Of a DNA stretch of 64,000 bases, positions 1-64,000 are shown piece by piece. The DNA lies in the NCBI RefSeq assembly GCF_025264685.1, contig NZ_CP073721.1, forward strand, positions 5,695,001 to 5,759,000, read 5' to 3'. Source of the DNA: Dactylosporangium roseum (lineage in GTDB: Bacteria > Actinomycetota > Actinomycetes > Mycobacteriales > Micromonosporaceae). Position numbers and translations under genes: made by a program. Under the pieces are notes generated by a model that saw only the letters and a list, made by a program, of their open reading frames with translations, ran no database searches and was not told the DNA's origin. The number at the start of each line of letters is the position of its first letter. The first letter of the stretch is position 1.

Positions 1-172
1 GCCGCACCCGGCCGGTACCGGATGATGTGCTGTCACGTGCTGGTCCCCCAGAAAGCCCGGATTCGGTACGGGTCGTCCCCTGCGCGAGCAGCCCACACTG
101 TAGGCAGCCGCGCCGGGACGGCACATCCGGCGCTGGTTGGACTCGTTGGGCACAACCAGCGCGGTAGGCCGG

Positions 173-385
173 CTACACCCAGGGGTGGAGGGCGGGTGTG
201 CATACCCGACAGCGACGTCCGCTGACCCGCGTCGGGTCGTCGGCCACGCCGTCGTCGCCGGGATGCCGCTCGGCGATGTACCCTGCCAGTTGCACGCCGG
301 CCAGCAGATAGTTGTAGCGGGTGGTGTCCGGATGGTTCGCGGCCCGCAACGTGCGGTCCCAGTCCCGCAGGTAACCGGCCCGCAC
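173..385 (-). pseudogene. Tyrosine recombinase, N-terminal fragment
   Basis: The minus-strand translation (YLRDWDRTLRAANHP, then TTRYNYLLAGVQLAGY) resembles the SAM-like N-terminal core-binding domain of phage-type integrases. No catalytic domain follows. After the ADDPT segment the frame runs into unrelated residues and stops, so only about 60 residues survive. The fragment ends within about 30 bases of the IS terminal repeat at 417, which suggests the IS or later deletions cut the gene. Nothing was recognised in bases 1-172. Confidence 0.45.
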
Positions 386-416
386 CGGCGCGAGTCCCGC
401 GGTCAGCCTGTCGAGT

Positions 417-969
417 TCGTAAATCCGGTTCGGCTACGCTGCCTGCGAGTATTCGTTGATCAGTCCGCCCAGGATCGGGCGTCGTCGGACTCGAGCGGTG
501 TTGAGGTCAACGATCTGCGGCGGCGGGTTCGGTGGTCGCTGGTCGAGTGTCCGGTGTGGGCGGTGGCCGTTGTAGTGCGCGGTGTACCCGGTCAGGACGT
601 TCGTCAGGTGCCGTTCGCCGGCGATGAGGATCCGGTCGGTGCACTCCCGCCGGACGGTGCCGACCCAGCGCTCCGCAACGGCGTTTACTCTCGGAGCTTG
701 CGGCGGGGTGCGGAGCACGTCGATGCCGCGGCGGCAAACACCGCGTCGAAGGCCATGGTGAACTTGGTGTCTCGGTCCCGCAGCAGGAACCGTAGCTCGT
801 TCGACGTCCTTCGCGCCGCCGTCCCGGGCTAGCTGGGTCAGCATCTGCAGGATCTGACGCAGGAGCAGGTACACCAGCGAGGCTGCCATGCCAGAGATCG
901 TCCCAGCTACCGGTAGCTGAGCCACGGACAAATCCGCACGTCACAGCCACCGAACCGAATTTACGAGCC
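417..969 (-). mobile_element. Internally deleted integrase-core IS with both terminal repeats
   Basis: The ends are near-perfect inverted repeats: CTCGTAAATYCGGTTCGG type at 417-433 and its complement at 950-969. On the minus strand the transposase begins MAASLVYLLLRQILQ, like the copy at 48300. It jumps after about 30 residues into the catalytic part (RDRDTKF with an Asp, then VNAVAERWVG with the final Glu) and ends GGLINEYSQAA. One frameshift lies near the RDRDTKF block. The element is dead but is bounded by both ends, so it could be moved in trans. Related remnants lie at 26141 and 48221. Confidence 0.7.
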
Positions 970-1005
970 GCACAGGCTGAACGGGCCCCGCTCGAACCGT
1001 CGGTG

Positions 1006-2610
1006 TCAGGCCCGCCGCAGGCCGGGCCTGACCGGATCGCTGACGAACGATGCCACCGTCGACGAGGGCGACGATGTGGAGAGGATCGTCGTCACGGCCC
1101 GGAAGTCCGCACGTAGCTGGCCCGGGGTCAGCTCGACCGTGACGTATCCGCGGCCGTTGCCTGCGAACCGCAGATGCGGAGTCTCGGGCACGGGGTCGAA
1201 CTTGGCGGTCACCTTCTCGTCCACACCGATCCTCGACGACGACGAGATCGACGTGGTCGTGAACTCGACCCCGAGGGTCTTGGACGCCGGGTCGGAGAAG
1301 TCTCGCTTGAGGTCGGCCGCCCTGTGCTTGTGGATGTCGCCGGAGAGCACCACCGGGTGGCAGTTCGGGTTCGCGGCCATGCCGCGAAGGATGTTCTCGC
1401 GAGCGGCGCGGTAGCCGTCCCACTTGTCTTCCGGGTGGCCGATGTCCGGGTCGGCGAAGAACGGCACCTGCTGCGCCAGCACGTCCCAGGAGGCGCCGGT
1501 GTGCTTTAGGTGCTTCAGGAGCCAGCGTTCCTGCTGCGCGCCGAGGATCGTGCGGCTGGGGTCGTAGGCCTCGGGCGAGTCGGCGTCGGTGACCTGGTTG
1601 CTCCGGTACTGCCGGGTGTCCAGGATGGTGAACGTGGCCAGTTTGCCCCAGTACAATCGGCGGTACACCTGCATGTCCGACCCGCTCGGCCGCTGCGCCG
1701 ACCGCAGGGGCATGTGCTCCCAGTACGACTTGTAGGCGGCGGCCTTGCGGAGGCGGAACTCCTCGACCGTCGCGTCGGCGCCCTGCCCGGTCTCCGGTAT
1801 GTCACCGGCGTAGTTGCCGGAGACCTCGTGGTCGTCGAATGTGACCACGAACGGCGCGCTCGCGTGGATGGCCAGCATGTCCGGGTCCATGCGGACCTGG
1901 GCGATCCGCACGCGGTAGTCGGGCAGCGTCATGCACTCGCCGATGGGTAGGTGCTGACGTCCCACCGGCCCGGCCCCGTTGTCCTTCTCGTAGAAGTAGT
2001 CGCCGAGATGAAACACCAGGTCCGGATCGTAGCGCAGCATGTCCTGGTACGCCGTGTAGTAGCCGTCGGTGAAGCGCTGGCAGGAGGCCGTGGCGAAGCG
2101 CACCCGCGCCGGCCTGGAGCCCGGGACCGGCGCGGTGCGGGTGCGCCCGGCGGGGCTGATCTGACCCCCGGCGCGGAACCGGTAGTAGTACTCGCGCCCG
2201 GCGCGAAGGCCGCGTACGTCCACGTGCACCGAGTGCGCGTCGTCGGCCGTCGCCGGCCACGTCCCGCGGTGCACGACCTTCTGGAACAGTTCGTCCTCCG
2301 CGATCTCCCAGTCCACCGGGAACGTTTCGGGCGGCATGCCACCCGTGCCGTCGAGCCGCAGCGGGTCGGGCGCCAGGCGGGTCCAGATCACGACCGCCTC
2401 GGGCAACGGGTCGCCCGAGGCGACGCCCAATGCGAAGACCTCATCGGGCAGCTTCGGCGAGGGCCGGGAGGACGCCAGTGCGGGTGTGGCGACCGCGATG
2501 CCCACCGCCGTCGTGGCGCCGGCCGCAAGGAGTGTTCGCCGCGTCACCCCGCTCCGGTGGGCGGGCCGGGCCGGTGGTGTCTCGGCAGAGATGTCGTCGC
2601 TGCTGGCCAT
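1006..2610 (-). CDS. phoD: PhoD-type alkaline phosphatase/phosphodiesterase, Tat-exported
   Basis: A 534-residue protein with a twin-arginine signal (TRRTLLAAG followed by a hydrophobic stretch ending PALASS). It has the PhoD order: an N-terminal domain (FALGVASGDPLPEAVVIWTRL), then the metallophosphoesterase core with RFATASCQRFTDGYY, VFHLGDYFYE, TFDDHEVSGNY and VLSGDIHKHRAAD. PhoD enzymes are secreted Fe/Ca-dependent phosphatases or phosphodiesterases. The ATG at 2610 is chosen because AGAAGGGA stands seven bases upstream and the signal peptide starts just after; a longer frame to 2817 has no support. It is divergent from the polyol dehydrogenase operon and its promoter mirrors that operon's promoter, so co-regulation with the sulfatase locus is likely (inference). 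Confidence 0.9.
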   Translation of the reverse strand: MASSDDISAETPPARPAHRSGVTRRTLLAAGATTAVGIAVATPALASSRPSPKLPDEVFALGVASGDPLPEAVVIWTRLAPDPLRLDGTGGMPPETFPVDWEIAEDELFQKVVHRGTWPATADDAHSVHVDVRGLRAGREYYYRFRAGGQISPAGRTRTAPVPGSRPARVRFATASCQRFTDGYYTAYQDMLRYDPDLVFHLGDYFYEKDNGAGPVGRQHLPIGECMTLPDYRVRIAQVRMDPDMLAIHASAPFVVTFDDHEVSGNYAGDIPETGQGADATVEEFRLRKAAAYKSYWEHMPLRSAQRPSGSDMQVYRRLYWGKLATFTILDTRQYRSNQVTDADSPEAYDPSRTILGAQQERWLLKHLKHTGASWDVLAQQVPFFADPDIGHPEDKWDGYRAARENILRGMAANPNCHPVVLSGDIHKHRAADLKRDFSDPASKTLGVEFTTTSISSSSRIGVDEKVTAKFDPVPETPHLRFAGNGRGYVTVELTPGQLRADFRAVTTILSTSSPSSTVASFVSDPVRPGLRRA

Positions 2611-2838
2611 ACTGATCCCTTCTCGTTGGTGCCGCTTTTCGTCGGTGCCGTCGGCGACCAGGTTGAAGCCTTGTGGCGAGGTGGGTTGCCGGCTCGAGTC
2701 CCGGGACGCGCCGTGAGCACCGGTGGTGGTCGGTGCGGGGCGGTCCGGCCGGCACCACGCCGCCGCGTGGGCGAGGACCGGATTGCGGTCGGTTCCGGCG
2801 GCGGCGTGGGGCGCCATCGATGGCCGGGTCAGGTGAAG

Positions 2839-2885
2839 TAGAACGATCTAATCGCCACTAGAGCAGCGTTTCACTGGGATGTCAA
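2839..2885 (-). promoter_or_regulatory. Promoter and operator of the PhoD gene
   Basis: Read on the minus strand there is TTGACA (2885-2880), a 17-base spacer, a TCTAGT -10-like hexamer, then the near-palindrome TAGATCGTTCTA (2850-2839). Positions 2839-2872 match the reverse complement of 3089-3122 at 32 of 34 bases, so the two divergent transcription units carry the same promoter-operator module. Between the two copies (2886-3075) no gene was seen. Confidence 0.7.
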
Positions 2886-3075
2886 GGGAAGGTTGTGACG
2901 CGCGAGAGGCGCGCCGCCACCCTGAAGTGCTCGACGCGACGGCGCCGCACCGCGAGGACTTTCCGGGACGATGCACAATTGGCATGCGCAAATAGGACAT
3001 CGCCCTGATCGCGACTTCTCGATCCAGTCGTCCGCATTCGGCCGAGACGGGCTCGGTTCGAATGGCACAAGGTTC

Positions 3076-3122
3076 TTGACACACGATGGAAACACTGCTC
3101 TAGTGGCGATTAGATCGATCTA
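3076..3122 (+). promoter_or_regulatory. Promoter and operator of the polyol/ABC/sulfatase operon
   Basis: TTGACA at 3076-3081, 17-base spacer, TCTAGT at 3099-3104, then the perfect palindrome TAGATCGATCTA at 3111-3122, directly over or downstream of the expected start point. A palindrome with a central CG at this position is typical for LacI-family repression. The encoded LacI protein at 17278 is the obvious candidate (inference). Confidence 0.7.
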
Positions 3123-3296
3123 CTCGGTCAACCGCCCGGGTGCCTGGATGGCTGCCCCCGCAGCCCGACGACGCCCCGGCTCGAATTCCCGCAGGTCACT
3201 GCCGGATGCGGCCACATAGCAGCCTGGGCCCGTTCCGCCGTGCGCCGGCACGGTCATACACCCAGCCCGATTCCCCACCCCAACGAGGGAGCGCCG

Positions 3297-4397
3297 ATGC
3301 AGCAGAGCGAGAACGACGACATCCCGCAGCGGATGCGGGCCGTCGTCTCGTACGGCCCCGAGGACTACCGGCTCACCGATCTTCCCGTGCCCCGGCCCGG
3401 CCCGGGCGAAGCGTTGCTGCGCGTCGCCGCGGTCGGCATCTGCGCCAGCGACCTCAAGTGCTACCACGGCGCGGCGAAGTTCTGGGGCGACGAGAGCCGC
3501 CCGGCCTGGGCCGAGACCGAGGTGGTGCCCGGCCACGAGTTCGTCGGCGACATCGTCGCGCTCGACGACGAGGCCCGCGCCCGCTGGGGCGTCGACGTCG
3601 GTGACCGGGTCGTCGCCGAGCAGATCCTGCCGTGTGGGCAATGTCGCTACTGCGAGCGCGGTCAATACTGGATGTGCGCCGTGCACGACATCTTCGGCTT
3701 CAAACGGGCCGCGATGGGCGCGATGGCCGAGTACGTTCTCCTGCCGGCCCGGTCACTGGTGCATCCCATCTCCGCGAGCGTCCCGCCGGCGCACGCCGCG
3801 TTCGCCGAACCGCTGTCCTGCGCCCTGCACGCGGTCGAGCGGGCCGGCATCACCTTCGACGACGTCGTCGTGGTCGCCGGGTGCGGGCCGATCGGGCTGG
3901 GCATGGTCGCCGGCGCCGCGGCGAAGAACCCGGCCAAGGTGATCGCGCTGGACATGGCCGACGACAAGCTGGCGCTGGCCCGTGCGTGCGGCGCCGACCT
4001 CACGCTCAACATCAACCGTGACGACGTCGTCGGCACCGTCCGCGAGCTCACCGGCGGCTACGGCGCCGACGTCTACCTCGAGGGCACCGGGCACCCGTCG
4101 GCCGTGCTGCAGGGCCTCAACCTGCTCCGCAAGCTCGGCACCTACGTCGAGTACAGCGTCTTCGGCTCCGACGTGACCGTCGACTGGAGCATCATCAGCG
4201 ACGACAAGGAGCTCGACGTGCGCGGCGCGCACCTCGGGCCGCACTGCTGGCCGGCGGCGATCCGCATGATCGAGTCGGGCCGCCTGCCGCTGGAGCGCAT
4301 CTGCACCCATCAGCTTCCCCTCGACCGCTTCCAAGAGGGCCTCGACCTGGTGGCCGACGGCTCCGCCTCGATCAAGGTCTCCCTCCTTCCCCGCTGA
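3297..4397 (+). CDS. Zinc-dependent polyol dehydrogenase (erythritol/threitol dehydrogenase-like)
   Basis: A 366-residue medium-chain dehydrogenase. Catalytic zinc ligands are visible as GICASD (Cys49) and GHE (His80, Glu81). The structural zinc loop has four cysteines, C113, C116, C119 and C127. A Rossmann NAD(P) motif AGCGPIGLGM follows. The segments CRYCERGQYWMC, HDIFGF, EYSVFGSDVT and ELDVRGAHLGP closely resemble the erythritol/L-threitol dehydrogenase branch as I recall it; substrate assignment is inference. Expected reaction: polyol to ketose with NAD(P)+. The start at 3297 is preceded by GAGGGAG. It is the first gene of a long same-strand operon, 25 bases before the solute-binding protein. 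Confidence 0.85.
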   Translation: MQQSENDDIPQRMRAVVSYGPEDYRLTDLPVPRPGPGEALLRVAAVGICASDLKCYHGAAKFWGDESRPAWAETEVVPGHEFVGDIVALDDEARARWGVDVGDRVVAEQILPCGQCRYCERGQYWMCAVHDIFGFKRAAMGAMAEYVLLPARSLVHPISASVPPAHAAFAEPLSCALHAVERAGITFDDVVVVAGCGPIGLGMVAGAAAKNPAKVIALDMADDKLALARACGADLTLNINRDDVVGTVRELTGGYGADVYLEGTGHPSAVLQGLNLLRKLGTYVEYSVFGSDVTVDWSIISDDKELDVRGAHLGPHCWPAAIRMIESGRLPLERICTHQLPLDRFQEGLDLVADGSASIKVSLLPR

Positions 4398-4422
4398 GCG
4401 CCTCCGTCCCCCAGGAGCTTCC

Positions 4423-5964
4423 ATGGACCGCCCTCTTCTCGCGCCGATCTCCCGCCGCACCCTGTTCGGCGGCGCCTTCGCCGCCGCTACCGGCCTGCTG
4501 GCCGCCTGCAGTGACTCGCCCGCCCCCAGCGGCGATACGGGCGCGACCACCTTGCGCATCGGCACGCCGAGCGACGTGCTGCTCGGCAGCATCCAGCGAT
4601 TCCAGGCGCACAATCAGCCGCTGCGCCGGACTGTCTTCGACTACCTCATCGACAAGAACACCGACGGCACCTACCGCGCCGCGCTGGCGACGCAGTGGGA
4701 GTGGAATGCGCAGAACACGTCGCTGGTGCTGAAGCTGCGCGAAGACGTCACCTTCCACACCGGGCGGGCGTTCGGTGCCGACGACGTGCTGGCCTCGATC
4801 AATCAGGCGACCGCCGGGGGGTCGGGCGTGCAGGCCGCGCAGTTGCTCAAGCGGGCGTCCGGCGTGGCCAAGACCGGCCCGTACGAGGTCACCGTGACCT
4901 TCGGCAAGCCCTTCACCGGCTACCTCGATGCGCTGGCCATGTTGCCGATCATTGACAGCGAGACGTTCGCCCAGCTCAAGGACGGCAAGCAGGTCATCGG
5001 CACGGGGCCGTTCAAGTGGCAGTCGTGGACGCCGGGCAGCAAACTCGACCTGGTCCGCTACGACAACTGCTGGCGTGGCAAGGCCAACTTCGAGACGCTG
5101 GCGTTCAGCATCATCCCCGACGCGCAGGCGATGCTGGCCGCGATGCGCTCGGGCAGCCTCGACCTGGCGCTGCGGATGATCGCCCGCGACGCTGACTCGC
5201 TCAAGAGCGACAGCCGGTTCGCGGTGAGCAGCACCGTGGGCTATGAGATGTACGTCGGCGTGAACGTGAAGGTCAAGCCGCTCGACGACATCAGGGTCCG
5301 CCAGGCGGTCGCCTACTCCCTGGACCGCGCCCGCATCGCCGATCAGGTCTACAAGGGCTTCGCGACGCCGGGCGCGGTGCCGTGGGGCGAGGGCACGCCC
5401 GGCATCACCAAGGAGCAGATCGCCGGCAACGGCTACGACGTGGCCAAGGCCAAGGCGCTGCTGCAGGAAGCCGGGGCGGTCGGCACCGAGGTGTCGATCG
5501 CGGCCCTGGCTGCGGAGCCGACCTACAAGTCGATCCAGGACATCGTGCAGTACGGGCTCGAGCAGGTCGGCTTCAAGGTCAAACCGGTCAGCTACGACTC
5601 CGCCCAGTTCCCGCAGCACGTGCAGGCCGGCGACTTCCCCGGCCTGTGGATAACCGACGTCGCGCTGACCTCGATGGGGCAGGTCACCTCGCTGTTGACC
5701 GCCAACCCGCTGACGGTCGGCAAGAACACCTCGAACTTCATCACCCCCGAGTACGCCGCTCTGGTCGAAGGGGTGACCTCGGCCCAGACCGCCGAGCAGC
5801 AGGCCGGCAGCAGCACGAAGCTGACCGACTATCTGCTGCAGCAGGCGTTCCACAACAGCATCGCCCAAGCCAAGACACCGATCGTCGGCGTCAAGGGCCT
5901 CACCGGCGTGAGCGCCGACCTGACCCTGGCGATCGACCTCACGCAGGCGAAGTTGTCGGCATGA
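4423..5964 (+). CDS. ABC transporter solute-binding lipoprotein, Opp/Dpp (SBP family 5) type
   Basis: A 513-residue protein with a Tat-type lipoprotein signal: SRRTLFGGAF, hydrophobic stretch, lipobox LLAAC. The mature part has the SBP_bac_5 pattern (FHTGRAFGADDVLASINQ, VIGTGPFKW, IRVRQAVAYSLDR). This family binds peptides, nickel, opines and various glycosides or oligosaccharides; the context favours a sulfated polyol or sugar rather than a peptide (inference). AGGAG lies about six bases before the ATG. The stop overlaps the next start (ATGA at 5961). Confidence 0.9.
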   Translation: MDRPLLAPISRRTLFGGAFAAATGLLAACSDSPAPSGDTGATTLRIGTPSDVLLGSIQRFQAHNQPLRRTVFDYLIDKNTDGTYRAALATQWEWNAQNTSLVLKLREDVTFHTGRAFGADDVLASINQATAGGSGVQAAQLLKRASGVAKTGPYEVTVTFGKPFTGYLDALAMLPIIDSETFAQLKDGKQVIGTGPFKWQSWTPGSKLDLVRYDNCWRGKANFETLAFSIIPDAQAMLAAMRSGSLDLALRMIARDADSLKSDSRFAVSSTVGYEMYVGVNVKVKPLDDIRVRQAVAYSLDRARIADQVYKGFATPGAVPWGEGTPGITKEQIAGNGYDVAKAKALLQEAGAVGTEVSIAALAAEPTYKSIQDIVQYGLEQVGFKVKPVSYDSAQFPQHVQAGDFPGLWITDVALTSMGQVTSLLTANPLTVGKNTSNFITPEYAALVEGVTSAQTAEQQAGSSTKLTDYLLQQAFHNSIAQAKTPIVGVKGLTGVSADLTLAIDLTQAKLSA

Positions 5965-6914
5965 CCCGGTACGTCATCACCCGGCTCCTCGGCGCGTTCG
6001 CGGTGCTGGCGGTCGTGTCCGTCGTGGTGTTCAGCCTGCTGCACCTGGCCCCCGGGGACCCGGCCGTCATCATCGCCGGCGCCGACGCGGACCAGGCCAC
6101 GGTGGATCGGATCCGGACCGACCTCGGGCTGGACCGGTCGCTGACGGCTCAGTACTTCGACTGGGTGCGCCAGCTATGCACCGGCAACCTGGGCACCTCC
6201 TACACGCTGGGGCAGCCGATCAGCAGCCTGATCGCCCAGCGGCTGCCCGGCACGCTGCAGTTGACCGTGGCCGCGACGCTGGTGATGACGGTATTCGGCC
6301 TGCTGGCCGGGGTGGTGCTGGCCACCACCCGGTCACGGGTCCTGCGATGGGTGATCGACCAGCTCTCGACCCTGTCGCTGGCGCTGCCGCCGTTCGTCAG
6401 CGGCGTGGTGCTCATCTTCTTCTTCGCGGTGCTGTGGCGGGTGCTGCCCAGCGGCGGCGACGCGTCGCTGCTGGACACGCCCGCCAGCTCCATCCGCCGG
6501 CTGATCCTTCCCGCCGTCGCGATGGCGCTGCCGGCGATCCCGGTCGTCGCGCGGCTGCTGGCCACCGAGATCCGGCGCAATCTCGACCAGGAGTACGTCC
6601 TGACAGCCCTGGCCAAGGGCGCCACCCGCCGCCGGATCACCTGGCGGCACGTCCTGCCCAACAGCCTCAGCCCGGCGGTGCTGGAGCTGGCGATCCGCAT
6701 CGGGCACCTGTTGGGCGGCGCGATCGTCGCCGAGGCGATCTTCGCCCGGGCCGGGCTGGGCAGCCTGCTGGTGCAGGCGGTACAGACGCGCGACTACCGC
6801 CTCGCCCAGGTGCTGCTGCTGCTCGCGATTGCCGCGGCCATTGTCATCCAGCTCCTGTCGGAGCTGCTCATCGCCCGGATGGACCCGCGCATCCGGTTGG
6901 GAGGCAAGGCATGA
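5961..6914 (+). CDS. ABC transporter permease, DppB/OppB type
   Basis: A 317-residue inner-membrane permease. It starts MTRYVITRLLGAFAVL, with the N-terminal helix and the LHLAPGDPA block typical of DppB. It has about six hydrophobic segments and the ABC permease EAA-type loop (EYVLTALAKGATRRRITWRHVLPNS). It is translationally coupled by ATGA overlaps to the binding protein upstream and to the second permease downstream. Confidence 0.92.
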   Translation: MTRYVITRLLGAFAVLAVVSVVVFSLLHLAPGDPAVIIAGADADQATVDRIRTDLGLDRSLTAQYFDWVRQLCTGNLGTSYTLGQPISSLIAQRLPGTLQLTVAATLVMTVFGLLAGVVLATTRSRVLRWVIDQLSTLSLALPPFVSGVVLIFFFAVLWRVLPSGGDASLLDTPASSIRRLILPAVAMALPAIPVVARLLATEIRRNLDQEYVLTALAKGATRRRITWRHVLPNSLSPAVLELAIRIGHLLGGAIVAEAIFARAGLGSLLVQAVQTRDYRLAQVLLLLAIAAAIVIQLLSELLIARMDPRIRLGGKA

Positions 6915-7843
6915 ACCCGTCCCCGCGGAGGTCGCATGTGCAGCCGGAGCCGCAACCGGAGCTCGGCGCACCGGCGGCCGCGGAAGCCACGCCGGGCGCT
7001 GTACCCGGGCCGGCCGGAGGGCGGGGCCGACGCAGCCGCTACCTCGCCGCGCTGCGCACCCCCGGCGGGATCGCCGGGCTGAGCCTGGTGCTGCTCATCG
7101 TGCTGGCCAGCCTGGTCCTGCCGTTGCTGCTGCCCTACGGGCCGTACCAGCAGGGACCGGACAGCCTGCTGTCCCCGGGCGGCGACCACCCGCTCGGCAC
7201 CGACGAGGTCGGGCGCGACCTGCTCGCCCGCGTCGTCGCCGGCACCCGGCTCGACCTGCTGATCACGCTCATCGCAGTGCCCATAGCGGCCGTCGCCGGC
7301 ACCCTGCTCGGCCTGCTCAGCGTGGTCAACGGCTGGCTGGGCGCGTTCTTCCAGCGGGTGTTCGACGTGCTGCTGGGCGTGCCGGCCGTCATTCTCGGCG
7401 TCGCGGTCACCATCGCCATCGCCCCCGGCACCGAGGCGGTCATCATCGCGATCGTTCTGGTCGTGATGCCGGTCTTCGGCCGCCAGGCCCGCAGCTCGCT
7501 GCTGGGCCAGCTACCACTGGACTACGTCGCTGCCGCCGAGGTCCTGGGCTACCCGCGCCGCCGGGTGATGCTGCGGCACATCCTGCCCAACATCGTCGAC
7601 GTCATCTTCGTGCGCTTCGCGGTGGAGATGTCCCACGCCATCATGGTCGAGGGCGGCCTCAGCGTCATCGGCCTGGGCATCCAGTCACCCGATGCCTCCC
7701 TCGGGTCGATGATCAAGTCGGGCAGCGGATACCTGCTCGACCACCCCGCCTACGCCCTCGCCCCGGTCGTGGTCGTCGTGCTGCTGGTCGTCGGCTACAC
7801 CCTGCTGTCCAACGCTCTGAACCAGGCGGTGCTGCGCAAATGA
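6911..7843 (+). CDS. ABC transporter permease, DppC/OppC type
   Basis: A 310-residue permease with a longer Pro/Arg-rich cytoplasmic N-terminus, first helix LSLVLLIVLASLVLP, the HPLGTDEVGRDLLARVVAGTR block typical of DppC, and an EAA loop (DYVAAAEVLGYPRRRVMLRHILPN). It is the heterodimer partner of the preceding permease. The start ATG overlaps the stop of the gene before it and its own stop overlaps the ATPase start, so the transporter is made from one message. Confidence 0.92.
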   Translation: MNPSPRRSHVQPEPQPELGAPAAAEATPGAVPGPAGGRGRRSRYLAALRTPGGIAGLSLVLLIVLASLVLPLLLPYGPYQQGPDSLLSPGGDHPLGTDEVGRDLLARVVAGTRLDLLITLIAVPIAAVAGTLLGLLSVVNGWLGAFFQRVFDVLLGVPAVILGVAVTIAIAPGTEAVIIAIVLVVMPVFGRQARSSLLGQLPLDYVAAAEVLGYPRRRVMLRHILPNIVDVIFVRFAVEMSHAIMVEGGLSVIGLGIQSPDASLGSMIKSGSGYLLDHPAYALAPVVVVVLLVVGYTLLSNALNQAVLRK

Positions 7844-9693
7844 CCCGAGCCGATCACCCGGCAACGCCGGTCCGGCCGGCACGACCGGTCCTCGAGGTGT
7901 CCGGCCTGTCGCTGCGCCTGCGCACGCCGGGCGGTGCCGCCCCGGTCGTCACCGACGTGAGCTTCCAGGTCAACCCCGGCCAGATCCTGGGCGTCGTCGG
8001 TGAATCCGGCTCCGGCAAGTCGCTGACCGCGCTATCGGTCATGCGCATGCTGCCGGCCGCCGTCACCGTCGACAGCGGCACCGTGAGCTACCTCGGCCAG
8101 GACCTGCTCACCATGCCCGAACGGGAGATCACCGCCCTGCGCGGCGACCGGATCGGCATGGTCTTCCAGGACCCGATGGCCTACCTCAACCCGCTGATGA
8201 CCGTCGGCGCGCAGATCCGCGAGGTGCTGCGCCTGCACGGCATGGGCCGCAAGGCGGCAACCGCCCGCGCCGTGGAGCTGCTCGACCTGGTCGGGGTGCG
8301 CGACCCGGGCAAGCGCGTCGAGGACTATCCGCACCAGTTCTCCGGTGGCATGCGCCAGCGGGTCGTCATCGCGATTGCGGTGGCCAACAACCCTACCCTG
8401 CTCATCGCCGACGAGCCCACCACCGCGCTCGACGTCACCGTGCAGGCCGGCATCCTCGAGCTGCTCGGCCGGCTGCGTGACGAGCTCGGCACCGCACTAC
8501 TGCTCATCACCCACGACATCGGCGTCGTCGAGGACGTCTGCGACTCGATCATGGTGATGTACGCCGGTCGTGCCGTCGAACAGGGTGCGGCCGCGGCGGT
8601 CCTCGGCGACCCCCGCCACCCGTACACCCGGGAGCTCATGCGCTCGACCCCGCGCCTCGACGTGCCGGTGCTGCGCCGGCTGCCGGCCATCCCCGGCCAG
8701 CCACCGGACGTGACCCGGCGGCCGGGCGGGTGCCCCTTCCACCCGCGCTGCCCGCTCGCGTTCGACCGGTGCAGCGAGGAGATGCCACCCGCCCGGGACA
8801 CCGGCGCCGGGCACCGCGCCGCGTGCTGGCTGTCGGCCGAGCCGCTGCCCGCGCCGGCGGTGAGCACCGCGCCGGTCCGCGAAGCCCGGCACGACGACGA
8901 GCGCACACCGATCCTCGACGTCGCGGACGCCCGCATCACCTACGGGCGGCCATCGCCGCTACGGCGCACCCCGCCGCGGATCATTGTCGATGGCGTCTCG
9001 CTCAAGGCATACCCGGGGCGGACCCTCGGCCTGGTCGGCGAGTCCGGTTCCGGCAAGTCGACACTCGCCCGCACGATCGTCGGACTCGTGCCGCTGCTGT
9101 CCGGGCGGATCAGCATCGACGGGATGCAGTGGACCGACCGGGACCGCCGCGCCGAGCTGCGCCGCACGGTGCAGATGGTGTTCCAGGACCCCTACCAGTC
9201 GCTCAACCCGCGACAGACGATCGAGACCCTGCTGACCGAGCCGCTGACCGTGCACCGGCTGGTCCCGCGGGAAGGGCGGGCACGCCGGGTCGCCGAACTG
9301 ATGTCGCTGGTCGGCCTGCCCCAGAGCCTGCTGGAGCGCTACCCCTACCAGCTATCCGGCGGTCAGCGGCAGCGGGTCGGCATCGCCCGGGCCCTCGCTG
9401 TCGAGCCGCGGCTCATCGTCGCCGACGAGCCGGTCTCCGCGCTCGACGTCTCGGTGCAGGCGCAGATCATCAACCTGCTCGCCGACCTGCGTGACGAGCT
9501 CGGACTGTCCTATGTGGTCATCGCCCACGACCTGAGCGTGGTGCGGCACCTGTGCGAGGACGTGGCGGTGATGCAGGCCGGGGTGATCGTCGAGCAGGGG
9601 CCGGCCGAGCGGGTGTTCGCCGACCCGCGGCACGAGTACACCAGGGCGCTGCTGGCCGCATCGCCGGGATCCAGGGAACAGGTGGTGTCATGA
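7840..9693 (+). CDS. Fused double ABC ATPase, DppD-DppF type
   Basis: A 617-residue protein with two complete nucleotide-binding domains. Each has a Walker A (GESGSGKS), a Q-loop ([11 protein letters not shown] and [11 protein letters not shown]), a signature (FSGGMRQR and LSGGQRQR) and a Walker B ([12 protein letters not shown] and [12 protein letters not shown]). Between them lies the oligopeptide-ABC C-terminal segment with its Cys-rich loop ([15 protein letters not shown]). DppD and DppF are normally separate; here they are fused, which guarantees a 1:1 ratio. The start overlaps the DppC-type stop and the end overlaps the first sulfatase start. Confidence 0.93.
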
Positions 9694-12005
9694 CCCAGCA
9701 ACGCATCGGCCGCACCCCGGCCGAGTCGCGGGAGCGCTGGCCGGAACTGGGCGGCCGCAGCCGGGCCGCCGGCGCGCCCAACGTCGTGGTCATCCTGCTC
9801 GACGACGTCGGCTTCGCGCAGTACGGCTGCTTCGGCTCCACCATCCAGACCCCGGCGATCGACCGGCTCGCTCGCGAGGGCTTGCGCTACGTCAACTTCC
9901 ACACCACGGCCGTCTGCTCACCGACGCGGGCGTCGTTGCTGACCGGGCGCAACTGCCACGCGGTCGGGTTCGGACACGTGACGGAGCGGCTGGCCGGCTA
10001 CCCCGGCTACTCGATGCGGCTGCCGGACAGTGCCGCGACGGTCGCGGAGATCCTGCGTGGCAACGGCTACACGACGTGGGCCGTCGGCAAGTGGCACCTC
10101 ACCCCGTCCTACGAGACCGGCCCGCAGGGCCCGTTCGAGCGCTGGCCGCTGGGCCGCGGATTCGACCGGTTCTACGGCTTCCTCGGCGGCTCGACCGACC
10201 AGTACGCGCCGGAGCTCGTGCGCGACAACACGCCGGTCAGCCCGCCGCGCACCGCCGCGGACGGCTACCACCTCAGCGCCGATCTGGTCGACGAGAGCAT
10301 CCGACAGATCCGCGATCTGCGGGCCGTCGCACCGAACCGGCCGTTCATGCTCTACCTGGCCACCGGTTGCGGCCACGCGCCGCACCAGGCGCCCGCCGAG
10401 TGGATCGAGCGCTACCGCGGCGTCTTCGACGCCGGCTGGGACGCCGAACGGGACCGGGTCCTGGCCCGCCAGATCGAGCTGGGCGTGATGCCGCCAGGCA
10501 CACGATTGGGGCCCTCCAATCCGGGGGTACCGGCATGGACCGATCTCACCGCCGAGCAACGCCGGCTGGCCAGCCGGATGATGGAGGTCTACGCCGGCTT
10601 CGTCAGCTACACCGACGCGCAGATCGGCCGCCTGCTCGACGCGCTCGAGGCAACCGGCGATCTCGACGACACGGTCGTGATGCTCTGCTCCGACAACGGC
10701 GCCAGCGGCGAGGGCGGCCCGGAGGGCAGCGTCGACGAGGGGCTCTACCTCAACGACCGGCCGCAGCGCACCGAGGACGGGCTGGCGCACATCGACGAGC
10801 TCGGAGGGCCCCGCCTCTACAACCACTACCCGTGGGGGTGGGCGCAGGCTGGCAACACCCCGTTCCGGTGGTACAAGCAGTTCACGCACGCCGGCGGGAT
10901 CACCAACGGCCTGCTGGTGCGCTACCCGGGCGGCGGCGCGCCGGCCGGGGGCATCCGGCGGCAGTACCACCACGTCATCGACATCGCTCCGACCCTGCTG
11001 GACCTCACCGGGACAGCGGCGCCGGCGGCGGTGCGGGGCGTTGCCCAGCAGCCGATGCACGGCGTCAGCATGCGGTACTCCTTCGCCGACGCCGACGCGC
11101 CGGGACACCGCCACACCCAGCACTACGAGATGTGGGGCAACCGCGGGATCTGGCAGGACGGCTGGATGGCGGTGTGCCGGCTCCAGCCCGACGGCGCGGG
11201 CGCCTTCCCGCCCCAGCGCCCGCCGGCGACCCTCGACGAGCTGCGTTGGGAGCTGTACGACCACCGCAGTGACCCGTCGGAGTGCGATGACCTCGCCGAG
11301 CGGGAACCGGCCCGGCTGCGGGCCATGACGGAGCTGTGGTGGGCCGCTGCCGGCCGCTACGACGTACTGCCGGTCGACAACCGGGCCCGCGCCGAGCGCT
11401 GGCCCGCCGACCCGCCGGCCCCGCCGGGATCGGACCCGGCGCGAGCCCGCTTCCACGGCCCCGGCGGCCCCTACGAGCGCGGCGTCGCGCCCCGGGTGGC
11501 GGGCCGGTCGTTCCGGATGTACGCCGAGGTCACCATCGGCGATGCGACGGCGCCCGGCGGGAGACCGCGTGGGGTCCTCTACGCGGTCGGCGGCGGGCAC
11601 GGCGGCTACTGCTGGTACGTGCAGGACGGGCAGATCCGCTTCGAGGTGGCCCAGTCCTCGGTGCAGACGGAGACCGTCGCGGCCCCGTTCGTCGTGGCGC
11701 CGGGCCGGCACCGGCTGGAGGTGGCCGTCGACGCGGCGGCCGACCTGTCCGCGCGGATCATGTTCACCGTCGACGGCGCGGCCGTGGGCGGCGGCAGCGT
11801 GTCGCGCCTGCTGAAGCGAGTGCCGATCGGCTCGGGCCGCACCTACGTCGGTCACGTCATGAGTAGCCCCGTCAGTGGCGCCTTCACCGCGCCCAACCCG
11901 TTCACCGGTGAGCTGCACGAACTGGTGGTGCTGCCCGGCCCGCCCGCCGGGGCCGCACCGGCCGTGCAGCGCGAGACCGCCGACGCCGAGATGAGGGAAC
12001 AGTGA
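9690..12005 (+). CDS. Type I sulfatase 1 (FGly-dependent)
   Basis: A 771-residue S1-family sulfatase. Asp38-Asp39 (LLDDVGF) bind calcium. CSPTR at 76-80 with ASLLTGR behind it is the canonical formylglycine signature, the cysteine being the residue converted. VGKWHLT and LCSDNGASGEGG supply further active-site residues. The last 200 or so residues form a beta-rich extension shared with sulfatases 2, 4 and 5. It has no signal peptide, so it should act in the cytoplasm after import. ATGA overlap with the ATPase couples uptake and desulfation. This copy has a distinct insert around VDEGLYLNDRPQRTEDG and is the most divergent of the long paralogues in the SDNG region. Confidence 0.92.
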   Translation: MTQQRIGRTPAESRERWPELGGRSRAAGAPNVVVILLDDVGFAQYGCFGSTIQTPAIDRLAREGLRYVNFHTTAVCSPTRASLLTGRNCHAVGFGHVTERLAGYPGYSMRLPDSAATVAEILRGNGYTTWAVGKWHLTPSYETGPQGPFERWPLGRGFDRFYGFLGGSTDQYAPELVRDNTPVSPPRTAADGYHLSADLVDESIRQIRDLRAVAPNRPFMLYLATGCGHAPHQAPAEWIERYRGVFDAGWDAERDRVLARQIELGVMPPGTRLGPSNPGVPAWTDLTAEQRRLASRMMEVYAGFVSYTDAQIGRLLDALEATGDLDDTVVMLCSDNGASGEGGPEGSVDEGLYLNDRPQRTEDGLAHIDELGGPRLYNHYPWGWAQAGNTPFRWYKQFTHAGGITNGLLVRYPGGGAPAGGIRRQYHHVIDIAPTLLDLTGTAAPAAVRGVAQQPMHGVSMRYSFADADAPGHRHTQHYEMWGNRGIWQDGWMAVCRLQPDGAGAFPPQRPPATLDELRWELYDHRSDPSECDDLAEREPARLRAMTELWWAAAGRYDVLPVDNRARAERWPADPPAPPGSDPARARFHGPGGPYERGVAPRVAGRSFRMYAEVTIGDATAPGGRPRGVLYAVGGGHGGYCWYVQDGQIRFEVAQSSVQTETVAAPFVVAPGRHRLEVAVDAAADLSARIMFTVDGAAVGGGSVSRLLKRVPIGSGRTYVGHVMSSPVSGAFTAPNPFTGELHELVVLPGPPAGAAPAVQRETADAEMREQ

Positions 12006-14230
12006 ACACGAGCGGCTTCCCCGGCCGGATCGGCCGCACGGTCGACGACGCCACCCCGTGGTGGCCCCCGTCGCGCACCGGGCGAGGGCGGCCCAACGTG
12101 GTGCTCATCGTGCTCGACGACGTCGGTTTCGCGCAGCTCGGCTGCTACGGCTCGGCCATCCGCACCCCGCGGATGGACGCCCTGGCCGCCGGCGGCGTGC
12201 GCTACACCAACTTTCACGTCGCCGCGCTGTGCTCGCCGACCCGGGCGAGTCTGCTCACCGGCCGCAACCACCACTCGGTCGGCATGGGATTCCTGGCCGC
12301 GTTCGACACCGGCTTTCCCGGCTATCGCGCCGAGGTGACGCCGCGGGCGGCCACCGTCGCGGAGGTGCTGCGCGACACCGGGTACGGCACCTACGCCGCG
12401 GGGAAGTGGCATCTGGCCCCGCCGACGCAGCTCACCGCGGCCGGCCCGTTCGACCAGTGGCCGACCCGGCGCGGGTTCGACCGGTACTACGGGTTCCTCT
12501 GGGGCGAGGACGACCAGTTCGAGCCGGAGCTGTGGTCCGACCAGCACCGCGTCGACGTGCCTGACGATCCGGACTACCACCTGTCGGAGGACCTGGTCCG
12601 CACCGCATGCGGATTCGTCGCCGACCACGTGACCGGCCGCCCTGACGACCCGTTCTTTCTGTACCTCGCCTTCGGCGCCTGCCACGCGCCGCACCAGGCG
12701 CCGCCGTCGTTCCTCGATCGGTACCGAGGGGCGTTCGACCACGGCTGGGACGCCGAGCGCGAGGCCGTCCTGGCCCGGCAGGTCGAGCTGGGCGTGGTGC
12801 CGCCGCAGACGGAGCTGCCGCCGCGCAACCCGGACGTGCGCGCCTGGGGCGAACTGCCGGGCGACGAGCGGCGCCTCTACACCCGGATGCAGGAGGTGTT
12901 CGCCGGGTTCATGGAGCACACCGACGAGCAGATCGGGGTGCTGGTGGACTTCCTCGACCGGCACGGGCTGCTCGACGACACGCTGCTGCTGGTGGTGTCG
13001 GACAACGGGGCCAGCGGTGAGGGCGGGCGGCACGGCACCGCCAACGAGTACCGCTACTTCCTCGGCCTCGGTGACTCCATCGAGGACGGGCTGGCCGCGA
13101 TCGACGACCTCGGCGGCCCGGCCGCGCACAACCACTATCCGTCGGGCTGGGCGCAGGCCGGGAACACGCCGCTGCGCTACTACAAGAAGCACACCTACAG
13201 CGGCGGGGTTCGGGTGCCGCTCATCGCTCACTGGCCACGCGGCATCGATCCGGCGGTGCCCCTGCGCGGGCAGTTCCACCACGCGGTCGACATCCTGCCG
13301 ACGATCACGGCGCTCGCCGGGGTCGAGATGCCGGAGAGCTACCGCGGTCACGAGCAGATCCCGGTGCACGGCACCTCGATGGCGTACACGTTCACCGACC
13401 CGGCGGCTGCCTCCACCCGCACCACGCAGTACTTCGAGACCGCCGGTTTCCGCGGAATCTACCGCGACGGCTGGAAGGCGGTCGCCGACCACACGCCCGG
13501 CACCGCCTACGACGACGACCGGTGGGAGCTGTTCGACCTGACCACCGACGTGTCCGAGGCGCACGACCTCGCCGCCCACCACCCCGGCCTCCTGCGTGAG
13601 CTGATCGACGAGTGGGACCGCCAAGCCGGGCAGTACGGCGTGCTGCCCCTCGACGACCGGATGGGCACCCGGATCGCCGGGATGGACCCGGCCGCGGACC
13701 GGCTGCACTACCGCATGCTGCCGGGCACCCGGATCATGAACAGCGTGGCCGGCCCCACCTTCGCCGGGCGCTCGTTCCACATCAACGCGGTCCTGACCGG
13801 TCCGCCGGCCGACGGGGTGCTGCTGGCCTACGGCCGGCGCGCCCACGGCTTCACGTTCTACGTGCGCGACGGCCGGCCGGTGTTCGCGCTGAACCTGGCC
13901 GGGGACCGCACGGTCGTGCGCCCGGCCGACCCGCTGCCGGCCGAGGCGCGCCGGATCGGCCTGCTGGTGCAGGACGGCCCCGGCGGGGTCCACGCCGAGC
14001 TCACCGCCGACGGCACCGCCCTGATCCGCGGAGCGCTGCCACGGCTGCTGCCCGGCGGGATGGGTACCCTGTCGCTGCAGTGCGGGCACAACGCCCCGTC
14101 GGCGGTCACCGACGACTACACCGGGCCGTTCCGCTACACGGGCGAGCTGCTGCACGTCGAGATCGACCTGCAACCGCGCTCGCTCGACACCCGCAACGCC
14201 GACTGGCTCGCGGAGGTGGCGACGCAGTGA
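12002..14230 (+). CDS. Type I sulfatase 2 (FGly-dependent)
   Basis: A 742-residue paralogue of sulfatase 1 starting at an overlapping GTG (GTGA). It has the Asp pair at about 39-40 (IVLDDVGF), the FGly signature CSPTR from Cys77 and AAGKWHLAPP. VVSDNGASGEGG and the 230-residue C-terminal extension (HAYGRRAHGFTFYVRDG-like segment) follow. No signal peptide. It is most similar to sulfatase 5 by eye: both share LWGEDDQ, ANEYRYFLGL and LQCGHN segments. The substrate is unknown; having several long paralogues in one operon suggests different linkages in one substrate. Confidence 0.92.
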   Translation: MNTSGFPGRIGRTVDDATPWWPPSRTGRGRPNVVLIVLDDVGFAQLGCYGSAIRTPRMDALAAGGVRYTNFHVAALCSPTRASLLTGRNHHSVGMGFLAAFDTGFPGYRAEVTPRAATVAEVLRDTGYGTYAAGKWHLAPPTQLTAAGPFDQWPTRRGFDRYYGFLWGEDDQFEPELWSDQHRVDVPDDPDYHLSEDLVRTACGFVADHVTGRPDDPFFLYLAFGACHAPHQAPPSFLDRYRGAFDHGWDAEREAVLARQVELGVVPPQTELPPRNPDVRAWGELPGDERRLYTRMQEVFAGFMEHTDEQIGVLVDFLDRHGLLDDTLLLVVSDNGASGEGGRHGTANEYRYFLGLGDSIEDGLAAIDDLGGPAAHNHYPSGWAQAGNTPLRYYKKHTYSGGVRVPLIAHWPRGIDPAVPLRGQFHHAVDILPTITALAGVEMPESYRGHEQIPVHGTSMAYTFTDPAAASTRTTQYFETAGFRGIYRDGWKAVADHTPGTAYDDDRWELFDLTTDVSEAHDLAAHHPGLLRELIDEWDRQAGQYGVLPLDDRMGTRIAGMDPAADRLHYRMLPGTRIMNSVAGPTFAGRSFHINAVLTGPPADGVLLAYGRRAHGFTFYVRDGRPVFALNLAGDRTVVRPADPLPAEARRIGLLVQDGPGGVHAELTADGTALIRGALPRLLPGGMGTLSLQCGHNAPSAVTDDYTGPFRYTGELLHVEIDLQPRSLDTRNADWLAEVATQ

Positions 14231-15693
14231 AGCCGAACATCGTGTTCGTCCTCATCGACGACATGGGCTGGACGGACCTCGGCTGCTACGGCAGCTCGTT
14301 CTACGAGACGCCCCGGCTGGACCGGCTCGCCGCCGAGGGCGCCCTGTTCACCGACGCGTACGCGGCCGCGCCGGTCTGCTCGCCGACCCGCGCGAGCATC
14401 CTCACCGGCCGGTACCCGGCCCGGGTCGGGGTCACCCAGTACATCGGCGGGCACGGCGTCGGCCGGCTCTCCGACGTGCCGTACAACCAGTTCCTGCCGA
14501 CCAACGAGCTGTCCCTCGCCCGCGCGCTGCGGGCGGGCGGCTACCGGACCTGGCACGTCGGCAAGTGGCACCTCGGGCCTCGCCGTACCTGGCCCGACCA
14601 GCACGGCTTCGACGTCAACATCGGCGGCTGCGAGCAGGGACACCCGAAGAGCTGGTTCAGCCCCTACGGCAACCCCACCCTGCCCGACGGTCCCGACGGC
14701 GAGTACCTCACCGACCGGCTCACCGACGAGGCGATCCGGCTCATCGAAACCGCCGGCGACACGCCGTTCTTCCTCAACCTGTGGCACTATGCGGTGCACG
14801 TGCCGATCCACGCCCCGGCCGAGCTGATCGCCAAGTACGAGCGCAAGGCCGCCGAGTCCGGCCTCGACGCGGTCGAGGCGTTCGAGCCGGGCGAGCGGTT
14901 CCCGGCCTGGCACCAGCGCGCCGCCCGGGTGCGCCGACGGGTCGTGCAGTCCGACCCGGCCTACGCGGCGATGGTGGAGAACCTCGACACCAACATCGGC
15001 CGGCTGCTCGATGCGCTGGAGGCGGCGGGCAAGGCCGACAACACGATCGTCGTGTTCACCTCCGACAACGGCGGCCTGTCCACCGCGGAGGGCTCGCCGA
15101 CAAGCAACCTGCCGCTGTCGGAGGGCAAGGGCTGGGTCGCCGAGGGCGGCGTCCGCGAGCCGCTCATCGTGCGCTGGCCCGGCGTCGTCGAGCCGGGCCG
15201 GCGCATCGCCGCACCGGTCACCAGCCCAGACTTCTACCCGACCCTGCTGGCCGCGGCCGGCATCGCCGGAGTGCCCGAGCAGCACGTCGACGGGGTCGAC
15301 GTCACGCCGCTGCTGCGCGGCGAGCCGTTCGAGCGCGGCCCTGTCTACTGGCACTACCCGCACTACAGCAACCAGGGCGGCCGGCCGGCCGCAGCGGTTC
15401 GCGAGGGCCGGTGGAAACTCGTCCATCAGTTCGAGGGCGACCCCGACACGCTGTTCGACATCGTCACCGACCCCGGTGAGCACCGCGATCTCGCCGCGGC
15501 GCACCCCGACGTGGCCGCGGCCCTGCGGGCCCGGCTGCTGTCGTGGATCGCCGAGGTGGGCGGGCTCGTGCCGGCGCCGAATCCGCAGCCGGAGCCGTTC
15601 ACCGACCTCGCCGGCTACTTCCTCGGCGGCCAGGTCGCCGAACCCGGCGCCGACGTGGCCTGGACGGTCGGAAAGGATCAGCCATGCTTGTGA
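14227..15693 (+). CDS. Type I sulfatase 3, short form
   Basis: A 488-residue sulfatase that lacks the C-terminal extension of the other four. It starts almost at the catalytic core: VKPNIVFVLIDDMGWTDLGC with Asp11-Asp12, FGly signature CSPTR from Cys51, then VGKWHLGPR and FTSDNGG. This architecture is closer to classical arylsulfatases and glycosaminoglycan-type sulfatases. The GTG start overlaps the previous stop, and its stop lies 10 bases inside the kinase gene, so it belongs to the same operon. No signal peptide is visible. Confidence 0.9.
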   Translation: MKPNIVFVLIDDMGWTDLGCYGSSFYETPRLDRLAAEGALFTDAYAAAPVCSPTRASILTGRYPARVGVTQYIGGHGVGRLSDVPYNQFLPTNELSLARALRAGGYRTWHVGKWHLGPRRTWPDQHGFDVNIGGCEQGHPKSWFSPYGNPTLPDGPDGEYLTDRLTDEAIRLIETAGDTPFFLNLWHYAVHVPIHAPAELIAKYERKAAESGLDAVEAFEPGERFPAWHQRAARVRRRVVQSDPAYAAMVENLDTNIGRLLDALEAAGKADNTIVVFTSDNGGLSTAEGSPTSNLPLSEGKGWVAEGGVREPLIVRWPGVVEPGRRIAAPVTSPDFYPTLLAAAGIAGVPEQHVDGVDVTPLLRGEPFERGPVYWHYPHYSNQGGRPAAAVREGRWKLVHQFEGDPDTLFDIVTDPGEHRDLAAAHPDVAAALRARLLSWIAEVGGLVPAPNPQPEPFTDLAGYFLGGQVAEPGADVAWTVGKDQPCL

Positions 15694-17186
15694 TCGGTGT
15701 GGACATCGGCACGTCCAGCACCAAGGGCGTGCTCGTGACCCCGGACGGCGACGTGCTGGCCACCGCCACCCGTGCACACGGCATGTCGATGCCGCGGCCG
15801 GGCTGGGCCGAGATGGACGCCGAACAGGTGTGGTGGGGCGACGTCGTGGCGGTCACCCGCGAGCTGACCGAGGCCGCCGGGGCCCGGCCGGTGGCCGCCG
15901 TCTGCGTCAGCGGAGTCGGCCCGTGCCTGCTGCTCACCGACGCCGAGCTGCGCCCCGTCCGCCCGGCCGTCCTCTACGGCATCGACATGCGCGCCACCGC
16001 GGAGATCGAGCGGCTGACCGAGCACTTCGGCGCCGAGGCGATCCTGGCCCGCGGGATGAGCGAGCTGACCACCCAGGCCGTCGGCCCCAAGCTGGCCTGG
16101 GTGCGCCGGCACGAGCCGGACGCCTGGCAGCGCGCCCGGCGCTGGTTCAGCTCCAACTCCTACGTGGTGGCGAAGCTGACCGGCGCGTACGTGCTGGACC
16201 ACCACACGGCCAGCCAGTGCGACCCCCTCTACGACATGCACCGCGCGGACTGGGCGCACGACTGGCTCGCCGAGGTCGCCCCGGGCCTGCCCGCACCGCG
16301 GCTGGCGTGGCCCGGCGAGGTCGTCGGACACGTCCTGCCGGCCGCCGCGGAGGCTACCGGCCTGGCCCCGGGCACCCCCGTCTGTGCCGGCACCGTCGAT
16401 GCCTGGGCCGAGGCGCTCAGCGCCGGGGTACGCCGGCCCGGCGACCGCATGCTGATGTACGGCTCGACGATGTTCTTCGTCCACATGCTCGCCACACCGG
16501 CCGCGCACCCGGGCATGTGGAACACCGCCGGGGTGTACCCCGGAACGTGGAGCACCGCGGCCGGCATGAGCACCTCCGGCACGCTGACCGACTGGGTGCG
16601 CCGGCTGACCGGCGGCGCACCCTTCGCGGAGCTGGTGACGGCGGCCCGCAACGTGCCGCCCGGCTCCGACGGGCTCGTGCTGCTGCCCTACTTCGCGGGC
16701 GAACGGACCCCGATCTTCGACCCGCGCGCCCGAGGCGTCGTGGCCGGGCTCACCCTCAACCACGGCCCGGGGCACCTGTTCCGGGCCGCCTACGAGGGCA
16801 TCGCCTACGGCATCCGGCAGATCCTCGACCTGCTCGACGCGACCGCCGGCCCGGCCGGGCGCACGGTCGCCGTCGGCGGGGGCACGCAGGGCGGCCTGTG
16901 GACCCAGATCGTCAGCGACGTGTGCGGTCGCGAACAGGTCGTCCCGGCCCAGTCGATCGGCGCGAGCTACGGCGATGCCCAGCTCGCCGCGGTCGCCGCC
17001 GGGCTGGCCCCGGCCGACGCCGACTGGGCGGTCGAAGGGCGCCGCGTGACGCCCGAACCGGCCAACCACGCGGTGTACGCCGAGCTGGCCGCGATCTACG
17101 ACGGCCTCTACCCGGCCACCCGGGACGCGGTGCACCGGCTGGCCGCGCTGCAGGAGAACGCCGGCCGCGGGGCGGGTGCGTCGTGA
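15684..17186 (+). CDS. FGGY-family carbohydrate kinase
   Basis: A 500-residue kinase with the family's N-terminal phosphate motif (GVDIGTSSTKGVLV), WAEMDAEQVWW, GIDMRAT and a C-terminal adenosine region (GGGTQGGLWTQIVSDVCG). FGGY enzymes phosphorylate ketoses and polyols such as xylulose, glycerol and erythritol. Next to a polyol dehydrogenase it most likely phosphorylates the resulting ketose or the released polyol (inference). The ATG at 15684 overlaps the sulfatase 3 stop; longer upstream frames read through sulfatase code. Confidence 0.9.
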   Translation: MLVIGVDIGTSSTKGVLVTPDGDVLATATRAHGMSMPRPGWAEMDAEQVWWGDVVAVTRELTEAAGARPVAAVCVSGVGPCLLLTDAELRPVRPAVLYGIDMRATAEIERLTEHFGAEAILARGMSELTTQAVGPKLAWVRRHEPDAWQRARRWFSSNSYVVAKLTGAYVLDHHTASQCDPLYDMHRADWAHDWLAEVAPGLPAPRLAWPGEVVGHVLPAAAEATGLAPGTPVCAGTVDAWAEALSAGVRRPGDRMLMYGSTMFFVHMLATPAAHPGMWNTAGVYPGTWSTAAGMSTSGTLTDWVRRLTGGAPFAELVTAARNVPPGSDGLVLLPYFAGERTPIFDPRARGVVAGLTLNHGPGHLFRAAYEGIAYGIRQILDLLDATAGPAGRTVAVGGGTQGGLWTQIVSDVCGREQVVPAQSIGASYGDAQLAAVAAGLAPADADWAVEGRRVTPEPANHAVYAELAAIYDGLYPATRDAVHRLAALQENAGRGAGAS

Positions 17187-17277
17187 CCGGCCCGGCGACC
17201 CACCTCGGCGGCGGCACAGCGGTCAGCGCACCGGCGTTGGCCGATGTAAGATGCCGCGCGGGATTGGAGCGTCCATC

Positions 17278-18291
17278 GTGAACAAGCGCGTCACGCTGGC
17301 CGACGTGGCCGCACACGCCGGGGTCTCGCGCGCCACCGCGTCGCTGGTGATCCGCGACGCCGGCAACCTCGCCGACAGCACCCGCGAGCGGGTGCGGTCC
17401 TCGATGCTGGCGCTCGGCTACGTCTACCACCGCGGCGCCGCGTCCCTGCGGGCCAGCCAGACGAAGACCGTCGGGCTGATCCTGCCCGACCCGGCCTACG
17501 CATTCATGGGTGAGATGGCAATCAGCCTCGAGTCGGCGCTGGCCGAGCGCGGCCTGCTGCTGCTCACCGCCAATGCGTTCGAGGACCCGCAGCGCCAGGA
17601 GCGGCTGCTGCGGGCCCTCATCGAGAACCAGGTCGATGGCCTCGTGGTGCTGCCCGCGCTCGGCACCGACGAAGCGTTCGCCGACCGGCTCGCCGCGACC
17701 GGCATACCCACCGTGGTCACGATCCGGGCCGAGGCGGCCCACCGCACCACCTACGTCGGCATCGACAATGTCCGCGGTGGCGAGCTGGCCGGCGAGCACC
17801 TGCTCGCCCACGGCTGCCGGCAGTTCGTCTACCTGGGTGGCCTGGTCGGTTTGCGTCCGCGGCAGGACCGGATGACCGGCCTCAACGCGGCCCTGGCCCG
17901 GGTGCCCGGCGCCCGGCTGGTCGCGCACCGCCCCGGGCCCGCGCTCGGCCGCTGGGCCCGCGACGCGGCGGCCCGGCTCCTCGCCGAAGGCCCGGTGCCG
18001 GACGCGATCGTGTGCCACAACGACCCCGTCGCGTTCGGTGTCTACCGCGCCCTGCGCGATGTCGCGCCCCACCTGGTCGACCGGGTCCGGGTCGTCGCGT
18101 TCGACGACGTCGACGAGGCCGCACTGTGGGAGCCGCCGATATCGTCCGTGGCCGCCAACGGCCGCGAGGTCGGCCGCCGCACCGCCACCGCGCTGCTGCG
18201 CCTGATGGACGACCCCCTGGCCGAGCCCGAGGTCGTCCTGCTGCAGCCCGAGCTCGTCGTGCGCCGGTCGTGCGGCTGCCCGGCCGCCTGA
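17278..18291 (+). CDS. LacI-family transcriptional regulator
   Basis: A 337-residue repressor with the N-terminal LacI HTH (VTLADVAAHAGVSRATASLVI), the hinge region (YVYHRGAASLRASQTKTVGLILP) and a periplasmic-binding-protein-like effector domain (VRVVAFDDVDEAALWEPPISSV). The GTG at 17278 is chosen because GGAG stands about eight bases before it and the HTH begins directly after. It probably binds the TAGATCGATCTA-type sites at 2839, 3111 and 18341 (inference), with a sulfated sugar, polyol or pathway intermediate as inducer. It ends the first operon and precedes sulfatase 4. Confidence 0.92.
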   Translation: MNKRVTLADVAAHAGVSRATASLVIRDAGNLADSTRERVRSSMLALGYVYHRGAASLRASQTKTVGLILPDPAYAFMGEMAISLESALAERGLLLLTANAFEDPQRQERLLRALIENQVDGLVVLPALGTDEAFADRLAATGIPTVVTIRAEAAHRTTYVGIDNVRGGELAGEHLLAHGCRQFVYLGGLVGLRPRQDRMTGLNAALARVPGARLVAHRPGPALGRWARDAAARLLAEGPVPDAIVCHNDPVAFGVYRALRDVAPHLVDRVRVVAFDDVDEAALWEPPISSVAANGREVGRRTATALLRLMDDPLAEPEVVLLQPELVVRRSCGCPAA

Positions 18292-18340
18292 CCGCACGCC
18301 CCTGCACTGCTACTGCCGGCCGCGACCCGTGGCACTGAAG

Positions 18341-18352
18341 TAGATCGATCCA
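18341..18352 (+). promoter_or_regulatory. Third copy of the putative LacI operator
   Basis: TAGATCGATCCA, one base off the perfect palindrome at 3111-3122, lies 24 bases before the sulfatase 4 start. The preceding GAAG also matches the flank of the site at 2839. No convincing -35/-10 pair was seen with it. Confidence 0.55.
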
Positions 18353-18375
18353 CTGTACTCGAGAGGAACACCGAC

Positions 18376-20631
18376 GTGTCGGACACCGTCCAGGAGCCCT
18401 TCGCCGGCCGCATCGGACGCACCTACCGCGACTCCGTGCCGTCGTGGCCGAGCCGGCCGACGTCGACCGGGCGGCCCAACGTCGTGTTCGTCGTGCTCGA
18501 CGACATGGGCTTCGGCAGCCTCGGCTGCTACGGCTCGGAGATCGACACGCCGGTGATGGACCGGCTCGCCGCCGACGGCGTCATGTTCACCAACTTCCAC
18601 GCGACGGCGCTGTGCTCCCCGACCCGGGCGAGCCTGCTGACCGGGCGAAACCACCACGCCGTCGGGATGGCCTACCTGTCCCACGTCGACGACGGCTACC
18701 CGGGCTACCGCGGGCGGATCACCCACCGGGCCGCAACCCTCGCCGAGATGGTGCGCGAACACGGCTACAACACCTTCGCCGTCGGCAAGTGGCACCTCAC
18801 CCCGATGGACGAGACGACCGCCGCCGGACCCTACGACCAGTGGCCGCTCGGCCGCGGCTTCGAGCGCTACTACGGCTTTCTGGAAGGCCTCACCGACCAC
18901 TACTTCCCCGAGCTGTACAGCGACAACTCGCCGGTGCCGCCGCCGGACGCCCGCGACGAGGACTACCACCTCACCACCGACCTCATCGACCGCTCCATCG
19001 GGTTCGTCCGCGACCAGACCTCGATGACGCCTGAGAAGCCCTTCTTCCTGTACCTCGCCTTCGGCGCCACCCACACCCCGTTCCAGGCACCCGCCGACTT
19101 CGTGGCGAAGTACCGCGGGCGCTACGACGAAGGCTGGGACGTCATCCGTCGCCGCCGCTACGAGCGGCAGCTCGACACCGGGGTCATCCCGGCCGGCACC
19201 CAGCTACCGCCGGCCAACGACGGGGTGCCCGCCTGGGCGGACCTCGGCCCGCAGGCGCAGCGGCTCTACGCCCGTTTCCAGGAGGTGTACGCCGCGTTCC
19301 TGGACCACACCGACCATGAACTAGGCCGGCTCGTCGCCTACCTGGAGGAGATCGGCCGGCTCGAGGACACCATCGTCGTGGTGGTGTCGGACAACGGCGC
19401 CAGCCAGGAGGGCGGCCCGCACGGCGTGCTCGACACCACGTCCTACGAGAACGGCCGCTTCCCGTCCCTGGCCGAGAACCTGGCCCGTATCGACGAGATC
19501 GACGGGCGCACCGCGCACGTCAACTATCCGCTCGGCTGGGCGCAGGCGGGCAACACGCCGCTCAAGCGGTACAAGCAGAACACCCACGCCGGCGGCATCC
19601 GCACCGCGATGATCGTGCGGCCGCCCCGGGCCCTGGCCGACGTGCCCCGCGGCGGCGTCCGCGACCAGTTCCACCACGTCACCGACGTCGTCCCCACCGT
19701 GCTGGACCTGATCGGCATCGAGGCGCCCGGCACCCTCGGCGGCCTGCCCCAGCTACCGATCGACGGGGTGAGCATGCGCCGCACCCTCACCGACCCCACG
19801 GCCGCGATCGACCCCCGCGCGCAGTACTTCGAGACCCTCGGTCACCGGGCCATCTGGAAGGACGGATGGAAGGCCGTCGCGTTCCACCGCCGCGGCGCGG
19901 ACTACGACGACGACCGCTGGGAGCTGTACCACCTGGAGAAGGACTTCTCCGAGAGCACCGACCTGGCCGCCCGCATGCCGGACAAGCTCGCCGAACTCGT
20001 CGACGCGTGGTGGGCCGAGGCCGAACAGAACAAGGTGCTGCCGCTGGACGACCGCGGCTTCGCCGAGCGGGCGACGGTCAACATCCGGCCCGACTCGCCA
20101 CGCAACCGCAGCCGGTTCGTCCTCCACAACGGCATGCATCACATCGGCACCGGCGCCGCCCCGGTCGTGGCCGGTCACCCGTTCGAGATCAGCGCCGCAA
20201 TCGACCGTCCCGCCGACACCGGCGACGGGGTCCTGCTGGCCTTCGGCAGCGTCAACAGCGGCTTCGCGCTGCTGGTGCGCGACGGCCACCTGGAGTTCGA
20301 CTTCAACCACTACGGCACGCACCACATCACCCGCACACCGCAGCCGCTGCCGGCCGGCGGCAGCGCGGTGGCGGTCCGGGTCGAACCGACCGGCCAGGGC
20401 ACCGCCGCCGACGTAACCCTGCTCGTCGACGGCGAGCCGGCGGCCTCCTCCCACCTCGCCGAGACCTTCGAGCACTTCGTGGCGTTCCAAGGGCTCGACG
20501 TCGGCGGCGACCGACTGTCCCCGGTGCGCGCCGGCGGCGACGGGCCCTTCCCGTTCACCGGCACGCTGCGGCAGGTCGTGATCGAGCTGCTCGACGGCGG
20601 CCCCGGCCGCGGCCACGAGGTGAACGACTGA
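18376..20631 (+). CDS. Type I sulfatase 4 (FGly-dependent)
   Basis: A 751-residue paralogue of sulfatases 1, 2 and 5. The Asp pair is 42-43 (VLDDMGF), the FGly signature CSPTR starts at Cys80, followed by VGKWHLTPM and VVSDNGASQEGG. The last has Gln where the others have Gly. The C-terminal extension is present (GVLLAFGSVNSGFALLVRDG). The GTG start is preceded by GAGAGGA. It begins a second transcription unit behind a copy of the putative operator. No signal peptide. Confidence 0.92.
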   Translation: MSDTVQEPFAGRIGRTYRDSVPSWPSRPTSTGRPNVVFVVLDDMGFGSLGCYGSEIDTPVMDRLAADGVMFTNFHATALCSPTRASLLTGRNHHAVGMAYLSHVDDGYPGYRGRITHRAATLAEMVREHGYNTFAVGKWHLTPMDETTAAGPYDQWPLGRGFERYYGFLEGLTDHYFPELYSDNSPVPPPDARDEDYHLTTDLIDRSIGFVRDQTSMTPEKPFFLYLAFGATHTPFQAPADFVAKYRGRYDEGWDVIRRRRYERQLDTGVIPAGTQLPPANDGVPAWADLGPQAQRLYARFQEVYAAFLDHTDHELGRLVAYLEEIGRLEDTIVVVVSDNGASQEGGPHGVLDTTSYENGRFPSLAENLARIDEIDGRTAHVNYPLGWAQAGNTPLKRYKQNTHAGGIRTAMIVRPPRALADVPRGGVRDQFHHVTDVVPTVLDLIGIEAPGTLGGLPQLPIDGVSMRRTLTDPTAAIDPRAQYFETLGHRAIWKDGWKAVAFHRRGADYDDDRWELYHLEKDFSESTDLAARMPDKLAELVDAWWAEAEQNKVLPLDDRGFAERATVNIRPDSPRNRSRFVLHNGMHHIGTGAAPVVAGHPFEISAAIDRPADTGDGVLLAFGSVNSGFALLVRDGHLEFDFNHYGTHHITRTPQPLPAGGSAVAVRVEPTGQGTAADVTLLVDGEPAASSHLAETFEHFVAFQGLDVGGDRLSPVRAGGDGPFPFTGTLRQVVIELLDGGPGRGHEVND

Positions 20632-20632
20632 C

Positions 20633-22915
20633 ATGCCCGACCAGTTGAACGGACCACACATGCAACACCATGACCCGCGGCTGGAGCCGTCGCCCTTCGG
20701 CGGTGTCGTCGCCGACACCGTGGCCGACTCGACCCCCTGGTGGGCCCCGGCGGTCCGGCCCGGCGACGGCACGCCCAACATCGTGATGATCGTCCTCGAC
20801 GACGTTGGATACGGCCAGATCGGCTGCTACGGCGCGGCCACGCACACCCCGGCCATGAACGCCCTCGCCGCGTCCGGGGCCTGGTTCGCCAACTTCCACG
20901 TCACCGGCCTGTGCTCGACCACCCGGTCGAGCCTGCTGACCGGCCGCAACCACCACGCGGTCGGGGTCGGATTCCTGGCCGACTTCGACACCGGCTTCCC
21001 CGGCTACCGCGGCGCCGTCACCCCGCGCGCGGCGACCCTCGCCGAGATGCTGCGCGACGCCGGCTACGGCACCTACGCCGTCGGCAAGTGGCACCTGACC
21101 CCGCCCGCGCACATGACCCCGGCCGGGCCGTTCCACCAGTGGCCGACCGGCCGCGGCTTCGACCGCTACTACGGTTTCCTCTGGGGTGAGGACGACCAGT
21201 GGGCGCCCGACCTGTGGGAGGACCAGCACCACGTCGAGCCGCCCCGCCGCGACGGCTACCACCTCAGCGAAGACCTCGTCGACCGGGCCCAGCGCTACGT
21301 CTCCGACCACGTCAGCGCCGCCCCCGACCGGCCGTTCTTCCTCTACCTGGCGTTCGGCGCCTGTCACGCGCCGCACCAGGCGCCCCGCGAATACCTCGAG
21401 CGCTACCGCGGCCGCTTCGACCACGGCTGGGACGTCGAACGCGACCACACCCTGCGGCGCCAGATGGCGCTCGGCGTCGTGCCGCCGGGCACCGCCCTGC
21501 CACCGCCGAACGAGGGCGTGGCCAACTGGGCCGACCTCGGCGACGACCAGCGCCGGCTCTACGCCCGGATGCAGGAGGTGTTCGCCGGGTTCATGGAGCA
21601 CACCGACGCGCAGATCGGCCGGCTCGTCGACTACCTGCGCGGGATCGGCGAGCTCGACAACACCCTGCTGGTCGTGCTGTCCGACAACGGCGCCAGCGGC
21701 GAGGGCGGCGCCGACGGCTCGGCCAACGAGTACCGCTACTTCCTCGGCCTGGCCGACCGGTTCGAGGATGCGCTGGAGCAGATCGACGAACTCGGCGGCC
21801 CGGCAACCCACAACCACTACCCGTCCGGATGGGCCCAGGCCGGCAACACCCCGCTGAAGCTGTACAAGAAGCACACGTTCGGCGGCGGCGTGCGCGCGCC
21901 GCTCATCATGCACTGGCCCGGCAAGATCGCCGCGCCCGGTTCGGTGCGCACCCAGGTCCACCACGTCATCGACGTGCTGCCGACGGTACTGCAGGCGGCC
22001 GGAGTGCAGGCGCCCGACTCCTACCGGGGCGTGCCGCAGCTTCCCGTGCACGGCACGTCGATGCTCTACACGCTGAGCGAGCCCGGCGCCGCCGGACAGC
22101 GACGGCAGCAGTACTTCGAGACGGCCGGGCACCGCGGCATCTACCGCGACGGCTGGAAGGCCGTTACCACCCACCGGCCCGGCACCCCGTTCGACGCCGA
22201 CCGGTTCGAGCTGTACCGCCTCGACGAGGACTTCGCCGAGTTGCACGACCTCGCCGCCGAACATCCGGAGATCGTCGCGGACCTCGTGACGGCCTGGTGG
22301 GAGGACGCACGTGCCTACGGCGTCCTGCCGCTCGACGACCGGATGCAGAGCCGGGTCGCGGTCAAGGACCCGGCGTGGGCCCGGCCGCGGTACCGGCTGC
22401 TGCCGGGCGCCCGCCTCGCCAACGGACCGGCCGGCCCGGACTTCGCAGGGCGTCACTTCACCGTCACCGCACGCCTCGAACGGCACCGGCCCGGCGACAA
22501 CGGTGTCCTGCTCGCCTACGGGCGGCGGGCGGCAGGGTTCAGCTTCTTCGTCGACGACGGCCGGCTCTGCCTCGACCTCAACCTCGCCGGTCGGCACACC
22601 GTCGTGACCGCGCCCGAGCCGCTGGTACTGGGACCGGCAACCGTCGCCTTGACGTTCACCGGGGACCACGACGGGGCCGAGGCCACGTTCACCGTCGACG
22701 GCGTGGAGGTGCACCGGGCTCCCGTCCCCGCCGTGCTCCCGGCCGGCCTCGGCTGTCTGTCGCTGCAGTGCGGGCACAACTCACCGTCGCCGGTGAGCCC
22801 GCGCTACGAGCCGCCGTTCACCTTCGCCGGTACCCTGCACGAGGTGTTCATCGACCTCGGCCCGACGGTGGCCGATCCGCACCCGGCCGCTGAGCGGCCG
22901 CTGGCGATGGACTGA
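20633..22915 (+). CDS. Type I sulfatase 5 with variant CSTTR signature
   Basis: A 760-residue paralogue, one base after sulfatase 4. Metal-binding Asp56-Asp57, VGKWHLTPP, LSDNGASGEGG and the C-terminal extension are all present. The modification site reads C94-S-T-T-R-S-S rather than C-S-P-T-R-A-S: the proline (or alanine) that formylglycine-generating enzyme normally needs two residues after the cysteine is threonine. The gene is otherwise intact. Either the local FGE tolerates it, the enzyme is poorly activated, or it uses unmodified cysteine. The start could also be a later ATG at 20660. Confidence 0.9.
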   Translation: MPDQLNGPHMQHHDPRLEPSPFGGVVADTVADSTPWWAPAVRPGDGTPNIVMIVLDDVGYGQIGCYGAATHTPAMNALAASGAWFANFHVTGLCSTTRSSLLTGRNHHAVGVGFLADFDTGFPGYRGAVTPRAATLAEMLRDAGYGTYAVGKWHLTPPAHMTPAGPFHQWPTGRGFDRYYGFLWGEDDQWAPDLWEDQHHVEPPRRDGYHLSEDLVDRAQRYVSDHVSAAPDRPFFLYLAFGACHAPHQAPREYLERYRGRFDHGWDVERDHTLRRQMALGVVPPGTALPPPNEGVANWADLGDDQRRLYARMQEVFAGFMEHTDAQIGRLVDYLRGIGELDNTLLVVLSDNGASGEGGADGSANEYRYFLGLADRFEDALEQIDELGGPATHNHYPSGWAQAGNTPLKLYKKHTFGGGVRAPLIMHWPGKIAAPGSVRTQVHHVIDVLPTVLQAAGVQAPDSYRGVPQLPVHGTSMLYTLSEPGAAGQRRQQYFETAGHRGIYRDGWKAVTTHRPGTPFDADRFELYRLDEDFAELHDLAAEHPEIVADLVTAWWEDARAYGVLPLDDRMQSRVAVKDPAWARPRYRLLPGARLANGPAGPDFAGRHFTVTARLERHRPGDNGVLLAYGRRAAGFSFFVDDGRLCLDLNLAGRHTVVTAPEPLVLGPATVALTFTGDHDGAEATFTVDGVEVHRAPVPAVLPAGLGCLSLQCGHNSPSPVSPRYEPPFTFAGTLHEVFIDLGPTVADPHPAAERPLAMD

Positions 22916-22920
22916 CCGCC

Positions 22921-23322
22921 GTGCCGGCCGAATCGGTCTCCGCGGCGGGGCCGGGCACGCGAGGCGAGGGCGCGGAGGCCGTGCCAGAGGTCGAGCACGA
23001 GCCCGACTACCGCTTCACGCTCGCCAACGAGCGCACCGTGCTGGCCTGGCTGCGCACCTCACTCGCGCTGATGGCCGCGGGCGTCGCCGTCGTGCAGTTC
23101 GTGCCGCTGCTGGGCCGGCCCGCCGTGCGGGAGGCGACCGGGCTGGGCTTCACCGTCCTCAGCGTCGTCACCGCGATCGCCGCCGTGCTGCGCTGGCGCA
23201 CCGTGCAACGCGCGATGCGTCGCGGCCGGCCGCTGCCCGGCTCGGCGACCGTCTGGGTCGTGGCGGCCGGGCTGGCCGCCACCGGGCTCGTGGTGTGCGT
23301 CATGATGCTGGCCGGGCCGTGA
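22921..23322 (+). CDS. DUF202/YidH-like membrane protein
   Basis: A 133-residue protein with the DUF202 hallmark LANERTVLAWLRTSLALMAAGVA near residues 33-55, followed by two more hydrophobic segments, so probably three transmembrane helices. It starts at GTG six bases after the sulfatase 5 stop. The family function is unknown; members occur beside sulfatases and sulfate transporters, and this one sits between sulfatases and their activating enzyme. Confidence 0.8.
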   Translation: MPAESVSAAGPGTRGEGAEAVPEVEHEPDYRFTLANERTVLAWLRTSLALMAAGVAVVQFVPLLGRPAVREATGLGFTVLSVVTAIAAVLRWRTVQRAMRRGRPLPGSATVWVVAAGLAATGLVVCVMMLAGP

Positions 23323-23643
23323 ATGGCCCTCCTCGACCCCGGCTTGCAGGCCGAACGTACCGCGATCGCGTGGACCCGCACCGCCGCGTGCTGCCTGGCG
23401 AACGGGGTGCTGTTCATCCCGCGCTATCTGCGGGACCGGACCGACCTGACGGTGCTGCTGCTCGTCGGGTTGGCGTTCGCGCTCACCGCCGCGACGTTCG
23501 TGACCGCGCGCCGGCGGCGGCGCACCCTGGCCCGGCCCGAGCCGCCCCGGCCGGCAACGGCATGGCCGCTGGCCACCCTGGCCGCCGGCAACGCCGTCTT
23601 CGGTGTGCTGTTCCTGCTGGATCTCCTGGCGCACCGGCCGTGA
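23323..23643 (+). CDS. DUF202-family small membrane protein
   Basis: A 106-residue protein starting directly after the previous stop. It has the reduced DUF202 motif LQAERTAIAWTRTAACCLANG near residues 8-28 and about three hydrophobic segments. Paired DUF202 proteins of unequal length are common in actinobacteria and may form a hetero-oligomer (inference). Confidence 0.75.
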   Translation: MALLDPGLQAERTAIAWTRTAACCLANGVLFIPRYLRDRTDLTVLLLVGLAFALTAATFVTARRRRRTLARPEPPRPATAWPLATLAAGNAVFGVLFLLDLLAHRP

Positions 23644-23669
23644 CCCGCGCCGTGTCGAAAGGGCAAGAG

Positions 23670-24641
23670 ATGACGAATAGCTGCTGCTCCCCCGGACGGG
23701 TGCCGCCGCCGGCCACGGCCGAACCGTCCGCCGGCCGATCCGCCGCACCGACCGGCGGCCGCGGCACCGACGACGCCGCGATGGTGACCGTGCCCGCCGG
23801 GAGCTTCCTCATGGGCGGCGACGACCCCGACGCGTTCCCCGCTGATGGAGAGGGCCCGATCCGGGAGGTGACCCTCCCGGCGTTCCGGATCGACACGACG
23901 GCCGTGAGCAACGCACGGTTCGCGGCCTTCGTCGCGGCCACCGGATACTGTACCGAGGCCGAGGAGTTCGGCTGGTCGTTCGTGTTTCATCGGCTGCTGC
24001 ACCCGGCGGCACGGCCGCACGTCATGGACGCGACCGTGCCCGGGGCACCGTGGTGGCTCGCGGTCGAGGGCGCCACCTGGCGCAGTCCGGAGGGCCCCGG
24101 CTCCGACGTCACCGACCGGCCGGACCACCCGGTGGTGCACGTGTCGTGGAACGATGCCGTCGCGTTCGCCGCGTGGGCGGGCAAACGGCTGCCGACCGAG
24201 GCGGAGTGGGAGATGGCCGCCCGCGGCGGACGCGAACGAGCCCGCTTCCCGTGGGGCGACGAACTGACACCCGGCGGGGTGCACCGGTGCAACACCTGGC
24301 AGGGCACGTTCCCCCAGGTGGACACCGCCGAGGACGGCTATGCCGGCACCGCACCGGTCGACGCGTTCGAGGCCAACGGATTCGGCCTGTACAACACCTC
24401 CGGCAACGTCTGGGAGTGGTGCGCCGACTGGTTCAGCGCCGACTGGCACCGCCAGGCGACCCGCCAGACCCGCATCGACCCCAAAGGCCCACCGTCCGGC
24501 ACGGCCCGCACGATGCGCGGTGGCTCGTACCTGTGCCACGTGAGCTACTGCAACCGCTACCGGGTGGCCGCCCGCACGAGCAGCACCCCGGACAGCTCGA
24601 CCGGACACTGCGGCTTCCGCTGCGCCGCCGAGGTGCCGTAG
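23670..24641 (+). CDS. Formylglycine-generating enzyme (sulfatase-modifying factor, SUMF1-like)
   Basis: A 323-residue copper-dependent oxidase that converts the cysteine of CxPxR to formylglycine, activating the sulfatases in this locus. Visible: N-terminal short Cys-rich segment (NSCCSP) usual for actinobacterial FGEs; MVTVPAGSFLMGG; PVVHVSWNDAVAFAAWAGKRLPTEAEWE split across the core; NTSGNVWEWCADWF; and the catalytic pair Cys289/Cys294 in GGSYLCHVSYCNRYR. Ends with HCGFRC. The ATG at 23670 follows AAGGGCAAGAG. It closes the locus and argues that all five sulfatases are cysteine-type. Confidence 0.93.
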   Translation: MTNSCCSPGRVPPPATAEPSAGRSAAPTGGRGTDDAAMVTVPAGSFLMGGDDPDAFPADGEGPIREVTLPAFRIDTTAVSNARFAAFVAATGYCTEAEEFGWSFVFHRLLHPAARPHVMDATVPGAPWWLAVEGATWRSPEGPGSDVTDRPDHPVVHVSWNDAVAFAAWAGKRLPTEAEWEMAARGGRERARFPWGDELTPGGVHRCNTWQGTFPQVDTAEDGYAGTAPVDAFEANGFGLYNTSGNVWEWCADWFSADWHRQATRQTRIDPKGPPSGTARTMRGGSYLCHVSYCNRYRVAARTSSTPDSSTGHCGFRCAAEVP

Positions 24642-24781
24642 CCGCATCCGCTCGACGAGCTCCGGACCCGCGCCATGGTCGTCGGCCTGGTCTCGATCCG
24701 GCTCCACGGTGTTGATCGGCGAGGCGCGCGCACGCCGACCGGAGCGCGATTGCGTTTGGGCAGACTGCGATCCGACACGAC

Positions 24782-25320
24782 ATGAGCACCGCAGACGGGT
24801 GGCGCAAGCCGATCGACGCTGACCGGATGACCGACGCGGGACGGCTCACCGCGTTCTTCATCGCCCACTTCAAGGCCGCGCAGCACGTCATCGGCGGTGA
24901 CCCGGTGACCGACACCGCCCGGTCGATGCTCGCGCTCGCACGGTCAGTTCGCGGGGTGGGGCGAGGTGGTCGTGTTCGCCGCGTGCACCGCCGCCCGGAT
25001 CGGCGAGGTGTCCGGCGTCCGGGCCGAGGACGTCGACCCCGACACGTGGACATGGACCGTGCGCCGGCAGACCACCCCCGGGCCGGGTCGCCTGATCGAC
25101 AAGGGGACAAAGGGCAAGCGGTCGCGGCGGCCTGACGTGGCTCGCCGACGCAGGCGTGCCGGTCCACGTCCTGCGGAAGATCGCAGGGCACGGGTCGATC
25201 ACCACGACACAGCGATACCTGCACCCGGACCGCCGCTCCATCGAGGACACCGGAACGGCACTGACCTCCATAGAACCGCCACCGGCACGAACCACAAACG
25301 ATGTTCCCACCACAGCGTTG
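24782..25320 (+). pseudogene. Tyrosine recombinase/integrase remnant
   Basis: The first frame reads WRKPIDADRMTDAGRLTAFF and on to SMLALAR. A one-base insertion near 24945 shifts to QFAGWGEVVVFAACTAARIG, which carries the first catalytic Arg. After GTKGKRSR the reading jumps again to LTWLADAGVPVHVLRKIAGH and TTTQRYLHPD, which holds the nucleophilic Tyr. The HxLR block is missing, so there is at least one internal deletion as well. This is a former mobile element at the right edge of the sulfatase locus. Confidence 0.7.
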
Positions 25321-25400
25321 GGCAGCAGGAGGCAAACCGTGCCCGCCACCTGCATGGATGGCATTATCGGCAGGCGCAGTGTCCGCTTCCCCGCTGGTGA

Positions 25401-25808
25401 TCAGCGAGGCGGGACAATCCACCGGGTGCGGAGGTCGGATGCGACTGTTGCGATGTCATCGAAATCGCGGTCGTGGTGCACCAGTACGGCGCCGTGGACG
25501 CGGGCGACCGACGCGATAATAAGGTCGGGGAGCGGCTTGCGATGCATGCCGGCCGCAAGCATCGCTTCCTGGAGGTCGGCGGCAGCGATCAGCGTGTCGT
25601 CGCTGGTTTCCAGCCACACGCACTGATCCCGCAGGTAGGTTTTGAGCCGCCGGTGGTCGGTGGGATTACGGGCGGAGTACAGGATTTCGAGTTCGACGAT
25701 CGCGCACGTGGCCAGTACGCCGGTGACGGCCATGGTCTCGAATGTCCGTCGCGCGTCGGGATCACGCCTGGCGAGCTCGTGCGCAGACTTGTCCAGCAGA
25801 AACAGCAT
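25401..25808 (-). CDS. vapC: PIN-domain ribonuclease toxin (VapC)
   Basis: A 135-residue PIN protein with the conserved acidic residues in MLFLLDKSA (Asp6), IVELEIL, PLPDLIIA and HHDRDFDDIA. VapC toxins are Mg-dependent RNases. It starts 10 bases after the antitoxin stop, so the pair is one operon. Its length is normal for the family and it is intact despite the surrounding decay. Confidence 0.88.
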   Translation of the reverse strand: MLFLLDKSAHELARRDPDARRTFETMAVTGVLATCAIVELEILYSARNPTDHRRLKTYLRDQCVWLETSDDTLIAAADLQEAMLAAGMHRKPLPDLIIASVARVHGAVLVHHDRDFDDIATVASDLRTRWIVPPR

Positions 25809-25818
25809 CAGCGGTCGG

Positions 25819-26016
25819 TCAGGCAGCCCGCCATGCCTGGCCTCGATCGGTATCGTCCAGGTTCAGCTCGGCAAGCAGATCTAGGTAGGCGGCCGTACGC
25901 TTCCGGGCCGCAGCAAGGCGTAGCGCCTCGTTCACCGTAGCCACCTTGGTCGTCGTGCCGAGCTCAGCCGCTGCATCGGCCAACGCATCATTGTCCAAAT
26001 CGATCACGGTCCGCAT
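25819..26016 (-). CDS. vapB: VapB-type antitoxin
   Basis: A 65-residue protein starting MRTVIDLDNDALADAAAELG, then TTKVATVNEALRLAAARKR. This is the short form of the VapB family whose N-terminal strand-helix-helix binds DNA, with a toxin-neutralising tail (LLAELNLDDTD). The ATG at 26016 is favoured over an upstream start because GGAGG stands six bases before it. It normally represses its own promoter together with VapC. Confidence 0.85.
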   Translation of the reverse strand: MRTVIDLDNDALADAAAELGTTTKVATVNEALRLAAARKRTAAYLDLLAELNLDDTDRGQAWRAA

Positions 26017-26031
26017 CCCGAACCTCCAGCT

Positions 26032-26063
26032 TGATATCAACTCAACCTCCGCAATGATATCAT
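26032..26063 (-). promoter_or_regulatory. Putative VapBC operator
   Basis: Two copies of the palindrome TGATATCA (26032-26039 and 26055-26062, the second extended to ATGATATCAT) lie just upstream of vapB, 23 bases apart. Paired palindromes before a vapB start are the usual autoregulation site. The AT content contrasts with the surrounding sequence. Confidence 0.5.
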
Positions 26064-26140
26064 CACTTCACGGGAACTCGCCCTGCGGCAGCACGGGAGC
26101 GCTCGGCTCTCCCACCAACGCGGAAACTCGACTTGTCGGG

Positions 26141-26222
26141 CTCGTAAATCCGGTTCGGCTACGCTGCCTGCGAGTATTCGTTGATCAACCCGCCCAGGAT
26201 CGGGCGTCGTCGGACTCGAGCG
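26141..26222 (-). mobile_element. Left-end remnant of the integrase-core IS
   Basis: CTCGTAAATCCGGTTCGG (26141-26158) followed by the last 20 or so transposase codons (ARVRRRPILGGLINEYSQAA on the minus strand) is almost identical to 417-495. It stops abruptly at about 26222, where RHS coding begins. Same orientation as the copy at 417, so the two flank the sulfatase locus as direct repeats. Confidence 0.65.
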
Positions 26223-26304
26223 CCGAGTCGGCGATCGAGGTGATCCGGTTCCCCGCGTCGTACGTGTAGGTGGTCTGGCTCTCGGCGGTCGCGCCCGAGA
26301 GTGG
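26219..26304 (-). pseudogene. RHS/YD-repeat fragment
   Basis: About 28 codons on the minus strand read PLSGATAESQTTYTYDAGNR then ITSIADSA. This is a classical RHS YD-repeat (YxYDxxGR/NRIT) from a large polymorphic toxin. It is cut by the IS remnant on its downstream side and has no start. A toxin-tail fragment of the same kind lies at 45786. Confidence 0.6.
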
Positions 26305-26479
26305 CCGGCGCCGTCCGGGCGGTACGGTCTGCGGTGTTCACCCATGAGACGTGGGCGGCGATACGGGCTCGCTGGAAACGTTGACGTGCTGTCATCCTGC
26401 CGCCAGGAGCGCCGGAGCGTTGCTGTTGTTCAGACACGTTCGCCGATCCCGATGCGCGTCTGCGTCTCTTGAGCTGGGT

Positions 26480-27189
26480 GGCGCGGAAGTCACCGCCCTG
26501 AAGGTCACCCGGTCGGCCACCCGAGCTTGGCCACGTGCTCGTCGAAAAGCGGCTTCAGCGGCGGCACGTCGAAGCAGACAGCCCACAGGTGCGGGTGGGC
26601 GGCGGCCAGCCGGGCGACCAGGTTGCCACGCGCGCCGCCGAGATCGGCGACGGTCCGCACCGCGTCCTAGTCGAACCGCTGGGCCAGCGCCAGCGCCGCC
26701 GGGGCGGAGACGCTGTCCATGGCGTCCATGAAACGGCACGCCGCGTCGAGGTCGCGATACCACTCGCTGAAGGTCTCGCGGCCCTCCTGCCGCTCCCCCG
26801 TGCGGATCAGCTCGGGCAGCCGGCTCCAGGGCGGATACAGCGTGTGGCGCATGAAGAGGAAGAAGCCGCCGACGTACGACTCCTGCGTCCGGTCGAGATA
26901 GCGGGCGGCGGTCGGCGAGTTGGTGTAGCGCCCGCCGTCGCGGCGCAGCAACCCGAGCGCGGCGAGCGAGTCGAGCAGGTCGTCACCCGCTCCCGGGCGC
27001 AGGCCGAGAGAGGCGCAGATGTCCGCCGCAGTGGCGGGCTTCCGGGCCAGCAGGCTGAACAGGTCTAGCTCGACGGCGGTGAACAGCGCCTGCGCCCGCC
27101 AGAACCCACTGGCGAGGTCCATCATCGCCTGTAGGCCGGCGTCCTGCTGCTGGATGTCGGCGTCGGTGACGGGGGGTGGTCAGCACCAT
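26480..27189 (-). pseudogene. Degenerate SAM-dependent O-methyltransferase
   Basis: The dimerisation and N-terminal part is clear (MMDLASGFWRAQALFTAVEL, then SLLARKPATAADICASLGLR), resembling secondary-metabolite O-methyltransferases. Three lesions are visible. A run of six G near 27175 appears to carry one extra base between the likely ATG at 27189 (RBS GAAGGGA) and the long frame. An in-frame TAG at 26667-26669 replaces what looks like Trp (FD-stop-DAVRTVADLGGARGNL). A further frameshift near 26510 follows HVAKLG. The rest of the catalytic domain is absent. Confidence 0.7.
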
Positions 27190-27420
27190 GGTTCGTCCCT
27201 TCGTGAGGCGGCGTCGTCGTTCGATCGCACTGGCAGCATGCGCCGGGCCGGACAAGAAACACTGAAGGTCCGGTCGGGGCCGGAACCGTCCGCCAGCTTG
27301 CCGGATTTCGGCGCCGGAACGAGAAATGATGCCGGTATCCGCCGCAGAATCGCCGCCGACTGGATCTCAAGTCCGGTGCCCCCGATGCTGAACCCACGAT
27401 CGGGCGGAAGGAATCGAAAG

Positions 27421-28905
27421 ATGCGGAAATGGTGGCCCCTCGTGGCGGTCTGCCTGGGGTCGTTCATGTTGATCGTGGACACCACCGTGGTGACCGTCGC
27501 ACTACCGGACATGGCTCGCTCCCTCGGCGCACCGCTGTCAGACATGCAATGGGTGCTCAACATCTACACGCTGGCGCTGGGCATCGTGACACTGAGCGCC
27601 GGGTCGCTCGGCGACCTCTTCGGCAAGCGGCGGATCTTCGTTGTCTCGCTGATCGTCTTCGCGCTCGCCTCGCTGGCCTGCGGGCTGGCCGGCAACACCG
27701 CGGTGCTCATCGCGGCCCGAGGCGTACAGGGCGTCGGCGGCGCGGCGATGATCGGCACCACCCTGGCCCTGCTCGGCGGCTGCTACGAGGGCAAGGACCG
27801 CGGCACGGCGATCGGCTACTGGAGCGCGGTGCTCGGCATGGCCGCCGCCGCCGGGCCGATCCTGGGCGGCGTGCTCACCCAGTACCTGAGCTGGCGGGCG
27901 ATCTTCTTCATCAACCTGCCGATCAGTGTCGTCACCCTGCTGCTGGCGGTGCTGTTCGTGCCCGAGTCGCCGCGGGCCGAGCGGGCCCGGGTCGACGTCG
28001 CCGGCATCGTGACCTTCGCGGTCTTCGCCGGCGCGCTGACCTACGGGCTGATCCGGGCCGGCGAGCACGGCTGGGCGCAGGGCGCGACGCTGCTGTGCTT
28101 CGGCATCGCCGCGGCCGGCCTCGTGCTCTTCGCGGTACTGGAGCAGGCCCAGCAAGCGCCGATGCTCGACATCCGGCTCTTCGGCAACGCGTCATTCTGC
28201 ACCGTGATGCTCGGCGTCATGGCGTCCTCGGTGGCGTTCGCCTGCCTGGTGTACACATCCATCTGGCTGCAAGGCGTGCTGCGCCTCTCGCCACTGGGCG
28301 CCGGCGTCGCCCTCATCCCGATGGCGGTCACCTCGTTCCTGGCCTCATCGCTGATCGGCAAGCGGCTGCACACCGTGTCGCCGCGGGTCACCATCGGCCT
28401 CGGGCTGCTGCTCAACACCGTCGGCTGCGGCCTGGAATATCTCATGCTGCACTCCTCGGCCAACGCGTGGACCCTCGCGCCCGGCCTGGTGGCGATCGGG
28501 CTCGGCATCGGTATCGGCGGCCCGGGCACGAACGGCGCGGTGCTCGCCTCGGTGCCGACGGAGCGCAGCGGCATGGCCTCCGGCGCGATGGCCACGTTCC
28601 GGCAGTTCGGTCAGGCGCTGGGCGTGGCCGCGCTGGGCGTGGTGTTCCTGTCGGCGATGTCGCACCGGCTGGCGGGCGGCACCGCCGACCCGCGCACTGC
28701 GGCGGCCTCCGTGGCCTCCGGCGCGGCCCCCGATCTGCCCTCGGTGCACGATGCCGGCGCCTACGCGCTGGGCCTGGTGTTTCTGGCCACCGCGGCGCTG
28801 AGCGCGCTGGCCTGCCTCTGCACGGTGCTGTGGGTGCGCGGCGCCGAGGCTCCCGCGCACGCGCCGGAGTCGGCCCGGGCCACGGGCCAACCCGCGCAGA
28901 CCTGA
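27421..28905 (+). CDS. MFS drug exporter, DHA2 (14-helix) family
   Basis: A 494-residue transporter: MRKWWPLVAVCLGSFMLIVD and TTVVTVALPDMARSLG give the helix 1 motif of DHA2 proteins. GSLGDLFGKRRIF is MFS motif A. GYWSAVLGMAAAAGPILGG is the antiporter motif C. The hydrophobicity supports 14 helices. A GGAAG ribosome-binding site precedes the ATG. It probably exports a drug or the product of a lost pathway; the dead methyltransferase is divergent from it. Confidence 0.88.
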   Translation: MRKWWPLVAVCLGSFMLIVDTTVVTVALPDMARSLGAPLSDMQWVLNIYTLALGIVTLSAGSLGDLFGKRRIFVVSLIVFALASLACGLAGNTAVLIAARGVQGVGGAAMIGTTLALLGGCYEGKDRGTAIGYWSAVLGMAAAAGPILGGVLTQYLSWRAIFFINLPISVVTLLLAVLFVPESPRAERARVDVAGIVTFAVFAGALTYGLIRAGEHGWAQGATLLCFGIAAAGLVLFAVLEQAQQAPMLDIRLFGNASFCTVMLGVMASSVAFACLVYTSIWLQGVLRLSPLGAGVALIPMAVTSFLASSLIGKRLHTVSPRVTIGLGLLLNTVGCGLEYLMLHSSANAWTLAPGLVAIGLGIGIGGPGTNGAVLASVPTERSGMASGAMATFRQFGQALGVAALGVVFLSAMSHRLAGGTADPRTAAASVASGAAPDLPSVHDAGAYALGLVFLATAALSALACLCTVLWVRGAEAPAHAPESARATGQPAQT

Positions 28906-28998
28906 GCATCCGCGGGGCGGTTCGGGGCCGGCCGCCACGGGCCGCCCCGCGGACGCCCGTCCACACGCACGACGACGAGAAGGGCACTGTGGAGATTG

Positions 28999-29370
28999 AT
29001 GGACAGCGACGAATGGCCTGCCAAACCGTCGGCGCTCGTCACCGACATCGATTCACCGATCATGTTCGCGGTCGCGGAGGCGCTGCTGCGCAGCGGTGTC
29101 GTGGTCACCGTGCAGGACACCAGCCGGCGCGCCATCGCCGCGCCGGTGGACCTGCTCTCCGAGCGCCACGACCCGGTGGGCCTGACCGGTGTCGTCGCCG
29201 ACCGCGACGTCTCGGTCGACCTCGTCGTGCCGGCCGCCGCGACCGGGGCACCGCCGCCGGCCGGGCGGGTCGCCGATATCGTGCTGGCGGCGATCCACGG
29301 CCGGCGGCCGGCGGCGCGGGCGGTCGTGACCTACGTCGACGACCCGTCGGCCACGGTGCCGCCGGGCTGA
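28999..29370 (+). CDS. Hypothetical protein
   Basis: A 123-residue ORF with good codon bias. The segment ALVTDIDSPIMFAVAEALLRSGVVVTV looks like the first strand-helix-strand of a Rossmann fold, as in a short-chain reductase N-terminus, but the glycine motif is absent and no catalytic YxxxK follows. GGAG lies four bases before the ATG. It may be a truncated reductase or an unknown small protein. It follows the exporter by 93 bases. Confidence 0.45.
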   Translation: MDSDEWPAKPSALVTDIDSPIMFAVAEALLRSGVVVTVQDTSRRAIAAPVDLLSERHDPVGLTGVVADRDVSVDLVVPAAATGAPPPAGRVADIVLAAIHGRRPAARAVVTYVDDPSATVPPG

Positions 29371-29413
29371 TCGGTGCCGCTGGGCTGCCCGACCGGAAGC
29401 CGCCGCGGCCTGC

Positions 29414-29781
29414 TCACCGCGCGGCGAACTGCTGGAGCAGGCCAGCCCGGTCGACCATCGGCCAGACCTCCACCACCCGGTGGTCGACCAGCCGATAGAA
29501 CACGTGCGCCCGCTCGCTCACCCGGCGTCCGGTCGGCGGATGCCCGGCGAAGGGGCCGGTGTGCACGCCGGTGGTCGCGCTGAGCTCCCCATCGCAGCCG
29601 TCCTCGATGCAGGCGCCGAGCATCACCCGCCGCAGCGGGTCACGGTCGGCTGCCCGAACCGCGGGTCGGCGGTCATCTGCGCCCGGGCGTCGGCGGCGGC
29701 CGGGTTGAACGGCAGCCCAGGCAGCCGACCGCCAGACGTCCGGTCGCAGGGACGGCGCAGCGGCGTAACCTGGTTGTTCAT
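29414..29781 (-). pseudogene. SnoaL-like cyclase (NTF2 fold) remnant
   Basis: The C-terminal part is recognisable on the minus strand (GVHTGPFAGHPPTGRRV, HRVVEVWPMVDRAGLLQQF), matching SnoaL-like polyketide or ester cyclases. The natural N-terminal frame from an ATG at 29781 ends at a stop near 29630, so the two parts are out of frame. Probably a relic of the same lost secondary-metabolite locus as the methyltransferase. Confidence 0.5.
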
Positions 29782-29913
29782 GCGTGACCCCCGCCTGCTG
29801 CGCGATTACGGTTAGTATTTACCAGCTCTCAGGAAGTAATTAGCGCAGATCTATACCGACCGCCAGTCGTGACGCAGCGAGCGACGAAATCCGTCGCGCA
29901 ATACCCTGAAGCG

Positions 29914-30882
29914 ATGGATAGCGTCAAACTAGACCGTGCCGATCGGGGCCTGATCCACGCGCTCCAGATCGACGGGCGCGTGCCGTTCGCTCGGGTCGCC
30001 GAGGTGCTCGGGGTGTCCGAGAACACCATCGCCCGCCGCTACCGGCGGCTGCGCTCGACCGGCCTGGTGCGCGTCGTCGGCGCCGTCGTGGGCGCCCGAC
30101 TCGGCCACATCGCCTGGACCGTACGGCTGCGCTGCACCCCCGACGCGGCCGAGGCTATCGCCCGTGCCCTCGCCGTCCGGACGGACACGTTCTGGGTCCA
30201 CGTGATGTCCGGCGGCACGGAGATCTCCTGCGTCGTGCAGGCACGCACCGACGAGGAGCAGGAGGGGCTACTGCTGCAGAAGCTGTCGCGCACCACGCGG
30301 GTCACGTCCGTGACCGCGCACTCGATGCTGCAGGGCTTCGCCAGCCCGCGAGGCTGGGCCGGGCTACGGTACCTCGACAACGACCAGGCCGACCGGCTGC
30401 GCCCCGAGATCGAGATCGACGAGGAGTCGCCGGTGGCGCTCAGCGACGAGGACCAGGAGCTGCTGGAGCTGCTCGGCCGGGACGGGCGGACCAGCCACAA
30501 GGCGCTCGCCGACGCGATCGACTGGTCCGAGTCACGAGTGAAGCGGCGCATCGAGCAACTGGAGCGGCTCGGCGTGCTTTCCTACGAGCTCGACATCCCG
30601 GCCGCGGCGCTGGGCTACCAGGTGGAGGCCCGGCTGTGGATGTCCGTGCGCCCTTCGGCCCTGGTCGCGGTGGCGACCGAGCTGTCCACCCACCCGGAAG
30701 TGTCCTTCGCCGCGGTCACCACCGGGCCCACGAACCTGGTCGCTGCCGTGATCTGCCGGGACTCCCGCGACCTGTACCGCTACCTGACCGAGCGAGTCGC
30801 CAGCCTCGACGACGTGCACGCCCTGGAGACCGCGCCGGTCAACCGCACCGTGAAACGCAACGGCACAATCCTGGCCGGCTGA
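29914..30882 (+). CDS. Lrp/AsnC-family regulator with two AsnC units
   Basis: A 322-residue protein built from two AsnC modules. The first HTH is at residues 5-50 ([38 protein letters not shown]) followed by an effector domain. The second HTH is near residue 180 ([37 protein letters not shown]) with another ligand-binding domain. Tandem AsnC proteins are common in actinomycetes and single-module ones are about 150 residues. The ATG at 29914 is chosen by domain start; the RBS is weak. An AT-rich stretch at 29810-29850 probably holds the promoter. Confidence 0.85.
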
Positions 30883-30972
30883 GCCGTGCTCAGGCGCCGG
30901 ACAGCCAGAATGCTTGGCGCCCTCGCCACCGTCACCGGCCCAGACACCGAGGATGTCGCGGTGGCCGTCGAC

Positions 30973-31471
30973 GATGACCGCCATCCAGGTCGACGAGCCG
31001 GCGCTACGGGAGCTGCTGCCGCCCCGACCAGCAGGCGCACCTGGACTGGGCGGTCACCGCCTTCCGCCTGGCCACCAGCGGCGCCGCCGACGCCACCCAG
31101 GTGCACACCCACCTGTGCTACTCGGAGCTCGGCGAGGTCCTGCCGGCCATCGACGCGCTCGACGCAGACGTGACGAGTGTCGAGGCGGCCCGGTCGAGGA
31201 TCGAGATCCTCGACGATCTGCATACGGCCGGCTAACCCGCGGTGTGGGGCCCGGGCTGTACGACATCCATTCGCCGCGGGTGCCGTCCCACGACGAGGTG
31301 GTCCGGGCACTGCGCCGAGCCGTCGCCGTGGTTCCGGCCGACCGGCTGTGGGTGAACCCCGATTGCGGCCTGAAGACCCGCGGCTACCCCGAGGTCGAGC
31401 GGGCGCTCGCCCAGCTCGTCACGGCCGCGACCCAGCCGCGTTCGAGCGATCACGCGGCACACCGAGCGTGA
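30973..31471 (+). pseudogene. metE: metE C-terminal remnant (B12-independent methionine synthase)
   Basis: Three reading-frame segments together give the end of Met[15 protein letters not shown]; then [26 protein letters not shown] and [15 protein letters not shown]; then [33 protein letters not shown] and [11 protein letters not shown]. The Cys/His zinc-site motifs ([15 protein letters not shown]) are still visible. Frameshifts lie near 31020 and 31234 (a missing T turns a Leu codon into TAA). The N-terminal two thirds are gone. It lies just upstream of a cobalamin riboswitch that serves a different gene. Confidence 0.75.
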
Positions 31472-31544
31472 CGTGCCGGACGCGACACGCCGACACACCA
31501 TGTGGTGTTTCTCTTTCTCAGCGAATCCCATATATGGTGTTCAC

Positions 31545-31736
31545 CGTAGCTGGTTCGGCCGGCCCTTCGCGGGGTGGCCGTGGCAACAGGGAACCCGGTG
31601 TGAGTCCGGGACTGCCCCGCAGCGGTGAGTGGGAACGAAAGCCGTCAACGAAGCACTGGACCCCAGGGTCTGGGAAGCGACGGCCGGTAGGCGCGAGCAC
31701 GATGCCCACGAGTCCGAAGACCTGCCAGCGCACCGC
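31545..31736 (+). promoter_or_regulatory. Cobalamin (B12) riboswitch of nrdAB
   Basis: The conserved core is present in order: GGGAACCCGGTGTGAGTCCG around 31590-31608, CTGCCCCGCAGCGGTGA at 31612-31628, and the B12 box region AGTCCGAAGACCTGCC at 31711-31726. Spacing fits the class I adenosylcobalamin riboswitch. It lies 126 bases before nrdA. Known precedent: Streptomyces coelicolor nrdABS, where B12 shuts off the class Ia enzyme because a B12-dependent class II reductase is available. Outer stem boundaries are approximate. Confidence 0.88.
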
Positions 31737-31811
31737 GGGCCGACCGGGTCCGCGGTGGTCGGAGGCCGCGCGGGACGGCCGACGCCATCGACCGGGGCCT
31801 CGCCCGGTGGC

Positions 31812-31859
31812 GTCCTCCTGCGCGCCCGTCGACGTTCGGGCACGGGTGACGAGGGGGAC
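31812..31859 (+). promoter_or_regulatory. Possible anti-Shine-Dalgarno expression platform
   Basis: GTCCTCC at 31812-31818 can pair (six Watson-Crick pairs and one G-U) with GGGGGAC at 31853-31859, which contains the nrdA ribosome-binding site. A further CGCGCCCGT/ACGGGTG pairing lies between them. This would let the ligand-bound riboswitch block translation. It is inferred from base complementarity only. Confidence 0.35.
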
Positions 31860-31861
31860 AC

Positions 31862-34267
31862 ATGACGGTTACGCAGGAGCCGGCCGCACCGGGCCGGAGG
31901 TCGGCGGAGCCGCGCCGGCACGCCATGCAGGTCCGCAAGCGCAACGGTGATATGGAAGCGGTCGACGTCAACAAGATCGTGAAGGCGGTCGAGCGGTGGG
32001 TCGGGGACCTCGACGAGGTTGACCCGCTACGGGTGGCGACGAAGACGATCAGCGGCCTGTACGACGGGGCGACGACGGCGGAGCTGGACAAGCTGTCGAT
32101 CCAGACCGCGGCCGAGCTCATCGGGGAGGAGCCGCAGTACTCCCGGCTCGCGGCGCGGCTGCTCGCCGCCTACGTCGACAAGGAGATGCGCGGTCAGGAG
32201 GTCGCGAGTTTCAGCCAGTCGATCCGCTACGGCCACCAGCTCGGGCTCATCGGCGACGAGACGGCCGCGTTCGTGGCGCGGAATGCCCGTAAGCTCGACG
32301 ACGCCGTCGACCCGGACGGTGATCTGCGGTTCGAGTACTTCGGGCTGCGCACGGTCGCCGACCGATATCTGCTGCGCCACCCGCACACGCGTCTGGTGGT
32401 AGAGACGCCGCAGTACTGGCTGCTGCGAGTGGCGTGCGGGTTGTCGCAGACGCCCGCAGAGGCGGTCGGCTTCTACCGGCTGATGTCCTCCCTGGCCTAC
32501 CTGCCGAGCTCGCCGACGCTGTTCAACTCGGGCACCCGGCACACGCAGATGTCCTCGTGCTTCCTCGTCGACTCGCCGCGCGACGAGCTGGACTCGATCT
32601 ACGAGCGGTACCACCAGGTGGCGAGGCTGTCAAAGTTCTCCGGTGGGATCGGGATCTCCTGGTCGCGGGTCCGCGGCCGGGGCGCGCTCATCCGCGGCAC
32701 CAACGGCAGGTCCAACGGCATCGTGCCGTTCCTCAAGACCCTCGACGCCGGCGTTGCCGCCGTCAACCAGGGCGGACGACGCAAGGGCGCGGCCTGCGTG
32801 TACCTGGAGCCGTGGCACCCGGACGTCGAGGAGTTCCTGGAGCTGCGCGACAACACCGGCGAGGAGTCCCGCCGCACGCACAACCTCAACCTCGCCAACT
32901 GGATCCCCGACGAGTTCATGCGCCGCGTCGAGGCCGACGAGGACTGGTCCCTGATCGACCCGTCCGACGCGCCGGAACTGCCGGACCTGTACGGAGCGGC
33001 CTTCGAGACGGCCTACAAGGCGGCCGAGAAACGGGCCGTCCGGACGGTGAAGGCCCGCGACCTGTACGGCAGGATGATGCGGACCCTCGCCCAGACCGGC
33101 AACGGCTGGATGACCTTCAAGGACCGCTCCAACGCGCTGTCCAACCAGACCGGCGCGCCCGGCAACACCATCCACCTGTCGAACCTGTGCACCGAGATCC
33201 TCGAGGTGAACTCGGACGACGAGACCGCCGTGTGCAACCTCGGCTCGATCAACCTCGGCGCGCACGTCACCGCCAACGGCGTCGACTGGGAACGGCTGCG
33301 CGAGACCGTGCGCACCGCCGTGCTGTTCCTCGACCGAGTCATCGACATCAACTACTACCCATCGGCGCAGGCCGCGGCATCGAACCCGCGCTGGCGACCG
33401 ATCGGCCTCGGACTGATGGGCCTGCAGGACGCGTTCTTCACCCTGCGCCTGCCGTTCGACTCCTGCGCCGCGCGCGAGCTGTCGACACGGGTCCAGGAGG
33501 AGATCTTCCTCACCGCGCTGGAGGCCTCGGCCGACCTGGCCGCCCGGCTCGGCCCGCACCCGGCCTTCGCCGAGACCCGCGCCGCCCGCGGCGAGCTGCA
33601 CCCCGATCTGTGGGACGCACCGACCGCGGACGAACGCTGGACCGCACTGCGCGAGCGGATCGCAGCTACAGGCCTGCGCAACTCGCTGCTCATCGCGATC
33701 GCCCCGACCGCGACGATCGCCTCGATCGCCGGCTGCTACGAGTGCATCGAGCCGCAAGTCAGCAACCTCTTCAAACGCGAAACCATGTCCGGTGAGTTCC
33801 TGCAGATCAACAACTTCCTGGTCCGCGAACTCAAGGCGCGAGGTCTGTGGACCGGACCGATCCGGGACCAGATCAAGCGGGCCGAGGGCTCCGTGCAGGC
33901 CATCGCCGAACTGCCCACCGACGTGCGCGAGCTGTTCCGCACCGCGTGGGAACTGCCGCAGCGGGCGCTCATCGACCTGGCCGCGGCCCGCGCGCCCTAC
34001 ATCGACCAGTCCCAGTCCCTGAACCTGTTCATGAGTGCCCCGACGATCGGGAAGCTCTCCTCGATGTACCTCCACGCCTGGAAATCCGGCTTGAAGACCA
34101 CCTACTACCTGCGGTCTCGCCCGGCGACCCGCATCCAGCAGGCGACCGTCGCCCTCGCGCCTGCGGCCATGGCACTCAAGCCGATCACGTCCGCCCTCAC
34201 CGTCGCCGACGCCGACGCGCTCGCCTGCTCCCTGGAAAACCCCGAATCGTGCGAGGCCTGCCAGTGA
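31862..34267 (+). CDS. nrdA: Class Ia ribonucleotide reductase, alpha (large) subunit
   Basis: An 801-residue subunit that reduces ribonucleoside diphosphates. An N-terminal ATP-cone (residues about 20-110, MQVRKRNGDMEAVDVNKIVK) gives allosteric control. Active-site residues are visible: SSCFLVDS and AVCNLGSINL hold the redox cysteine pair, and LSNLCTEILE holds the thiyl-radical Cys with its Asn and Glu. The C-terminus CEACQ is the thioredoxin-accepting pair. GAGGGGG stands just before the ATG. The GTGA overlap with nrdB couples translation. It is repressed by cobalamin through the upstream riboswitch (inference from motif). Confidence 0.95.
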   Translation: MTVTQEPAAPGRRSAEPRRHAMQVRKRNGDMEAVDVNKIVKAVERWVGDLDEVDPLRVATKTISGLYDGATTAELDKLSIQTAAELIGEEPQYSRLAARLLAAYVDKEMRGQEVASFSQSIRYGHQLGLIGDETAAFVARNARKLDDAVDPDGDLRFEYFGLRTVADRYLLRHPHTRLVVETPQYWLLRVACGLSQTPAEAVGFYRLMSSLAYLPSSPTLFNSGTRHTQMSSCFLVDSPRDELDSIYERYHQVARLSKFSGGIGISWSRVRGRGALIRGTNGRSNGIVPFLKTLDAGVAAVNQGGRRKGAACVYLEPWHPDVEEFLELRDNTGEESRRTHNLNLANWIPDEFMRRVEADEDWSLIDPSDAPELPDLYGAAFETAYKAAEKRAVRTVKARDLYGRMMRTLAQTGNGWMTFKDRSNALSNQTGAPGNTIHLSNLCTEILEVNSDDETAVCNLGSINLGAHVTANGVDWERLRETVRTAVLFLDRVIDINYYPSAQAAASNPRWRPIGLGLMGLQDAFFTLRLPFDSCAARELSTRVQEEIFLTALEASADLAARLGPHPAFAETRAARGELHPDLWDAPTADERWTALRERIAATGLRNSLLIAIAPTATIASIAGCYECIEPQVSNLFKRETMSGEFLQINNFLVRELKARGLWTGPIRDQIKRAEGSVQAIAELPTDVRELFRTAWELPQRALIDLAAARAPYIDQSQSLNLFMSAPTIGKLSSMYLHAWKSGLKTTYYLRSRPATRIQQATVALAPAAMALKPITSALTVADADALACSLENPESCEACQ

Positions 34268-35304
34268 CCACCATCCCCGAACCCCGCGTCCACGCCCCCA
34301 CGCGGCACATGCTGCTCGACCCCGGCATGGACCTGACGCTGCGGCCCATGCGCTACCCGCAGTTCTTCGAACGGTTCAAGGACGCGATCAAGAACACCTG
34401 GACCGTCGAGGAGGTCGACCTGCACGCCGACCTCGCCGACCTGTCCAAGCTCTCCGCGGCCGAGCAGCACCTCGTGTCCCGGCTGGTGGCGTTCTTCGCC
34501 ACCGGCGACACGATCGTCGCGAACAACCTGGTGCTCAACCTGTACCAGCACGTCAACTCACCAGAGGGCCGGCTCTACCTGTCCCGGCAGCTCTTCGAGG
34601 AGGCCGTCCACGTCCAGTTCTACCTGAACCTCCTCGACACCTACGTGCCCGACGAACAGGCACGCTTCGAGGCGTTCGCCGCCGTCGAGAACATCCCCTC
34701 TATCGCCCGCAAGGCCGAGTTCTGCTTCAAATGGATCGACTCGCTCGGCGAGTTGCACGAGCTCAAGACCCGCGAGGACCGCCGGGCGTTCCTGCTCAAC
34801 CTCATCTGCTTCGCCGCGTGCATCGAGGGCCTGTTCTTCTACGGCGCCTTCGCCTACGTGTACTACCTGCGCTCCCGGGGCCTGCTGCACGGCCTCGCGT
34901 CGGGTACCAACTGGGTGTTCCGCGACGAGTCCATGCACATGGCCTTCGCGTTCGACGTCGTCGACACCGTCCGCGCCGAAGAACCCGACCTGTTCGACGA
35001 CGACCTGGAGGAGCAGGTCCGCGACATGCTCGCCGAGGCCGTGGAGTGCGAGGTCCAGTTCGCCGCGGACCTGCTCGAGCAGGGTGTCTCCGGCATGTCG
35101 CTCGCGGACATGCGGGAATACCTGCAGCACGTCGCCGACCGCAGGCTCGCGCTGCTCGGGATCGAACCGCTCTACGGCAGCCGCAACCCGTTCACGTTCA
35201 TGGAACTGCAGGATGTCCAGGAACTGTCGAACTTCTTCGAACGGCGAGTCTCGGCCTACCAGGTCGGCGTCACCGGCACCGTGTCCTTCGACGACGACTT
35301 CTGA
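34264..35304 (+). CDS. nrdB: Class Ia ribonucleotide reductase, beta (radical) subunit
   Basis: A 346-residue di-iron protein. Ligands are visible in the classical order: Asp in FFATGDTIVANN, Glu and His in EEAVHVQFY, Glu in CIEGLFFYG, and Glu and His in RDESMHMAF. The Tyr of HVQFY is in the position of the radical Tyr122 of E. coli. The C-terminal tail SFDDDF is the docking peptide for NrdA. The GTG start overlaps the nrdA stop. No nrdR- or nrdI-like gene follows. Confidence 0.95.
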   Translation: MTTIPEPRVHAPTRHMLLDPGMDLTLRPMRYPQFFERFKDAIKNTWTVEEVDLHADLADLSKLSAAEQHLVSRLVAFFATGDTIVANNLVLNLYQHVNSPEGRLYLSRQLFEEAVHVQFYLNLLDTYVPDEQARFEAFAAVENIPSIARKAEFCFKWIDSLGELHELKTREDRRAFLLNLICFAACIEGLFFYGAFAYVYYLRSRGLLHGLASGTNWVFRDESMHMAFAFDVVDTVRAEEPDLFDDDLEEQVRDMLAEAVECEVQFAADLLEQGVSGMSLADMREYLQHVADRRLALLGIEPLYGSRNPFTFMELQDVQELSNFFERRVSAYQVGVTGTVSFDDDF

Positions 35305-35372
35305 GTCACATGTCGGTGCCGCCGTGCCCGCCTCAGCCGGGGGCGGCGGCACCGTGGTCTGATTCCCACCCG

Positions 35373-35560
35373 TCATCGTCCGTCAACGGCGTACGGGATG
35401 ACGGTGCGCCGGTTCTCGTCGACGACGAGCCGGCCGGCGGCGGGTGGCCGGGCGCGCTGGGCGCAGTCCTGGCGTTCGCAGATCCGGCAGCCCGGCCCGA
35501 TCGGCGTGGCGGTGCGGGAGTTGTCGAGCGTGAGCCCGTCGCTGTAGACCAGCCGGTCCG
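35373..35560 (-). pseudogene. C-terminal fragment of an XRE/RamB-like regulator
   Basis: The minus-strand tail reads VYSDGLTLDNSRTATPIGPG, CRICERQDCAQRA, then RTVIPYAVDGR. This matches the Cys-containing C-terminus (DUF2083 type) of short-chain fatty-acyl regulators such as RamB. It has no N-terminus: upstream it runs straight into transposase code at about 35570. Confidence 0.5.
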
Positions 35561-35570
35561 CATGGCGAAG

Positions 35571-35740
35571 GCATGTTCGAGGTGGACTTTGCTCAGGCCG
35601 GTGTAGCGGGCGTGGCGGATGCCGGTGACCGCGATGGTCTGGCTGATGGTGTCCTCGATTCCGGCGCGGGCGCGGTAGTCGGCTTTCCACGCGTCGGTGG
35701 TCTGCTCGACGCGTGCGTGGCGAAGGGCATCGTGGACCGG
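35571..35740 (-). mobile_element. IS1182-like transposase, C-terminal fragment
   Basis: The minus-strand translation DAWKADYRARAGIEDTISQT, ITGIRHARYTG-like, then LSKVHLEHAFA is the C-terminal DDE region of IS1182-type transposases, with the catalytic Glu in GIEDTISQ. About 55 codons remain, fused downstream to the regulator fragment. Confidence 0.6.
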
Positions 35741-35759
35741 CTGGGGTCGGATCGATCCG

Positions 35760-36110
35760 CAAGGCACGGCCGGACGGCGCGCCGGTCTACGTCATCCTGG
35801 ACAACCTGTCCGTGCACAAAGGCAAAGCGATCCGGGCGTGGGTAGCCCGCAACCGGGTCGAGTTGTGCTTCACCCCGACGTACTCGTCGTGGGCGAACCC
35901 GATCGAGGCCCATTTCGGGCGACTGCGGATATTCGTCGTGGCCGGCTCCAACCACCCCAACCACCCGGTCGCCACCCAGGCCCTGCACGACTACCTACGT
36001 TGGCGCAACTCCAACGCCCGCTACCCCGACATCCTGGCCGCCCAACGCCGCGAACGAGCCGGGTCCGCTCCGAACGACAACGCCGGTGGGGCCAAACCAC
36101 CGCCAAGGCG
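35760..36110 (+). mobile_element. IS630-like transposase, C-terminal fragment
   Basis: The plus-strand frame carries the DDE_3 motifs: VYVILDNLSVHKGKAIRAWV with the second Asp, then LCFTPTYSSWANPIEAHFG with the final Glu, then a short tail. The first half is missing. It is a different subtype from the IS630 remnant at 38312. Confidence 0.7.
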
Positions 36111-36174
36111 GCGGGCTGACCAACCCGGCCATCGTTTCCGGTCACAGCCCTAGCTGCGAGGGCGACTCGTCGTC

Positions 36175-36231
36175 ATGCTCGTCACGTCGGTGCTGCTGTA
36201 CCGCTACCTGCGCAAGGCCGGCTGGCTGTGA
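36175..36231 (+). pseudogene. Possible CorA-type Mg transporter C-terminal relic
   Basis: Eighteen codons, MLVTSVLLYRYLRKAGWL, resemble the last membrane helix and terminal RxxGWL of CorA proteins. There is no CorA GMN motif nearby, so this is at most a tail left by IS activity. Confidence 0.2.
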
Positions 36232-36343
36232 CCCCCTGGCGGTCTCCGGTCCTCGCCTTTGCTGCTGACCTCGGCCGGTACAGTCCGATGGGGAGGGGCG
36301 TCCTCCTGCGATGACCGTCGCCGACCGCGTCTCGGAGGCAGCC

Positions 36344-38302
36344 GTGACCAGCAGCACGCAACCGATCAGGCCCGATACCGGACCGGCGGCCGGCCACGGT
36401 GCGGTCGCGCCGGGCAGTGCGCGCTTGGCGCTGGCAGTGGGCGCGCTCGGGGTTGTCTTCGGTGACATCGGCACCAGCCCGATCTACACCCTGCAGACCG
36501 TCTTCTCGCCGAGCGATCCGCACCCGGTGCCGGTGAGCCCCGACAACGTGTTCGGCGTCGTGTCGCTGGTGTTCTGGTCCGTGATGATCATCGTGACGGT
36601 CACCTACGTGCTGCTCGCGATGCGCGCCGACAACGATGGTGAGGGCGGCATCATGGCGCTGATCACGCTGCTGCGCCGGTGGGGCGGGCGGCGCGGCGGG
36701 CGGGCCACCGTGATGCTCGCGGCGCTGGGCATCTTCGGCGCCGCGCTGTTCCTCGGCGACAGCATGATCACGCCGGCGATCTCGGTGCTGTCCGCGGTCG
36801 AGGGCCTCAAGACGGTGCAGCCGTCGCTAGCCGAGGCCGTGGTGCCGATCACCGCCGTGATCATCCTGATGCTGTTCCTGGTGCAGCGGCGCGGCACCGC
36901 GGCGGTCGGGCGGGTCTTCGGGCCGGTGATGATCGTCTGGTTCGTGACCATCGGCGTGTGCGGGGTGGCGGGCATCCTGCGGTACCCCCAAATCCTGAAG
37001 GCGCTCTCGCCGACCTATGCCATCGGCTTCCTCGCCGGGCACTTCGGCGTGGCGTTCTTCTCCCTGGCGGCGGTCGTGCTGGCGGTCACCGGCGCCGAGG
37101 CGCTCTACGCCGACATGGGCCACTTCGGCCGCCGCTCGATCACCCGGGCCTGGCTGTTCCTGGTGTTCCCGGCGTGCGTGCTCAGTTACTTCGGGCAGGG
37201 CGCGCTGATCCTGAAGGACCCGGCCAACCTCTCGGGCCCGTTCTTCCTGTTGGTGCCCGAGTGGGCGCGGCTGCCGCTGGTCGTGCTGGCCACCGCCGCC
37301 ACCGTGATTGCTGCGCAGTCGGTGATCACCGGGGCGTATTCGGTCGCCGCGCAGGCCGCTGAGCTCGGCTACCTGCCGCGGCTGCGGGTCGCGCACACCT
37401 CGGAGTCGCGGATCGGCCAGATCTACGTACCGTGGATCAACTGGCTGCTGCTGGTCTCCGTGCTGACCCTGGTGTTCGCGTTCCGCAGCTCGACGGCGCT
37501 GGCGTTCGCGTTCGGCATGGCGGTCACCGGCGCGATCACCATCACCACGCTGATGTTCTTCTACATCGCCCGGCGCAAGTGGAACACGCCCCGCTGGCTG
37601 CTCGGCGCCGGTGCGGCCGTGCTGCTCACCGTCGACCTGCTCTTCTTCGCCGCCAACCTGACCAAGTTCGTGCACGGCGCCTGGCTGCCGCTGCTCATCG
37701 GCCTCACCGCGTTCACGGTGATGACCACCTGGCAGAAGGGCCGGGCGATCGTCACCGCCGAGCGGGAACGGCAGGAGGGGCCGCTGCGCGAGTTCGTCGA
37801 CCGGCTGGGCACCGACCCCTCGCTCACCGTGCGGGTGCCCGGTACCGCCGTCTTCCTTAACCGCGGCAAGGAGACCGCGCCGCTGGCGATGCGGGCCAAC
37901 GTGGACCACAACCACGTCCGGCACGAGCACGTGCTGATCCTGTCCCTGCAGACCCAGCCGGTCCCGCGGGTGCCGCCGGCCGAGCGGATCACGGTCGACG
38001 ACCTCGGCCACGCCCACGACGGCATCGTCCACGTCATGGTCAGCTTCGGCTACATGGACACCCCGGACGTGCCGGCCGCGCTGCGGCTGCTCGACCCGGC
38101 CACCACCGAGGGCGTGGTGGACCTGGACCAGGCGTCGTACTTCCTGTCGAAGATCGACCTGCGCTGCGGCGACCAGCCCACCATGGCCGGCTGGCGCAAG
38201 CGGCTGTTCATCGCCACCTCGTACATCACCGCGGACGCCGCCGAGCACTTCCGCCTGCCCCGCGACCGCACCGTCATCATGGGCTCGCACATCCAGGTGT
38301 GA
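36344..38302 (+). CDS. kup: KUP-type potassium uptake transporter
   Basis: A 652-residue KUP/HAK membrane protein: ALGVVFGDIGTSPIYTLQTV, ADNDGEGGIMALITLL and GAALFLGDSMITPAISVLSA are family signatures. About twelve helices follow, then a cytoplasmic C-terminal domain (VFLNRGKETAPLAMRANVDH). GTG at 36344 is preferred: GGAGG lies five bases before it, while the ATG at 36311 has only a GGGAGGGG more than 12 bases away. Intact and the only housekeeping-like gene between two IS remnants. Confidence 0.93.
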   Translation: MTSSTQPIRPDTGPAAGHGAVAPGSARLALAVGALGVVFGDIGTSPIYTLQTVFSPSDPHPVPVSPDNVFGVVSLVFWSVMIIVTVTYVLLAMRADNDGEGGIMALITLLRRWGGRRGGRATVMLAALGIFGAALFLGDSMITPAISVLSAVEGLKTVQPSLAEAVVPITAVIILMLFLVQRRGTAAVGRVFGPVMIVWFVTIGVCGVAGILRYPQILKALSPTYAIGFLAGHFGVAFFSLAAVVLAVTGAEALYADMGHFGRRSITRAWLFLVFPACVLSYFGQGALILKDPANLSGPFFLLVPEWARLPLVVLATAATVIAAQSVITGAYSVAAQAAELGYLPRLRVAHTSESRIGQIYVPWINWLLLVSVLTLVFAFRSSTALAFAFGMAVTGAITITTLMFFYIARRKWNTPRWLLGAGAAVLLTVDLLFFAANLTKFVHGAWLPLLIGLTAFTVMTTWQKGRAIVTAERERQEGPLREFVDRLGTDPSLTVRVPGTAVFLNRGKETAPLAMRANVDHNHVRHEHVLILSLQTQPVPRVPPAERITVDDLGHAHDGIVHVMVSFGYMDTPDVPAALRLLDPATTEGVVDLDQASYFLSKIDLRCGDQPTMAGWRKRLFIATSYITADAAEHFRLPRDRTVIMGSHIQV

Positions 38303-38311
38303 CGTCATTGG

Positions 38312-39486
38312 TCAAGTCACGGTGGGTCCGCCAGCACGGCTGACCACGCACCAGGCACCGTCCTCCTGCACCAACGGGAATGCGTACTGGTCGGTGAAGC
38401 CGCTGTCGAGCGTGAGGCGCATGTTCACCGTTGCCGTGGTCCGCCCGTTGTAGTTGGTCACGTTGACGCCACGCACCTTGTGACTGCTGATCTTCGGCCG
38501 CCACCAGCCCTCCGCCAGGTTCAGCCAACAGGCCCGCTTCGGGATGAACACCTGCTGGATGCGGGGATGCCGGGCCAGCCACTGGCGGACCTTCCGGCTG
38601 GTGTGGCTGGAGAGGTTGTCGGTGACCACCCGGATCGGGCCACGGGGATTGTCCTCGGCGATGCGAGCCAACAACTGTGTCCAGCCGTCACTGTTGCGCG
38701 CCGGGGCGCAGTACGTGACCTCGGTGCCGTCCCGGATCCGCAAACCCCCGTACACCCACAGCTTGTCGCCGCCCCGGGCATACTCCAGCGGCGCTTTGAC
38801 GCGATGGCCGTCGGGCGACCAGCCCGCCGCGGGCGGGAACGTCCGCGGGATCACCGGACCCAGCTCGTCGGCGCAGATCACCGTGGTCCGCTCCGGCGGG
38901 TGGGTGTAGAGCTCGACGACCGCCGCCCTTTTGCGACGAAGTCAGGGTCCTCGCTGTGCGCCCAGGAACGCGTGTGCCGCCAACGCACGCGCTCGGCCAG
39001 CAGGATGCCGCGCACCTGACTGCGGTGCACCTCGATCCCCTCGGCCTGGGCGGCCTCGACCAAACTGTCCAGGGTCCACTGCGACGGGCCGTGCTCATCA
39101 GCGGCGACCAGATCCCCACCCGCCGTGCGTTGCGGCCGGCCCGGCGGGTCCGAGCGGGCCATCGCGATGATCCGGCCCCGCTCCCGCTCGGTGATACGCC
39201 GCGGCCGGCCCGGTATCGGCCGGTCACCCAACCCGTCCAGGCCCTCGGCGTTGAACCGGTGCAACCACTGCCGCACCGTCTTCGGATGGCAACCCAACTC
39301 GGCCCCGATCGCCGTGGTATGCAACCCGGTCCAACTCAACGTAACGATCTTCGCCCGCTGGACCCAGTCCGCCGGCGCGTGCCTGGCCCCGGCCAACTTC
39401 CGGATCTTCTGCTTCTCAACCGCATCAACCGCAGGACGGGCGTACAAAAACATCGGCATGACACCCACCCCCCGGGAGCACCCCAC
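38312..39486 (-). pseudogene. IS630-like transposase, frameshifted and fused to a foreign tail
   Basis: The first frame (39486 to about 38935) has HTH segments: LDGLGDRPIPGRPRRITERE is diagnostic. The second frame (from about 38940) continues TVICADELGPVIPRTFPPAA, VVTDNLSSHTSRKVRQWLA and FIPKRACWLNLAEGWW. The switch occurs at an AAAAG run near 38935, compatible with -1 frameshifting or a deletion. After LNLAEGWWRPKI (about 38480) the frame passes without a stop into HKVRGVNVTNYNGRTTATVN and FPLVQEDGAWCVV. That tail resembles the end of a secreted NTF2/lumazine-binding-like protein, not a transposase. Confidence 0.7.
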
Positions 39487-39734
39487 ACCGGCCCTACAGA
39501 ACCCAACCTACCCAGGCTTAACGAACGTTGCACTAGTGCGCTGTCATCGGCTGCGACCGGATGCCCAGCCACGGCACGCCCACTCACCGTCGGTGATGCG
39601 CTGACCGGCGCCGCGCTCCCGCAGCGGCATGACAGGGCGTTGGATCGTGGCGTTGTGTCACGGCGCCGAGACGTTGGAATTCCGCTCGGCTCGTTGTCGT
39701 CGAGCCGCTCCCACTCGAACCGCCAGCGCTGGGC

Positions 39735-40148
39735 CTACAACCTCGCGGTGCCGAATGGATTGTCGATGACGTACCGCCAGCAGCCATCGGGGCCGCGACG
39801 TGCGACGTCGGTCGCGGTGCCTTGAAGGTGCACATGCTGCCCATCGGCGCCCTGGCCATCAATCGTCCAGTCGACAATCAGTAGGGCGATATCGTCAGCC
39901 ACGTAGACGTGGCGTGGGCGAACGTCGATCGGCAGGCCCAGATCGAGGAAGCGTTGGTTGGCCGCCGCCCTAGCGGCGCCGGCGACAGGTTGACCCGGCG
40001 CGGCGACAAAGACACCGCCCGGTTCGTAGACCTGCTCGACAACTGCGGCATCGCCCGTATTGAACGCCCGGGCAAACGTCCAGGGGTGTTGGCTGGCGTC
40101 GTTGGTCAGGTTGACACTGTCAGTGTGGATGTTGAAGTCGGAGGTCAT
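39735..40148 (-). CDS. SnoaL/YybH-type NTF2-like protein
   Basis: A 137-residue protein with a single NTF2-like domain: ARAFNTGDAAVVEQVYEPGG, FVAAPGQPVAG, LLIVDWTIDG and GCWRYVIDNPFG. This family includes small hydrolases, isomerases and proteins of unknown function. The ATG at 40148 fits the domain start; no strong RBS is visible. It is divergent from and slightly overlapping the HxlR regulator, which probably controls it. Confidence 0.75.
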   Translation of the reverse strand: MTSDFNIHTDSVNLTNDASQHPWTFARAFNTGDAAVVEQVYEPGGVFVAAPGQPVAGAARAAANQRFLDLGLPIDVRPRHVYVADDIALLIVDWTIDGQGADGQHVHLQGTATDVARRGPDGCWRYVIDNPFGTARL

Positions 40149-40580
40149 GCGGTCAGTCAAACTGAACCCGCCGCGGGTAACCAAGCGGTAAGCAGCGGCT
40201 GGGATCGCGATCTGGTCCCGGACACCCGCGGTGAGACAAGGCATCCCGAGCCGACTTGCCCCGTGGAAGCGGCGCTCGCAGCCGTCGGCGGCCGGTGGAC
40301 GACGCTCCTCCTACGAGAACTCATGCATGGACCCCGCTCGTTCGGCCAGATGCGGGCAGCGTTGCCAGCGCTAAGTGCGAAGGTCTTGAGCGAGAGGCTG
40401 GCCAGGCTGGCAACGGACAATTTGATCGCGTGCCACCGCCAAAAAGGCTTCCCCTCTCGCACCGTCTACCAGCTCACCGCCGCTGGTCAGACGCTCAAGC
40501 CTTTACTGATCGAGCTGTACCGGACCGGCGACGCGCTTCTACGTGAGACCTCAGCGCATCGCCGCCGCAGCGGCGCCTGA
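40125..40580 (+). CDS. HxlR-family transcriptional regulator
   Basis: The winged-helix core is clear: CPVEAALAAVGGRWTTLLLR, ELMHGPRSFGQMRAALPALS, AKVLSERLARLATDNLI and VYQLTAAGQTL. HxlR proteins often sense electrophiles or oxidants through an N-terminal Cys such as the one in TCPVE. The start is uncertain: the frame is open well upstream, and the GTG at 40125 is the closest standard start, giving a longer N-terminus than usual and overlapping the divergent gene. Confidence 0.8.
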   Translation: MDVEVGGHAVSQTEPAAGNQAVSSGWDRDLVPDTRGETRHPEPTCPVEAALAAVGGRWTTLLLRELMHGPRSFGQMRAALPALSAKVLSERLARLATDNLIACHRQKGFPSRTVYQLTAAGQTLKPLLIELYRTGDALLRETSAHRRRSGA

Positions 40581-40761
40581 ACAGGGCCGCCGGGACATCG
40601 AGCGACGTCCTCAATTCGGCAGTTGTGGGTTCCGAGCGTCGGCCCATCTGGTAACGCTGCGTTGCGCGCGGATCGTGGCAAATCCGTGCGCGGCCCTCGC
40701 TGCAGCGCTCTTCCCCAGAGCCGGATGGAAGGGGACAGCCCGGCATGGCAGCATCGCTGCG

Positions 40762-41399
40762 ATGACGGCTTCGAGCGACTGGCATGAATGGCACCTGCCG
40801 TACGGCGAACACGGATCACCGCTGTCGCGACGGCTCCGGCTCATCCAGCAACACATCAGCGACTGGGTTGACGAGCGGCCAGAGTCCACGCTTCGGGTGG
40901 TCAGCGTGTGCGCCGGGCAGGGCCATGACCTCATCGGCGTCCTCTCGCAGCGGCCGGACGCCGATCGGGTGCGGGCCGAGCTGATCGAGCATGACCCCCG
41001 CAACGTGGCCGCCGCCCGAGCCGGTATCGCCTCGGCCGGGCTCGAGGGGATCACCGCCATTGAGGCAGATGCCGGGGACTTCGCCGCGTACCGTCATGCG
41101 ATCCCCGTCGATCTGGTCATCCTCGCCGGCGTGCTCGGCAACCTCACCGATTGTGACGTACAAGCAACGATCAACGCCATGCCAGCGCTGTGCGCACCCC
41201 GTGCGACGGTGATCTGGACGAGGACCCGCCGCGCGCCTGACCCACACCAGCCGTTCGCGACTGGTTCGCCGACGCCGGCTTCACCGAGAAGGCATTCCAC
41301 GCGCCGCCCGACGTACTGTTCTCGGTCGGCGTGCACCAGTTCGACGGGCAACCACAGCACCCGCCGCTCAGCGGCCGGATCTTCACATTCGTCGTGTAG
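40762..41399 (+). pseudogene. Class I SAM methyltransferase, frameshifted
   Basis: The frame from ATG 40762 has WHEWHLPYGEHGSPLSRRLR and the SAM motif VVSVCAGQGHDLIGVL, then LILAGVLGNLTD. Near 41243 the reading must shift to continue as RDWFADAGFTEKAFHAPPDV and PLSGRIFTFVV, ending at 41399. A single one-base lesion (or sequencing error) explains it. The family is a hypothetical methyltransferase group common in actinomycetes; substrate unknown. Confidence 0.65.
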
Positions 41400-41471
41400 C
41401 GGTCAGCAGTGCGTGGCCAGCGGCGAGCCGATCTACTCCGCCGGACTCTCTTGGACAGACGTTCCTCCACA

Positions 41472-41927
41472 ATGGGTGGCGTGAACCTGCGCCAACGGAA
41501 GAAGCTGCAGCGGCGCCTGATGGAGTCGGCGGGTTGGGGTGATGCCAAGCAGGTCGCCGCATTGTTGCGGGCGGGCGCCGATCCGAACATGCCCGACCAC
41601 GGCAGGAGTACGCCGCTGTACCGCGCGAGCGTGCAGAACATGGCGGACAACGTCCGGGTGTTGGTGGCGGCCGGGGCAGACCCGAACGTCGAAAGCGGTA
41701 CGGGCGAGGAAGGGCTGCCGTTGTGCGGTGCCGCCTGCTGGGGACACGACGCCACGGTACGGGAACTGCTGGCCGGCGGCGCTGATCCGAACCTGCGAGA
41801 AGACCAAGGACGCGGGCGCACGGCGGTGGAGTGGGCCAACCTCGGTGGACGTCGCAGCACCCTCGACCTGCTGCACGCTACTGCCATGACACCGCCGGTG
41901 CGGTCTACGGAGCGCGCCGCCGGATAG
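41472..41927 (+). CDS. Ankyrin-repeat protein
   Basis: A 151-residue protein with about four ankyrin repeats: GDAKQVAALLRAGADPNMPD, TPLYRASVQNMADNVRVLVA, AGADPNVESG, LCGAACWGHDATVRELLAGG, ADPNLRED and TAVEWANLGG. These mediate protein binding; no partner is evident. The ATG at 41472 is used, with GTG 41481 as an alternative. No signal peptide. Confidence 0.75.
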   Translation: MGGVNLRQRKKLQRRLMESAGWGDAKQVAALLRAGADPNMPDHGRSTPLYRASVQNMADNVRVLVAAGADPNVESGTGEEGLPLCGAACWGHDATVRELLAGGADPNLREDQGRGRTAVEWANLGGRRSTLDLLHATAMTPPVRSTERAAG

Positions 41928-41986
41928 GCGTACGGACAGTGACGGCCGCTGCCGGCCCGCCACTCCTTGTCAGCGGCATGCCCGCG

Positions 41987-42814
41987 CACTCGATGACGGT
42001 TCTGGTCGCCGGAGGATGCCTCGATCGGGGCGGTGCCGTTCCAGGACGCGAATTGCGCGGCGGTACGAAACCGGCCGATATCACCGATATCACCGATGAG
42101 CCGGGCTGCGCCGGACGGGCCGATCCCGTTGAGGTCGGTCAGCGAGCTGCCGTTGGCGGTGACGAGCTGGCACAGCTGCTTGTCCGCTGCCCGGATCTTG
42201 GCGTCGATGACGGTGAGCTCGTCGATGAGTTCCCTGGCCAGCTGGTAGCGGGTCTGGGCCACGATGCCCGCCGGCGCCGACGCGGTGCGCAGCAGGTAGC
42301 TGGCCTGGCCGCGGGTGAGGAACTTCTTCGCCCCGCCGGGAAGGATCTCGAGCAGCATTTGGTGGATGCGGTTGACGACCTCGGTGCGAGCACGGCCCAG
42401 TTCAGCGCGGCGATCCACCAGCAGCCGCATCGCGACCGTCGCGTCGTCGATCTGAATCTGGCGCAGCCCTGGGCTGCGCAGCCCGGCTACGGCCACGCTG
42501 TGTGCGTCGACCGGGTCGGTCTTGCGACCTTGCCCGGTGTTGAAGACCCGCACCCGCGCGGACAGCTTTGCCGGCACGTCCAGGACGGTTTCCCCGTCGG
42601 CGAGCAGGCGTTGAGCGATGTGCCGGCCGGTCCCGGCGCAGCCCTCCACCGCCCACACTCGATCCGGGAACCGCCGGCCGGCCGCCAGCATCGTTTGGTA
42701 GCCGTCGGTATCCGTGCCGTACCGGCCCTGGGTGAGTACTCGTTCGCGTGCATCGATGACCTCGATCGTGGCCGACCGCTTGTGCGGGTCCATCCCGATC
42801 ACCACACGACCCAT
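41987..42814 (-). mobile_element. IS110-family transposase, C-terminally truncated
   Basis: The minus-strand frame starts MGRVVIGMDPHKRSATIEVI with the DEDD-type N-terminal Asp. AVEGCAGTGRHIAQRL and RKTDPVDAHSVAVAG follow. The transposase_20 core is present (LTDLNGIGPSGAARLIGDIG, FASWNGTAPIEASSG). Homology ends at about SGDQNRHRV; the conserved C-terminal Ser-containing region is missing. The open frame continues by chance across the antisense of the ankyrin gene. Confidence 0.8.
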
Positions 42815-43142
42815 CCGCTACATCTCCTCGCTCGTACACTGTGGACGATTGGAGAGGAGGGCAACGCTACTTTGAGCTGGGCAATCCCCTCTTGAGCCAC
42901 TCCCTGCCGCGGTGACCGGCGGGCGCACGCCAGATGAGAGTCACACCCATGAGCCGTGGACAGCCGCAAGTGAGAGCAACCCACCGGCCACCTCGACCCA
43001 GCCTGGCCGGGCTGAGGTCGTAGATCAAATAAAACAAGTAGCCGCGATGTGCGCTCTACACAGCGTGATGGCCCGGCCGCTGCTCGGCGTAGCGATCTGC
43101 CGAGATGAGTTCGCCGCGCGGCTTCATTTCGGAAGACCTGGT
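42815..43142. other. Gene-free stretch
   Basis: No convincing coding sequence on either strand. The first bases are probably the upstream end of the IS110 element. The rest includes an unusually A+T-rich patch near 43020-43040 with no recognised motif. Confidence 0.4.
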
Positions 43143-44086
43143 TCACCCGTGTCCGAGCGCCTGCCATCCGGGCCATCGCCAACTGTCGACCTCAGGCCAG
43201 GTTGCCACGAGCCCGGCGGAGAGTACGCCGCCGAATGCCACGGTTCCCTCGTGGGATGCGTAGGCGATCCAGTCGTGATGCTCGTCGGTCCAGAGCCCTT
43301 CCGGCCCGGTGTATCGCGGGGCGAAGATCTCGACATCCAGCAGGTAGTTGGCCCCATACTCGCGCAACTCGACTACACGCGGGCGGTGCAGCTCTTGCAG
43401 CACTCGGCGGACGTGGTCAACGGCGTCGTCCTCCCACATCGACTCCCCGGTCAGCACCAGCACGTCCCGCAGAACCGAACTGGTCAGCAACGGGTGCCAG
43501 CAGCCGTTTTGCACACCCCATCGCTGCTGCAGCGACGTCCGCCAGGCCAATGGCTCCCGGGCGTCAGCACACGCCGATACGGGACTGGGTCGGTGCGGAA
43601 ATTGGCCTGCGCCCTCCAATGCTGCACGTTTGCAGCGAACAGCCGGCGCTCATCGGCCATGGCCTGTGCTTCGACCCCGTCGTACGGGGGCTCGGTGAAC
43701 GGAGAGTTCGCACTCTCGGCAGCCGTGAGCATCATGCTGGCCACTACGTCAACGCTGGGAAGCCGGTCCGGACCGAGTCGCTCAACCTCCATGAGCATGG
43801 CGTCCACGACGTTGTAGCGGGGGAAGATCCGCTTCGATTCCGTGGTGTAGTGGTACCCATCGACCTGGCGGCCATCATTGGGCAGCCGGCCATACTCCCT
43901 CTGGAGTTCCTCGTATCGCGTCGTCAGATACCGGCGTGATGCCCAGTACAGCGCTGCGGGATCCACGCACACATCCTCTCCGGTCAGTCCACGGCGCGAA
44001 ACCTGCCAGCTCCCGGCTGCTTGTTCTAACAGCACCGCCGCGACGCAAGACGAAGGCCCAAGACCCTTGAGCTCCAGGCCCGGCAC
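43143..44086 (-). pseudogene. Frameshifted gene of unknown function
   Basis: Two overlapping minus-strand frames read as one protein. The first part has RRYLTTRYEELQREYGRLPN and MLMEVERLGPDRLPSVDVVA. The second has PLAWRTSLQQRWGVQNGCWH, DDAVDHVRRVLQELHRPRVV and LWTDEHHDWIAYASHEGTVA. The switch falls near 43555-43565 in a CCCGGG context, consistent with a one-base deletion. I do not recognise the family. The acidic, Trp-rich C-terminal part looks like a folded cytoplasmic domain. The N-terminal start is uncertain. Confidence 0.5.
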
Positions 44087-44300
44087 GCTTCATAGGTGTA
44101 CGTAGCCACGATCCGCGTGTTCAGCAGCCTGCCGAGACGGTCATGGACGCGCGACAAGTGGGCGTAGAGGGTGCCGCCCGGATGATCGATCGTTTCGGCT
44201 CCGCGCTGCCGCAGCTATGCCCGCATGTCCTGCTCGGCACTCATGCCACGACCCTAGAGCCACTTGTCCGCGTCGGTGGCCCGCCAGGCTGCGCGGTTCG

Positions 44301-44753
44301 TCACAACCGCTGACCGCATCCGCACGACGGCGCGATCGACGCGCTGATCGGCTTCGAACACAGCACGTCAGGAAGCGGCAGGTATCCCAGCGCCTGCCAG
44401 AACCTCAGCGCCTCCACGTTGTCCGGCATGACCAACAGGTTCACCCTCGGACACCCCAGGGTCGCGAAACGGGTCTCCAACTCGCGGACCAGGCGACTGG
44501 CGATGCCACGTCGACGATGCGCCGGATCGACCGCCAGCCGCAGGATCCAACCCCGCCGACCGTCGAAGGTGCCAAGTACCACCCCCGCCAAGGTGGCGTC
44601 GCGCTCGGCCACCAGGAACAGTTGCGGATCACGCACCAGCTTGGCAGCAAGCTCCGCGCGGGGCAGGACGTCGCGGCCCGCCGACTTCCACACCTCGATG
44701 ACGCCGTCGTAATCCGGCCAGGCGAACTGCCGTATGTGAGCCACAGCATTCAT
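44301..44753 (-). CDS. GNAT-family N-acetyltransferase
   Basis: A 150-residue protein with the GNAT core: LFLVAERDATLAGVVLGTFD, ILRLAVDPAHRRRGIASRLV (acetyl-CoA pyrophosphate loop with RRRGIA) and VMPDNVEALRFWQALGY. The general pattern resembles small-molecule or ribosomal-protein acetyltransferases; substrate unknown. The ATG at 44753 is chosen by domain fit. It is divergent from the methyltransferase at 44793 with 39 bases between them. Confidence 0.85.
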   Translation of the reverse strand: MNAVAHIRQFAWPDYDGVIEVWKSAGRDVLPRAELAAKLVRDPQLFLVAERDATLAGVVLGTFDGRRGWILRLAVDPAHRRRGIASRLVRELETRFATLGCPRVNLLVMPDNVEALRFWQALGYLPLPDVLCSKPISASIAPSCGCGQRL

Positions 44754-44792
44754 CCTTGCCGCAACCGGCGAGAAAGCGGTTGGGTCAATGAC

Positions 44793-45524
44793 ATGCCTCG
44801 CATCGCCTACAACAATCACGACGCGGCAGCGTTCGAAGCCACCCGCCACATCCCCGACCAGGGACTTGCCGCATGGCGCGACGCGGTAACCCGGCACCTC
44901 GATCCTCGGCCCGGCACCCGACTGCTCGACCTCGGCGCGGGCACCGGCATGTGGGCAAGGGCCTTCACCGACTGGTACGACAACATCGACGTCATCGCCG
45001 TCGAGCCGTCCGAGGCCATGCGAGCACGCTGCCTGCACCCGCAGGTCCTCGCCGGAGACGCCGCGAACATCCCGTTGGCCGGCACCAGCGTCGACGCGGC
45101 CTGGCTGTCCACCGTCATCCACCACGTGCCGGACCTCACCGCCGCCGCGTGGGAACTGCGCCGCGTGCTGCGCCCCGGCGGCCCGGTACTGATCCGCTCC
45201 GCCTTCGCCGGCCGCCACCACGGGATCACGCTGTTCCGGTTCTTCCCCGAGGCCATCCGCGTGCTGAACACCTACCCCAGCGTGGACGACGTCGAAGCTG
45301 CCTTCGCCACCGCCGGCTTCACCACGGTCTCGTTCGAACAGGTCCCGCAGACGACCGCGCCGTCGCTTCGTGAGGTCGCGGCCAACATCCGCCGGGAAGC
45401 GCATACGCCCCTACAACTGATCACCGACGACGAATACGCCACCGGTCTGACTCGACTCCACCACGCCGCTCAAAACGAATCCGGCCCGATCATCGATGCA
45501 CTCGACCTTCTCGTCCTTCGGTAG
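44793..45524 (+). CDS. Class I SAM-dependent methyltransferase (Methyltransf_11 type)
   Basis: A 243-residue methyltransferase with the SAM-binding motif LLDLGAGTGMWARAF, the acidic loop VIAVEPSEAMRA and the post-motif region AWLSTVIHHVPDLTAAAWEL and RRVLRPGGPVLIRSAFAG. Substrate is unknown. It is intact and divergent from the acetyltransferase, with which it may share a regulatory region. Confidence 0.85.
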   Translation: MPRIAYNNHDAAAFEATRHIPDQGLAAWRDAVTRHLDPRPGTRLLDLGAGTGMWARAFTDWYDNIDVIAVEPSEAMRARCLHPQVLAGDAANIPLAGTSVDAAWLSTVIHHVPDLTAAAWELRRVLRPGGPVLIRSAFAGRHHGITLFRFFPEAIRVLNTYPSVDDVEAAFATAGFTTVSFEQVPQTTAPSLREVAANIRREAHTPLQLITDDEYATGLTRLHHAAQNESGPIIDALDLLVLR

Positions 45525-45785
45525 CAGGTCGTCCCAGCGCCCAATCCAAGATCCGCCCATCAGTCAACCACCCAAACAAGATCGACCGAATCCGCCAATT
45601 AGATCTGGACGTCGCGCGATCGAGTCGTCCACATCTACATGGCGGACCGCAGCTCGGCGCCCAGGCCGAACGTCACTCTTACGTGGACCGGACACGCGTA
45701 CGAGTCACCACGGCAGCCGGCTCCGCCCGCGGCCGGGCGCACACGGCCCCACACGTAAGGCAGATCACAGGCCCGCTTCGCGGTT

Positions 45786-46138
45786 GAACATCATTTGACC
45801 CCTGGCGATCAACTTCGCACTGCGGACCACCACACACTGGTCGTGCTCAGGGTCCACAGCTACATCGGCGCTAAGACCATGCGCGACCTCACCGTCAGCA
45901 ACATCCACACGTACTATGTGCTCGCCGGTGACACGCCTGTACTGGTGCACAATCAAGGTGGCGACGATTACAACCAGGCGCGCAACAAGGCTTTGGCATG
46001 GCTTGACGAACGCGGATTTGTAGCCGAAAGGACAACCTACGGAAAGTTCGGTACTATCGCCGGACAACCCATTGGTATGCAGACGGCTGACGGCAAGACT
46101 GGGTTTAGAATCGAATTTGATGAGCGGAACGGAGCTCA
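45786..46138 (+). pseudogene. RHS/Hint polymorphic-toxin C-terminal fragment
   Basis: The frame begins without a start as HLTPGDQLRTAD and runs through VSNIHTYYVLAGDTPVLVHN, the standard end of a Hint/pretoxin domain. It then enters a toxin tip (YNQARNKALAWLDERGF, GTIAGQPIGMQTADGKTGFR, FDERNGAH). The tip is cut at about 46138 by an ISAs1 remnant. Its composition suggests a small nuclease-type toxin, but the family is not identified. No immunity gene is recognised next to it. About 260 bases before it (45525-45785) hold no recognised gene. Confidence 0.65.
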
Positions 46139-46435
46139 CAGTGTGCTCAGCGCCGGGACCCGGCCGGTGAACCCGAGCCGGTGGCTGGCGGCCGGGTCGA
46201 GGTCGTCGGCCCAGTCGGTGATCGCGGCGAACGTGGCCGCGCCGGCCAGGACCGCGCGCACGGCCACCGCGAGCAGGCTGGCCAGGGGGTAGCGGAGCCC
46301 GCGCCGGTCGCGGGGGTCGGGCACTCGGGCCAGGGCCGCCAGCAGGCCGTACGGCTCCTCGACGCGAGGCGCCATCGTGCGGCTGGTGGAGGTGGGTGCG
46401 TGCTGGCGGATCACGTCGATCAGCGATGATGGCAT
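46137..46435 (-). mobile_element. ISAs1-family transposase, N-terminal fragment
   Basis: The minus-strand frame from about 46435 reads MPSSLIDVIRQHAP, then LAALARVPDPRDRRGLRYPL and ATFAAITDWADDLD, the H-repeat-associated N-terminal domain of ISAs1 transposases. It ends in mid-domain at the toxin fragment. A second, different ISAs1 copy lies at 47590. The 46436-46822 stretch has no recognised gene. Confidence 0.65.
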
Positions 46436-46822
46436 CAGCGGGTGCGGTCCTTCGTCGGTGTCATGTTGTCTCAGCAACTCCATGATCACCGATGGATCGC
46501 ACCCGTCCCGCATCACCCCAACCCGGCTGCGGACGCCTACATCCGCCCAGGTCAAACACCTGTCAATCGACTACGCAACGCCCTGGTCTTCAGCCAACGC
46601 AGCACGAGGCGGTTTGAAATCATCCCCACGCAGAACGATTCCGAAGGGCCACAATCCTTCGTCTCCTGAACAGCATCATCAGCCGAAAGTCCTGCCTACC
46701 TCATCAGACTCCCTTCGATGTTCGTGACACACGCCCCGGCAAAGTTGTGATGCCAGGAGGGGCCAGGTGCGGCAACTTCCCAGGTATGGGGGCGGTCCGG
46801 CGTGGACCGCCCCCAAATGGTG

Positions 46823-47206
46823 CTACGTGGCGGCTCGTTCGGCGACGCTGCGTTCCACGCAGAACTCGTTGCCTTCCGGGTCCGCGAGCGTGACCCAGCC
46901 GGTGCCGTCCGGCCGGCGGTGGTCCTCGAAGAGCTTCGCGCCGACCCCGATCAACCGGTCGACCTCTTCATCTCGGGTGCGATCCTGAGGTTGCAGATCG
47001 AGGTGTACGCGGTTCTTCACCACCTTGCCCTCAGGCACTCGGATGAACAGCATCGTTGGCTGCCCCTCGGCGATCAGCGACACCTCGGGGTCGCCAGGCT
47101 CGTCCTCGACGCGCATCGGGCGGCCAACTACCATCGACCAGAACTGTGCCAGCTTGTATGGATCACCAGTCGTATCGAAGGTGATGTTGTGAATGCTTGT
47201 GACCAT
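46823..47206 (-). CDS. VOC/glyoxalase-family protein
   Basis: A 127-residue single-domain protein: IHNITFDTTGDPYKLAQFWS, MLFIRVPEGK, VKNRVHLDLQPQD and WVTLADPEGNEFCV. His and Glu residues at the usual vicinal-oxygen-chelate metal positions are visible (HNITF, HLDLQ, GNEFCV). The ATG at 47206 is chosen because TTGGAG lies just upstream. The function could be glyoxalase-like, dioxygenase-like or antibiotic binding. Confidence 0.85.
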   Translation of the reverse strand: MVTSIHNITFDTTGDPYKLAQFWSMVVGRPMRVEDEPGDPEVSLIAEGQPTMLFIRVPEGKVVKNRVHLDLQPQDRTRDEEVDRLIGVGAKLFEDHRRPDGTGWVTLADPEGNEFCVERSVAERAAT

Positions 47207-47589
47207 CACACTCTCCAAAGTGGATGAATGCGCCCCAAGTCACAGCAGGTCAGCGGTGCCGGCGATGGGGCGCGGTGGACTCATCGGTGAACATCTCAAC
47301 CGCACCTCCTCTCGCCAAAGGGCTGACCACGTGATCGTCGCATCCCCCAACCAGATCGTGCAACCCGCAACCTCCCCGATGGCTTGGCCGCCGAGTGGTT
47401 GCGTGAAGCTGCTCGCTGTCAGCGAGGGAAGCCCACTTCGACCTGCCGCAGACCTCGTCGTCCCGCACCACACGGCTGACCTGGCGCGGTGAACACCCGC
47501 ACCTCTACATCGGCGCGTGGGACGGTTTATGCTGGCACGGGCGACCGAGTCTGTCCCGCCTGAAGCGGGGATGTGTCAGAGCGCCTCGT
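47207..47589. other. Gene-free stretch
   Basis: No ORF here has convincing homology on either strand; the short frames look like shadows of each other. It lies between the VOC gene promoter and an ISAs1 remnant and is probably IS debris. Confidence 0.35.
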
Positions 47590-48220
47590 GGCGCACTGGT
47601 TGCCCTTGACGGTCAGGACCCAGTGCGCGCCGCGCCCGGCGAGGTAGGCGACGTGGTCGCGTTGACAGTGCAGCGCGTCGGCGGTCACGACGGTGCCATG
47701 CAGGTCACCGATCTGATCCAGCAGGGTGGTGAAGCGGGTGATCTCGTTGGTCTTGGTGTCGACGTCGGTGCTGGCCAGGACGATGCCGGTGCGCTGATCG
47801 GCGGCTGCGAGGACGTGCCGGGCGGCGCTGTCGCGGGTGCGAGAGCCGCGCAGGGTCTTGCCGTCCACGGCGATCGCTCGTCTGGACCCGGGTGCTAGTG
47901 CGGGGATCCTTGCGGCGAGCCAGATTCCGATCGCCGCAGTGAGCAGATCCGGGTCGATGGCTTGGAGCAGTCTGCGGATCATCGCTTCGGATGGCCGACG
48001 GTCCGCGTCGATGCCCAGCAGTACCGCGGTGTCGGCGGGCAGGTCGGCGACCCATTCGGCGATCGCGGTGTAGGAGCGGTAGCCGGCCACGACCGCGCAG
48101 ACAGCCGCCGTGAGCACCACGGTCAGGTGATGGCGGATGCCCCGGCGGGCGCGCGGATCGGGCACCGCGGCCAGGGCTGCGGGCAGACCGACGGTCAACT
48201 CCGGCGGGCGGAGTCCTGTG
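47590..48220 (-). mobile_element. ISAs1-family transposase, truncated at both ends
   Basis: The minus-strand frame reads ALAAVPDPRARRGIRHHLTV, then AIAVDGKTLRGSRTRD (first catalytic Asp region), VTADALHCQRDHVAYLAG and HWVLTVKGNQ. The C-terminal catalytic Glu region is lost at about 47590 (CATRRSDTSP is unrelated). Upstream, the coding stops exactly where the terminal repeat of the next IS begins (48221), so that IS inserted into this one. Confidence 0.75.
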
Positions 48221-48775
48221 GGACTCGTAAATTCGGTTCGGGGCTGTGACGTGCCGTTTCGGCGCGAGGTCGCCCGGCCGTAAGCGCCACCATGGAGGCA
48301 TGACCGCTTCGCTGGTGTATCTGCTCCTGCGCCGGATCTTGCAGATGCTGACCCAGCTCGCCCGAGACGGCGGCGCGAAAGACGTCGAACTGCTCGTGTT
48401 ACGGCATCAGGTGGCGGTGCTGCGCCGGCAGGTGCACCGCCCCGACCTGCAACCAGCCGATCGGGTGGTGCTGGCGGCGTTGTCACGGCTGCTGCCCCGT
48501 TCACAATGGTCGGCGTTCTTCGTCACCCCAGCCACGCTGCTGCGCTGGCACCGGCAACTGATCGCCCGGCACTGGACGTATCCGCACGCACGGCCCGGCC
48601 GGCCACCCATCGACCGGGAGCTCCGTGCGCTGGTGCTGCGGCTGGCCGCGGAGAATCCGACTTGGGGTCACCGCCGCGTGCAGGGTGAGCTGGCTCGTTT
48701 GGGCTACCGGATCGCGGCCAGCACGGTCTGGAAGATTCTGCACCAGGCCGGCGTCGACCTACTGCACGCCGACCA
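48221..48775 (+). mobile_element. Integrase-core IS, right-end two thirds
   Basis: It begins with the terminal repeat CTCGTAAATTCGGTTCGG (48224-48241). The transposase starts at 48300 (MTASLVYLLLRRILQMLTQL), followed by ELLVLRHQVAVLRRQVHRPD and ENPTWGHRRVQGELARLGY. Homology ends near ILHQAGVDLLHADHE, so the DDE integrase part found in the copy at 417 is missing. Together the two copies give nearly the whole protein. The element is an rve/integrase-core family close to IS3/IS481. Confidence 0.7.
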
Positions 48776-49082
48776 CGAACCACAATCCCCAGACGAATGG
48801 GAGCAATGGTTCACCGCCACCCGCAAGGCCCTGCGCCGACAGGCGCTGACCCCGCACGGCGGCGGCCGCGACGATCAACACCACCATCTCGTGCACACCC
48901 ACTGCCGCCGACGTTACGAGGCCGAAACGGCACGAACCTGGCGTCCTTCTGCACCACCTGCCAGCCCACGTGGGGCTTGCCTGGGCCGTGTGCGGTGAAA
49001 GTCGCATGCACGGTCCTGAGGGGGCGGCGGCGCAGCAATGCGCCATCGCTACCCGGCCCCGGCGCAGCAATGCGTCGGGGCT

Positions 49083-49273
49083 ACAATTACAGCCGACTGA
49101 AGCACCGGCTGAGACCGATGCGCGGGCTACGAACCGAGCAGACAGCACAGGTCATCATCGCCGGACACGCCTTCATGCAGAACCTCCGCCGCGGCCACTA
49201 CGAACCCGCCGTCGACGCTCCGCCCGCGCTGCGGGTCGCCGCTGCGTTTGCCGAACTCGCCCGGGCGATCTGA
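49083..49273 (+). mobile_element. IS6-like transposase, C-terminal fragment
   Basis: The frame reads NYSRLKHRLRPMRGLRTEQT, then AQVIIAGHAFMQNLRRGHYE and RVAAAFAELARAI, matching the extreme C-terminus of actinobacterial IS6-type transposases (SRLK with the final Glu region changed). The preceding 48776-49082 has no recognised gene and is probably further IS debris. It marks the left boundary of the biosynthetic cluster. Confidence 0.5.
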
Positions 49274-49376
49274 CTACGGGCCACGAGGACGACTTCCGCA
49301 TCATCGATCTCTCAACGCAACAGCGCCGAATGAACGCCCGACCCGTCCAAATCCAGCCGGTGCGGTCGAGTCTTGT

Positions 49377-49447
49377 CTAACGTTTTTCCCACTGACTGCC
49401 GCCCGCTCGTTTGGATAGTGTCCTCCCGGCGGTATCCGAGCGATCGG
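49377..49447 (+). promoter_or_regulatory. Repeated promoter-like element, copy 1
   Basis: About 55 of 71 bases match 58653-58722, including CCCACTGA, the -10-like TAGTGT (49416-49421 region) and ATCCGAG. It lies immediately upstream of the E1-beta-like gene, ending 10 bases before its start. Likely a promoter shared within the biosynthetic cluster (inference). Confidence 0.45.
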
Positions 49448-49457
49448 GAGTGGATCT

Positions 49458-50420
49458 ATGGCGGTCGTGGGCTATCTGGCGGCTATCAACCGGGCGCTCC
49501 ATGACGAGATGGCGCGAGACCCGGCGGTCAGCGTCCTGGGCGAGGACGTGCGCGTCGGCGTGACCGGGCTGACCAAAGGGCTCTTCGACGCCTTCGGCTC
49601 CGATCGGGTGCTGGACACCCCACTTTCGGAGCAGGCGTTCACCAGTTTCGCGACGGGCGCGGCGATGACCGGCCAGCGCCCCGTGGTGGAGTTCCAGATC
49701 CCGTCGCTGCTCTATCTGGTCCTCGAACAGATCGCCAACCAGGCGCACAAGTTCTCGCTCATGACCGGCGGGCAGGTGAACGTGCCCGTCACCTATCTGG
49801 TCCCGAGCTCCGGTTCGCGGTACGGCATGGCCGGCCAGCACTCCGACCACCCCTATAGCCTTTTCGCGCATGTGGGCGTCAAGACCGTGGTCCCCGCCAC
49901 GCCGGCCGACGCCTACGGAGTGATGCTGTCGGCCATCAGAGACCCCGACCCGGTGGTGTTGTTCTTTCCCGCCTACCTGATGGGTGTGACCGAGGAGGTT
50001 CCGGGCGAGCTTCCCGCGGTACCGCTTGGCCGGGCCCGTGTCCACCGGGAAGGAACCGATGTCACGGTGGTGGCGACCGGGCATCTGGTGCAGCAGGCGC
50101 TCGCCGTCGCGGAAAGATTGGCCGGGGACATCTCGATCGAGGTGGTCGATCCCAGGACGCTCTACCCGCTCGACTGGGTAACGCTGCGCGAGTCGGTCCA
50201 CAAGACGGGACGGCTGGTGGTCGTCGACGACTCCAACCGGATGTGCGGCTTCGGCGCGGAGGTCGTCGCGACGGCCGCGCAGGAGTTCGCGCTGGTCTCG
50301 CCGCCCGTGCGGATCTCGAGGCCCGACGGGGCGGTCATCCCCTACGCGGTCGAGCTCGACATTGCGTTGCTTCCGAGCGAGCAGCAGCTCGAGGAGGCCG
50401 TCCGGGCGGTGTGCAAGTGA
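49458..50420 (+). CDS. Pyruvate-dehydrogenase E1-beta-like protein (thiamine-dependent)
   Basis: A 320-residue transketolase-like Pyr/C-terminal protein: YLAAINRALHDEMARDPAVS, VLGEDVRVGVTGLTKGLFDA, TPLSEQAFTSFATGAAMTG, VVATGHLVQQALAVAERLAG and VVDPRTLYPLD. In 2-oxoacid dehydrogenases the beta subunit works with an E1-alpha that binds the thiamine phosphate; none lies beside it here. Known context: orthosomycin clusters contain AviB1/AviB2-like E1 alpha/beta pairs thought to add a two-carbon branch to a sugar. GGGAG lies seven bases before the ATG; its stop overlaps the next GTG. Confidence 0.85.
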   Translation: MAVVGYLAAINRALHDEMARDPAVSVLGEDVRVGVTGLTKGLFDAFGSDRVLDTPLSEQAFTSFATGAAMTGQRPVVEFQIPSLLYLVLEQIANQAHKFSLMTGGQVNVPVTYLVPSSGSRYGMAGQHSDHPYSLFAHVGVKTVVPATPADAYGVMLSAIRDPDPVVLFFPAYLMGVTEEVPGELPAVPLGRARVHREGTDVTVVATGHLVQQALAVAERLAGDISIEVVDPRTLYPLDWVTLRESVHKTGRLVVVDDSNRMCGFGAEVVATAAQEFALVSPPVRISRPDGAVIPYAVELDIALLPSEQQLEEAVRAVCK

Positions 50421-51421
50421 GCGACGGCGCCCCGGACGGCGGCCCGCCGAAGGTCGCCACCGTCACGGTCGGGACCAACGAGCTGAAGTGGCTGGACCGG
50501 TGCCTCGGCTCGTTGACGAAGTCCGACACGACCGGGTTCGAGCTGGAGTGCCACTACGTCGACAACGCGTCCGCCGACGGCAGCGCCGATCATGTCGCCG
50601 CCGCCTATCCGTCCGTGTGCATCACGCGCAACGAACGCAACCTCGGCTTCACCGGGGCCAACAACGTGGGGATCCGGAAGGCGCTGGACGGTGGCGCGGA
50701 CTACGTCTTCCTGATCAATCCCGACACCTTCACCCCGCCGGGCCTCGTCCGTGGGCTGGTGGAGTTCGCCGAACGCTGGCCCGACTACGGGGTCATCGGT
50801 CCGATGCAGTACCGCTACAACCCCGACAGCGACGAACTGGCCGACTTCAACGACTGGTCGCAGACCGCACTGTGGCTGGGCGAGCAGCACGCTTTCGCCG
50901 GTGACGGGATCGTTCACCCGTCACCGGCGGGCCCGATGACCGGCCGGGCCCCGCGAACGTTCGAGCCCGCCTACGTCCAAGGGGCGGCGTTCTTCGTGCG
51001 GGCCGAGGTGTTCGCGAAGATCGGGCTGCTCGACCCGGTGTTCCACACCTACTACGAGGAGACGGACCTTTGCCGCCGGGTCCGGTGGGCCGGGTGGCGG
51101 GTGGCGCTCCTGCTGGACCTCGGCGTACAGCACTACGGCGGGGGCGGCACGGCGGCGAGCGAGTACACGCGCGTCAACATGCGACGCAACCGCTACTACT
51201 ACCTGCTGACGGACGTGGAGTGGTCGCCGTTGAAGACCGCCCGGCTGGTGTCCCGTTGGCTGGTCGACGACCTGCGAGGACACAGCGTCAGCGGTGACAC
51301 GGCCCCGGCGATCGGACGCCGCGAGACCGCGCAGGCGCTCGTGTGGATCGCCCGGAGACTACCGACGATCCGCAGCCGCAGGGCCGAACACCGGCGGCTC
51401 GCCGGGGCGCGGGCTCGGTGA
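50417..51421 (+). CDS. GT2-family glycosyltransferase (rhamnosyltransferase-like)
   Basis: A 334-residue inverting GT-A enzyme. The nucleotide-sugar region is VATVTVGTNELKWLDRCLGS, YVDNASADGS, ERNLGFTGANNVGIRKA and LINPDTFTPPG (DxD-like site). The acceptor half has PAYVQGAAFFVRAEVFAKIG and YYEETDLCRRVRWAGW, the ED-x-D-x-C-x-R pattern. It is cytoplasmic and resembles WbbL-type deoxysugar transferases. GTG overlaps the E1-beta stop and its own stop overlaps the next GTG. Confidence 0.9.
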   Translation: MSDGAPDGGPPKVATVTVGTNELKWLDRCLGSLTKSDTTGFELECHYVDNASADGSADHVAAAYPSVCITRNERNLGFTGANNVGIRKALDGGADYVFLINPDTFTPPGLVRGLVEFAERWPDYGVIGPMQYRYNPDSDELADFNDWSQTALWLGEQHAFAGDGIVHPSPAGPMTGRAPRTFEPAYVQGAAFFVRAEVFAKIGLLDPVFHTYYEETDLCRRVRWAGWRVALLLDLGVQHYGGGGTAASEYTRVNMRRNRYYYLLTDVEWSPLKTARLVSRWLVDDLRGHSVSGDTAPAIGRRETAQALVWIARRLPTIRSRRAEHRRLAGARAR

Positions 51422-52470
51422 GCCGTCCGCGCATCGCCATCGCGGGAAACCTTCGCTGGAACGCGGGGTTCAGCGAGACCGTCGCCAACTACGTGGCGGC
51501 GGCCCCCGGCGTGGGCTGCGAGATCGCGGTGGCGGCCCCGGTGTCGCGGATGGACGCCGAGGTGCCGAAGCACCTGCCCGTGGTGGAGGACCTCGGCTGG
51601 GCGACCCACCTGGTCGTGATGTTCGAGGCCCGGCAGTTCCTCTCCGACGAGCAGCGCGAACTGGTCTCGAGCATTCCCCGCGCCCGCCGGGTCGTGATCG
51701 ACTTCGATGGACATTACGACCCGGACGCGGCGACCGAGGTCGGCCCCGGACCGGTGACGGCCTGGCGCGAGTTGTACCGGGAGCTCAGCGACCTGGTGCT
51801 ACTGCCCAAGCTCGGCGGGCGGCTGCCGCCGGGCGCCGCGTTCTTCCCCTGCATGGGGATGCCCGCCACGGTGCGCCGGCCACCGCTGCACGGGGACACC
51901 GACTACGACCTGCAGTACATCGGCAGCAACTGGTGGCGCTGGGATCCACTCACCGAGGTCGTCGAGGCGGCGCTGGCCGCCGAGCCGGCGCTCAGCCGGA
52001 TCCGGGTGTGCGGCCGCTGGTGGGACGGCGAGGTCTGCGTCGGGCACGAGAGGGCCAGCGCCAACGAGCCCGGCTGGCTCCGGGAACGCGGCGTGGAGGT
52101 CGCTCCGGCGGTGGCCTTCGGCCGCGTCGTCGCGGAGATGGGACGGTCCCTGGTCTCCCCGGTCCTGGTCCGCCCGCTGGTCGCGGGGACCGGACTGCTG
52201 ACGCCCCGGATGTTCGAGACGCTCGCCTCGGGCAGCGTGCCCGTGCTGCCACCGGCCGCCGAGTTCATGGCGGAACTCTATGGCGACGGCTGCGAGAAGT
52301 TGATGCTGGGCAAGGACCCCGCCACGACGCTCGGCCGGATCGCCACGAACCGCCGGACGTACGCCCGCGTGGTCGCCGAGATCATGGAACGGGTCCGCGA
52401 GCGGTACAGCTACCGCCGGGTGCTCGATGACCTGCTGGGGTTTCTGGGCTGCCGCGGCGACGGCCGGTAG
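51418..52470 (+). CDS. CgeB-like glycosyltransferase
   Basis: A 350-residue GT-B-type protein: RPRIAIAGNLRWNAGFSETV, VVIDFDGHYDPDA and YDLQYIGSNWWRWDPLTEVV. The C-terminal motif LTPRMFETLASGSVPVLPP is shared with CgeB/DUF3880 spore-protein maturation glycosyltransferases. It is the third gene of an overlapping trio (GTG at 51418). Likely builds a sugar-sugar linkage in the product. Confidence 0.75.
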   Translation: MSRPRIAIAGNLRWNAGFSETVANYVAAAPGVGCEIAVAAPVSRMDAEVPKHLPVVEDLGWATHLVVMFEARQFLSDEQRELVSSIPRARRVVIDFDGHYDPDAATEVGPGPVTAWRELYRELSDLVLLPKLGGRLPPGAAFFPCMGMPATVRRPPLHGDTDYDLQYIGSNWWRWDPLTEVVEAALAAEPALSRIRVCGRWWDGEVCVGHERASANEPGWLRERGVEVAPAVAFGRVVAEMGRSLVSPVLVRPLVAGTGLLTPRMFETLASGSVPVLPPAAEFMAELYGDGCEKLMLGKDPATTLGRIATNRRTYARVVAEIMERVRERYSYRRVLDDLLGFLGCRGDGR

Positions 52471-52494
52471 GGACCGCGTCCGGAGCGGCGCCCG

Positions 52495-53358
52495 TCAGTG
52501 TTCGCGGGCGATACCCAGGAGGGTCGCTCCGCCGTAGACGACCGTCAGGAGAAGGGAACGCCACCGCGCCTCGGGGGCGTTGCGATGGCGGTCCAGCTCC
52601 TTGCGGAAGCCGGGCACGGTGGATTTCCGACGGACCTCGGAGCGGCCCTGCCAGTAGGCCCGGCGAAGCAGGTACCGCAGCCGCAGGCGGTGCGGGTCCA
52701 CGTCGTGGACGACCGCGACGTGCCCGAGCAGCCGTTCGCGGGCGCCGTACTGTTTCATCAGCCCGATGAACGAGGTGTCCTCGCCGGACAGCAGGCCGCC
52801 ACCGGTACGGCTGAGGGCCAGGTCGAAGTCCAACCCGTGGGCGGCCGCGAAGGCCGAGTCCACGCCCATGCAGGCACCCCAAATCTTGATCTCGCCCTGG
52901 GGCCGGTGCCAGCCGATGAGGTGGAACTGCCCCGACGTGACGAAGAACGGGAGCTTGCGCAGTGTCGACGGCCTGACCAGGCGAGTGCCGGTGACGTGGG
53001 CACCCGCCCTGAATGCGGCGCGGACCTCGTCCACCGCGGTGGCGTCGAGACGCACGTCATCGTCGATGAAGAGGATGTGGTGGTGCGGCCGTTCCCTGAG
53101 GATGGTGTTGCGCGACGCGGAGAGGCCATTGTTGGCGCCCAGGACACGCATGCTGCCGCCCTCGGCCCGGACCTTCTCCGCGACCGCCTCGGCCTGCGCA
53201 CTGTGCGGCCGATCGAGCAGCACGACGTATTCGTCGTCTCTTAGCTGGGAGATGTTGTGCCGGAAGTTCTTCTCGACGTTCTCCACCCGATAGGCACAGA
53301 CGGCCACCACCATCGGATGGTCGGATGGGCTTCCCGCTCCTGTCACTGGGCTGAGCAT
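52495..53358 (-). CDS. GT2-family glycosyltransferase, convergent
   Basis: A 287-residue GT-A enzyme: MVVAVCAYRVENVEKNFRHN, YVVLLDRPHSAQAEAVAEKV, VLGANNGLSASRNTILRERP and HILFIDDDVRLDATAV (DDD metal site). In the second half are KIWGACMGVDSAFAAAHGLD and LLSGEDTSFIGLMKQYG. It is transcribed toward the upstream trio. The ATG at 53358 sits close before the first strand; the frame remains open to 53490. The segment 53359-53551 is probably a divergent promoter region with an unusually A+T-rich patch near 53380-53420. Confidence 0.85.
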   Translation of the reverse strand: MLSPVTGAGSPSDHPMVVAVCAYRVENVEKNFRHNISQLRDDEYVVLLDRPHSAQAEAVAEKVRAEGGSMRVLGANNGLSASRNTILRERPHHHILFIDDDVRLDATAVDEVRAAFRAGAHVTGTRLVRPSTLRKLPFFVTSGQFHLIGWHRPQGEIKIWGACMGVDSAFAAAHGLDFDLALSRTGGGLLSGEDTSFIGLMKQYGARERLLGHVAVVHDVDPHRLRLRYLLRRAYWQGRSEVRRKSTVPGFRKELDRHRNAPEARWRSLLLTVVYGGATLLGIAREH

Positions 53359-53551
53359 AGTGCACCAATGCCTAGGGAAAACGTTAGTGGTACCGGCCTC
53401 GGCAAAAGATAGGATGTCACGAAACTCTCTGGACCGGCGTCCGGGTAACGCGACCGCCTGGTGAATCACAGTAGTGAGATCCCTAGTCACAGGCTTACCG
53501 GAAATTGTTAAGGTCGCTATTCGTGAATCTCGAACGATCTTAGGGCGGGCG

Positions 53552-54226
53552 ATGACTCGGGAACGTTATCAGGCGTGGGAATGGGACACCGCGGAGGGCA
53601 TGCAACTGCGTCTGGCGGGGTTCCTGCCGCGCCCCGTGTACCTTTCCGACCGGCAGCGCCGGGTCGACTGGGTCGCCGATCGCCTGGCCCTGAACGCCGA
53701 CAGCGAGGTGCTCGAGGTCGGCAGCGGCGAAGGTGTGATGGCGGCGGCGCTGGCCTCCCGAATCCGCATGATCTGCTGCGCCGACGTGAGCAAGTCGTTT
53801 CTGGACAAGGCGCGGGAGACGTGCTCGGACCACGCGAACGTCACGTACCACCTCATCGACGACGACTATCTTGAGACGCTGCCGTCCGCGTCGTTCGACG
53901 CAGGCTACTCCCTGAACGTATTCATCCACCTGGACGCCTACGAAATCTTCCAGTACTTCCGGGAGCTTTCCCGGGTGCTGCGTCCCGGCGGCCGGTTCGT
54001 CATGAACTTTCTGGAGCTCGGCGAGGTCACGTGGCCCTTCTTCCGGGGCGACCTCGCGCGATACCGGCAGGCGCAGGCCGTCGAGGCCAAGGGAATGGTC
54101 AGCTGGCACCACCGGGTCACCGTGGCGGCGCTGGCCCGCGAGGCGGGCCTCGAGCCGCTGCCGGAGAGCCTGGAGGACGAGGGTGGCGTCGTCTACCTGA
54201 CGCTGCGCCGCACGCCCACGGCCTGA
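53552..54226 (+). CDS. Class I SAM-dependent methyltransferase
   Basis: A 224-residue methyltransferase with VLEVGSGEGVMAAALASRI, CADVSKSFLDKARE, DAGYSLNVFIHLDAYEIF and ELSRVLRPGGRFVMNFLELG. In a glycosyltransferase-rich cluster it probably O- or C-methylates a sugar residue (inference). The ATG at 53552 is chosen by domain fit; an open frame extends to 53474. Confidence 0.85.
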   Translation: MTRERYQAWEWDTAEGMQLRLAGFLPRPVYLSDRQRRVDWVADRLALNADSEVLEVGSGEGVMAAALASRIRMICCADVSKSFLDKARETCSDHANVTYHLIDDDYLETLPSASFDAGYSLNVFIHLDAYEIFQYFRELSRVLRPGGRFVMNFLELGEVTWPFFRGDLARYRQAQAVEAKGMVSWHHRVTVAALAREAGLEPLPESLEDEGGVVYLTLRRTPTA

Positions 54227-54289
54227 CCGCGAACCCCGCGGGCGTTCCGGGACGTCCGGCGTGACATCGATTGCCAGATGAGGAGCACG

Positions 54290-55126
54290 ATGGCCCCCCA
54301 AACGCTGACCGAGGAACAGATCGAGGACTTCGTCCGGGACGGGTTCGTCCGGATCGAGGGCGCCTTCCCCCGCGAGCTGGCCGACCAGGTACGGGCGTCG
54401 CTGTGGAAGCAACTCGACATGGATCCGGACGACCCCACCACGTGGACGAAGGAAGTGATCCGGCTCGGCTTCTGCGACGAGGAGCCGTTCGTCCGCAGCG
54501 CGAACACGCCCCGATTGTACTCGGCCTACGACCAGCTCGTGGGGCCGGGGCGGTGGAAACAGCCGACCACCATGGGCACCTTCCCCATCCGGTTCCCCAC
54601 CAAGGACAAGAAGCCCGAGGACGCCGAGGACTTCGGCTGGCACATCGACGCCGGCTTCCTCGCCGTCGACATCGGCGTGGAGACGTACAAGGAGTGGCAG
54701 GGTGAGATGGCCGTCATCCCGCCGAACTACGAGGAGACGTTCCGCTACAACGTCTGGTCGAAGGGTCGGGCCCTGCTCATGCTCTTCCTCTACTCCGACA
54801 CCGGCGAGGCGGATGCACCTACCCTGATCAGGGTCGGATCGCACCTCGACGTACCGCCGCTGCTGGAGCCCGCCGGACGTGAGGGAAGGTATCTGCACAC
54901 CGACGACGTGGGTGTGGACCGGCCGCTCGCGTCGGCTACCGGGAACGCGGGCGACGTCTACCTTTGCCACCCGTTCCTGGTACACACCCCCGTCGCCAAC
55001 GTGGGCAGCAAGCCAAAGTTCATGGCGCAACCAAACCTGGAGCCGGTGGCCGAGCTGGAGCTGGATCGCGCGGACGGCCGATACACCCCGTTGGAGCGGT
55101 CCGTCCGGCTTGGGCTCGGCAGATAG
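54290..55126 (+). CDS. PhyH-family Fe(II)/2-oxoglutarate oxygenase, orthosomycin-type candidate
   Basis: A 278-residue non-heme iron oxygenase. LTEEQIEDFVRDGFVRIEGA is the family N-terminus. The iron facial triad is visible as W-H118-I-D120 plus a His in YLCHPFLVHTP (227 or 232). KPKFMAQPNL follows with a basic residue for 2-oxoglutarate. It resembles the AviO1/EvdO oxygenases that close orthoester and methylenedioxy rings in orthosomycins (from memory; not searched). GAGGAG precedes the ATG at 54290; ATG 54278 has no RBS. Confidence 0.82.
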   Translation: MAPQTLTEEQIEDFVRDGFVRIEGAFPRELADQVRASLWKQLDMDPDDPTTWTKEVIRLGFCDEEPFVRSANTPRLYSAYDQLVGPGRWKQPTTMGTFPIRFPTKDKKPEDAEDFGWHIDAGFLAVDIGVETYKEWQGEMAVIPPNYEETFRYNVWSKGRALLMLFLYSDTGEADAPTLIRVGSHLDVPPLLEPAGREGRYLHTDDVGVDRPLASATGNAGDVYLCHPFLVHTPVANVGSKPKFMAQPNLEPVAELELDRADGRYTPLERSVRLGLGR

Positions 55127-55173
55127 TACACCTATGCTCGGTCTCCGGGACCGAGGGCCGGAAGGGGGCCGGG

Positions 55174-55920
55174 GTGAGCTACCGCCACGTCGTCGTCAAG
55201 AGCGACTACACCGATCTGGCAAGCGGATCCGTGTTGCATTCGGCGCCCGGCTTCCCCGCCTTCCCGGTGCGGCTCGCCTCGGAGATCTTCTCGCGCGCCA
55301 TGGTGTTGCGCGGCGGCGACGACCCCGCGGTGGTCTGGGACCCCTGCTGCGGCGGCGGCTATCTGCTGTCGGTGCTGGGGCTGCTGCACCGTGGGGCGAT
55401 CGCGTCGCTGGTGGCCAGCGACATCGACCCGGCCGCGCTGCAGCTGGCCCGGGAGAACCTCGGCCTGCTCGACCCGGCCGCGCTCGACGACCGGGCGAGA
55501 GCGCTCGAGGAGCAGGCCGAGCGGTTCGGCAAACCGTCCTACCTGGAGGCCGCCGCGGCGGCGCGCAGGCTCGGGACGGCGCTGGCGGCCCAGGGCGGAC
55601 CGCTGACGGCGATCGTCCGGCGGGCTGACGTCTTCGACCGGGCCGGGCTCGAGGCGGTGGTCGACGGCGCCGCCCCGGACATCGTGATCGCGGACGTGCC
55701 CTACGGTGAACAGACGACCTGGAGCGGGAGCGCCGGCGACGCCGGCGTGCCGGAGATGCTCACCACCGTCGCGTCGGTCCTCACCTCCGGCGCGGTGCTC
55801 GCCGTCTCCGCGCGTGGCCGCAAAGTACCGCTGGGCGGGGTCTGCCGGCCCGTCGAGTCATTCCGCGTGGGCACCCGCGCCGTCGCGCTGCTGCGGCCCA
55901 CGAACTTCACCGGCCGCTGA
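55174..55920 (+). CDS. aviRa: AviRa-like 23S rRNA (guanine) methyltransferase, self-resistance
   Basis: A 248-residue methyltransferase. The start YRHVVVKSDYTDLASGSVLH then SAPGFPAFPVRLASEIFSRA, the SAM site VVWDPCCGGGYLLSVLGLLH, the region SERFGKPSYLEAA-like (EQAERFGKPSYLEAAAAARR) and IADVPYGEQTTW match AviRa, which methylates 23S rRNA and confers avilamycin resistance. The GTG at 55174 follows GAAGGGGG. Downstream of the oxygenase by 47 bases in the same direction. Presence with an AviRb-like gene is strong evidence for an orthosomycin-type product. Confidence 0.88.
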   Translation: MSYRHVVVKSDYTDLASGSVLHSAPGFPAFPVRLASEIFSRAMVLRGGDDPAVVWDPCCGGGYLLSVLGLLHRGAIASLVASDIDPAALQLARENLGLLDPAALDDRARALEEQAERFGKPSYLEAAAAARRLGTALAAQGGPLTAIVRRADVFDRAGLEAVVDGAAPDIVIADVPYGEQTTWSGSAGDAGVPEMLTTVASVLTSGAVLAVSARGRKVPLGGVCRPVESFRVGTRAVALLRPTNFTGR

Positions 55921-55932
55921 CCCTACCGAACC

Positions 55933-56880
55933 CTACGCGGACAAGAGCCGGAGGAGCTGCTTCCGGTCCGGGCCAAGGGTGGGCAATGGGGCCCCGTGAC
56001 CCTGCCGCTCAATCGTGTCTTTGATGCCGGGCCGCTCGAGTACTTCCCGCGGCAGCGCCAGGCAAAAGGCGATCTCCAGGAGGGCGCGGAAGGCATCGGC
56101 GTCGTGGAGCGCGGAGTTGGCCAGGCGACCCATGTCCGACTCGGGTGCGGACCACTGACGGCCCTCCCGCAGCGCCGTCATCTCCGCCAGGCGGGCCCGG
56201 TCGGCGCCGATCTGGCTCCAGTAGTACGGAGCGACAAGTTCCTCGGTGTGCTTGTGCCATGCCCGCGCGAAGCCCGCCCGGTCATCCAGATAGTCCCGGA
56301 CCGTGTGCCGCAGCAACTGGGCGTGCACCATCCCGGTGGTGACGCCCCGCCCCACCGAGGGGTCGGCACGCAGCTCGTCCCCGCCGGAGGTGCGCACTCC
56401 CGTGACATGCGGAACGCCCGGAATCGCCGGCAGCCCGGCGATCAGCTCGGTCACGCGCACACCCCGGCGGATCACTATCCCCGGCTGCTCGGCCGCGATC
56501 CCGGCTACCACGTATTCGACCACCGGGCGGCGGCCGGTCACGAACCGCAGCCCCGCGTCGCCCGGGCGTGGCTCCCGGTCGGAGACGCTTGGCGGCAATG
56601 CCTACAGCGGATCCCGCCACACACAGCCCGCCGCCAGCAGCCGGTCGGTCATCTCAGGCAGCTCCTGGTCGCAGACCTGCCGGAATCGCGGCATCAGGCC
56701 GTGCGGCTGGCGGAACTGGGCGACGCCCGTGCGCGGCCAGGAGCGCCATGCCTCGCCGGGCGTCGGCGGAACGCTCGCGGGGTCGGCCTCCAGGACCGTG
56801 ACCTGGTGGCCGTCCCACGCAAGCATGATCGCCGACGCGAGCCCGATCACGCCGCCACCGCAGACCACGATCGTTCCCAT
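55933..56880 (-). pseudogene. FAD-dependent monooxygenase, inactivated
   Basis: The FAD-binding start is intact (MGTIVVCGGGVIGLASAIML, VTVLEADPASVP). At 56602-56604 an in-frame TAG interrupts RDPL-stop-ALPPSVSDREP. Further on, DELRADPSVGRGVTTGMVHA shows a large in-frame deletion: in the family the first half of that string and the PSVGRGVTTG block are separated by roughly 130 residues (DAMGRRS and NAD-like regions missing). The C-terminal half to RKQLLRLLSA reads through. Probably a discarded tailoring or unrelated oxidase, converging on the aviRa-like gene. Confidence 0.75.
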
Positions 56881-57459
56881 GCCGGTCCCTCACATCCCGC
56901 AGCCCGCGCCATCCCGGCGCCCGCTGATCAGACCGCGCGTACAGCCAAGCTAAAAGATCGGGAGCCACAACGCAACGGTCGTTCTCGATGCCTCATGGTG
57001 TTCCCGTTTGCACGGATCGAGTTGGTCTGATATATGGCGCACTCCCAAGATTGCCGCGCCATTCTTCCATTCCGGCGTTTCCGATCGGCGCCAACCATCC
57101 GCCGGCCACGGGGGTCGCATCGCGCGTGGCATGTGTCACAGCCGATTGATACAACTCCATCGGTTCCCGCGACGTGGCAGCGGGCCTAGTGTTCCCACTA
57201 GGTTGGTTACACGACGGGGAGAAAGCCATGCCAGACGCAGGTGTTCCCGCGGGGCGGTGTCGAGCCCGCCCGCGGCGGTGACCGGATTCCGCAGCGGCGG
57301 TCGCCGCCGACACCGCGGCCGCAACGATCGTCCGTCCCATGTGCAGTTGACCGCGCACGCCACCGGACTACGCGTGGTCGCCGACGCCGATCGCTCGGAA
57401 TTTTGAGTTGATTTCAACCGTGCTCGTCATTGCCGATACACCACGGTGGAGGTGCATGC
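56881..57459. other. Regulatory intergenic region before the LuxR gene
   Basis: No coding sequence was recognised. It contains a perfect inverted repeat at 57185-57202 and A+T-richer patches (near 57030 and 57405-57425), compatible with promoters for the divergent oxidase remnant and the LuxR gene. Confidence 0.45.
57185..57202. promoter_or_regulatory. Perfect inverted repeat, possible operator
   Basis: CCTAGTG, four-base spacer TTCC, then CACTAGG. It lies 258 bases before the LuxR-type gene. The CTAGTG half also contains the TAGTG seen in the repeated promoter-like elements. It may be a regulator site or a small hairpin. Confidence 0.35.
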
Positions 57460-57702
57460 ATGGAGACAATGACCAAGTTGTCCAGGATGGAGTGCCGGAT
57501 TATCGAATGCATTGCGGCGGGGGACTCGACGACAAGTATCGCGCAGAAGCTCTACCTGAGCCGCCAGGGGGTCGAATATCACGTCAGCCGGTTGCTGCAG
57601 AGGATGCGGGTGCCAAATCGGCCCGCACTGGTGGCCAAGGCGTATTCGATGGGGATTTTCGACTCGTCGGCATGGCCACCCAAGGTGGACGACGAGTTAT
57701 AG
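57460..57702 (+). CDS. Small LuxR-type HTH regulator
   Basis: An 80-residue protein that is almost only a GerE/LuxR HTH: LSRMECRIIECIAAGDSTTS, IAQKLYLSRQGVEYHVSRLL, QRMRVPNRPALVAKAYSMG. There is no receiver or ligand-binding domain. Such orphan HTH proteins often act as pathway regulators. GGAGG lies seven bases before the ATG at 57460. It sits 48 bases before the aviRb-like gene in the same direction. Confidence 0.85.
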   Translation: METMTKLSRMECRIIECIAAGDSTTSIAQKLYLSRQGVEYHVSRLLQRMRVPNRPALVAKAYSMGIFDSSAWPPKVDDEL

Positions 57703-57735
57703 GTGTCGTGCGTTTCCGGGTGCCATAAAGACCAT

Positions 57736-57750
57736 TGCTAGTATTCTCCC
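57736..57750 (+). promoter_or_regulatory. Extended -10 promoter of a probably leaderless aviRb-like mRNA
   Basis: TGCTAGTAT (extended -10, hexamer TAGTAT at 57739-57744) ends six bases before the ATG at 57751, and no Shine-Dalgarno is visible. That spacing places the transcription start at or next to the A of the ATG, a common actinobacterial leaderless arrangement. No clear -35 is seen. Confidence 0.4.
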
Positions 57751-58656
57751 ATGCGGGACAGAGACAGCCGGTCCGTGCCACATCGCCGGCGCGATGCCGG
57801 GCCGGGGTCGGCCCGGGCCGCGCGGCGTAGTGAGACGCCGGACCGGGTCCACAGCCGCAACGACCGGTTTCAGGTGTGGAAGGCGCTGCTCACCAACCGG
57901 AGCCAGCGACAGCGGCTCGGCGAGTTCCTGATCCACGGCGTCCGGCCGATCTCCCTTGCCGTCGAGTACGGTTGGCCGCTGCGCCGCCTGCTCTATCCAG
58001 CCGGGCAGAAGCTGTCTTCGTGGGCGGACGGTCTCCTTCGGGAGAGCGGCGTCGCGTCGGTCGCGGTGGAGCCGGAGCTTTTGCAGGAACTCGGCGAACG
58101 CGAATCCGCGCCCGAGCTGATCGCGGTCGGCGCCATCCGGCCCGACGACCTGGGGCGCCTAGAGCCGGGCGCCAACTTCCTCGGCCTGGCACTCGACCGG
58201 CTCACGAACCCGGGCAACATCGGCACGTTGGTTCGTTCCGCCGACGCGTTCGGCGCGTCGGGACTAATCGTCACCGGTCATGCGGCCGACATTTACGACC
58301 CCAAGGCGGTGCGGGCCAGCACCGGTTCGCTGTTCCGGTTGCCGGTGGTCCGCACCGCCGCCCCGGGCGACGCGCTCGACTGGGTGGTCGCCCGACGGCA
58401 GGACGGCCCGCCGATCAGGATTGTGGGGACCGACGAGAACGGCGACACGTCGGTCGCCGACTGCGATCTGACCGGGCCGGTCCTGATCGTCGTCGGCAAC
58501 GAGGCGAGCGGGATGAGCGCCCGGTGGCGGGAAATCTGCGACGAGATCGTGAGCATCCCCATCGGCGGCGCCGCGAGCTCCCTCAACGCCGCGTCGGCCG
58601 GCACCCTCATGCTCTACGAGGCCGCCCGGCAGCGCGGATTTCCCCCGGTGCTCTAG
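57751..58656 (+). CDS. aviRb: AviRb-like 23S rRNA 2'-O-methyltransferase (SpoU/TrmH family), self-resistance
   Basis: A 301-residue SpoU-class enzyme. The substrate-binding N-domain has SRNDRFQVWKALLTNRSQRQ and FLIHGVRPISLAVEYGWPLR, very close to AviRb as I remember it. The three SpoU motifs are NPGNIGTLVRSADAFGASGL, LIVVGNEASGMS and IPIGGAASSLNAASAGTLML, which form the trefoil-knot SAM site. AviRb 2'-O-methylates a 23S rRNA uridine in the avilamycin site. It differs from housekeeping SpoU genes by its context. The first 30 or so residues are basic and poorly conserved. Confidence 0.88.
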   Translation: MRDRDSRSVPHRRRDAGPGSARAARRSETPDRVHSRNDRFQVWKALLTNRSQRQRLGEFLIHGVRPISLAVEYGWPLRRLLYPAGQKLSSWADGLLRESGVASVAVEPELLQELGERESAPELIAVGAIRPDDLGRLEPGANFLGLALDRLTNPGNIGTLVRSADAFGASGLIVTGHAADIYDPKAVRASTGSLFRLPVVRTAAPGDALDWVVARRQDGPPIRIVGTDENGDTSVADCDLTGPVLIVVGNEASGMSARWREICDEIVSIPIGGAASSLNAASAGTLMLYEAARQRGFPPVL

Positions 58657-58722
58657 CGTCTTCCCCACTGATCGCCGCGGCCCGTTCGGGTAGTGTCGTC
58701 CCGGCTGGATCCGAGCCATCGG
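58653..58722 (+). repeat. Repeated promoter-like element, copy 2
   Basis: Matches 49377-49447 at about 55 of 71 aligned bases with a single one-base gap. It begins at the aviRb-like stop codon and carries the same TAGTGT hexamer, but no plus-strand gene follows, so here it looks like a stranded promoter. It is directly followed by the 58723 repeat. Confidence 0.5.
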
Positions 58723-58786
58723 AATACACCTACGTCAAGTCACATTGACGTGCGTCCAAGTGTCCAGCACTGTTCAGTTGGACACC
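58723..58786. repeat. 64-bp direct repeat flanking the methyltransferase gene, copy A
   Basis: Matches 60172-60235 at 54 of 64 bases without gaps. Contains the inverted pairs GTCCAA/TTGGAC and GTGTCCA/TGGACAC. It ends 29 bases beyond the stop codon of the minus-strand methyltransferase, so it may also act as its 3' hairpin. Confidence 0.6.
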
Positions 58787-58814
58787 GCGCGGCCAAGCAG
58801 ACCGGGACCCGCGG

Positions 58815-60002
58815 TCATCGGGAGCGCTCACCGATCAGCACGTGCCGCTCGTCTCGACCGAAGTCCGTGGCAGCCAGCGCGGCGGTGGGCCGGAAACCGA
58901 TCTCGTGGAGAAGGCGTTCCCAGGTCGCAACGTCCGCAAGCGGCGCACCGGGCAGCCGCACCTCGCGGTCTTCCGCCCGCCACCAGCCGTCCAACAGGCC
59001 GAACGTCATCGTGAGGAAGCGCAGGAACGACGTGGTCTCCAGGAGCACCATGCGCCCGCCGCCCGCGATCAGGTAGTCGACGTGCGCAAGGGTGTCGCGA
59101 AGGTTACGCGTCGCATGCAGCACGTTGGCCGCGATGACGGCGTCGTAACCGCCCTGCTCGAATCGCTGGCCGCCGGGATCGCTCTCGATGTCAAGCCGCT
59201 TGAACTCCATGCCCGGGTGATCCGCCTGGAACTGCCGGCGTCCGTGGCGCAGGAAGCTCGGAGAGATGTCGGTGTACGTGTAGGCCACACGGTCGCCGTA
59301 GGGTTTCAGGGCAGCGAGCACGTGCGCCGTCGTTCCACCCGTTCCGGCTCCGACCTCGAGCACGCGCAGCGCGGTTCGGTCGCCGTCTGCGTCGACGTGC
59401 GCGGCTACGGCCTCCGCGACCAGCTCGTTGAGCCGGTCGGAGAAGGGGTCGCCCCGGTAGGTGCTCGCCACCATCTCCATCGACGAACTCGGGAACATCA
59501 CCCCGATCGGCTGGATCTCACCGCGCAACAGCCGCGGGTATTCGTTCACGCACGTCCGTAGCAGCCTCAACTGGGCCGCCAGTTCGGGATGCTCGGTGAC
59601 CAGCAGCTCAGCCTCGGCGTCCAGGTCGGCATCCGCTATACGGGCCAAGGAATCGGTTGCTCGCAGGAGGTCGCCGTCGCGCTCGAGGAGACCGTCCGCC
59701 ACGACGATGTCGAGCAGGGTTCGCCACAGCCGAGCGTGTACGGGGTCGATGGCCAGGACCGTCGCGAGATCGCCGGCGGGCCGCACCTCCCCCGGCGTCG
59801 TGAAGGCGCCCATGCTCTGGATGCATCGCGCGAGTATCCGCGCGCTGAACGTCTCCCGTCGTTGCCAGCCCGCCGCCAGTCGTGCGCCATCCAGCGGGTC
59901 GGGCCGCTCACGCCCAGCGAGCGCGTCCCACGGCGCCGCATCGCCTGTGGGCTGCGCGTCGTTGCGGGTGACGGCAGTCGGTGCCTCGCTGGACAGCTTC
60001 AC
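58815..60002 (-). CDS. SAM-dependent methyltransferase, PKS/NRPS-associated type
   Basis: A 395-residue stand-alone methyltransferase. The N-terminal 200 residues are helical and resemble the lead-in of C-methyltransferase domains in polyketide synthases. The catalytic part has FPSSSMEMVASTYRGDPFSD, LRVLEVGAGTGGTTAHVLAA, YTDISPSFL, YDAVIAANVLHATRNLRDTL and GGRMVLLETTSFLRFL. It probably C-methylates an ACP-bound acyl intermediate (inference). It is flanked by 64-bp direct repeats, unlike any other gene here, and lies behind the ketosynthase pair on the same strand. Confidence 0.85.
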   Translation of the reverse strand: MKLSSEAPTAVTRNDAQPTGDAAPWDALAGRERPDPLDGARLAAGWQRRETFSARILARCIQSMGAFTTPGEVRPAGDLATVLAIDPVHARLWRTLLDIVVADGLLERDGDLLRATDSLARIADADLDAEAELLVTEHPELAAQLRLLRTCVNEYPRLLRGEIQPIGVMFPSSSMEMVASTYRGDPFSDRLNELVAEAVAAHVDADGDRTALRVLEVGAGTGGTTAHVLAALKPYGDRVAYTYTDISPSFLRHGRRQFQADHPGMEFKRLDIESDPGGQRFEQGGYDAVIAANVLHATRNLRDTLAHVDYLIAGGGRMVLLETTSFLRFLTMTFGLLDGWWRAEDREVRLPGAPLADVATWERLLHEIGFRPTAALAATDFGRDERHVLIGERSR

Positions 60003-60171
60003 GTGTACTCCCCACGCTTTTACAATGGGTCGCCTGGCACCACATACCGCTACAACGTTGGCGGGAACAGGTGGAGACAGCGCGCCATGTCATTGGTTAC
60101 AACGAACCGCAGTGTAGCCGCGAGACCGACTGATACGCCTCCGTACCAAGCCCGACCGCGCCCGTAGACGC

Positions 60172-60235
60172 AATACATCGACGTCAAATTGCATTGGCGC
60201 GCGTCCAAGTGCCCAGCGCAGTTCAGTTGGACACC
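60172..60235. repeat. 64-bp direct repeat flanking the methyltransferase gene, copy B
   Basis: Partner of 58723-58786 (54 of 64 identical). It lies in the 289-base gap between the ketosynthase-like stop (60292) and the methyltransferase start (60002). The GTCCAA/TTGGAC pair is conserved; the GTGTCCA half has one change. Confidence 0.6.
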
Positions 60236-60291
60236 ATGTTGCGGCGCAACGAGCGACGGCCGCAGTCACCGGCCGGGTGGCCTGCCGCCGG

Positions 60292-61404
60292 TCAAGACCC
60301 GGCATCCGGGCGGGCGAGGAGCGTCGCACCGGCCGTCCCGCCGGGGTCGACGGACGTGACGAGCGCCAGGCGGACGGCGCCGCCGTTTAGGACCGCGGCA
60401 GTTAGCTGGAACGCGGCGGACGCGGCGGACGTGTCGCCGATCAGCGCACGCAGGCGCACCTCACGGGGGGCGTGCCCGCCGAGCGCCTTGCGCAACCCGA
60501 AGTCCTCGGCCGCACCGAGTGTCCCGCCGCAGTCCGCCGGCACGACCAGGTCGACCATTGGCGGAGCGACACCCGCCGCGTCGAGGGCGGCGCCGACCGC
60601 GCGCGCCACCGCCTCCGGTGCCTCGTCGGGAGTCGCGAACGCGGTGAACCGGCTGGCCAGCACCCCGGCCAGGGATCGGCGCCCATGAGCGACGGCCCGC
60701 TCTTCGGATGATTCCACAAGCAGCACGGCGCAGCCCTCGCCGAGGGGCCCGGGCGCCTGCCGGTCGCTGTTCGCGCGGCTGTGGTGCTCGAGCCACGCGC
60801 GGTGCGGCGAGTACTCCTCGACCGCGCCGACGATTATCGCGTCCGCATGGCGCCGGCGCAGGAGCCGCACCGCATAGTTCAGGGCCAGCAGTCCGGTGAG
60901 CGCCCCGCCCGAGACGGTGACGTTCGGGCCCTGCACGGTGTGGCGGATGGCGCTCATCCCGGCGGCCGCGTTCAAGCCGGAGACCGGGATGGAGGCGACG
61001 TCGACATGGTAGGGCTTCGCGGACACCAGCGTTTCGCGCGTGAAGTCCATTTGCGTCTTCACGCTGCCGTGCCCGGTGCCGAGCACGATGCCGAGCGCCT
61101 CGGGGTCGGCGGCGGCGAGGCCCGGCCCGGCATCCGCGAGGACCAGGCCCATCGTGGCCACCGAGAAGGCGGTGAACCGATCGAACGACCGGGTACCCTT
61201 GCGGCCCAGCAGCGCCTGCACGTCGAAATCGGGCACCCAGCCGCCCTCCGCCATCGGGCTGTCCCCGCGCAGCTCGGCCGGCAGCGCCCGGATCGTGGAG
61301 CGGGCGGCGGCCAAGCCGTCGCGGAAGGCGGCCGGATCAACGCCGTACGGCGAGATGGCCGCCCATCTCGAGATGACGGGTACCGCGGCGGTGCGGGCTG
61401 GCAT
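60292..61404 (-). CDS. Ketosynthase-like chain-length-factor homologue, catalytically dead
   Basis: A 370-residue thiolase-fold protein. The nucleophile motif is NVTVSGGALTGLLAL, where the Cys of TACxSG aligns with Ala168. The HGTGT histidine is replaced (VPADCGGTLG) and the second His loop is GDTSAASAAF. With all three catalytic residues gone it should serve as the non-catalytic partner (CLF/KSbeta role) of the adjacent ketosynthase, shaping chain length. The 19-base gap to the KS gene supports one operon. It is shorter than a KS at the N-terminus. Confidence 0.85.
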   Translation of the reverse strand: MPARTAAVPVISRWAAISPYGVDPAAFRDGLAAARSTIRALPAELRGDSPMAEGGWVPDFDVQALLGRKGTRSFDRFTAFSVATMGLVLADAGPGLAAADPEALGIVLGTGHGSVKTQMDFTRETLVSAKPYHVDVASIPVSGLNAAAGMSAIRHTVQGPNVTVSGGALTGLLALNYAVRLLRRRHADAIIVGAVEEYSPHRAWLEHHSRANSDRQAPGPLGEGCAVLLVESSEERAVAHGRRSLAGVLASRFTAFATPDEAPEAVARAVGAALDAAGVAPPMVDLVVPADCGGTLGAAEDFGLRKALGGHAPREVRLRALIGDTSAASAAFQLTAAVLNGGAVRLALVTSVDPGGTAGATLLARPDAGS

Positions 61405-61423
61405 GTCGGGCGCATTCCTTACG

Positions 61424-62719
61424 TCATCGGGCCGGCTCGGCTACCGGTCGCGGGTATCGGCCGAGGATCAGCACGGCGTTGTTGCCGTTGAACGCGAGCC
61501 CGTTGTTCTGCACGACGGCGGGATTCGCCGGCCGAGCGTGGTTGGGCACGCAGTCCACGGCGCAGTCCGGATCTGTGTTTTCGTGGTTGACGGTCGGCGG
61601 GATGAAGCCGTGCGTCATCGACAGCGCGCACGCGGCCGTGGCGATCGCACTCGCCGCGCCCATGGCGTGACCGAGCATCGACTTGAGACCGACGACCGGC
61701 GGCAGCGGGACGTCGCCGAACGCCTGGCGCAGCGCCGCCACCTCGGTGACGTCGTTGGCCATGGTACCGGTGCCGTGGGCGGACACGTAGTCGATGTGTT
61801 CCGCCGCCGTGCCGGCGTCGCGGTGCGCGGCCCGGATGGTTCGCGTGATGCCGTCGCGGTCCGGTGCCGTCGGGTGGGTGGCGTCGCAGGTGAGGCCGTA
61901 GCCGAGGATCTCCGCGTGGATCCGGGCGCCGCGGGCCAGCGCGGACTCGAGCGTCTCCAGAACGAGGATCGCGGCGCCCTCGCCGGGGAGCAGGCCCTGG
62001 CGGTCGACGTCGAACGGCCGGCAGGCGTCGGGCGCGATGGTGCCGAGGCGGCAGAACGCGGCGAAGGTGCGACGGCACATGGCGTCGGCCCCGCCGGCCA
62101 GCGCGATGTCCACGTCGCCGCAGCGCAGCGCGTCGAGGCCGTAGCCGATCGCGTAGTTGCCCGACGCGCACGCAGTCGGGACGGTGACCGCCTCGACGTC
62201 GGTCAGGCCGAACTCGGCGACGATGCCGTTGGACAGCTGGGCCGCCGGGTATCGGCGGGCGACGGTCGCCGGGAACGCCCCGAAGCCTTGTTCAAGGCCG
62301 ACCGCGACCAGTCCCTCGAGGTCGTCGGAGCCGCCGTCCGTGGTGCCGACCGCGACCAGCGCCCGCTGCCGTCGCAGTTGCTCGTCGGCGAGGCCGGCGT
62401 CCAGCACCGCCATGCGGGCCGCCGCCACCGAGAACCGGGCGGCCTTGCTCAGCTCGACGAGCGGCACCCGCCGGATCCACCGGGCCGGATCGAAGCCGGT
62501 GACCTCGCATCCGTTGTGGTGGTTGAAGCCCTCCGTCGAGAACGCCGTGATCGGCAGTACGGCGCGGCGCCCGCTGCGCAGCCCGTCAGCGAACTGCTCA
62601 AGGCCGATGCCGATGGCACTCACCACGCCCATGCCGGTGATCACCACCCGCGGGGCGGTCGCTGTTGGCGTGCGGGCGTCCTCGTCTTCGCGCGCCGTGG
62701 CGGAGCCGGGTGCACTCAT
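61424..62719 (-). CDS. Beta-ketoacyl-ACP synthase (KS), catalytically complete
   Basis: A 431-residue KASII-type enzyme with the full triad: Cys184 in VPTACASGNYA, His315 in SAHGTGTMANDVTE and His351 in LGHAMGAA. PRVVITGMGVVSAIGIGLEQ marks the N-terminus. It performs decarboxylative condensation on ACP-bound chains. The start overlaps the ACP stop (ATGA). With the dead partner downstream it resembles the KS-CLF pairs of type II, often highly reducing, polyketide systems; primary fatty-acid synthesis is unlikely in this context. Confidence 0.92.
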   Translation of the reverse strand: MSAPGSATAREDEDARTPTATAPRVVITGMGVVSAIGIGLEQFADGLRSGRRAVLPITAFSTEGFNHHNGCEVTGFDPARWIRRVPLVELSKAARFSVAAARMAVLDAGLADEQLRRQRALVAVGTTDGGSDDLEGLVAVGLEQGFGAFPATVARRYPAAQLSNGIVAEFGLTDVEAVTVPTACASGNYAIGYGLDALRCGDVDIALAGGADAMCRRTFAAFCRLGTIAPDACRPFDVDRQGLLPGEGAAILVLETLESALARGARIHAEILGYGLTCDATHPTAPDRDGITRTIRAAHRDAGTAAEHIDYVSAHGTGTMANDVTEVAALRQAFGDVPLPPVVGLKSMLGHAMGAASAIATAACALSMTHGFIPPTVNHENTDPDCAVDCVPNHARPANPAVVQNNGLAFNGNNAVLILGRYPRPVAEPAR

Positions 62720-62985
62720 CCGGCGGACCGCGCCTCGATGATCTCGTAGATGCCGGACAGACTCGCGATCTGCTGGATGTCGCTCTGCTCGATCGTCACC
62801 TGCAGGCGCTTCTCCAGTGCGGCGACAATTTCGATGGCCATCAGCGAATCCATGCTCAGGTCGTCGCGGAACCGCGTTTCTTCGTTGACCTCACTCTCGT
62901 CCACCTCGAGGATCTCGCAGACCAGCTGCTTGATTTCCTGCTTCTGCTCGTCGGTGAGATACGACAGAGGGGTGGGCGATGCCAT
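62716..62985 (-). CDS. Acyl carrier protein
   Basis: An 89-residue ACP. Ser47 in DDLSMDSLMAIEIVAALEKR is the phosphopantetheine attachment site. The surrounding acidic helix II is typical. First gene of the minus-strand operon ACP-KS-CLF-like, with a 397-base divergent promoter region behind it. GCAGAAGATGGC gives only a weak ribosome-binding site. Confidence 0.92.
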   Translation of the reverse strand: MASPTPLSYLTDEQKQEIKQLVCEILEVDESEVNEETRFRDDLSMDSLMAIEIVAALEKRLQVTIEQSDIQQIASLSGIYEIIEARSAG

Positions 62986-63382
62986 CTTCTGCTCCTGATC
63001 GACCGAAGGGAGACCGGACCGGAAACGCCGGTCGACGGGCCGCCGCAGCCACGGATACCCGGTGCCACAAAGGGCAGTGCGGAACTAGCCGCTGAGGTGG
63101 CTCCGGCGCCGGCGTGACGATAACAGCCGCCGAAGTCGGTCAACAATGTTCGCACCGGTTGAACGCGGGCTGGCGAATTGAGGGCAGGGCCGGCGGCGGC
63201 CTGCGCACGTTGACACCGGGCGCGTGGGCCGGGCATCGTCGGGGGGCCGGATCTCCGCGGCACCCGCGACGACACCACGTCCACGGGTCCACGGCGAAAG
63301 ACGTCGATCGTCCCTTGGCGCATGCGGAAACCTTTGGCGCATGCGGAAACGGCAACCCGGATCTCCTCGTACGGAGGGATAC
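62986..63382. other. Divergent promoter region of the ACP operon and the AMP ligase
   Basis: No coding sequence was recognised. It carries a 17-bp tandem repeat (63315-63350) near the ligase start. The two genes it serves belong to the same polyketide set. Confidence 0.5.
63315..63350 (+). repeat. Tandem 17-bp repeat, possible regulator site
   Basis: TTGGCGCATGCGGAAAC occurs at 63315-63331 and again, identical, at 63334-63350, a 19-base period (about two helical turns). The core GCGCATGCG is partly palindromic. It lies 33 bases before the ligase ATG. Tandem identical half-sites before a biosynthetic gene suggest cooperative activator binding. Confidence 0.5.
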
Positions 63383-64000
63383 ATGGCGCGTGTCCGCGAG
63401 TGCGTGGACAATCTCCATGGATTGTTGACGGCACCGGCGACGAGCGTGCCGGATCAGGTCGCAATCGCCGAGTCCAGTATCGGCGAGGCTCCGGCCGTCG
63501 TTTCGTATCGGCAACTCGTCGAACAGGTCGAGCGGTTCGCCGTGGCGCTCGACGCCCTCGGGCTCGACGTCGGTGACCGGGTAGTCGTCGAGTCGCGCAC
63601 GTCGGCTGCGGCGATCGCGTTGTTGCTGGCCTGTTCGGCGCTGGGTCTGCCGTTCGTGCCGGTGACCGCGGAGGTGCCCGATCGCCGGGTACAGGCGATT
63701 GTCGACGCCGTGGAGCCCGCTCTCTACGTCCGCGACGCGGGCACGGATCGCACCGGTGTGATGACGATGGACGGCACGGCCCGGTTCGGCTGGAACGAAT
63801 GGGAGGTCGACCGGCGACCGGCCGCTCGCGTGCGGCGCCGCCGTGAGGTCCTCGCCACCGACACGGCGTACATCGTCTTCACCTCCGGTACCAGTGGCCG
63901 GCCGAAGGGCGTCGTGATGAGCCACCGGTCGGTCGTGACGTTCCTGCGGGCCGTGCTCGGCGACGGGCGCGTGCTGTCCGGTGACCGCATCGCGTCGACT
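63383..64000 (+). CDS. AMP-forming acyl/aryl-activating ligase (ANL superfamily), partial
   Basis: 206 codons to the window edge, no stop. After the start, VSYRQLVEQVERFAVALDAL and DVGDRVVVESRTSAAAIALL are the adenylation-domain front part, and YIVFTSGTSGRPKGVVMSH is the A3 phosphate-binding motif. The substrate pocket lies beyond the edge. It may load a starter acid on the ACP opposite, or be the first domain of an NRPS. GGAGGGATAC precedes the ATG. It is divergent from the ACP operon. Confidence 0.9.
   Translation, partial: MARVRECVDNLHGLLTAPATSVPDQVAIAESSIGEAPAVVSYRQLVEQVERFAVALDALGLDVGDRVVVESRTSAAAIALLLACSALGLPFVPVTAEVPDRRVQAIVDAVEPALYVRDAGTDRTGVMTMDGTARFGWNEWEVDRRPAARVRRRREVLATDTAYIVFTSGTSGRPKGVVMSHRSVVTFLRAVLGDGRVLSGDRIAST

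What the first reader, a model, noticed from the sequence alone, without database searches (positions are those of the whole stretch)
49458..58656. Orthosomycin-like cluster signature: AviRa and AviRb homologues with a PhyH oxygenase and an E1-beta protein
Directly seen: two rRNA methyltransferases of different folds, matching AviRa and AviRb over long stretches, within 3 kb, plus an Fe/2OG oxygenase, three glycosyltransferases, a sugar-type methyltransferase and an E1-beta-like protein. Known: AviRa and AviRb together give avilamycin resistance; AviO1/EvdO oxygenases build orthoester and methylenedioxy rings; avilamycin clusters contain an E1 alpha/beta pair. Inference: the host makes an orthosomycin-class ribosome inhibitor or a relative.
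Basis: partly seen in the sequence, partly recalled or inferred. Interest (0 to 1): 0.88.

Follow-up and report, generated by a model that had tools for sequence, protein, structure and literature searches.

The report
Orthosomycin cluster with new acyl arm
An actinomycete carries the genes for an antibiotic of the avilamycin/everninomicin class, but the aromatic acid arm of the known members appears to be replaced by one built from beta-phenylalanine on a different kind of polyketide machine, so it probably makes an undescribed ribosome-targeting antibiotic.

Summary
AviRa, AviRb, three glycosyltransferases, a methyltransferase, a PhyH-like oxygenase and an E1-beta subunit lie at 49458-58656. 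The cluster continues about 33 kb past the window, to about 96994. There it holds close orthologues of EvdO1 (611 bits), EvdO2 (501) and AviO1/EvdMO1 (385), E1-alpha, and deoxysugar genes. Nearly all core genes have orthologues in seven other orthosomycin clusters (concatenated core 71-77% identical).

The surprise is what is missing. The orsellinate synthase (AviM), halogenase (AviH), acyltransferase (AviN) and O-methyltransferase are conserved in all seven relatives but absent here; AviM and AviH are absent genome-wide. In their place, interleaved with core genes, sit a beta-Phe-forming phenylalanine aminomutase, a HitB-like beta-aminoacyl-ACP synthetase, one ACP, an ishigamide-type KS/CLF pair, two dehydratases, a ketoreductase, an acyltransferase and a KSIII-like pair. 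None of these occurs in the relatives. Best explanation: an orthosomycin whose dichloroisoeverninate arm is replaced by a beta-phenylalanine-primed, reduced type II polyketide acyl group. The product is untested.

The parts
49458..50420 (+). TPP-dependent E1-beta subunit (AviB-type); its E1-alpha partner is at L009:4121-5071, 31 kb downstream
   Evidence: Transketolase_C/Transket_pyr; 71-75% to six of seven orthosomycin clusters; E1_dh partner
50411..51421 (+). Family-2 glycosyltransferase
   Evidence: PF00535; 66-69% in all seven relatives
51418..52470 (+). Group-1-like glycosyltransferase
   Evidence: PF13524; 57-61% in all seven
52495..53313 (-). Family-2-like glycosyltransferase
   Evidence: PF00535 just over cut-off; 62-67% in all seven
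53600..54226 (+). Class I SAM methyltransferase of the orthosomycin core
   Evidence: Methyltransf_25; 54-56% in all seven
54290..55126 (+). PhyH-like Fe/2OG oxygenase, conserved in orthosomycin clusters but not an AviO1/EvdO1/EvdO2/EvdMO1 orthologue
   Evidence: PF05721 21.1 bits; 5nch only, E 0.001; HxD...H conserved in eight clusters
55174..55920 (+). AviRa-type 23S rRNA methyltransferase (self-resistance)
   Evidence: PF11599 E 1.3e-70; 1o9g E 3.6e-80
55933..56880 (-). Decayed FAD-dependent oxidoreductase (one in-frame stop plus an apparent internal deletion); no counterpart in relatives
57460..57702 (+). Small LuxR-type regulator
   Evidence: GerE domain; 65-70% in all seven
57874..58656 (+). 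AviRb-type SpoU 23S rRNA methyltransferase (self-resistance)
   Evidence: 1x7o E 8.5e-96
58815..59813 (-). SAM methyltransferase of the new acyl arm (substrate unknown)
   Evidence: Methyltransf_12; absent from all relatives
60292..61404 (-). Chain-length-factor partner of a highly reducing type II PKS (no catalytic Cys)
   Evidence: 6kxd_B (ishigamide CLF) 199 bits against 77 for the next; absent from relatives
61424..62647 (-). Type II PKS ketosynthase; Cys-His-His present
   Evidence: 6kxd_A (ishigamide KS) 502 bits against 327 for the next; sequence
62716..62985 (-). Acyl carrier protein (DSL motif), the only one found in the cluster
   Evidence: PF00550 E 1.9e-15; motif scan
63383..64000 (+). 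beta-aminoacyl-ACP synthetase, HitB-like; runs past the window end to 65005 (L005:4383-6005)
   Evidence: 7dq5 615 bits, E 1e-183

Best explanation
This is the left part of a roughly 47 kb orthosomycin-class cluster (window 49458 to about 96994) in a Micromonosporaceae chromosome. The shared core builds the oligosaccharide, and EvdO1/EvdO2/AviO1-type oxygenases close its orthoester and methylenedioxy rings. AviRa and AviRb methylate 23S rRNA helices 91 and 89 to protect the producer. The aryl arm differs from all other clusters seen here. L-phenylalanine is turned into beta-phenylalanine by the aminomutase and loaded on the single ACP by the HitB-like synthetase. It is then extended and reduced by the KS/CLF, ketoreductase and two dehydratases. 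The KSIII-like pair (one member with, one without the active-site Cys) then probably passes the acyl chain to the sugar, in place of AviN. Shown: gene content, orthology, and absence of AviM/AviH genome-wide. Inferred: substrate, chain reduction, site of attachment, and that the pathway is expressed.
For: Core: 1o9g and 1x7o matches; EvdO2 501 bits, EvdO1 611 bits, 6ec3/4xaa 385/322 bits; table of orthologues across seven clusters; concatenated core 71-77% identical. Arm: TIGR04475 phenylalanine aminomutase 862 bits over its 800 cut-off, AdmH 3unv 731 bits; HitB-like synthetase; ishigamide KS and CLF; ketoreductase, KSIII and AT domains; FabZ-like pair with HYPG motif; one ACP; KSIII-like fold of the partner. 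Replacement: AviM, AviH, AviN and O-methyltransferase present in all seven relatives, arm genes in none; best AviM match in this genome 42% (modular PKS), best AviH 31%. Interleaving: arm genes form two blocks inside the core and share runs of same-strand genes with core genes.
Against: No compound is known. The VinM-type protecting ligase and VinJ-type amidohydrolase of macrolactam pathways, which shield the beta-amino group (PMC11284099), were not recognised among the cluster genes. A free beta-amine could cyclise after the first extension. The KSIII protein is only distantly related to AviN (20.7%, E 3e-5), so its acyl-transfer role is by analogy. The PaaK-like protein (L009:10771-11838) and the methyltransferase 58815 have no assigned step.
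Confidence: 0.75

Rival explanations
1. Andrimid-like arm: the type II PKS makes a polyenoyl chain and beta-phenylalanine is joined to it by an amide bond, so beta-Phe is a linker or cap and not the starter unit.
For: The closest solved aminomutase is AdmH of andrimid. From my own knowledge, andrimid joins a polyenoyl chain to beta-Phe. No amine-protecting genes were recognised.
Against: Only one carrier protein was found in the cluster and no transglutaminase-like AdmF was found by Pfam. The synthetase is closest to the ACP-loading HitB group that primes polyketides.
Confidence: 0.15
2. Two unrelated neighbouring clusters: an orthosomycin cluster that has lost its aryl arm, and an independent beta-Phe type II polyketide cluster inserted in it.
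For: The arm genes form two blocks (58815-67415 and about 87771-93445) and an FAD oxidoreductase has decayed nearby. Transposase fragments flank the whole region.
Against: Both blocks are flanked by core genes on both sides. The second block shares a minus-strand run with the core epimerase 89863 (1-base gap) and the core deoxysugar genes. Core genes are intact, and both blocks would have to land inside the core independently.
Confidence: 0.07
3. Ordinary avilamycin/everninomicin cluster whose dichloroisoeverninate genes are missed or lie elsewhere.
For: The core genes are 71-77% identical to everninomicin-type clusters.
Against: Whole-chromosome searches find no AviM (best 42%, modular PKS) or AviH (31%), against 70-91% and 75-95% among relatives. 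The assembly is one contig, 98.9% complete.
Confidence: 0.03

Closest known systems
Avilamycin (avi) and everninomicin (evd) clusters
   Same: EvdO1, EvdO2 and AviO1/EvdMO1 oxygenases, AviRa/AviRb, E1 alpha/beta, glycosyltransferases, C-methyltransferase, radical SAM, 2,3-dehydratase and GDP-mannose dehydratase, with near one-to-one orthology. PMC8234114 lists the matching avi genes.
   Different: No AviM, AviH, AviN or AviG4-type O-methyltransferase. No nitrosugar genes (as in avilamycin, unlike everninomicin). E1 alpha and beta are 31 kb apart. The MT-oxygenase EvdMO1 is split (80122 and 67690). There is an extra EryCIII-type glycosyltransferase (76514).
Hitachimycin starter-unit genes hitA/hitB
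   Same: Phenylalanine aminomutase plus beta-Phe-ACP synthetase (PMC11284099).
   Different: Feeds a type II KS/CLF instead of a modular type I PKS. Ala284 stands where 7dq5 has Thr and variant 8yyr has Gly, which suggests a roomier pocket. No protecting or deprotecting genes recognised.
Ishigamide highly reducing type II PKS (Iga11/Iga12)
   Same: KS and CLF best matches by a wide margin, plus KR, two dehydratases and one ACP.
   Different: Aromatic beta-amino-acid loading genes; built into an oligosaccharide cluster.
Andrimid AdmH
   Same: Closest solved relative of the aminomutase (731 bits).
   Different: No NRPS or transglutaminase genes found in the cluster.

Membership tests
Orthosomycin biosynthetic clusters | Orthosomycin-group Fe/2OG oxygenases (EvdO1, EvdO2, AviO1/EvdMO1) | tested here: met
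   611, 501 and 385 bits to the solved enzymes, next families far weaker
Orthosomycin biosynthetic clusters | AviRa/AviRb-type self-resistance methyltransferases | tested here: met
Orthosomycin biosynthetic clusters | Deoxysugar, C-methyl and branched-sugar (E1 alpha/beta) genes of the heptasaccharide core | tested here: met
   RmlB-type 4,6-dehydratase found elsewhere in the genome (66%)
Orthosomycin biosynthetic clusters | Orthoester-bearing oligosaccharide product | not testable with these tools
   needs isolation and NMR
Avilamycin/everninomicin type (dichloroisoeverninate-bearing) | AviM orsellinate synthase and AviH halogenase | tested here: not met
   absent genome-wide, present in all seven relatives
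Everninomicin type | Nitrososynthase and evernitrose genes | tested here: not met
   The gene tables show no counterpart in this cluster of the nitrososynthase, aminotransferase or second C-methyltransferase shared by the seven relatives
beta-Phe starter-unit module (HitA/HitB type) | beta-Phe-forming aminomutase and beta-aminoacyl-ACP synthetase | tested here: met
   TIGR04475 over cut-off; 7dq5 615 bits
beta-amino-acid macrolactam pathways | VinM/VinJ-type protection and modular type I PKS in the cluster | tested here: not met
   No candidates among the cluster genes scanned
Highly reducing type II PKS | Iga-type KS/CLF with KR, DH and ACP | tested here: met
Highly reducing type II PKS | Polyene product | not testable with these tools
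   needs in vitro reconstitution

The most novel reading that the evidence does not exclude
The strain makes a new orthosomycin subclass in which a beta-phenylalanine-primed, reduced polyketide made by a type II PKS is esterified to the orthoester oligosaccharide in place of dichloroisoeverninic acid. This would also be a highly reducing type II PKS primed with a beta-amino acid, for which I found no described example in the papers I could search.
Probability: 0.62. Interest if true: 0.85.

Novelty: new variant of a known kind. Interest (0 to 1): 0.76.

Why it matters
Orthosomycins bind a ribosomal site (H89/H91, uL16) away from the binding sites of most other large-subunit drugs, and PMC8234114 describes the dichloroisoeverninate unit as a standard part of avilamycin A. 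A natural cluster that keeps the sugar core and both resistance enzymes but swaps this arm would show that the arm is exchangeable. It would give a route to orthosomycins with different solubility and ribosome contacts, and would join two biosynthetic systems (beta-amino-acid priming and reducing type II PKS) not known to me to work together. It makes testable which enzyme attaches the arm and how much the arm contributes to ribosome binding.

Tried and rejected
Tyrosine ammonia-lyase with a coumaroyl or aryl-polyene arm: my first reading of the lyase gene, dropped when it passed the beta-Phe aminomutase model and AdmH was far ahead of lyases. The broken FAD gene as a relic of AviH: not supported; no AviH match there, though it was not compared further. 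A second carrier protein: none found by motif scan. The single-sequence fold of the PaaK-like protein was unusable (mean pLDDT 33). The KSIII-partner model is only moderate (pLDDT 73, rmsd 7-10 A), so only its overall thiolase/KSIII fold is claimed. Looking for the KSIII pair elsewhere showed it in other Actinomycetes clusters, in the two examined gene by gene next to a carrier protein, but gave no characterised product. The PAM relative in G483 (71%) lies beside a distant KS/CLF (33%/27%) and an unrelated-looking ligase, so a PAM plus type II PKS pairing may exist elsewhere. Literature searches covered open-access papers only and found no orthosomycin with beta-phenylalanine.

Full report
What was checked. 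The window is positions 5695001-5759000 of a single-contig 8.22 Mb genome (98.9% complete). AviRa (55174-55920) aligns to 1o9g over 242 residues at E 3.6e-80. AviRb (57874-58656) scores 324 bits with 1x7o and at most 110 with other SpoU enzymes. E1-beta, three glycosyltransferases and the methyltransferase are confirmed by Pfam. Full-length AviRa matches occur in only 3 of 101 relatives, this genome included.

Where the window stops short. I fetched the chromosome to the right and called genes. The same cluster runs on to about window coordinate 96994, after which transposase remnants begin. Coordinates below beyond 64000 are window-extended; L005 has offset 59000 and L009 offset 77000. The extension contains the diagnostic enzymes of the class: AviO1/EvdMO1 oxygenase 67690-68346 (385 bits to 6ec3, 322 to 4xaa), EvdO2 72773-73561 (501 bits) and EvdO1 74323-75264 (611 bits). 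It also contains a C-methyltransferase 69226, a MycE-like methyltransferase 70511, a radical SAM protein 75258, E1-alpha 81121, an NDP-hexose 2,3-dehydratase 94569, an oxidoreductase 93568 and a GDP-mannose dehydratase 95972.

The PhyH protein at 54290-55126 is not an orthologue of AviO1, EvdO1, EvdO2 or EvdMO1; its only solved relative is a weak match to leucine hydroxylase. It is conserved, with its HxD...H metal site, in all eight clusters compared, so it is a real but, as far as I know, uncharacterised member of the pathway.

Comparison with other orthosomycin clusters. A genome-collection scan with EvdO1 found four close relatives with names: Spongiactinospora sp. TRM90649, Micromonospora rubida NEAU-HG-1, Catenuloplanes japonicus NRRL B-16061 and Micromonospora sp. 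ATCC 39149. It also found one remote 25% match. A family-wide search found EvdO1 in 7 of 355 genomes, this one included. I fetched seven other clusters and compared gene by gene. Nearly all core genes here have counterparts in all or nearly all seven, mostly at 50-87% identity; a ten-protein concatenation is 71-77% identical, highest to Spongiactinospora, a different family.

The difference. In all seven relatives the table also shows AviM (orsellinate synthase), AviH (halogenase), AviN (KSIII acyltransferase), the O-methyltransferase and the nitrososynthase set. None of these appears in this cluster. Whole-genome searches of this chromosome with AviM and AviH give only 42% (modular PKSs) and 31% matches. 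PMC8234114 (read) describes AviM, AviG4 and AviH as the makers of the dichloroisoeverninate unit, so that arm cannot be made by the usual route here.

What stands in its place. A set absent from all seven relatives fills two blocks. Block 1 (58815-67415): methyltransferase, CLF, KS and ACP on the minus strand; beta-aminoacyl-ACP synthetase, aminomutase and two FabZ-like dehydratases on the plus strand. Block 2 (about 87771-93445, minus): PaaK-like protein, acyltransferase, a KSIII-like pair and a FabG-type ketoreductase, with the core epimerase 89863 lying in the middle of it. The lyase-family gene 64998-66569 passes the beta-Phe-forming aminomutase model (862 over a cut-off of 800), is closest to AdmH (731 bits, next 331) and has the TSG cofactor triad. 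The synthetase matches the HitB group entry 7dq5 at 615 bits over 518 residues. PMC11284099 describes HitA/HitB as making and loading (S)-beta-phenylalanine in hitachimycin; that 7dq5 is HitB is from my own knowledge. KS and CLF are closest to the ishigamide pair 6kxd by wide margins, a well-studied highly reducing type II PKS (PMC7949117). The first dehydratase reads from a GTG at about 66575 and keeps a GHYPGxPxMPG motif. Only one carrier protein was found.

Mechanism proposed. Beta-phenylalanine is made, loaded on the single ACP and extended; the keto groups are reduced and dehydrated. The chain is then moved to the sugar by the KSIII-like protein 91729 (active-site Cys present) with its partner 90881, which is predicted to have the same thiolase/KSIII fold but has no Cys at the equivalent place (my reading of the sequences). 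In the relatives AviN, another KSIII-like protein, probably holds that role; similarity between 91729 and AviN is only 20.7%, so the role is analogy. The chain length, the fate of the amine and the attachment point are not known. The two blocks are embedded among core genes, with gaps as small as 1 base to core genes in block 2, which argues against two independent clusters.

Target and resistance. Published structures place avilamycin and evernimicin on H89 and H91 (PMC10497419). AviRa and AviRb modify these helices (own knowledge), so keeping both fits an unchanged ribosomal site. An extra activator-dependent EryCIII-type glycosyltransferase (76514; 436 bits against a 440 cut-off) has only 27-28% matches in the relatives and may add a further sugar.

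Limits. No product, expression or activity is shown. Everything on chemistry is inference from families. Paper searches covered open-access texts only. The PaaK-like gene and methyltransferase 58815 are unexplained.

Noticed in passing
G012 (Catenuloplanes japonicus) L035:2926-3987 and most other orthosomycin clusters: A third putative RNA methyltransferase (UPF0020/RlmL-like) lies next to AviRb in Catenuloplanes; it is present in six of seven relatives, absent in Spongiactinospora and not seen in this cluster. In Micromonospora sp. ATCC 39149 it is present while no AviRb was found in the fetched 100 kb.
   Followed up: partly
G053:C1:3173861-3174571 (L010): A full-length AviRa gene in a relative with no other orthosomycin genes within about 60 kb on either side: a lone resistance gene.
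   Followed up: partly
window 47527-48165 and L007:2817-3032: DDE transposase remnants of the same Pfam type on both sides of the cluster, and cluster proteins closest to those of Spongiactinospora (another family): suggests horizontal transfer.
   Followed up: partly
window 55933-56880: Decayed FAD-dependent oxidoreductase between AviRa and the LuxR gene, broken by an in-frame stop and an apparent internal deletion.
   Followed up: partly
window 12002-14230, 18376-20631, 20633-22915: Three related large sulfatases (about 750 aa each), two of them adjacent.
   Followed up: no
G000:C1:5683551-5686208: A stretch 38% identical to AviM in an 1824-aa open frame (possibly an iterative type I PKS), about 9 kb left of the window start; not an AviM orthologue.
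   Followed up: no
G483:C1:204265-205800 (L108): A 71% identical aminomutase beside a distant KS/CLF pair, an ACP, an acyltransferase, an AMP ligase and a KR: perhaps another aminomutase-linked type II PKS cluster.
   Followed up: partly
L041:1114-2082: A remote (25%) EvdO1 relative in an uncultured Acidimicrobiales genome.
   Followed up: no
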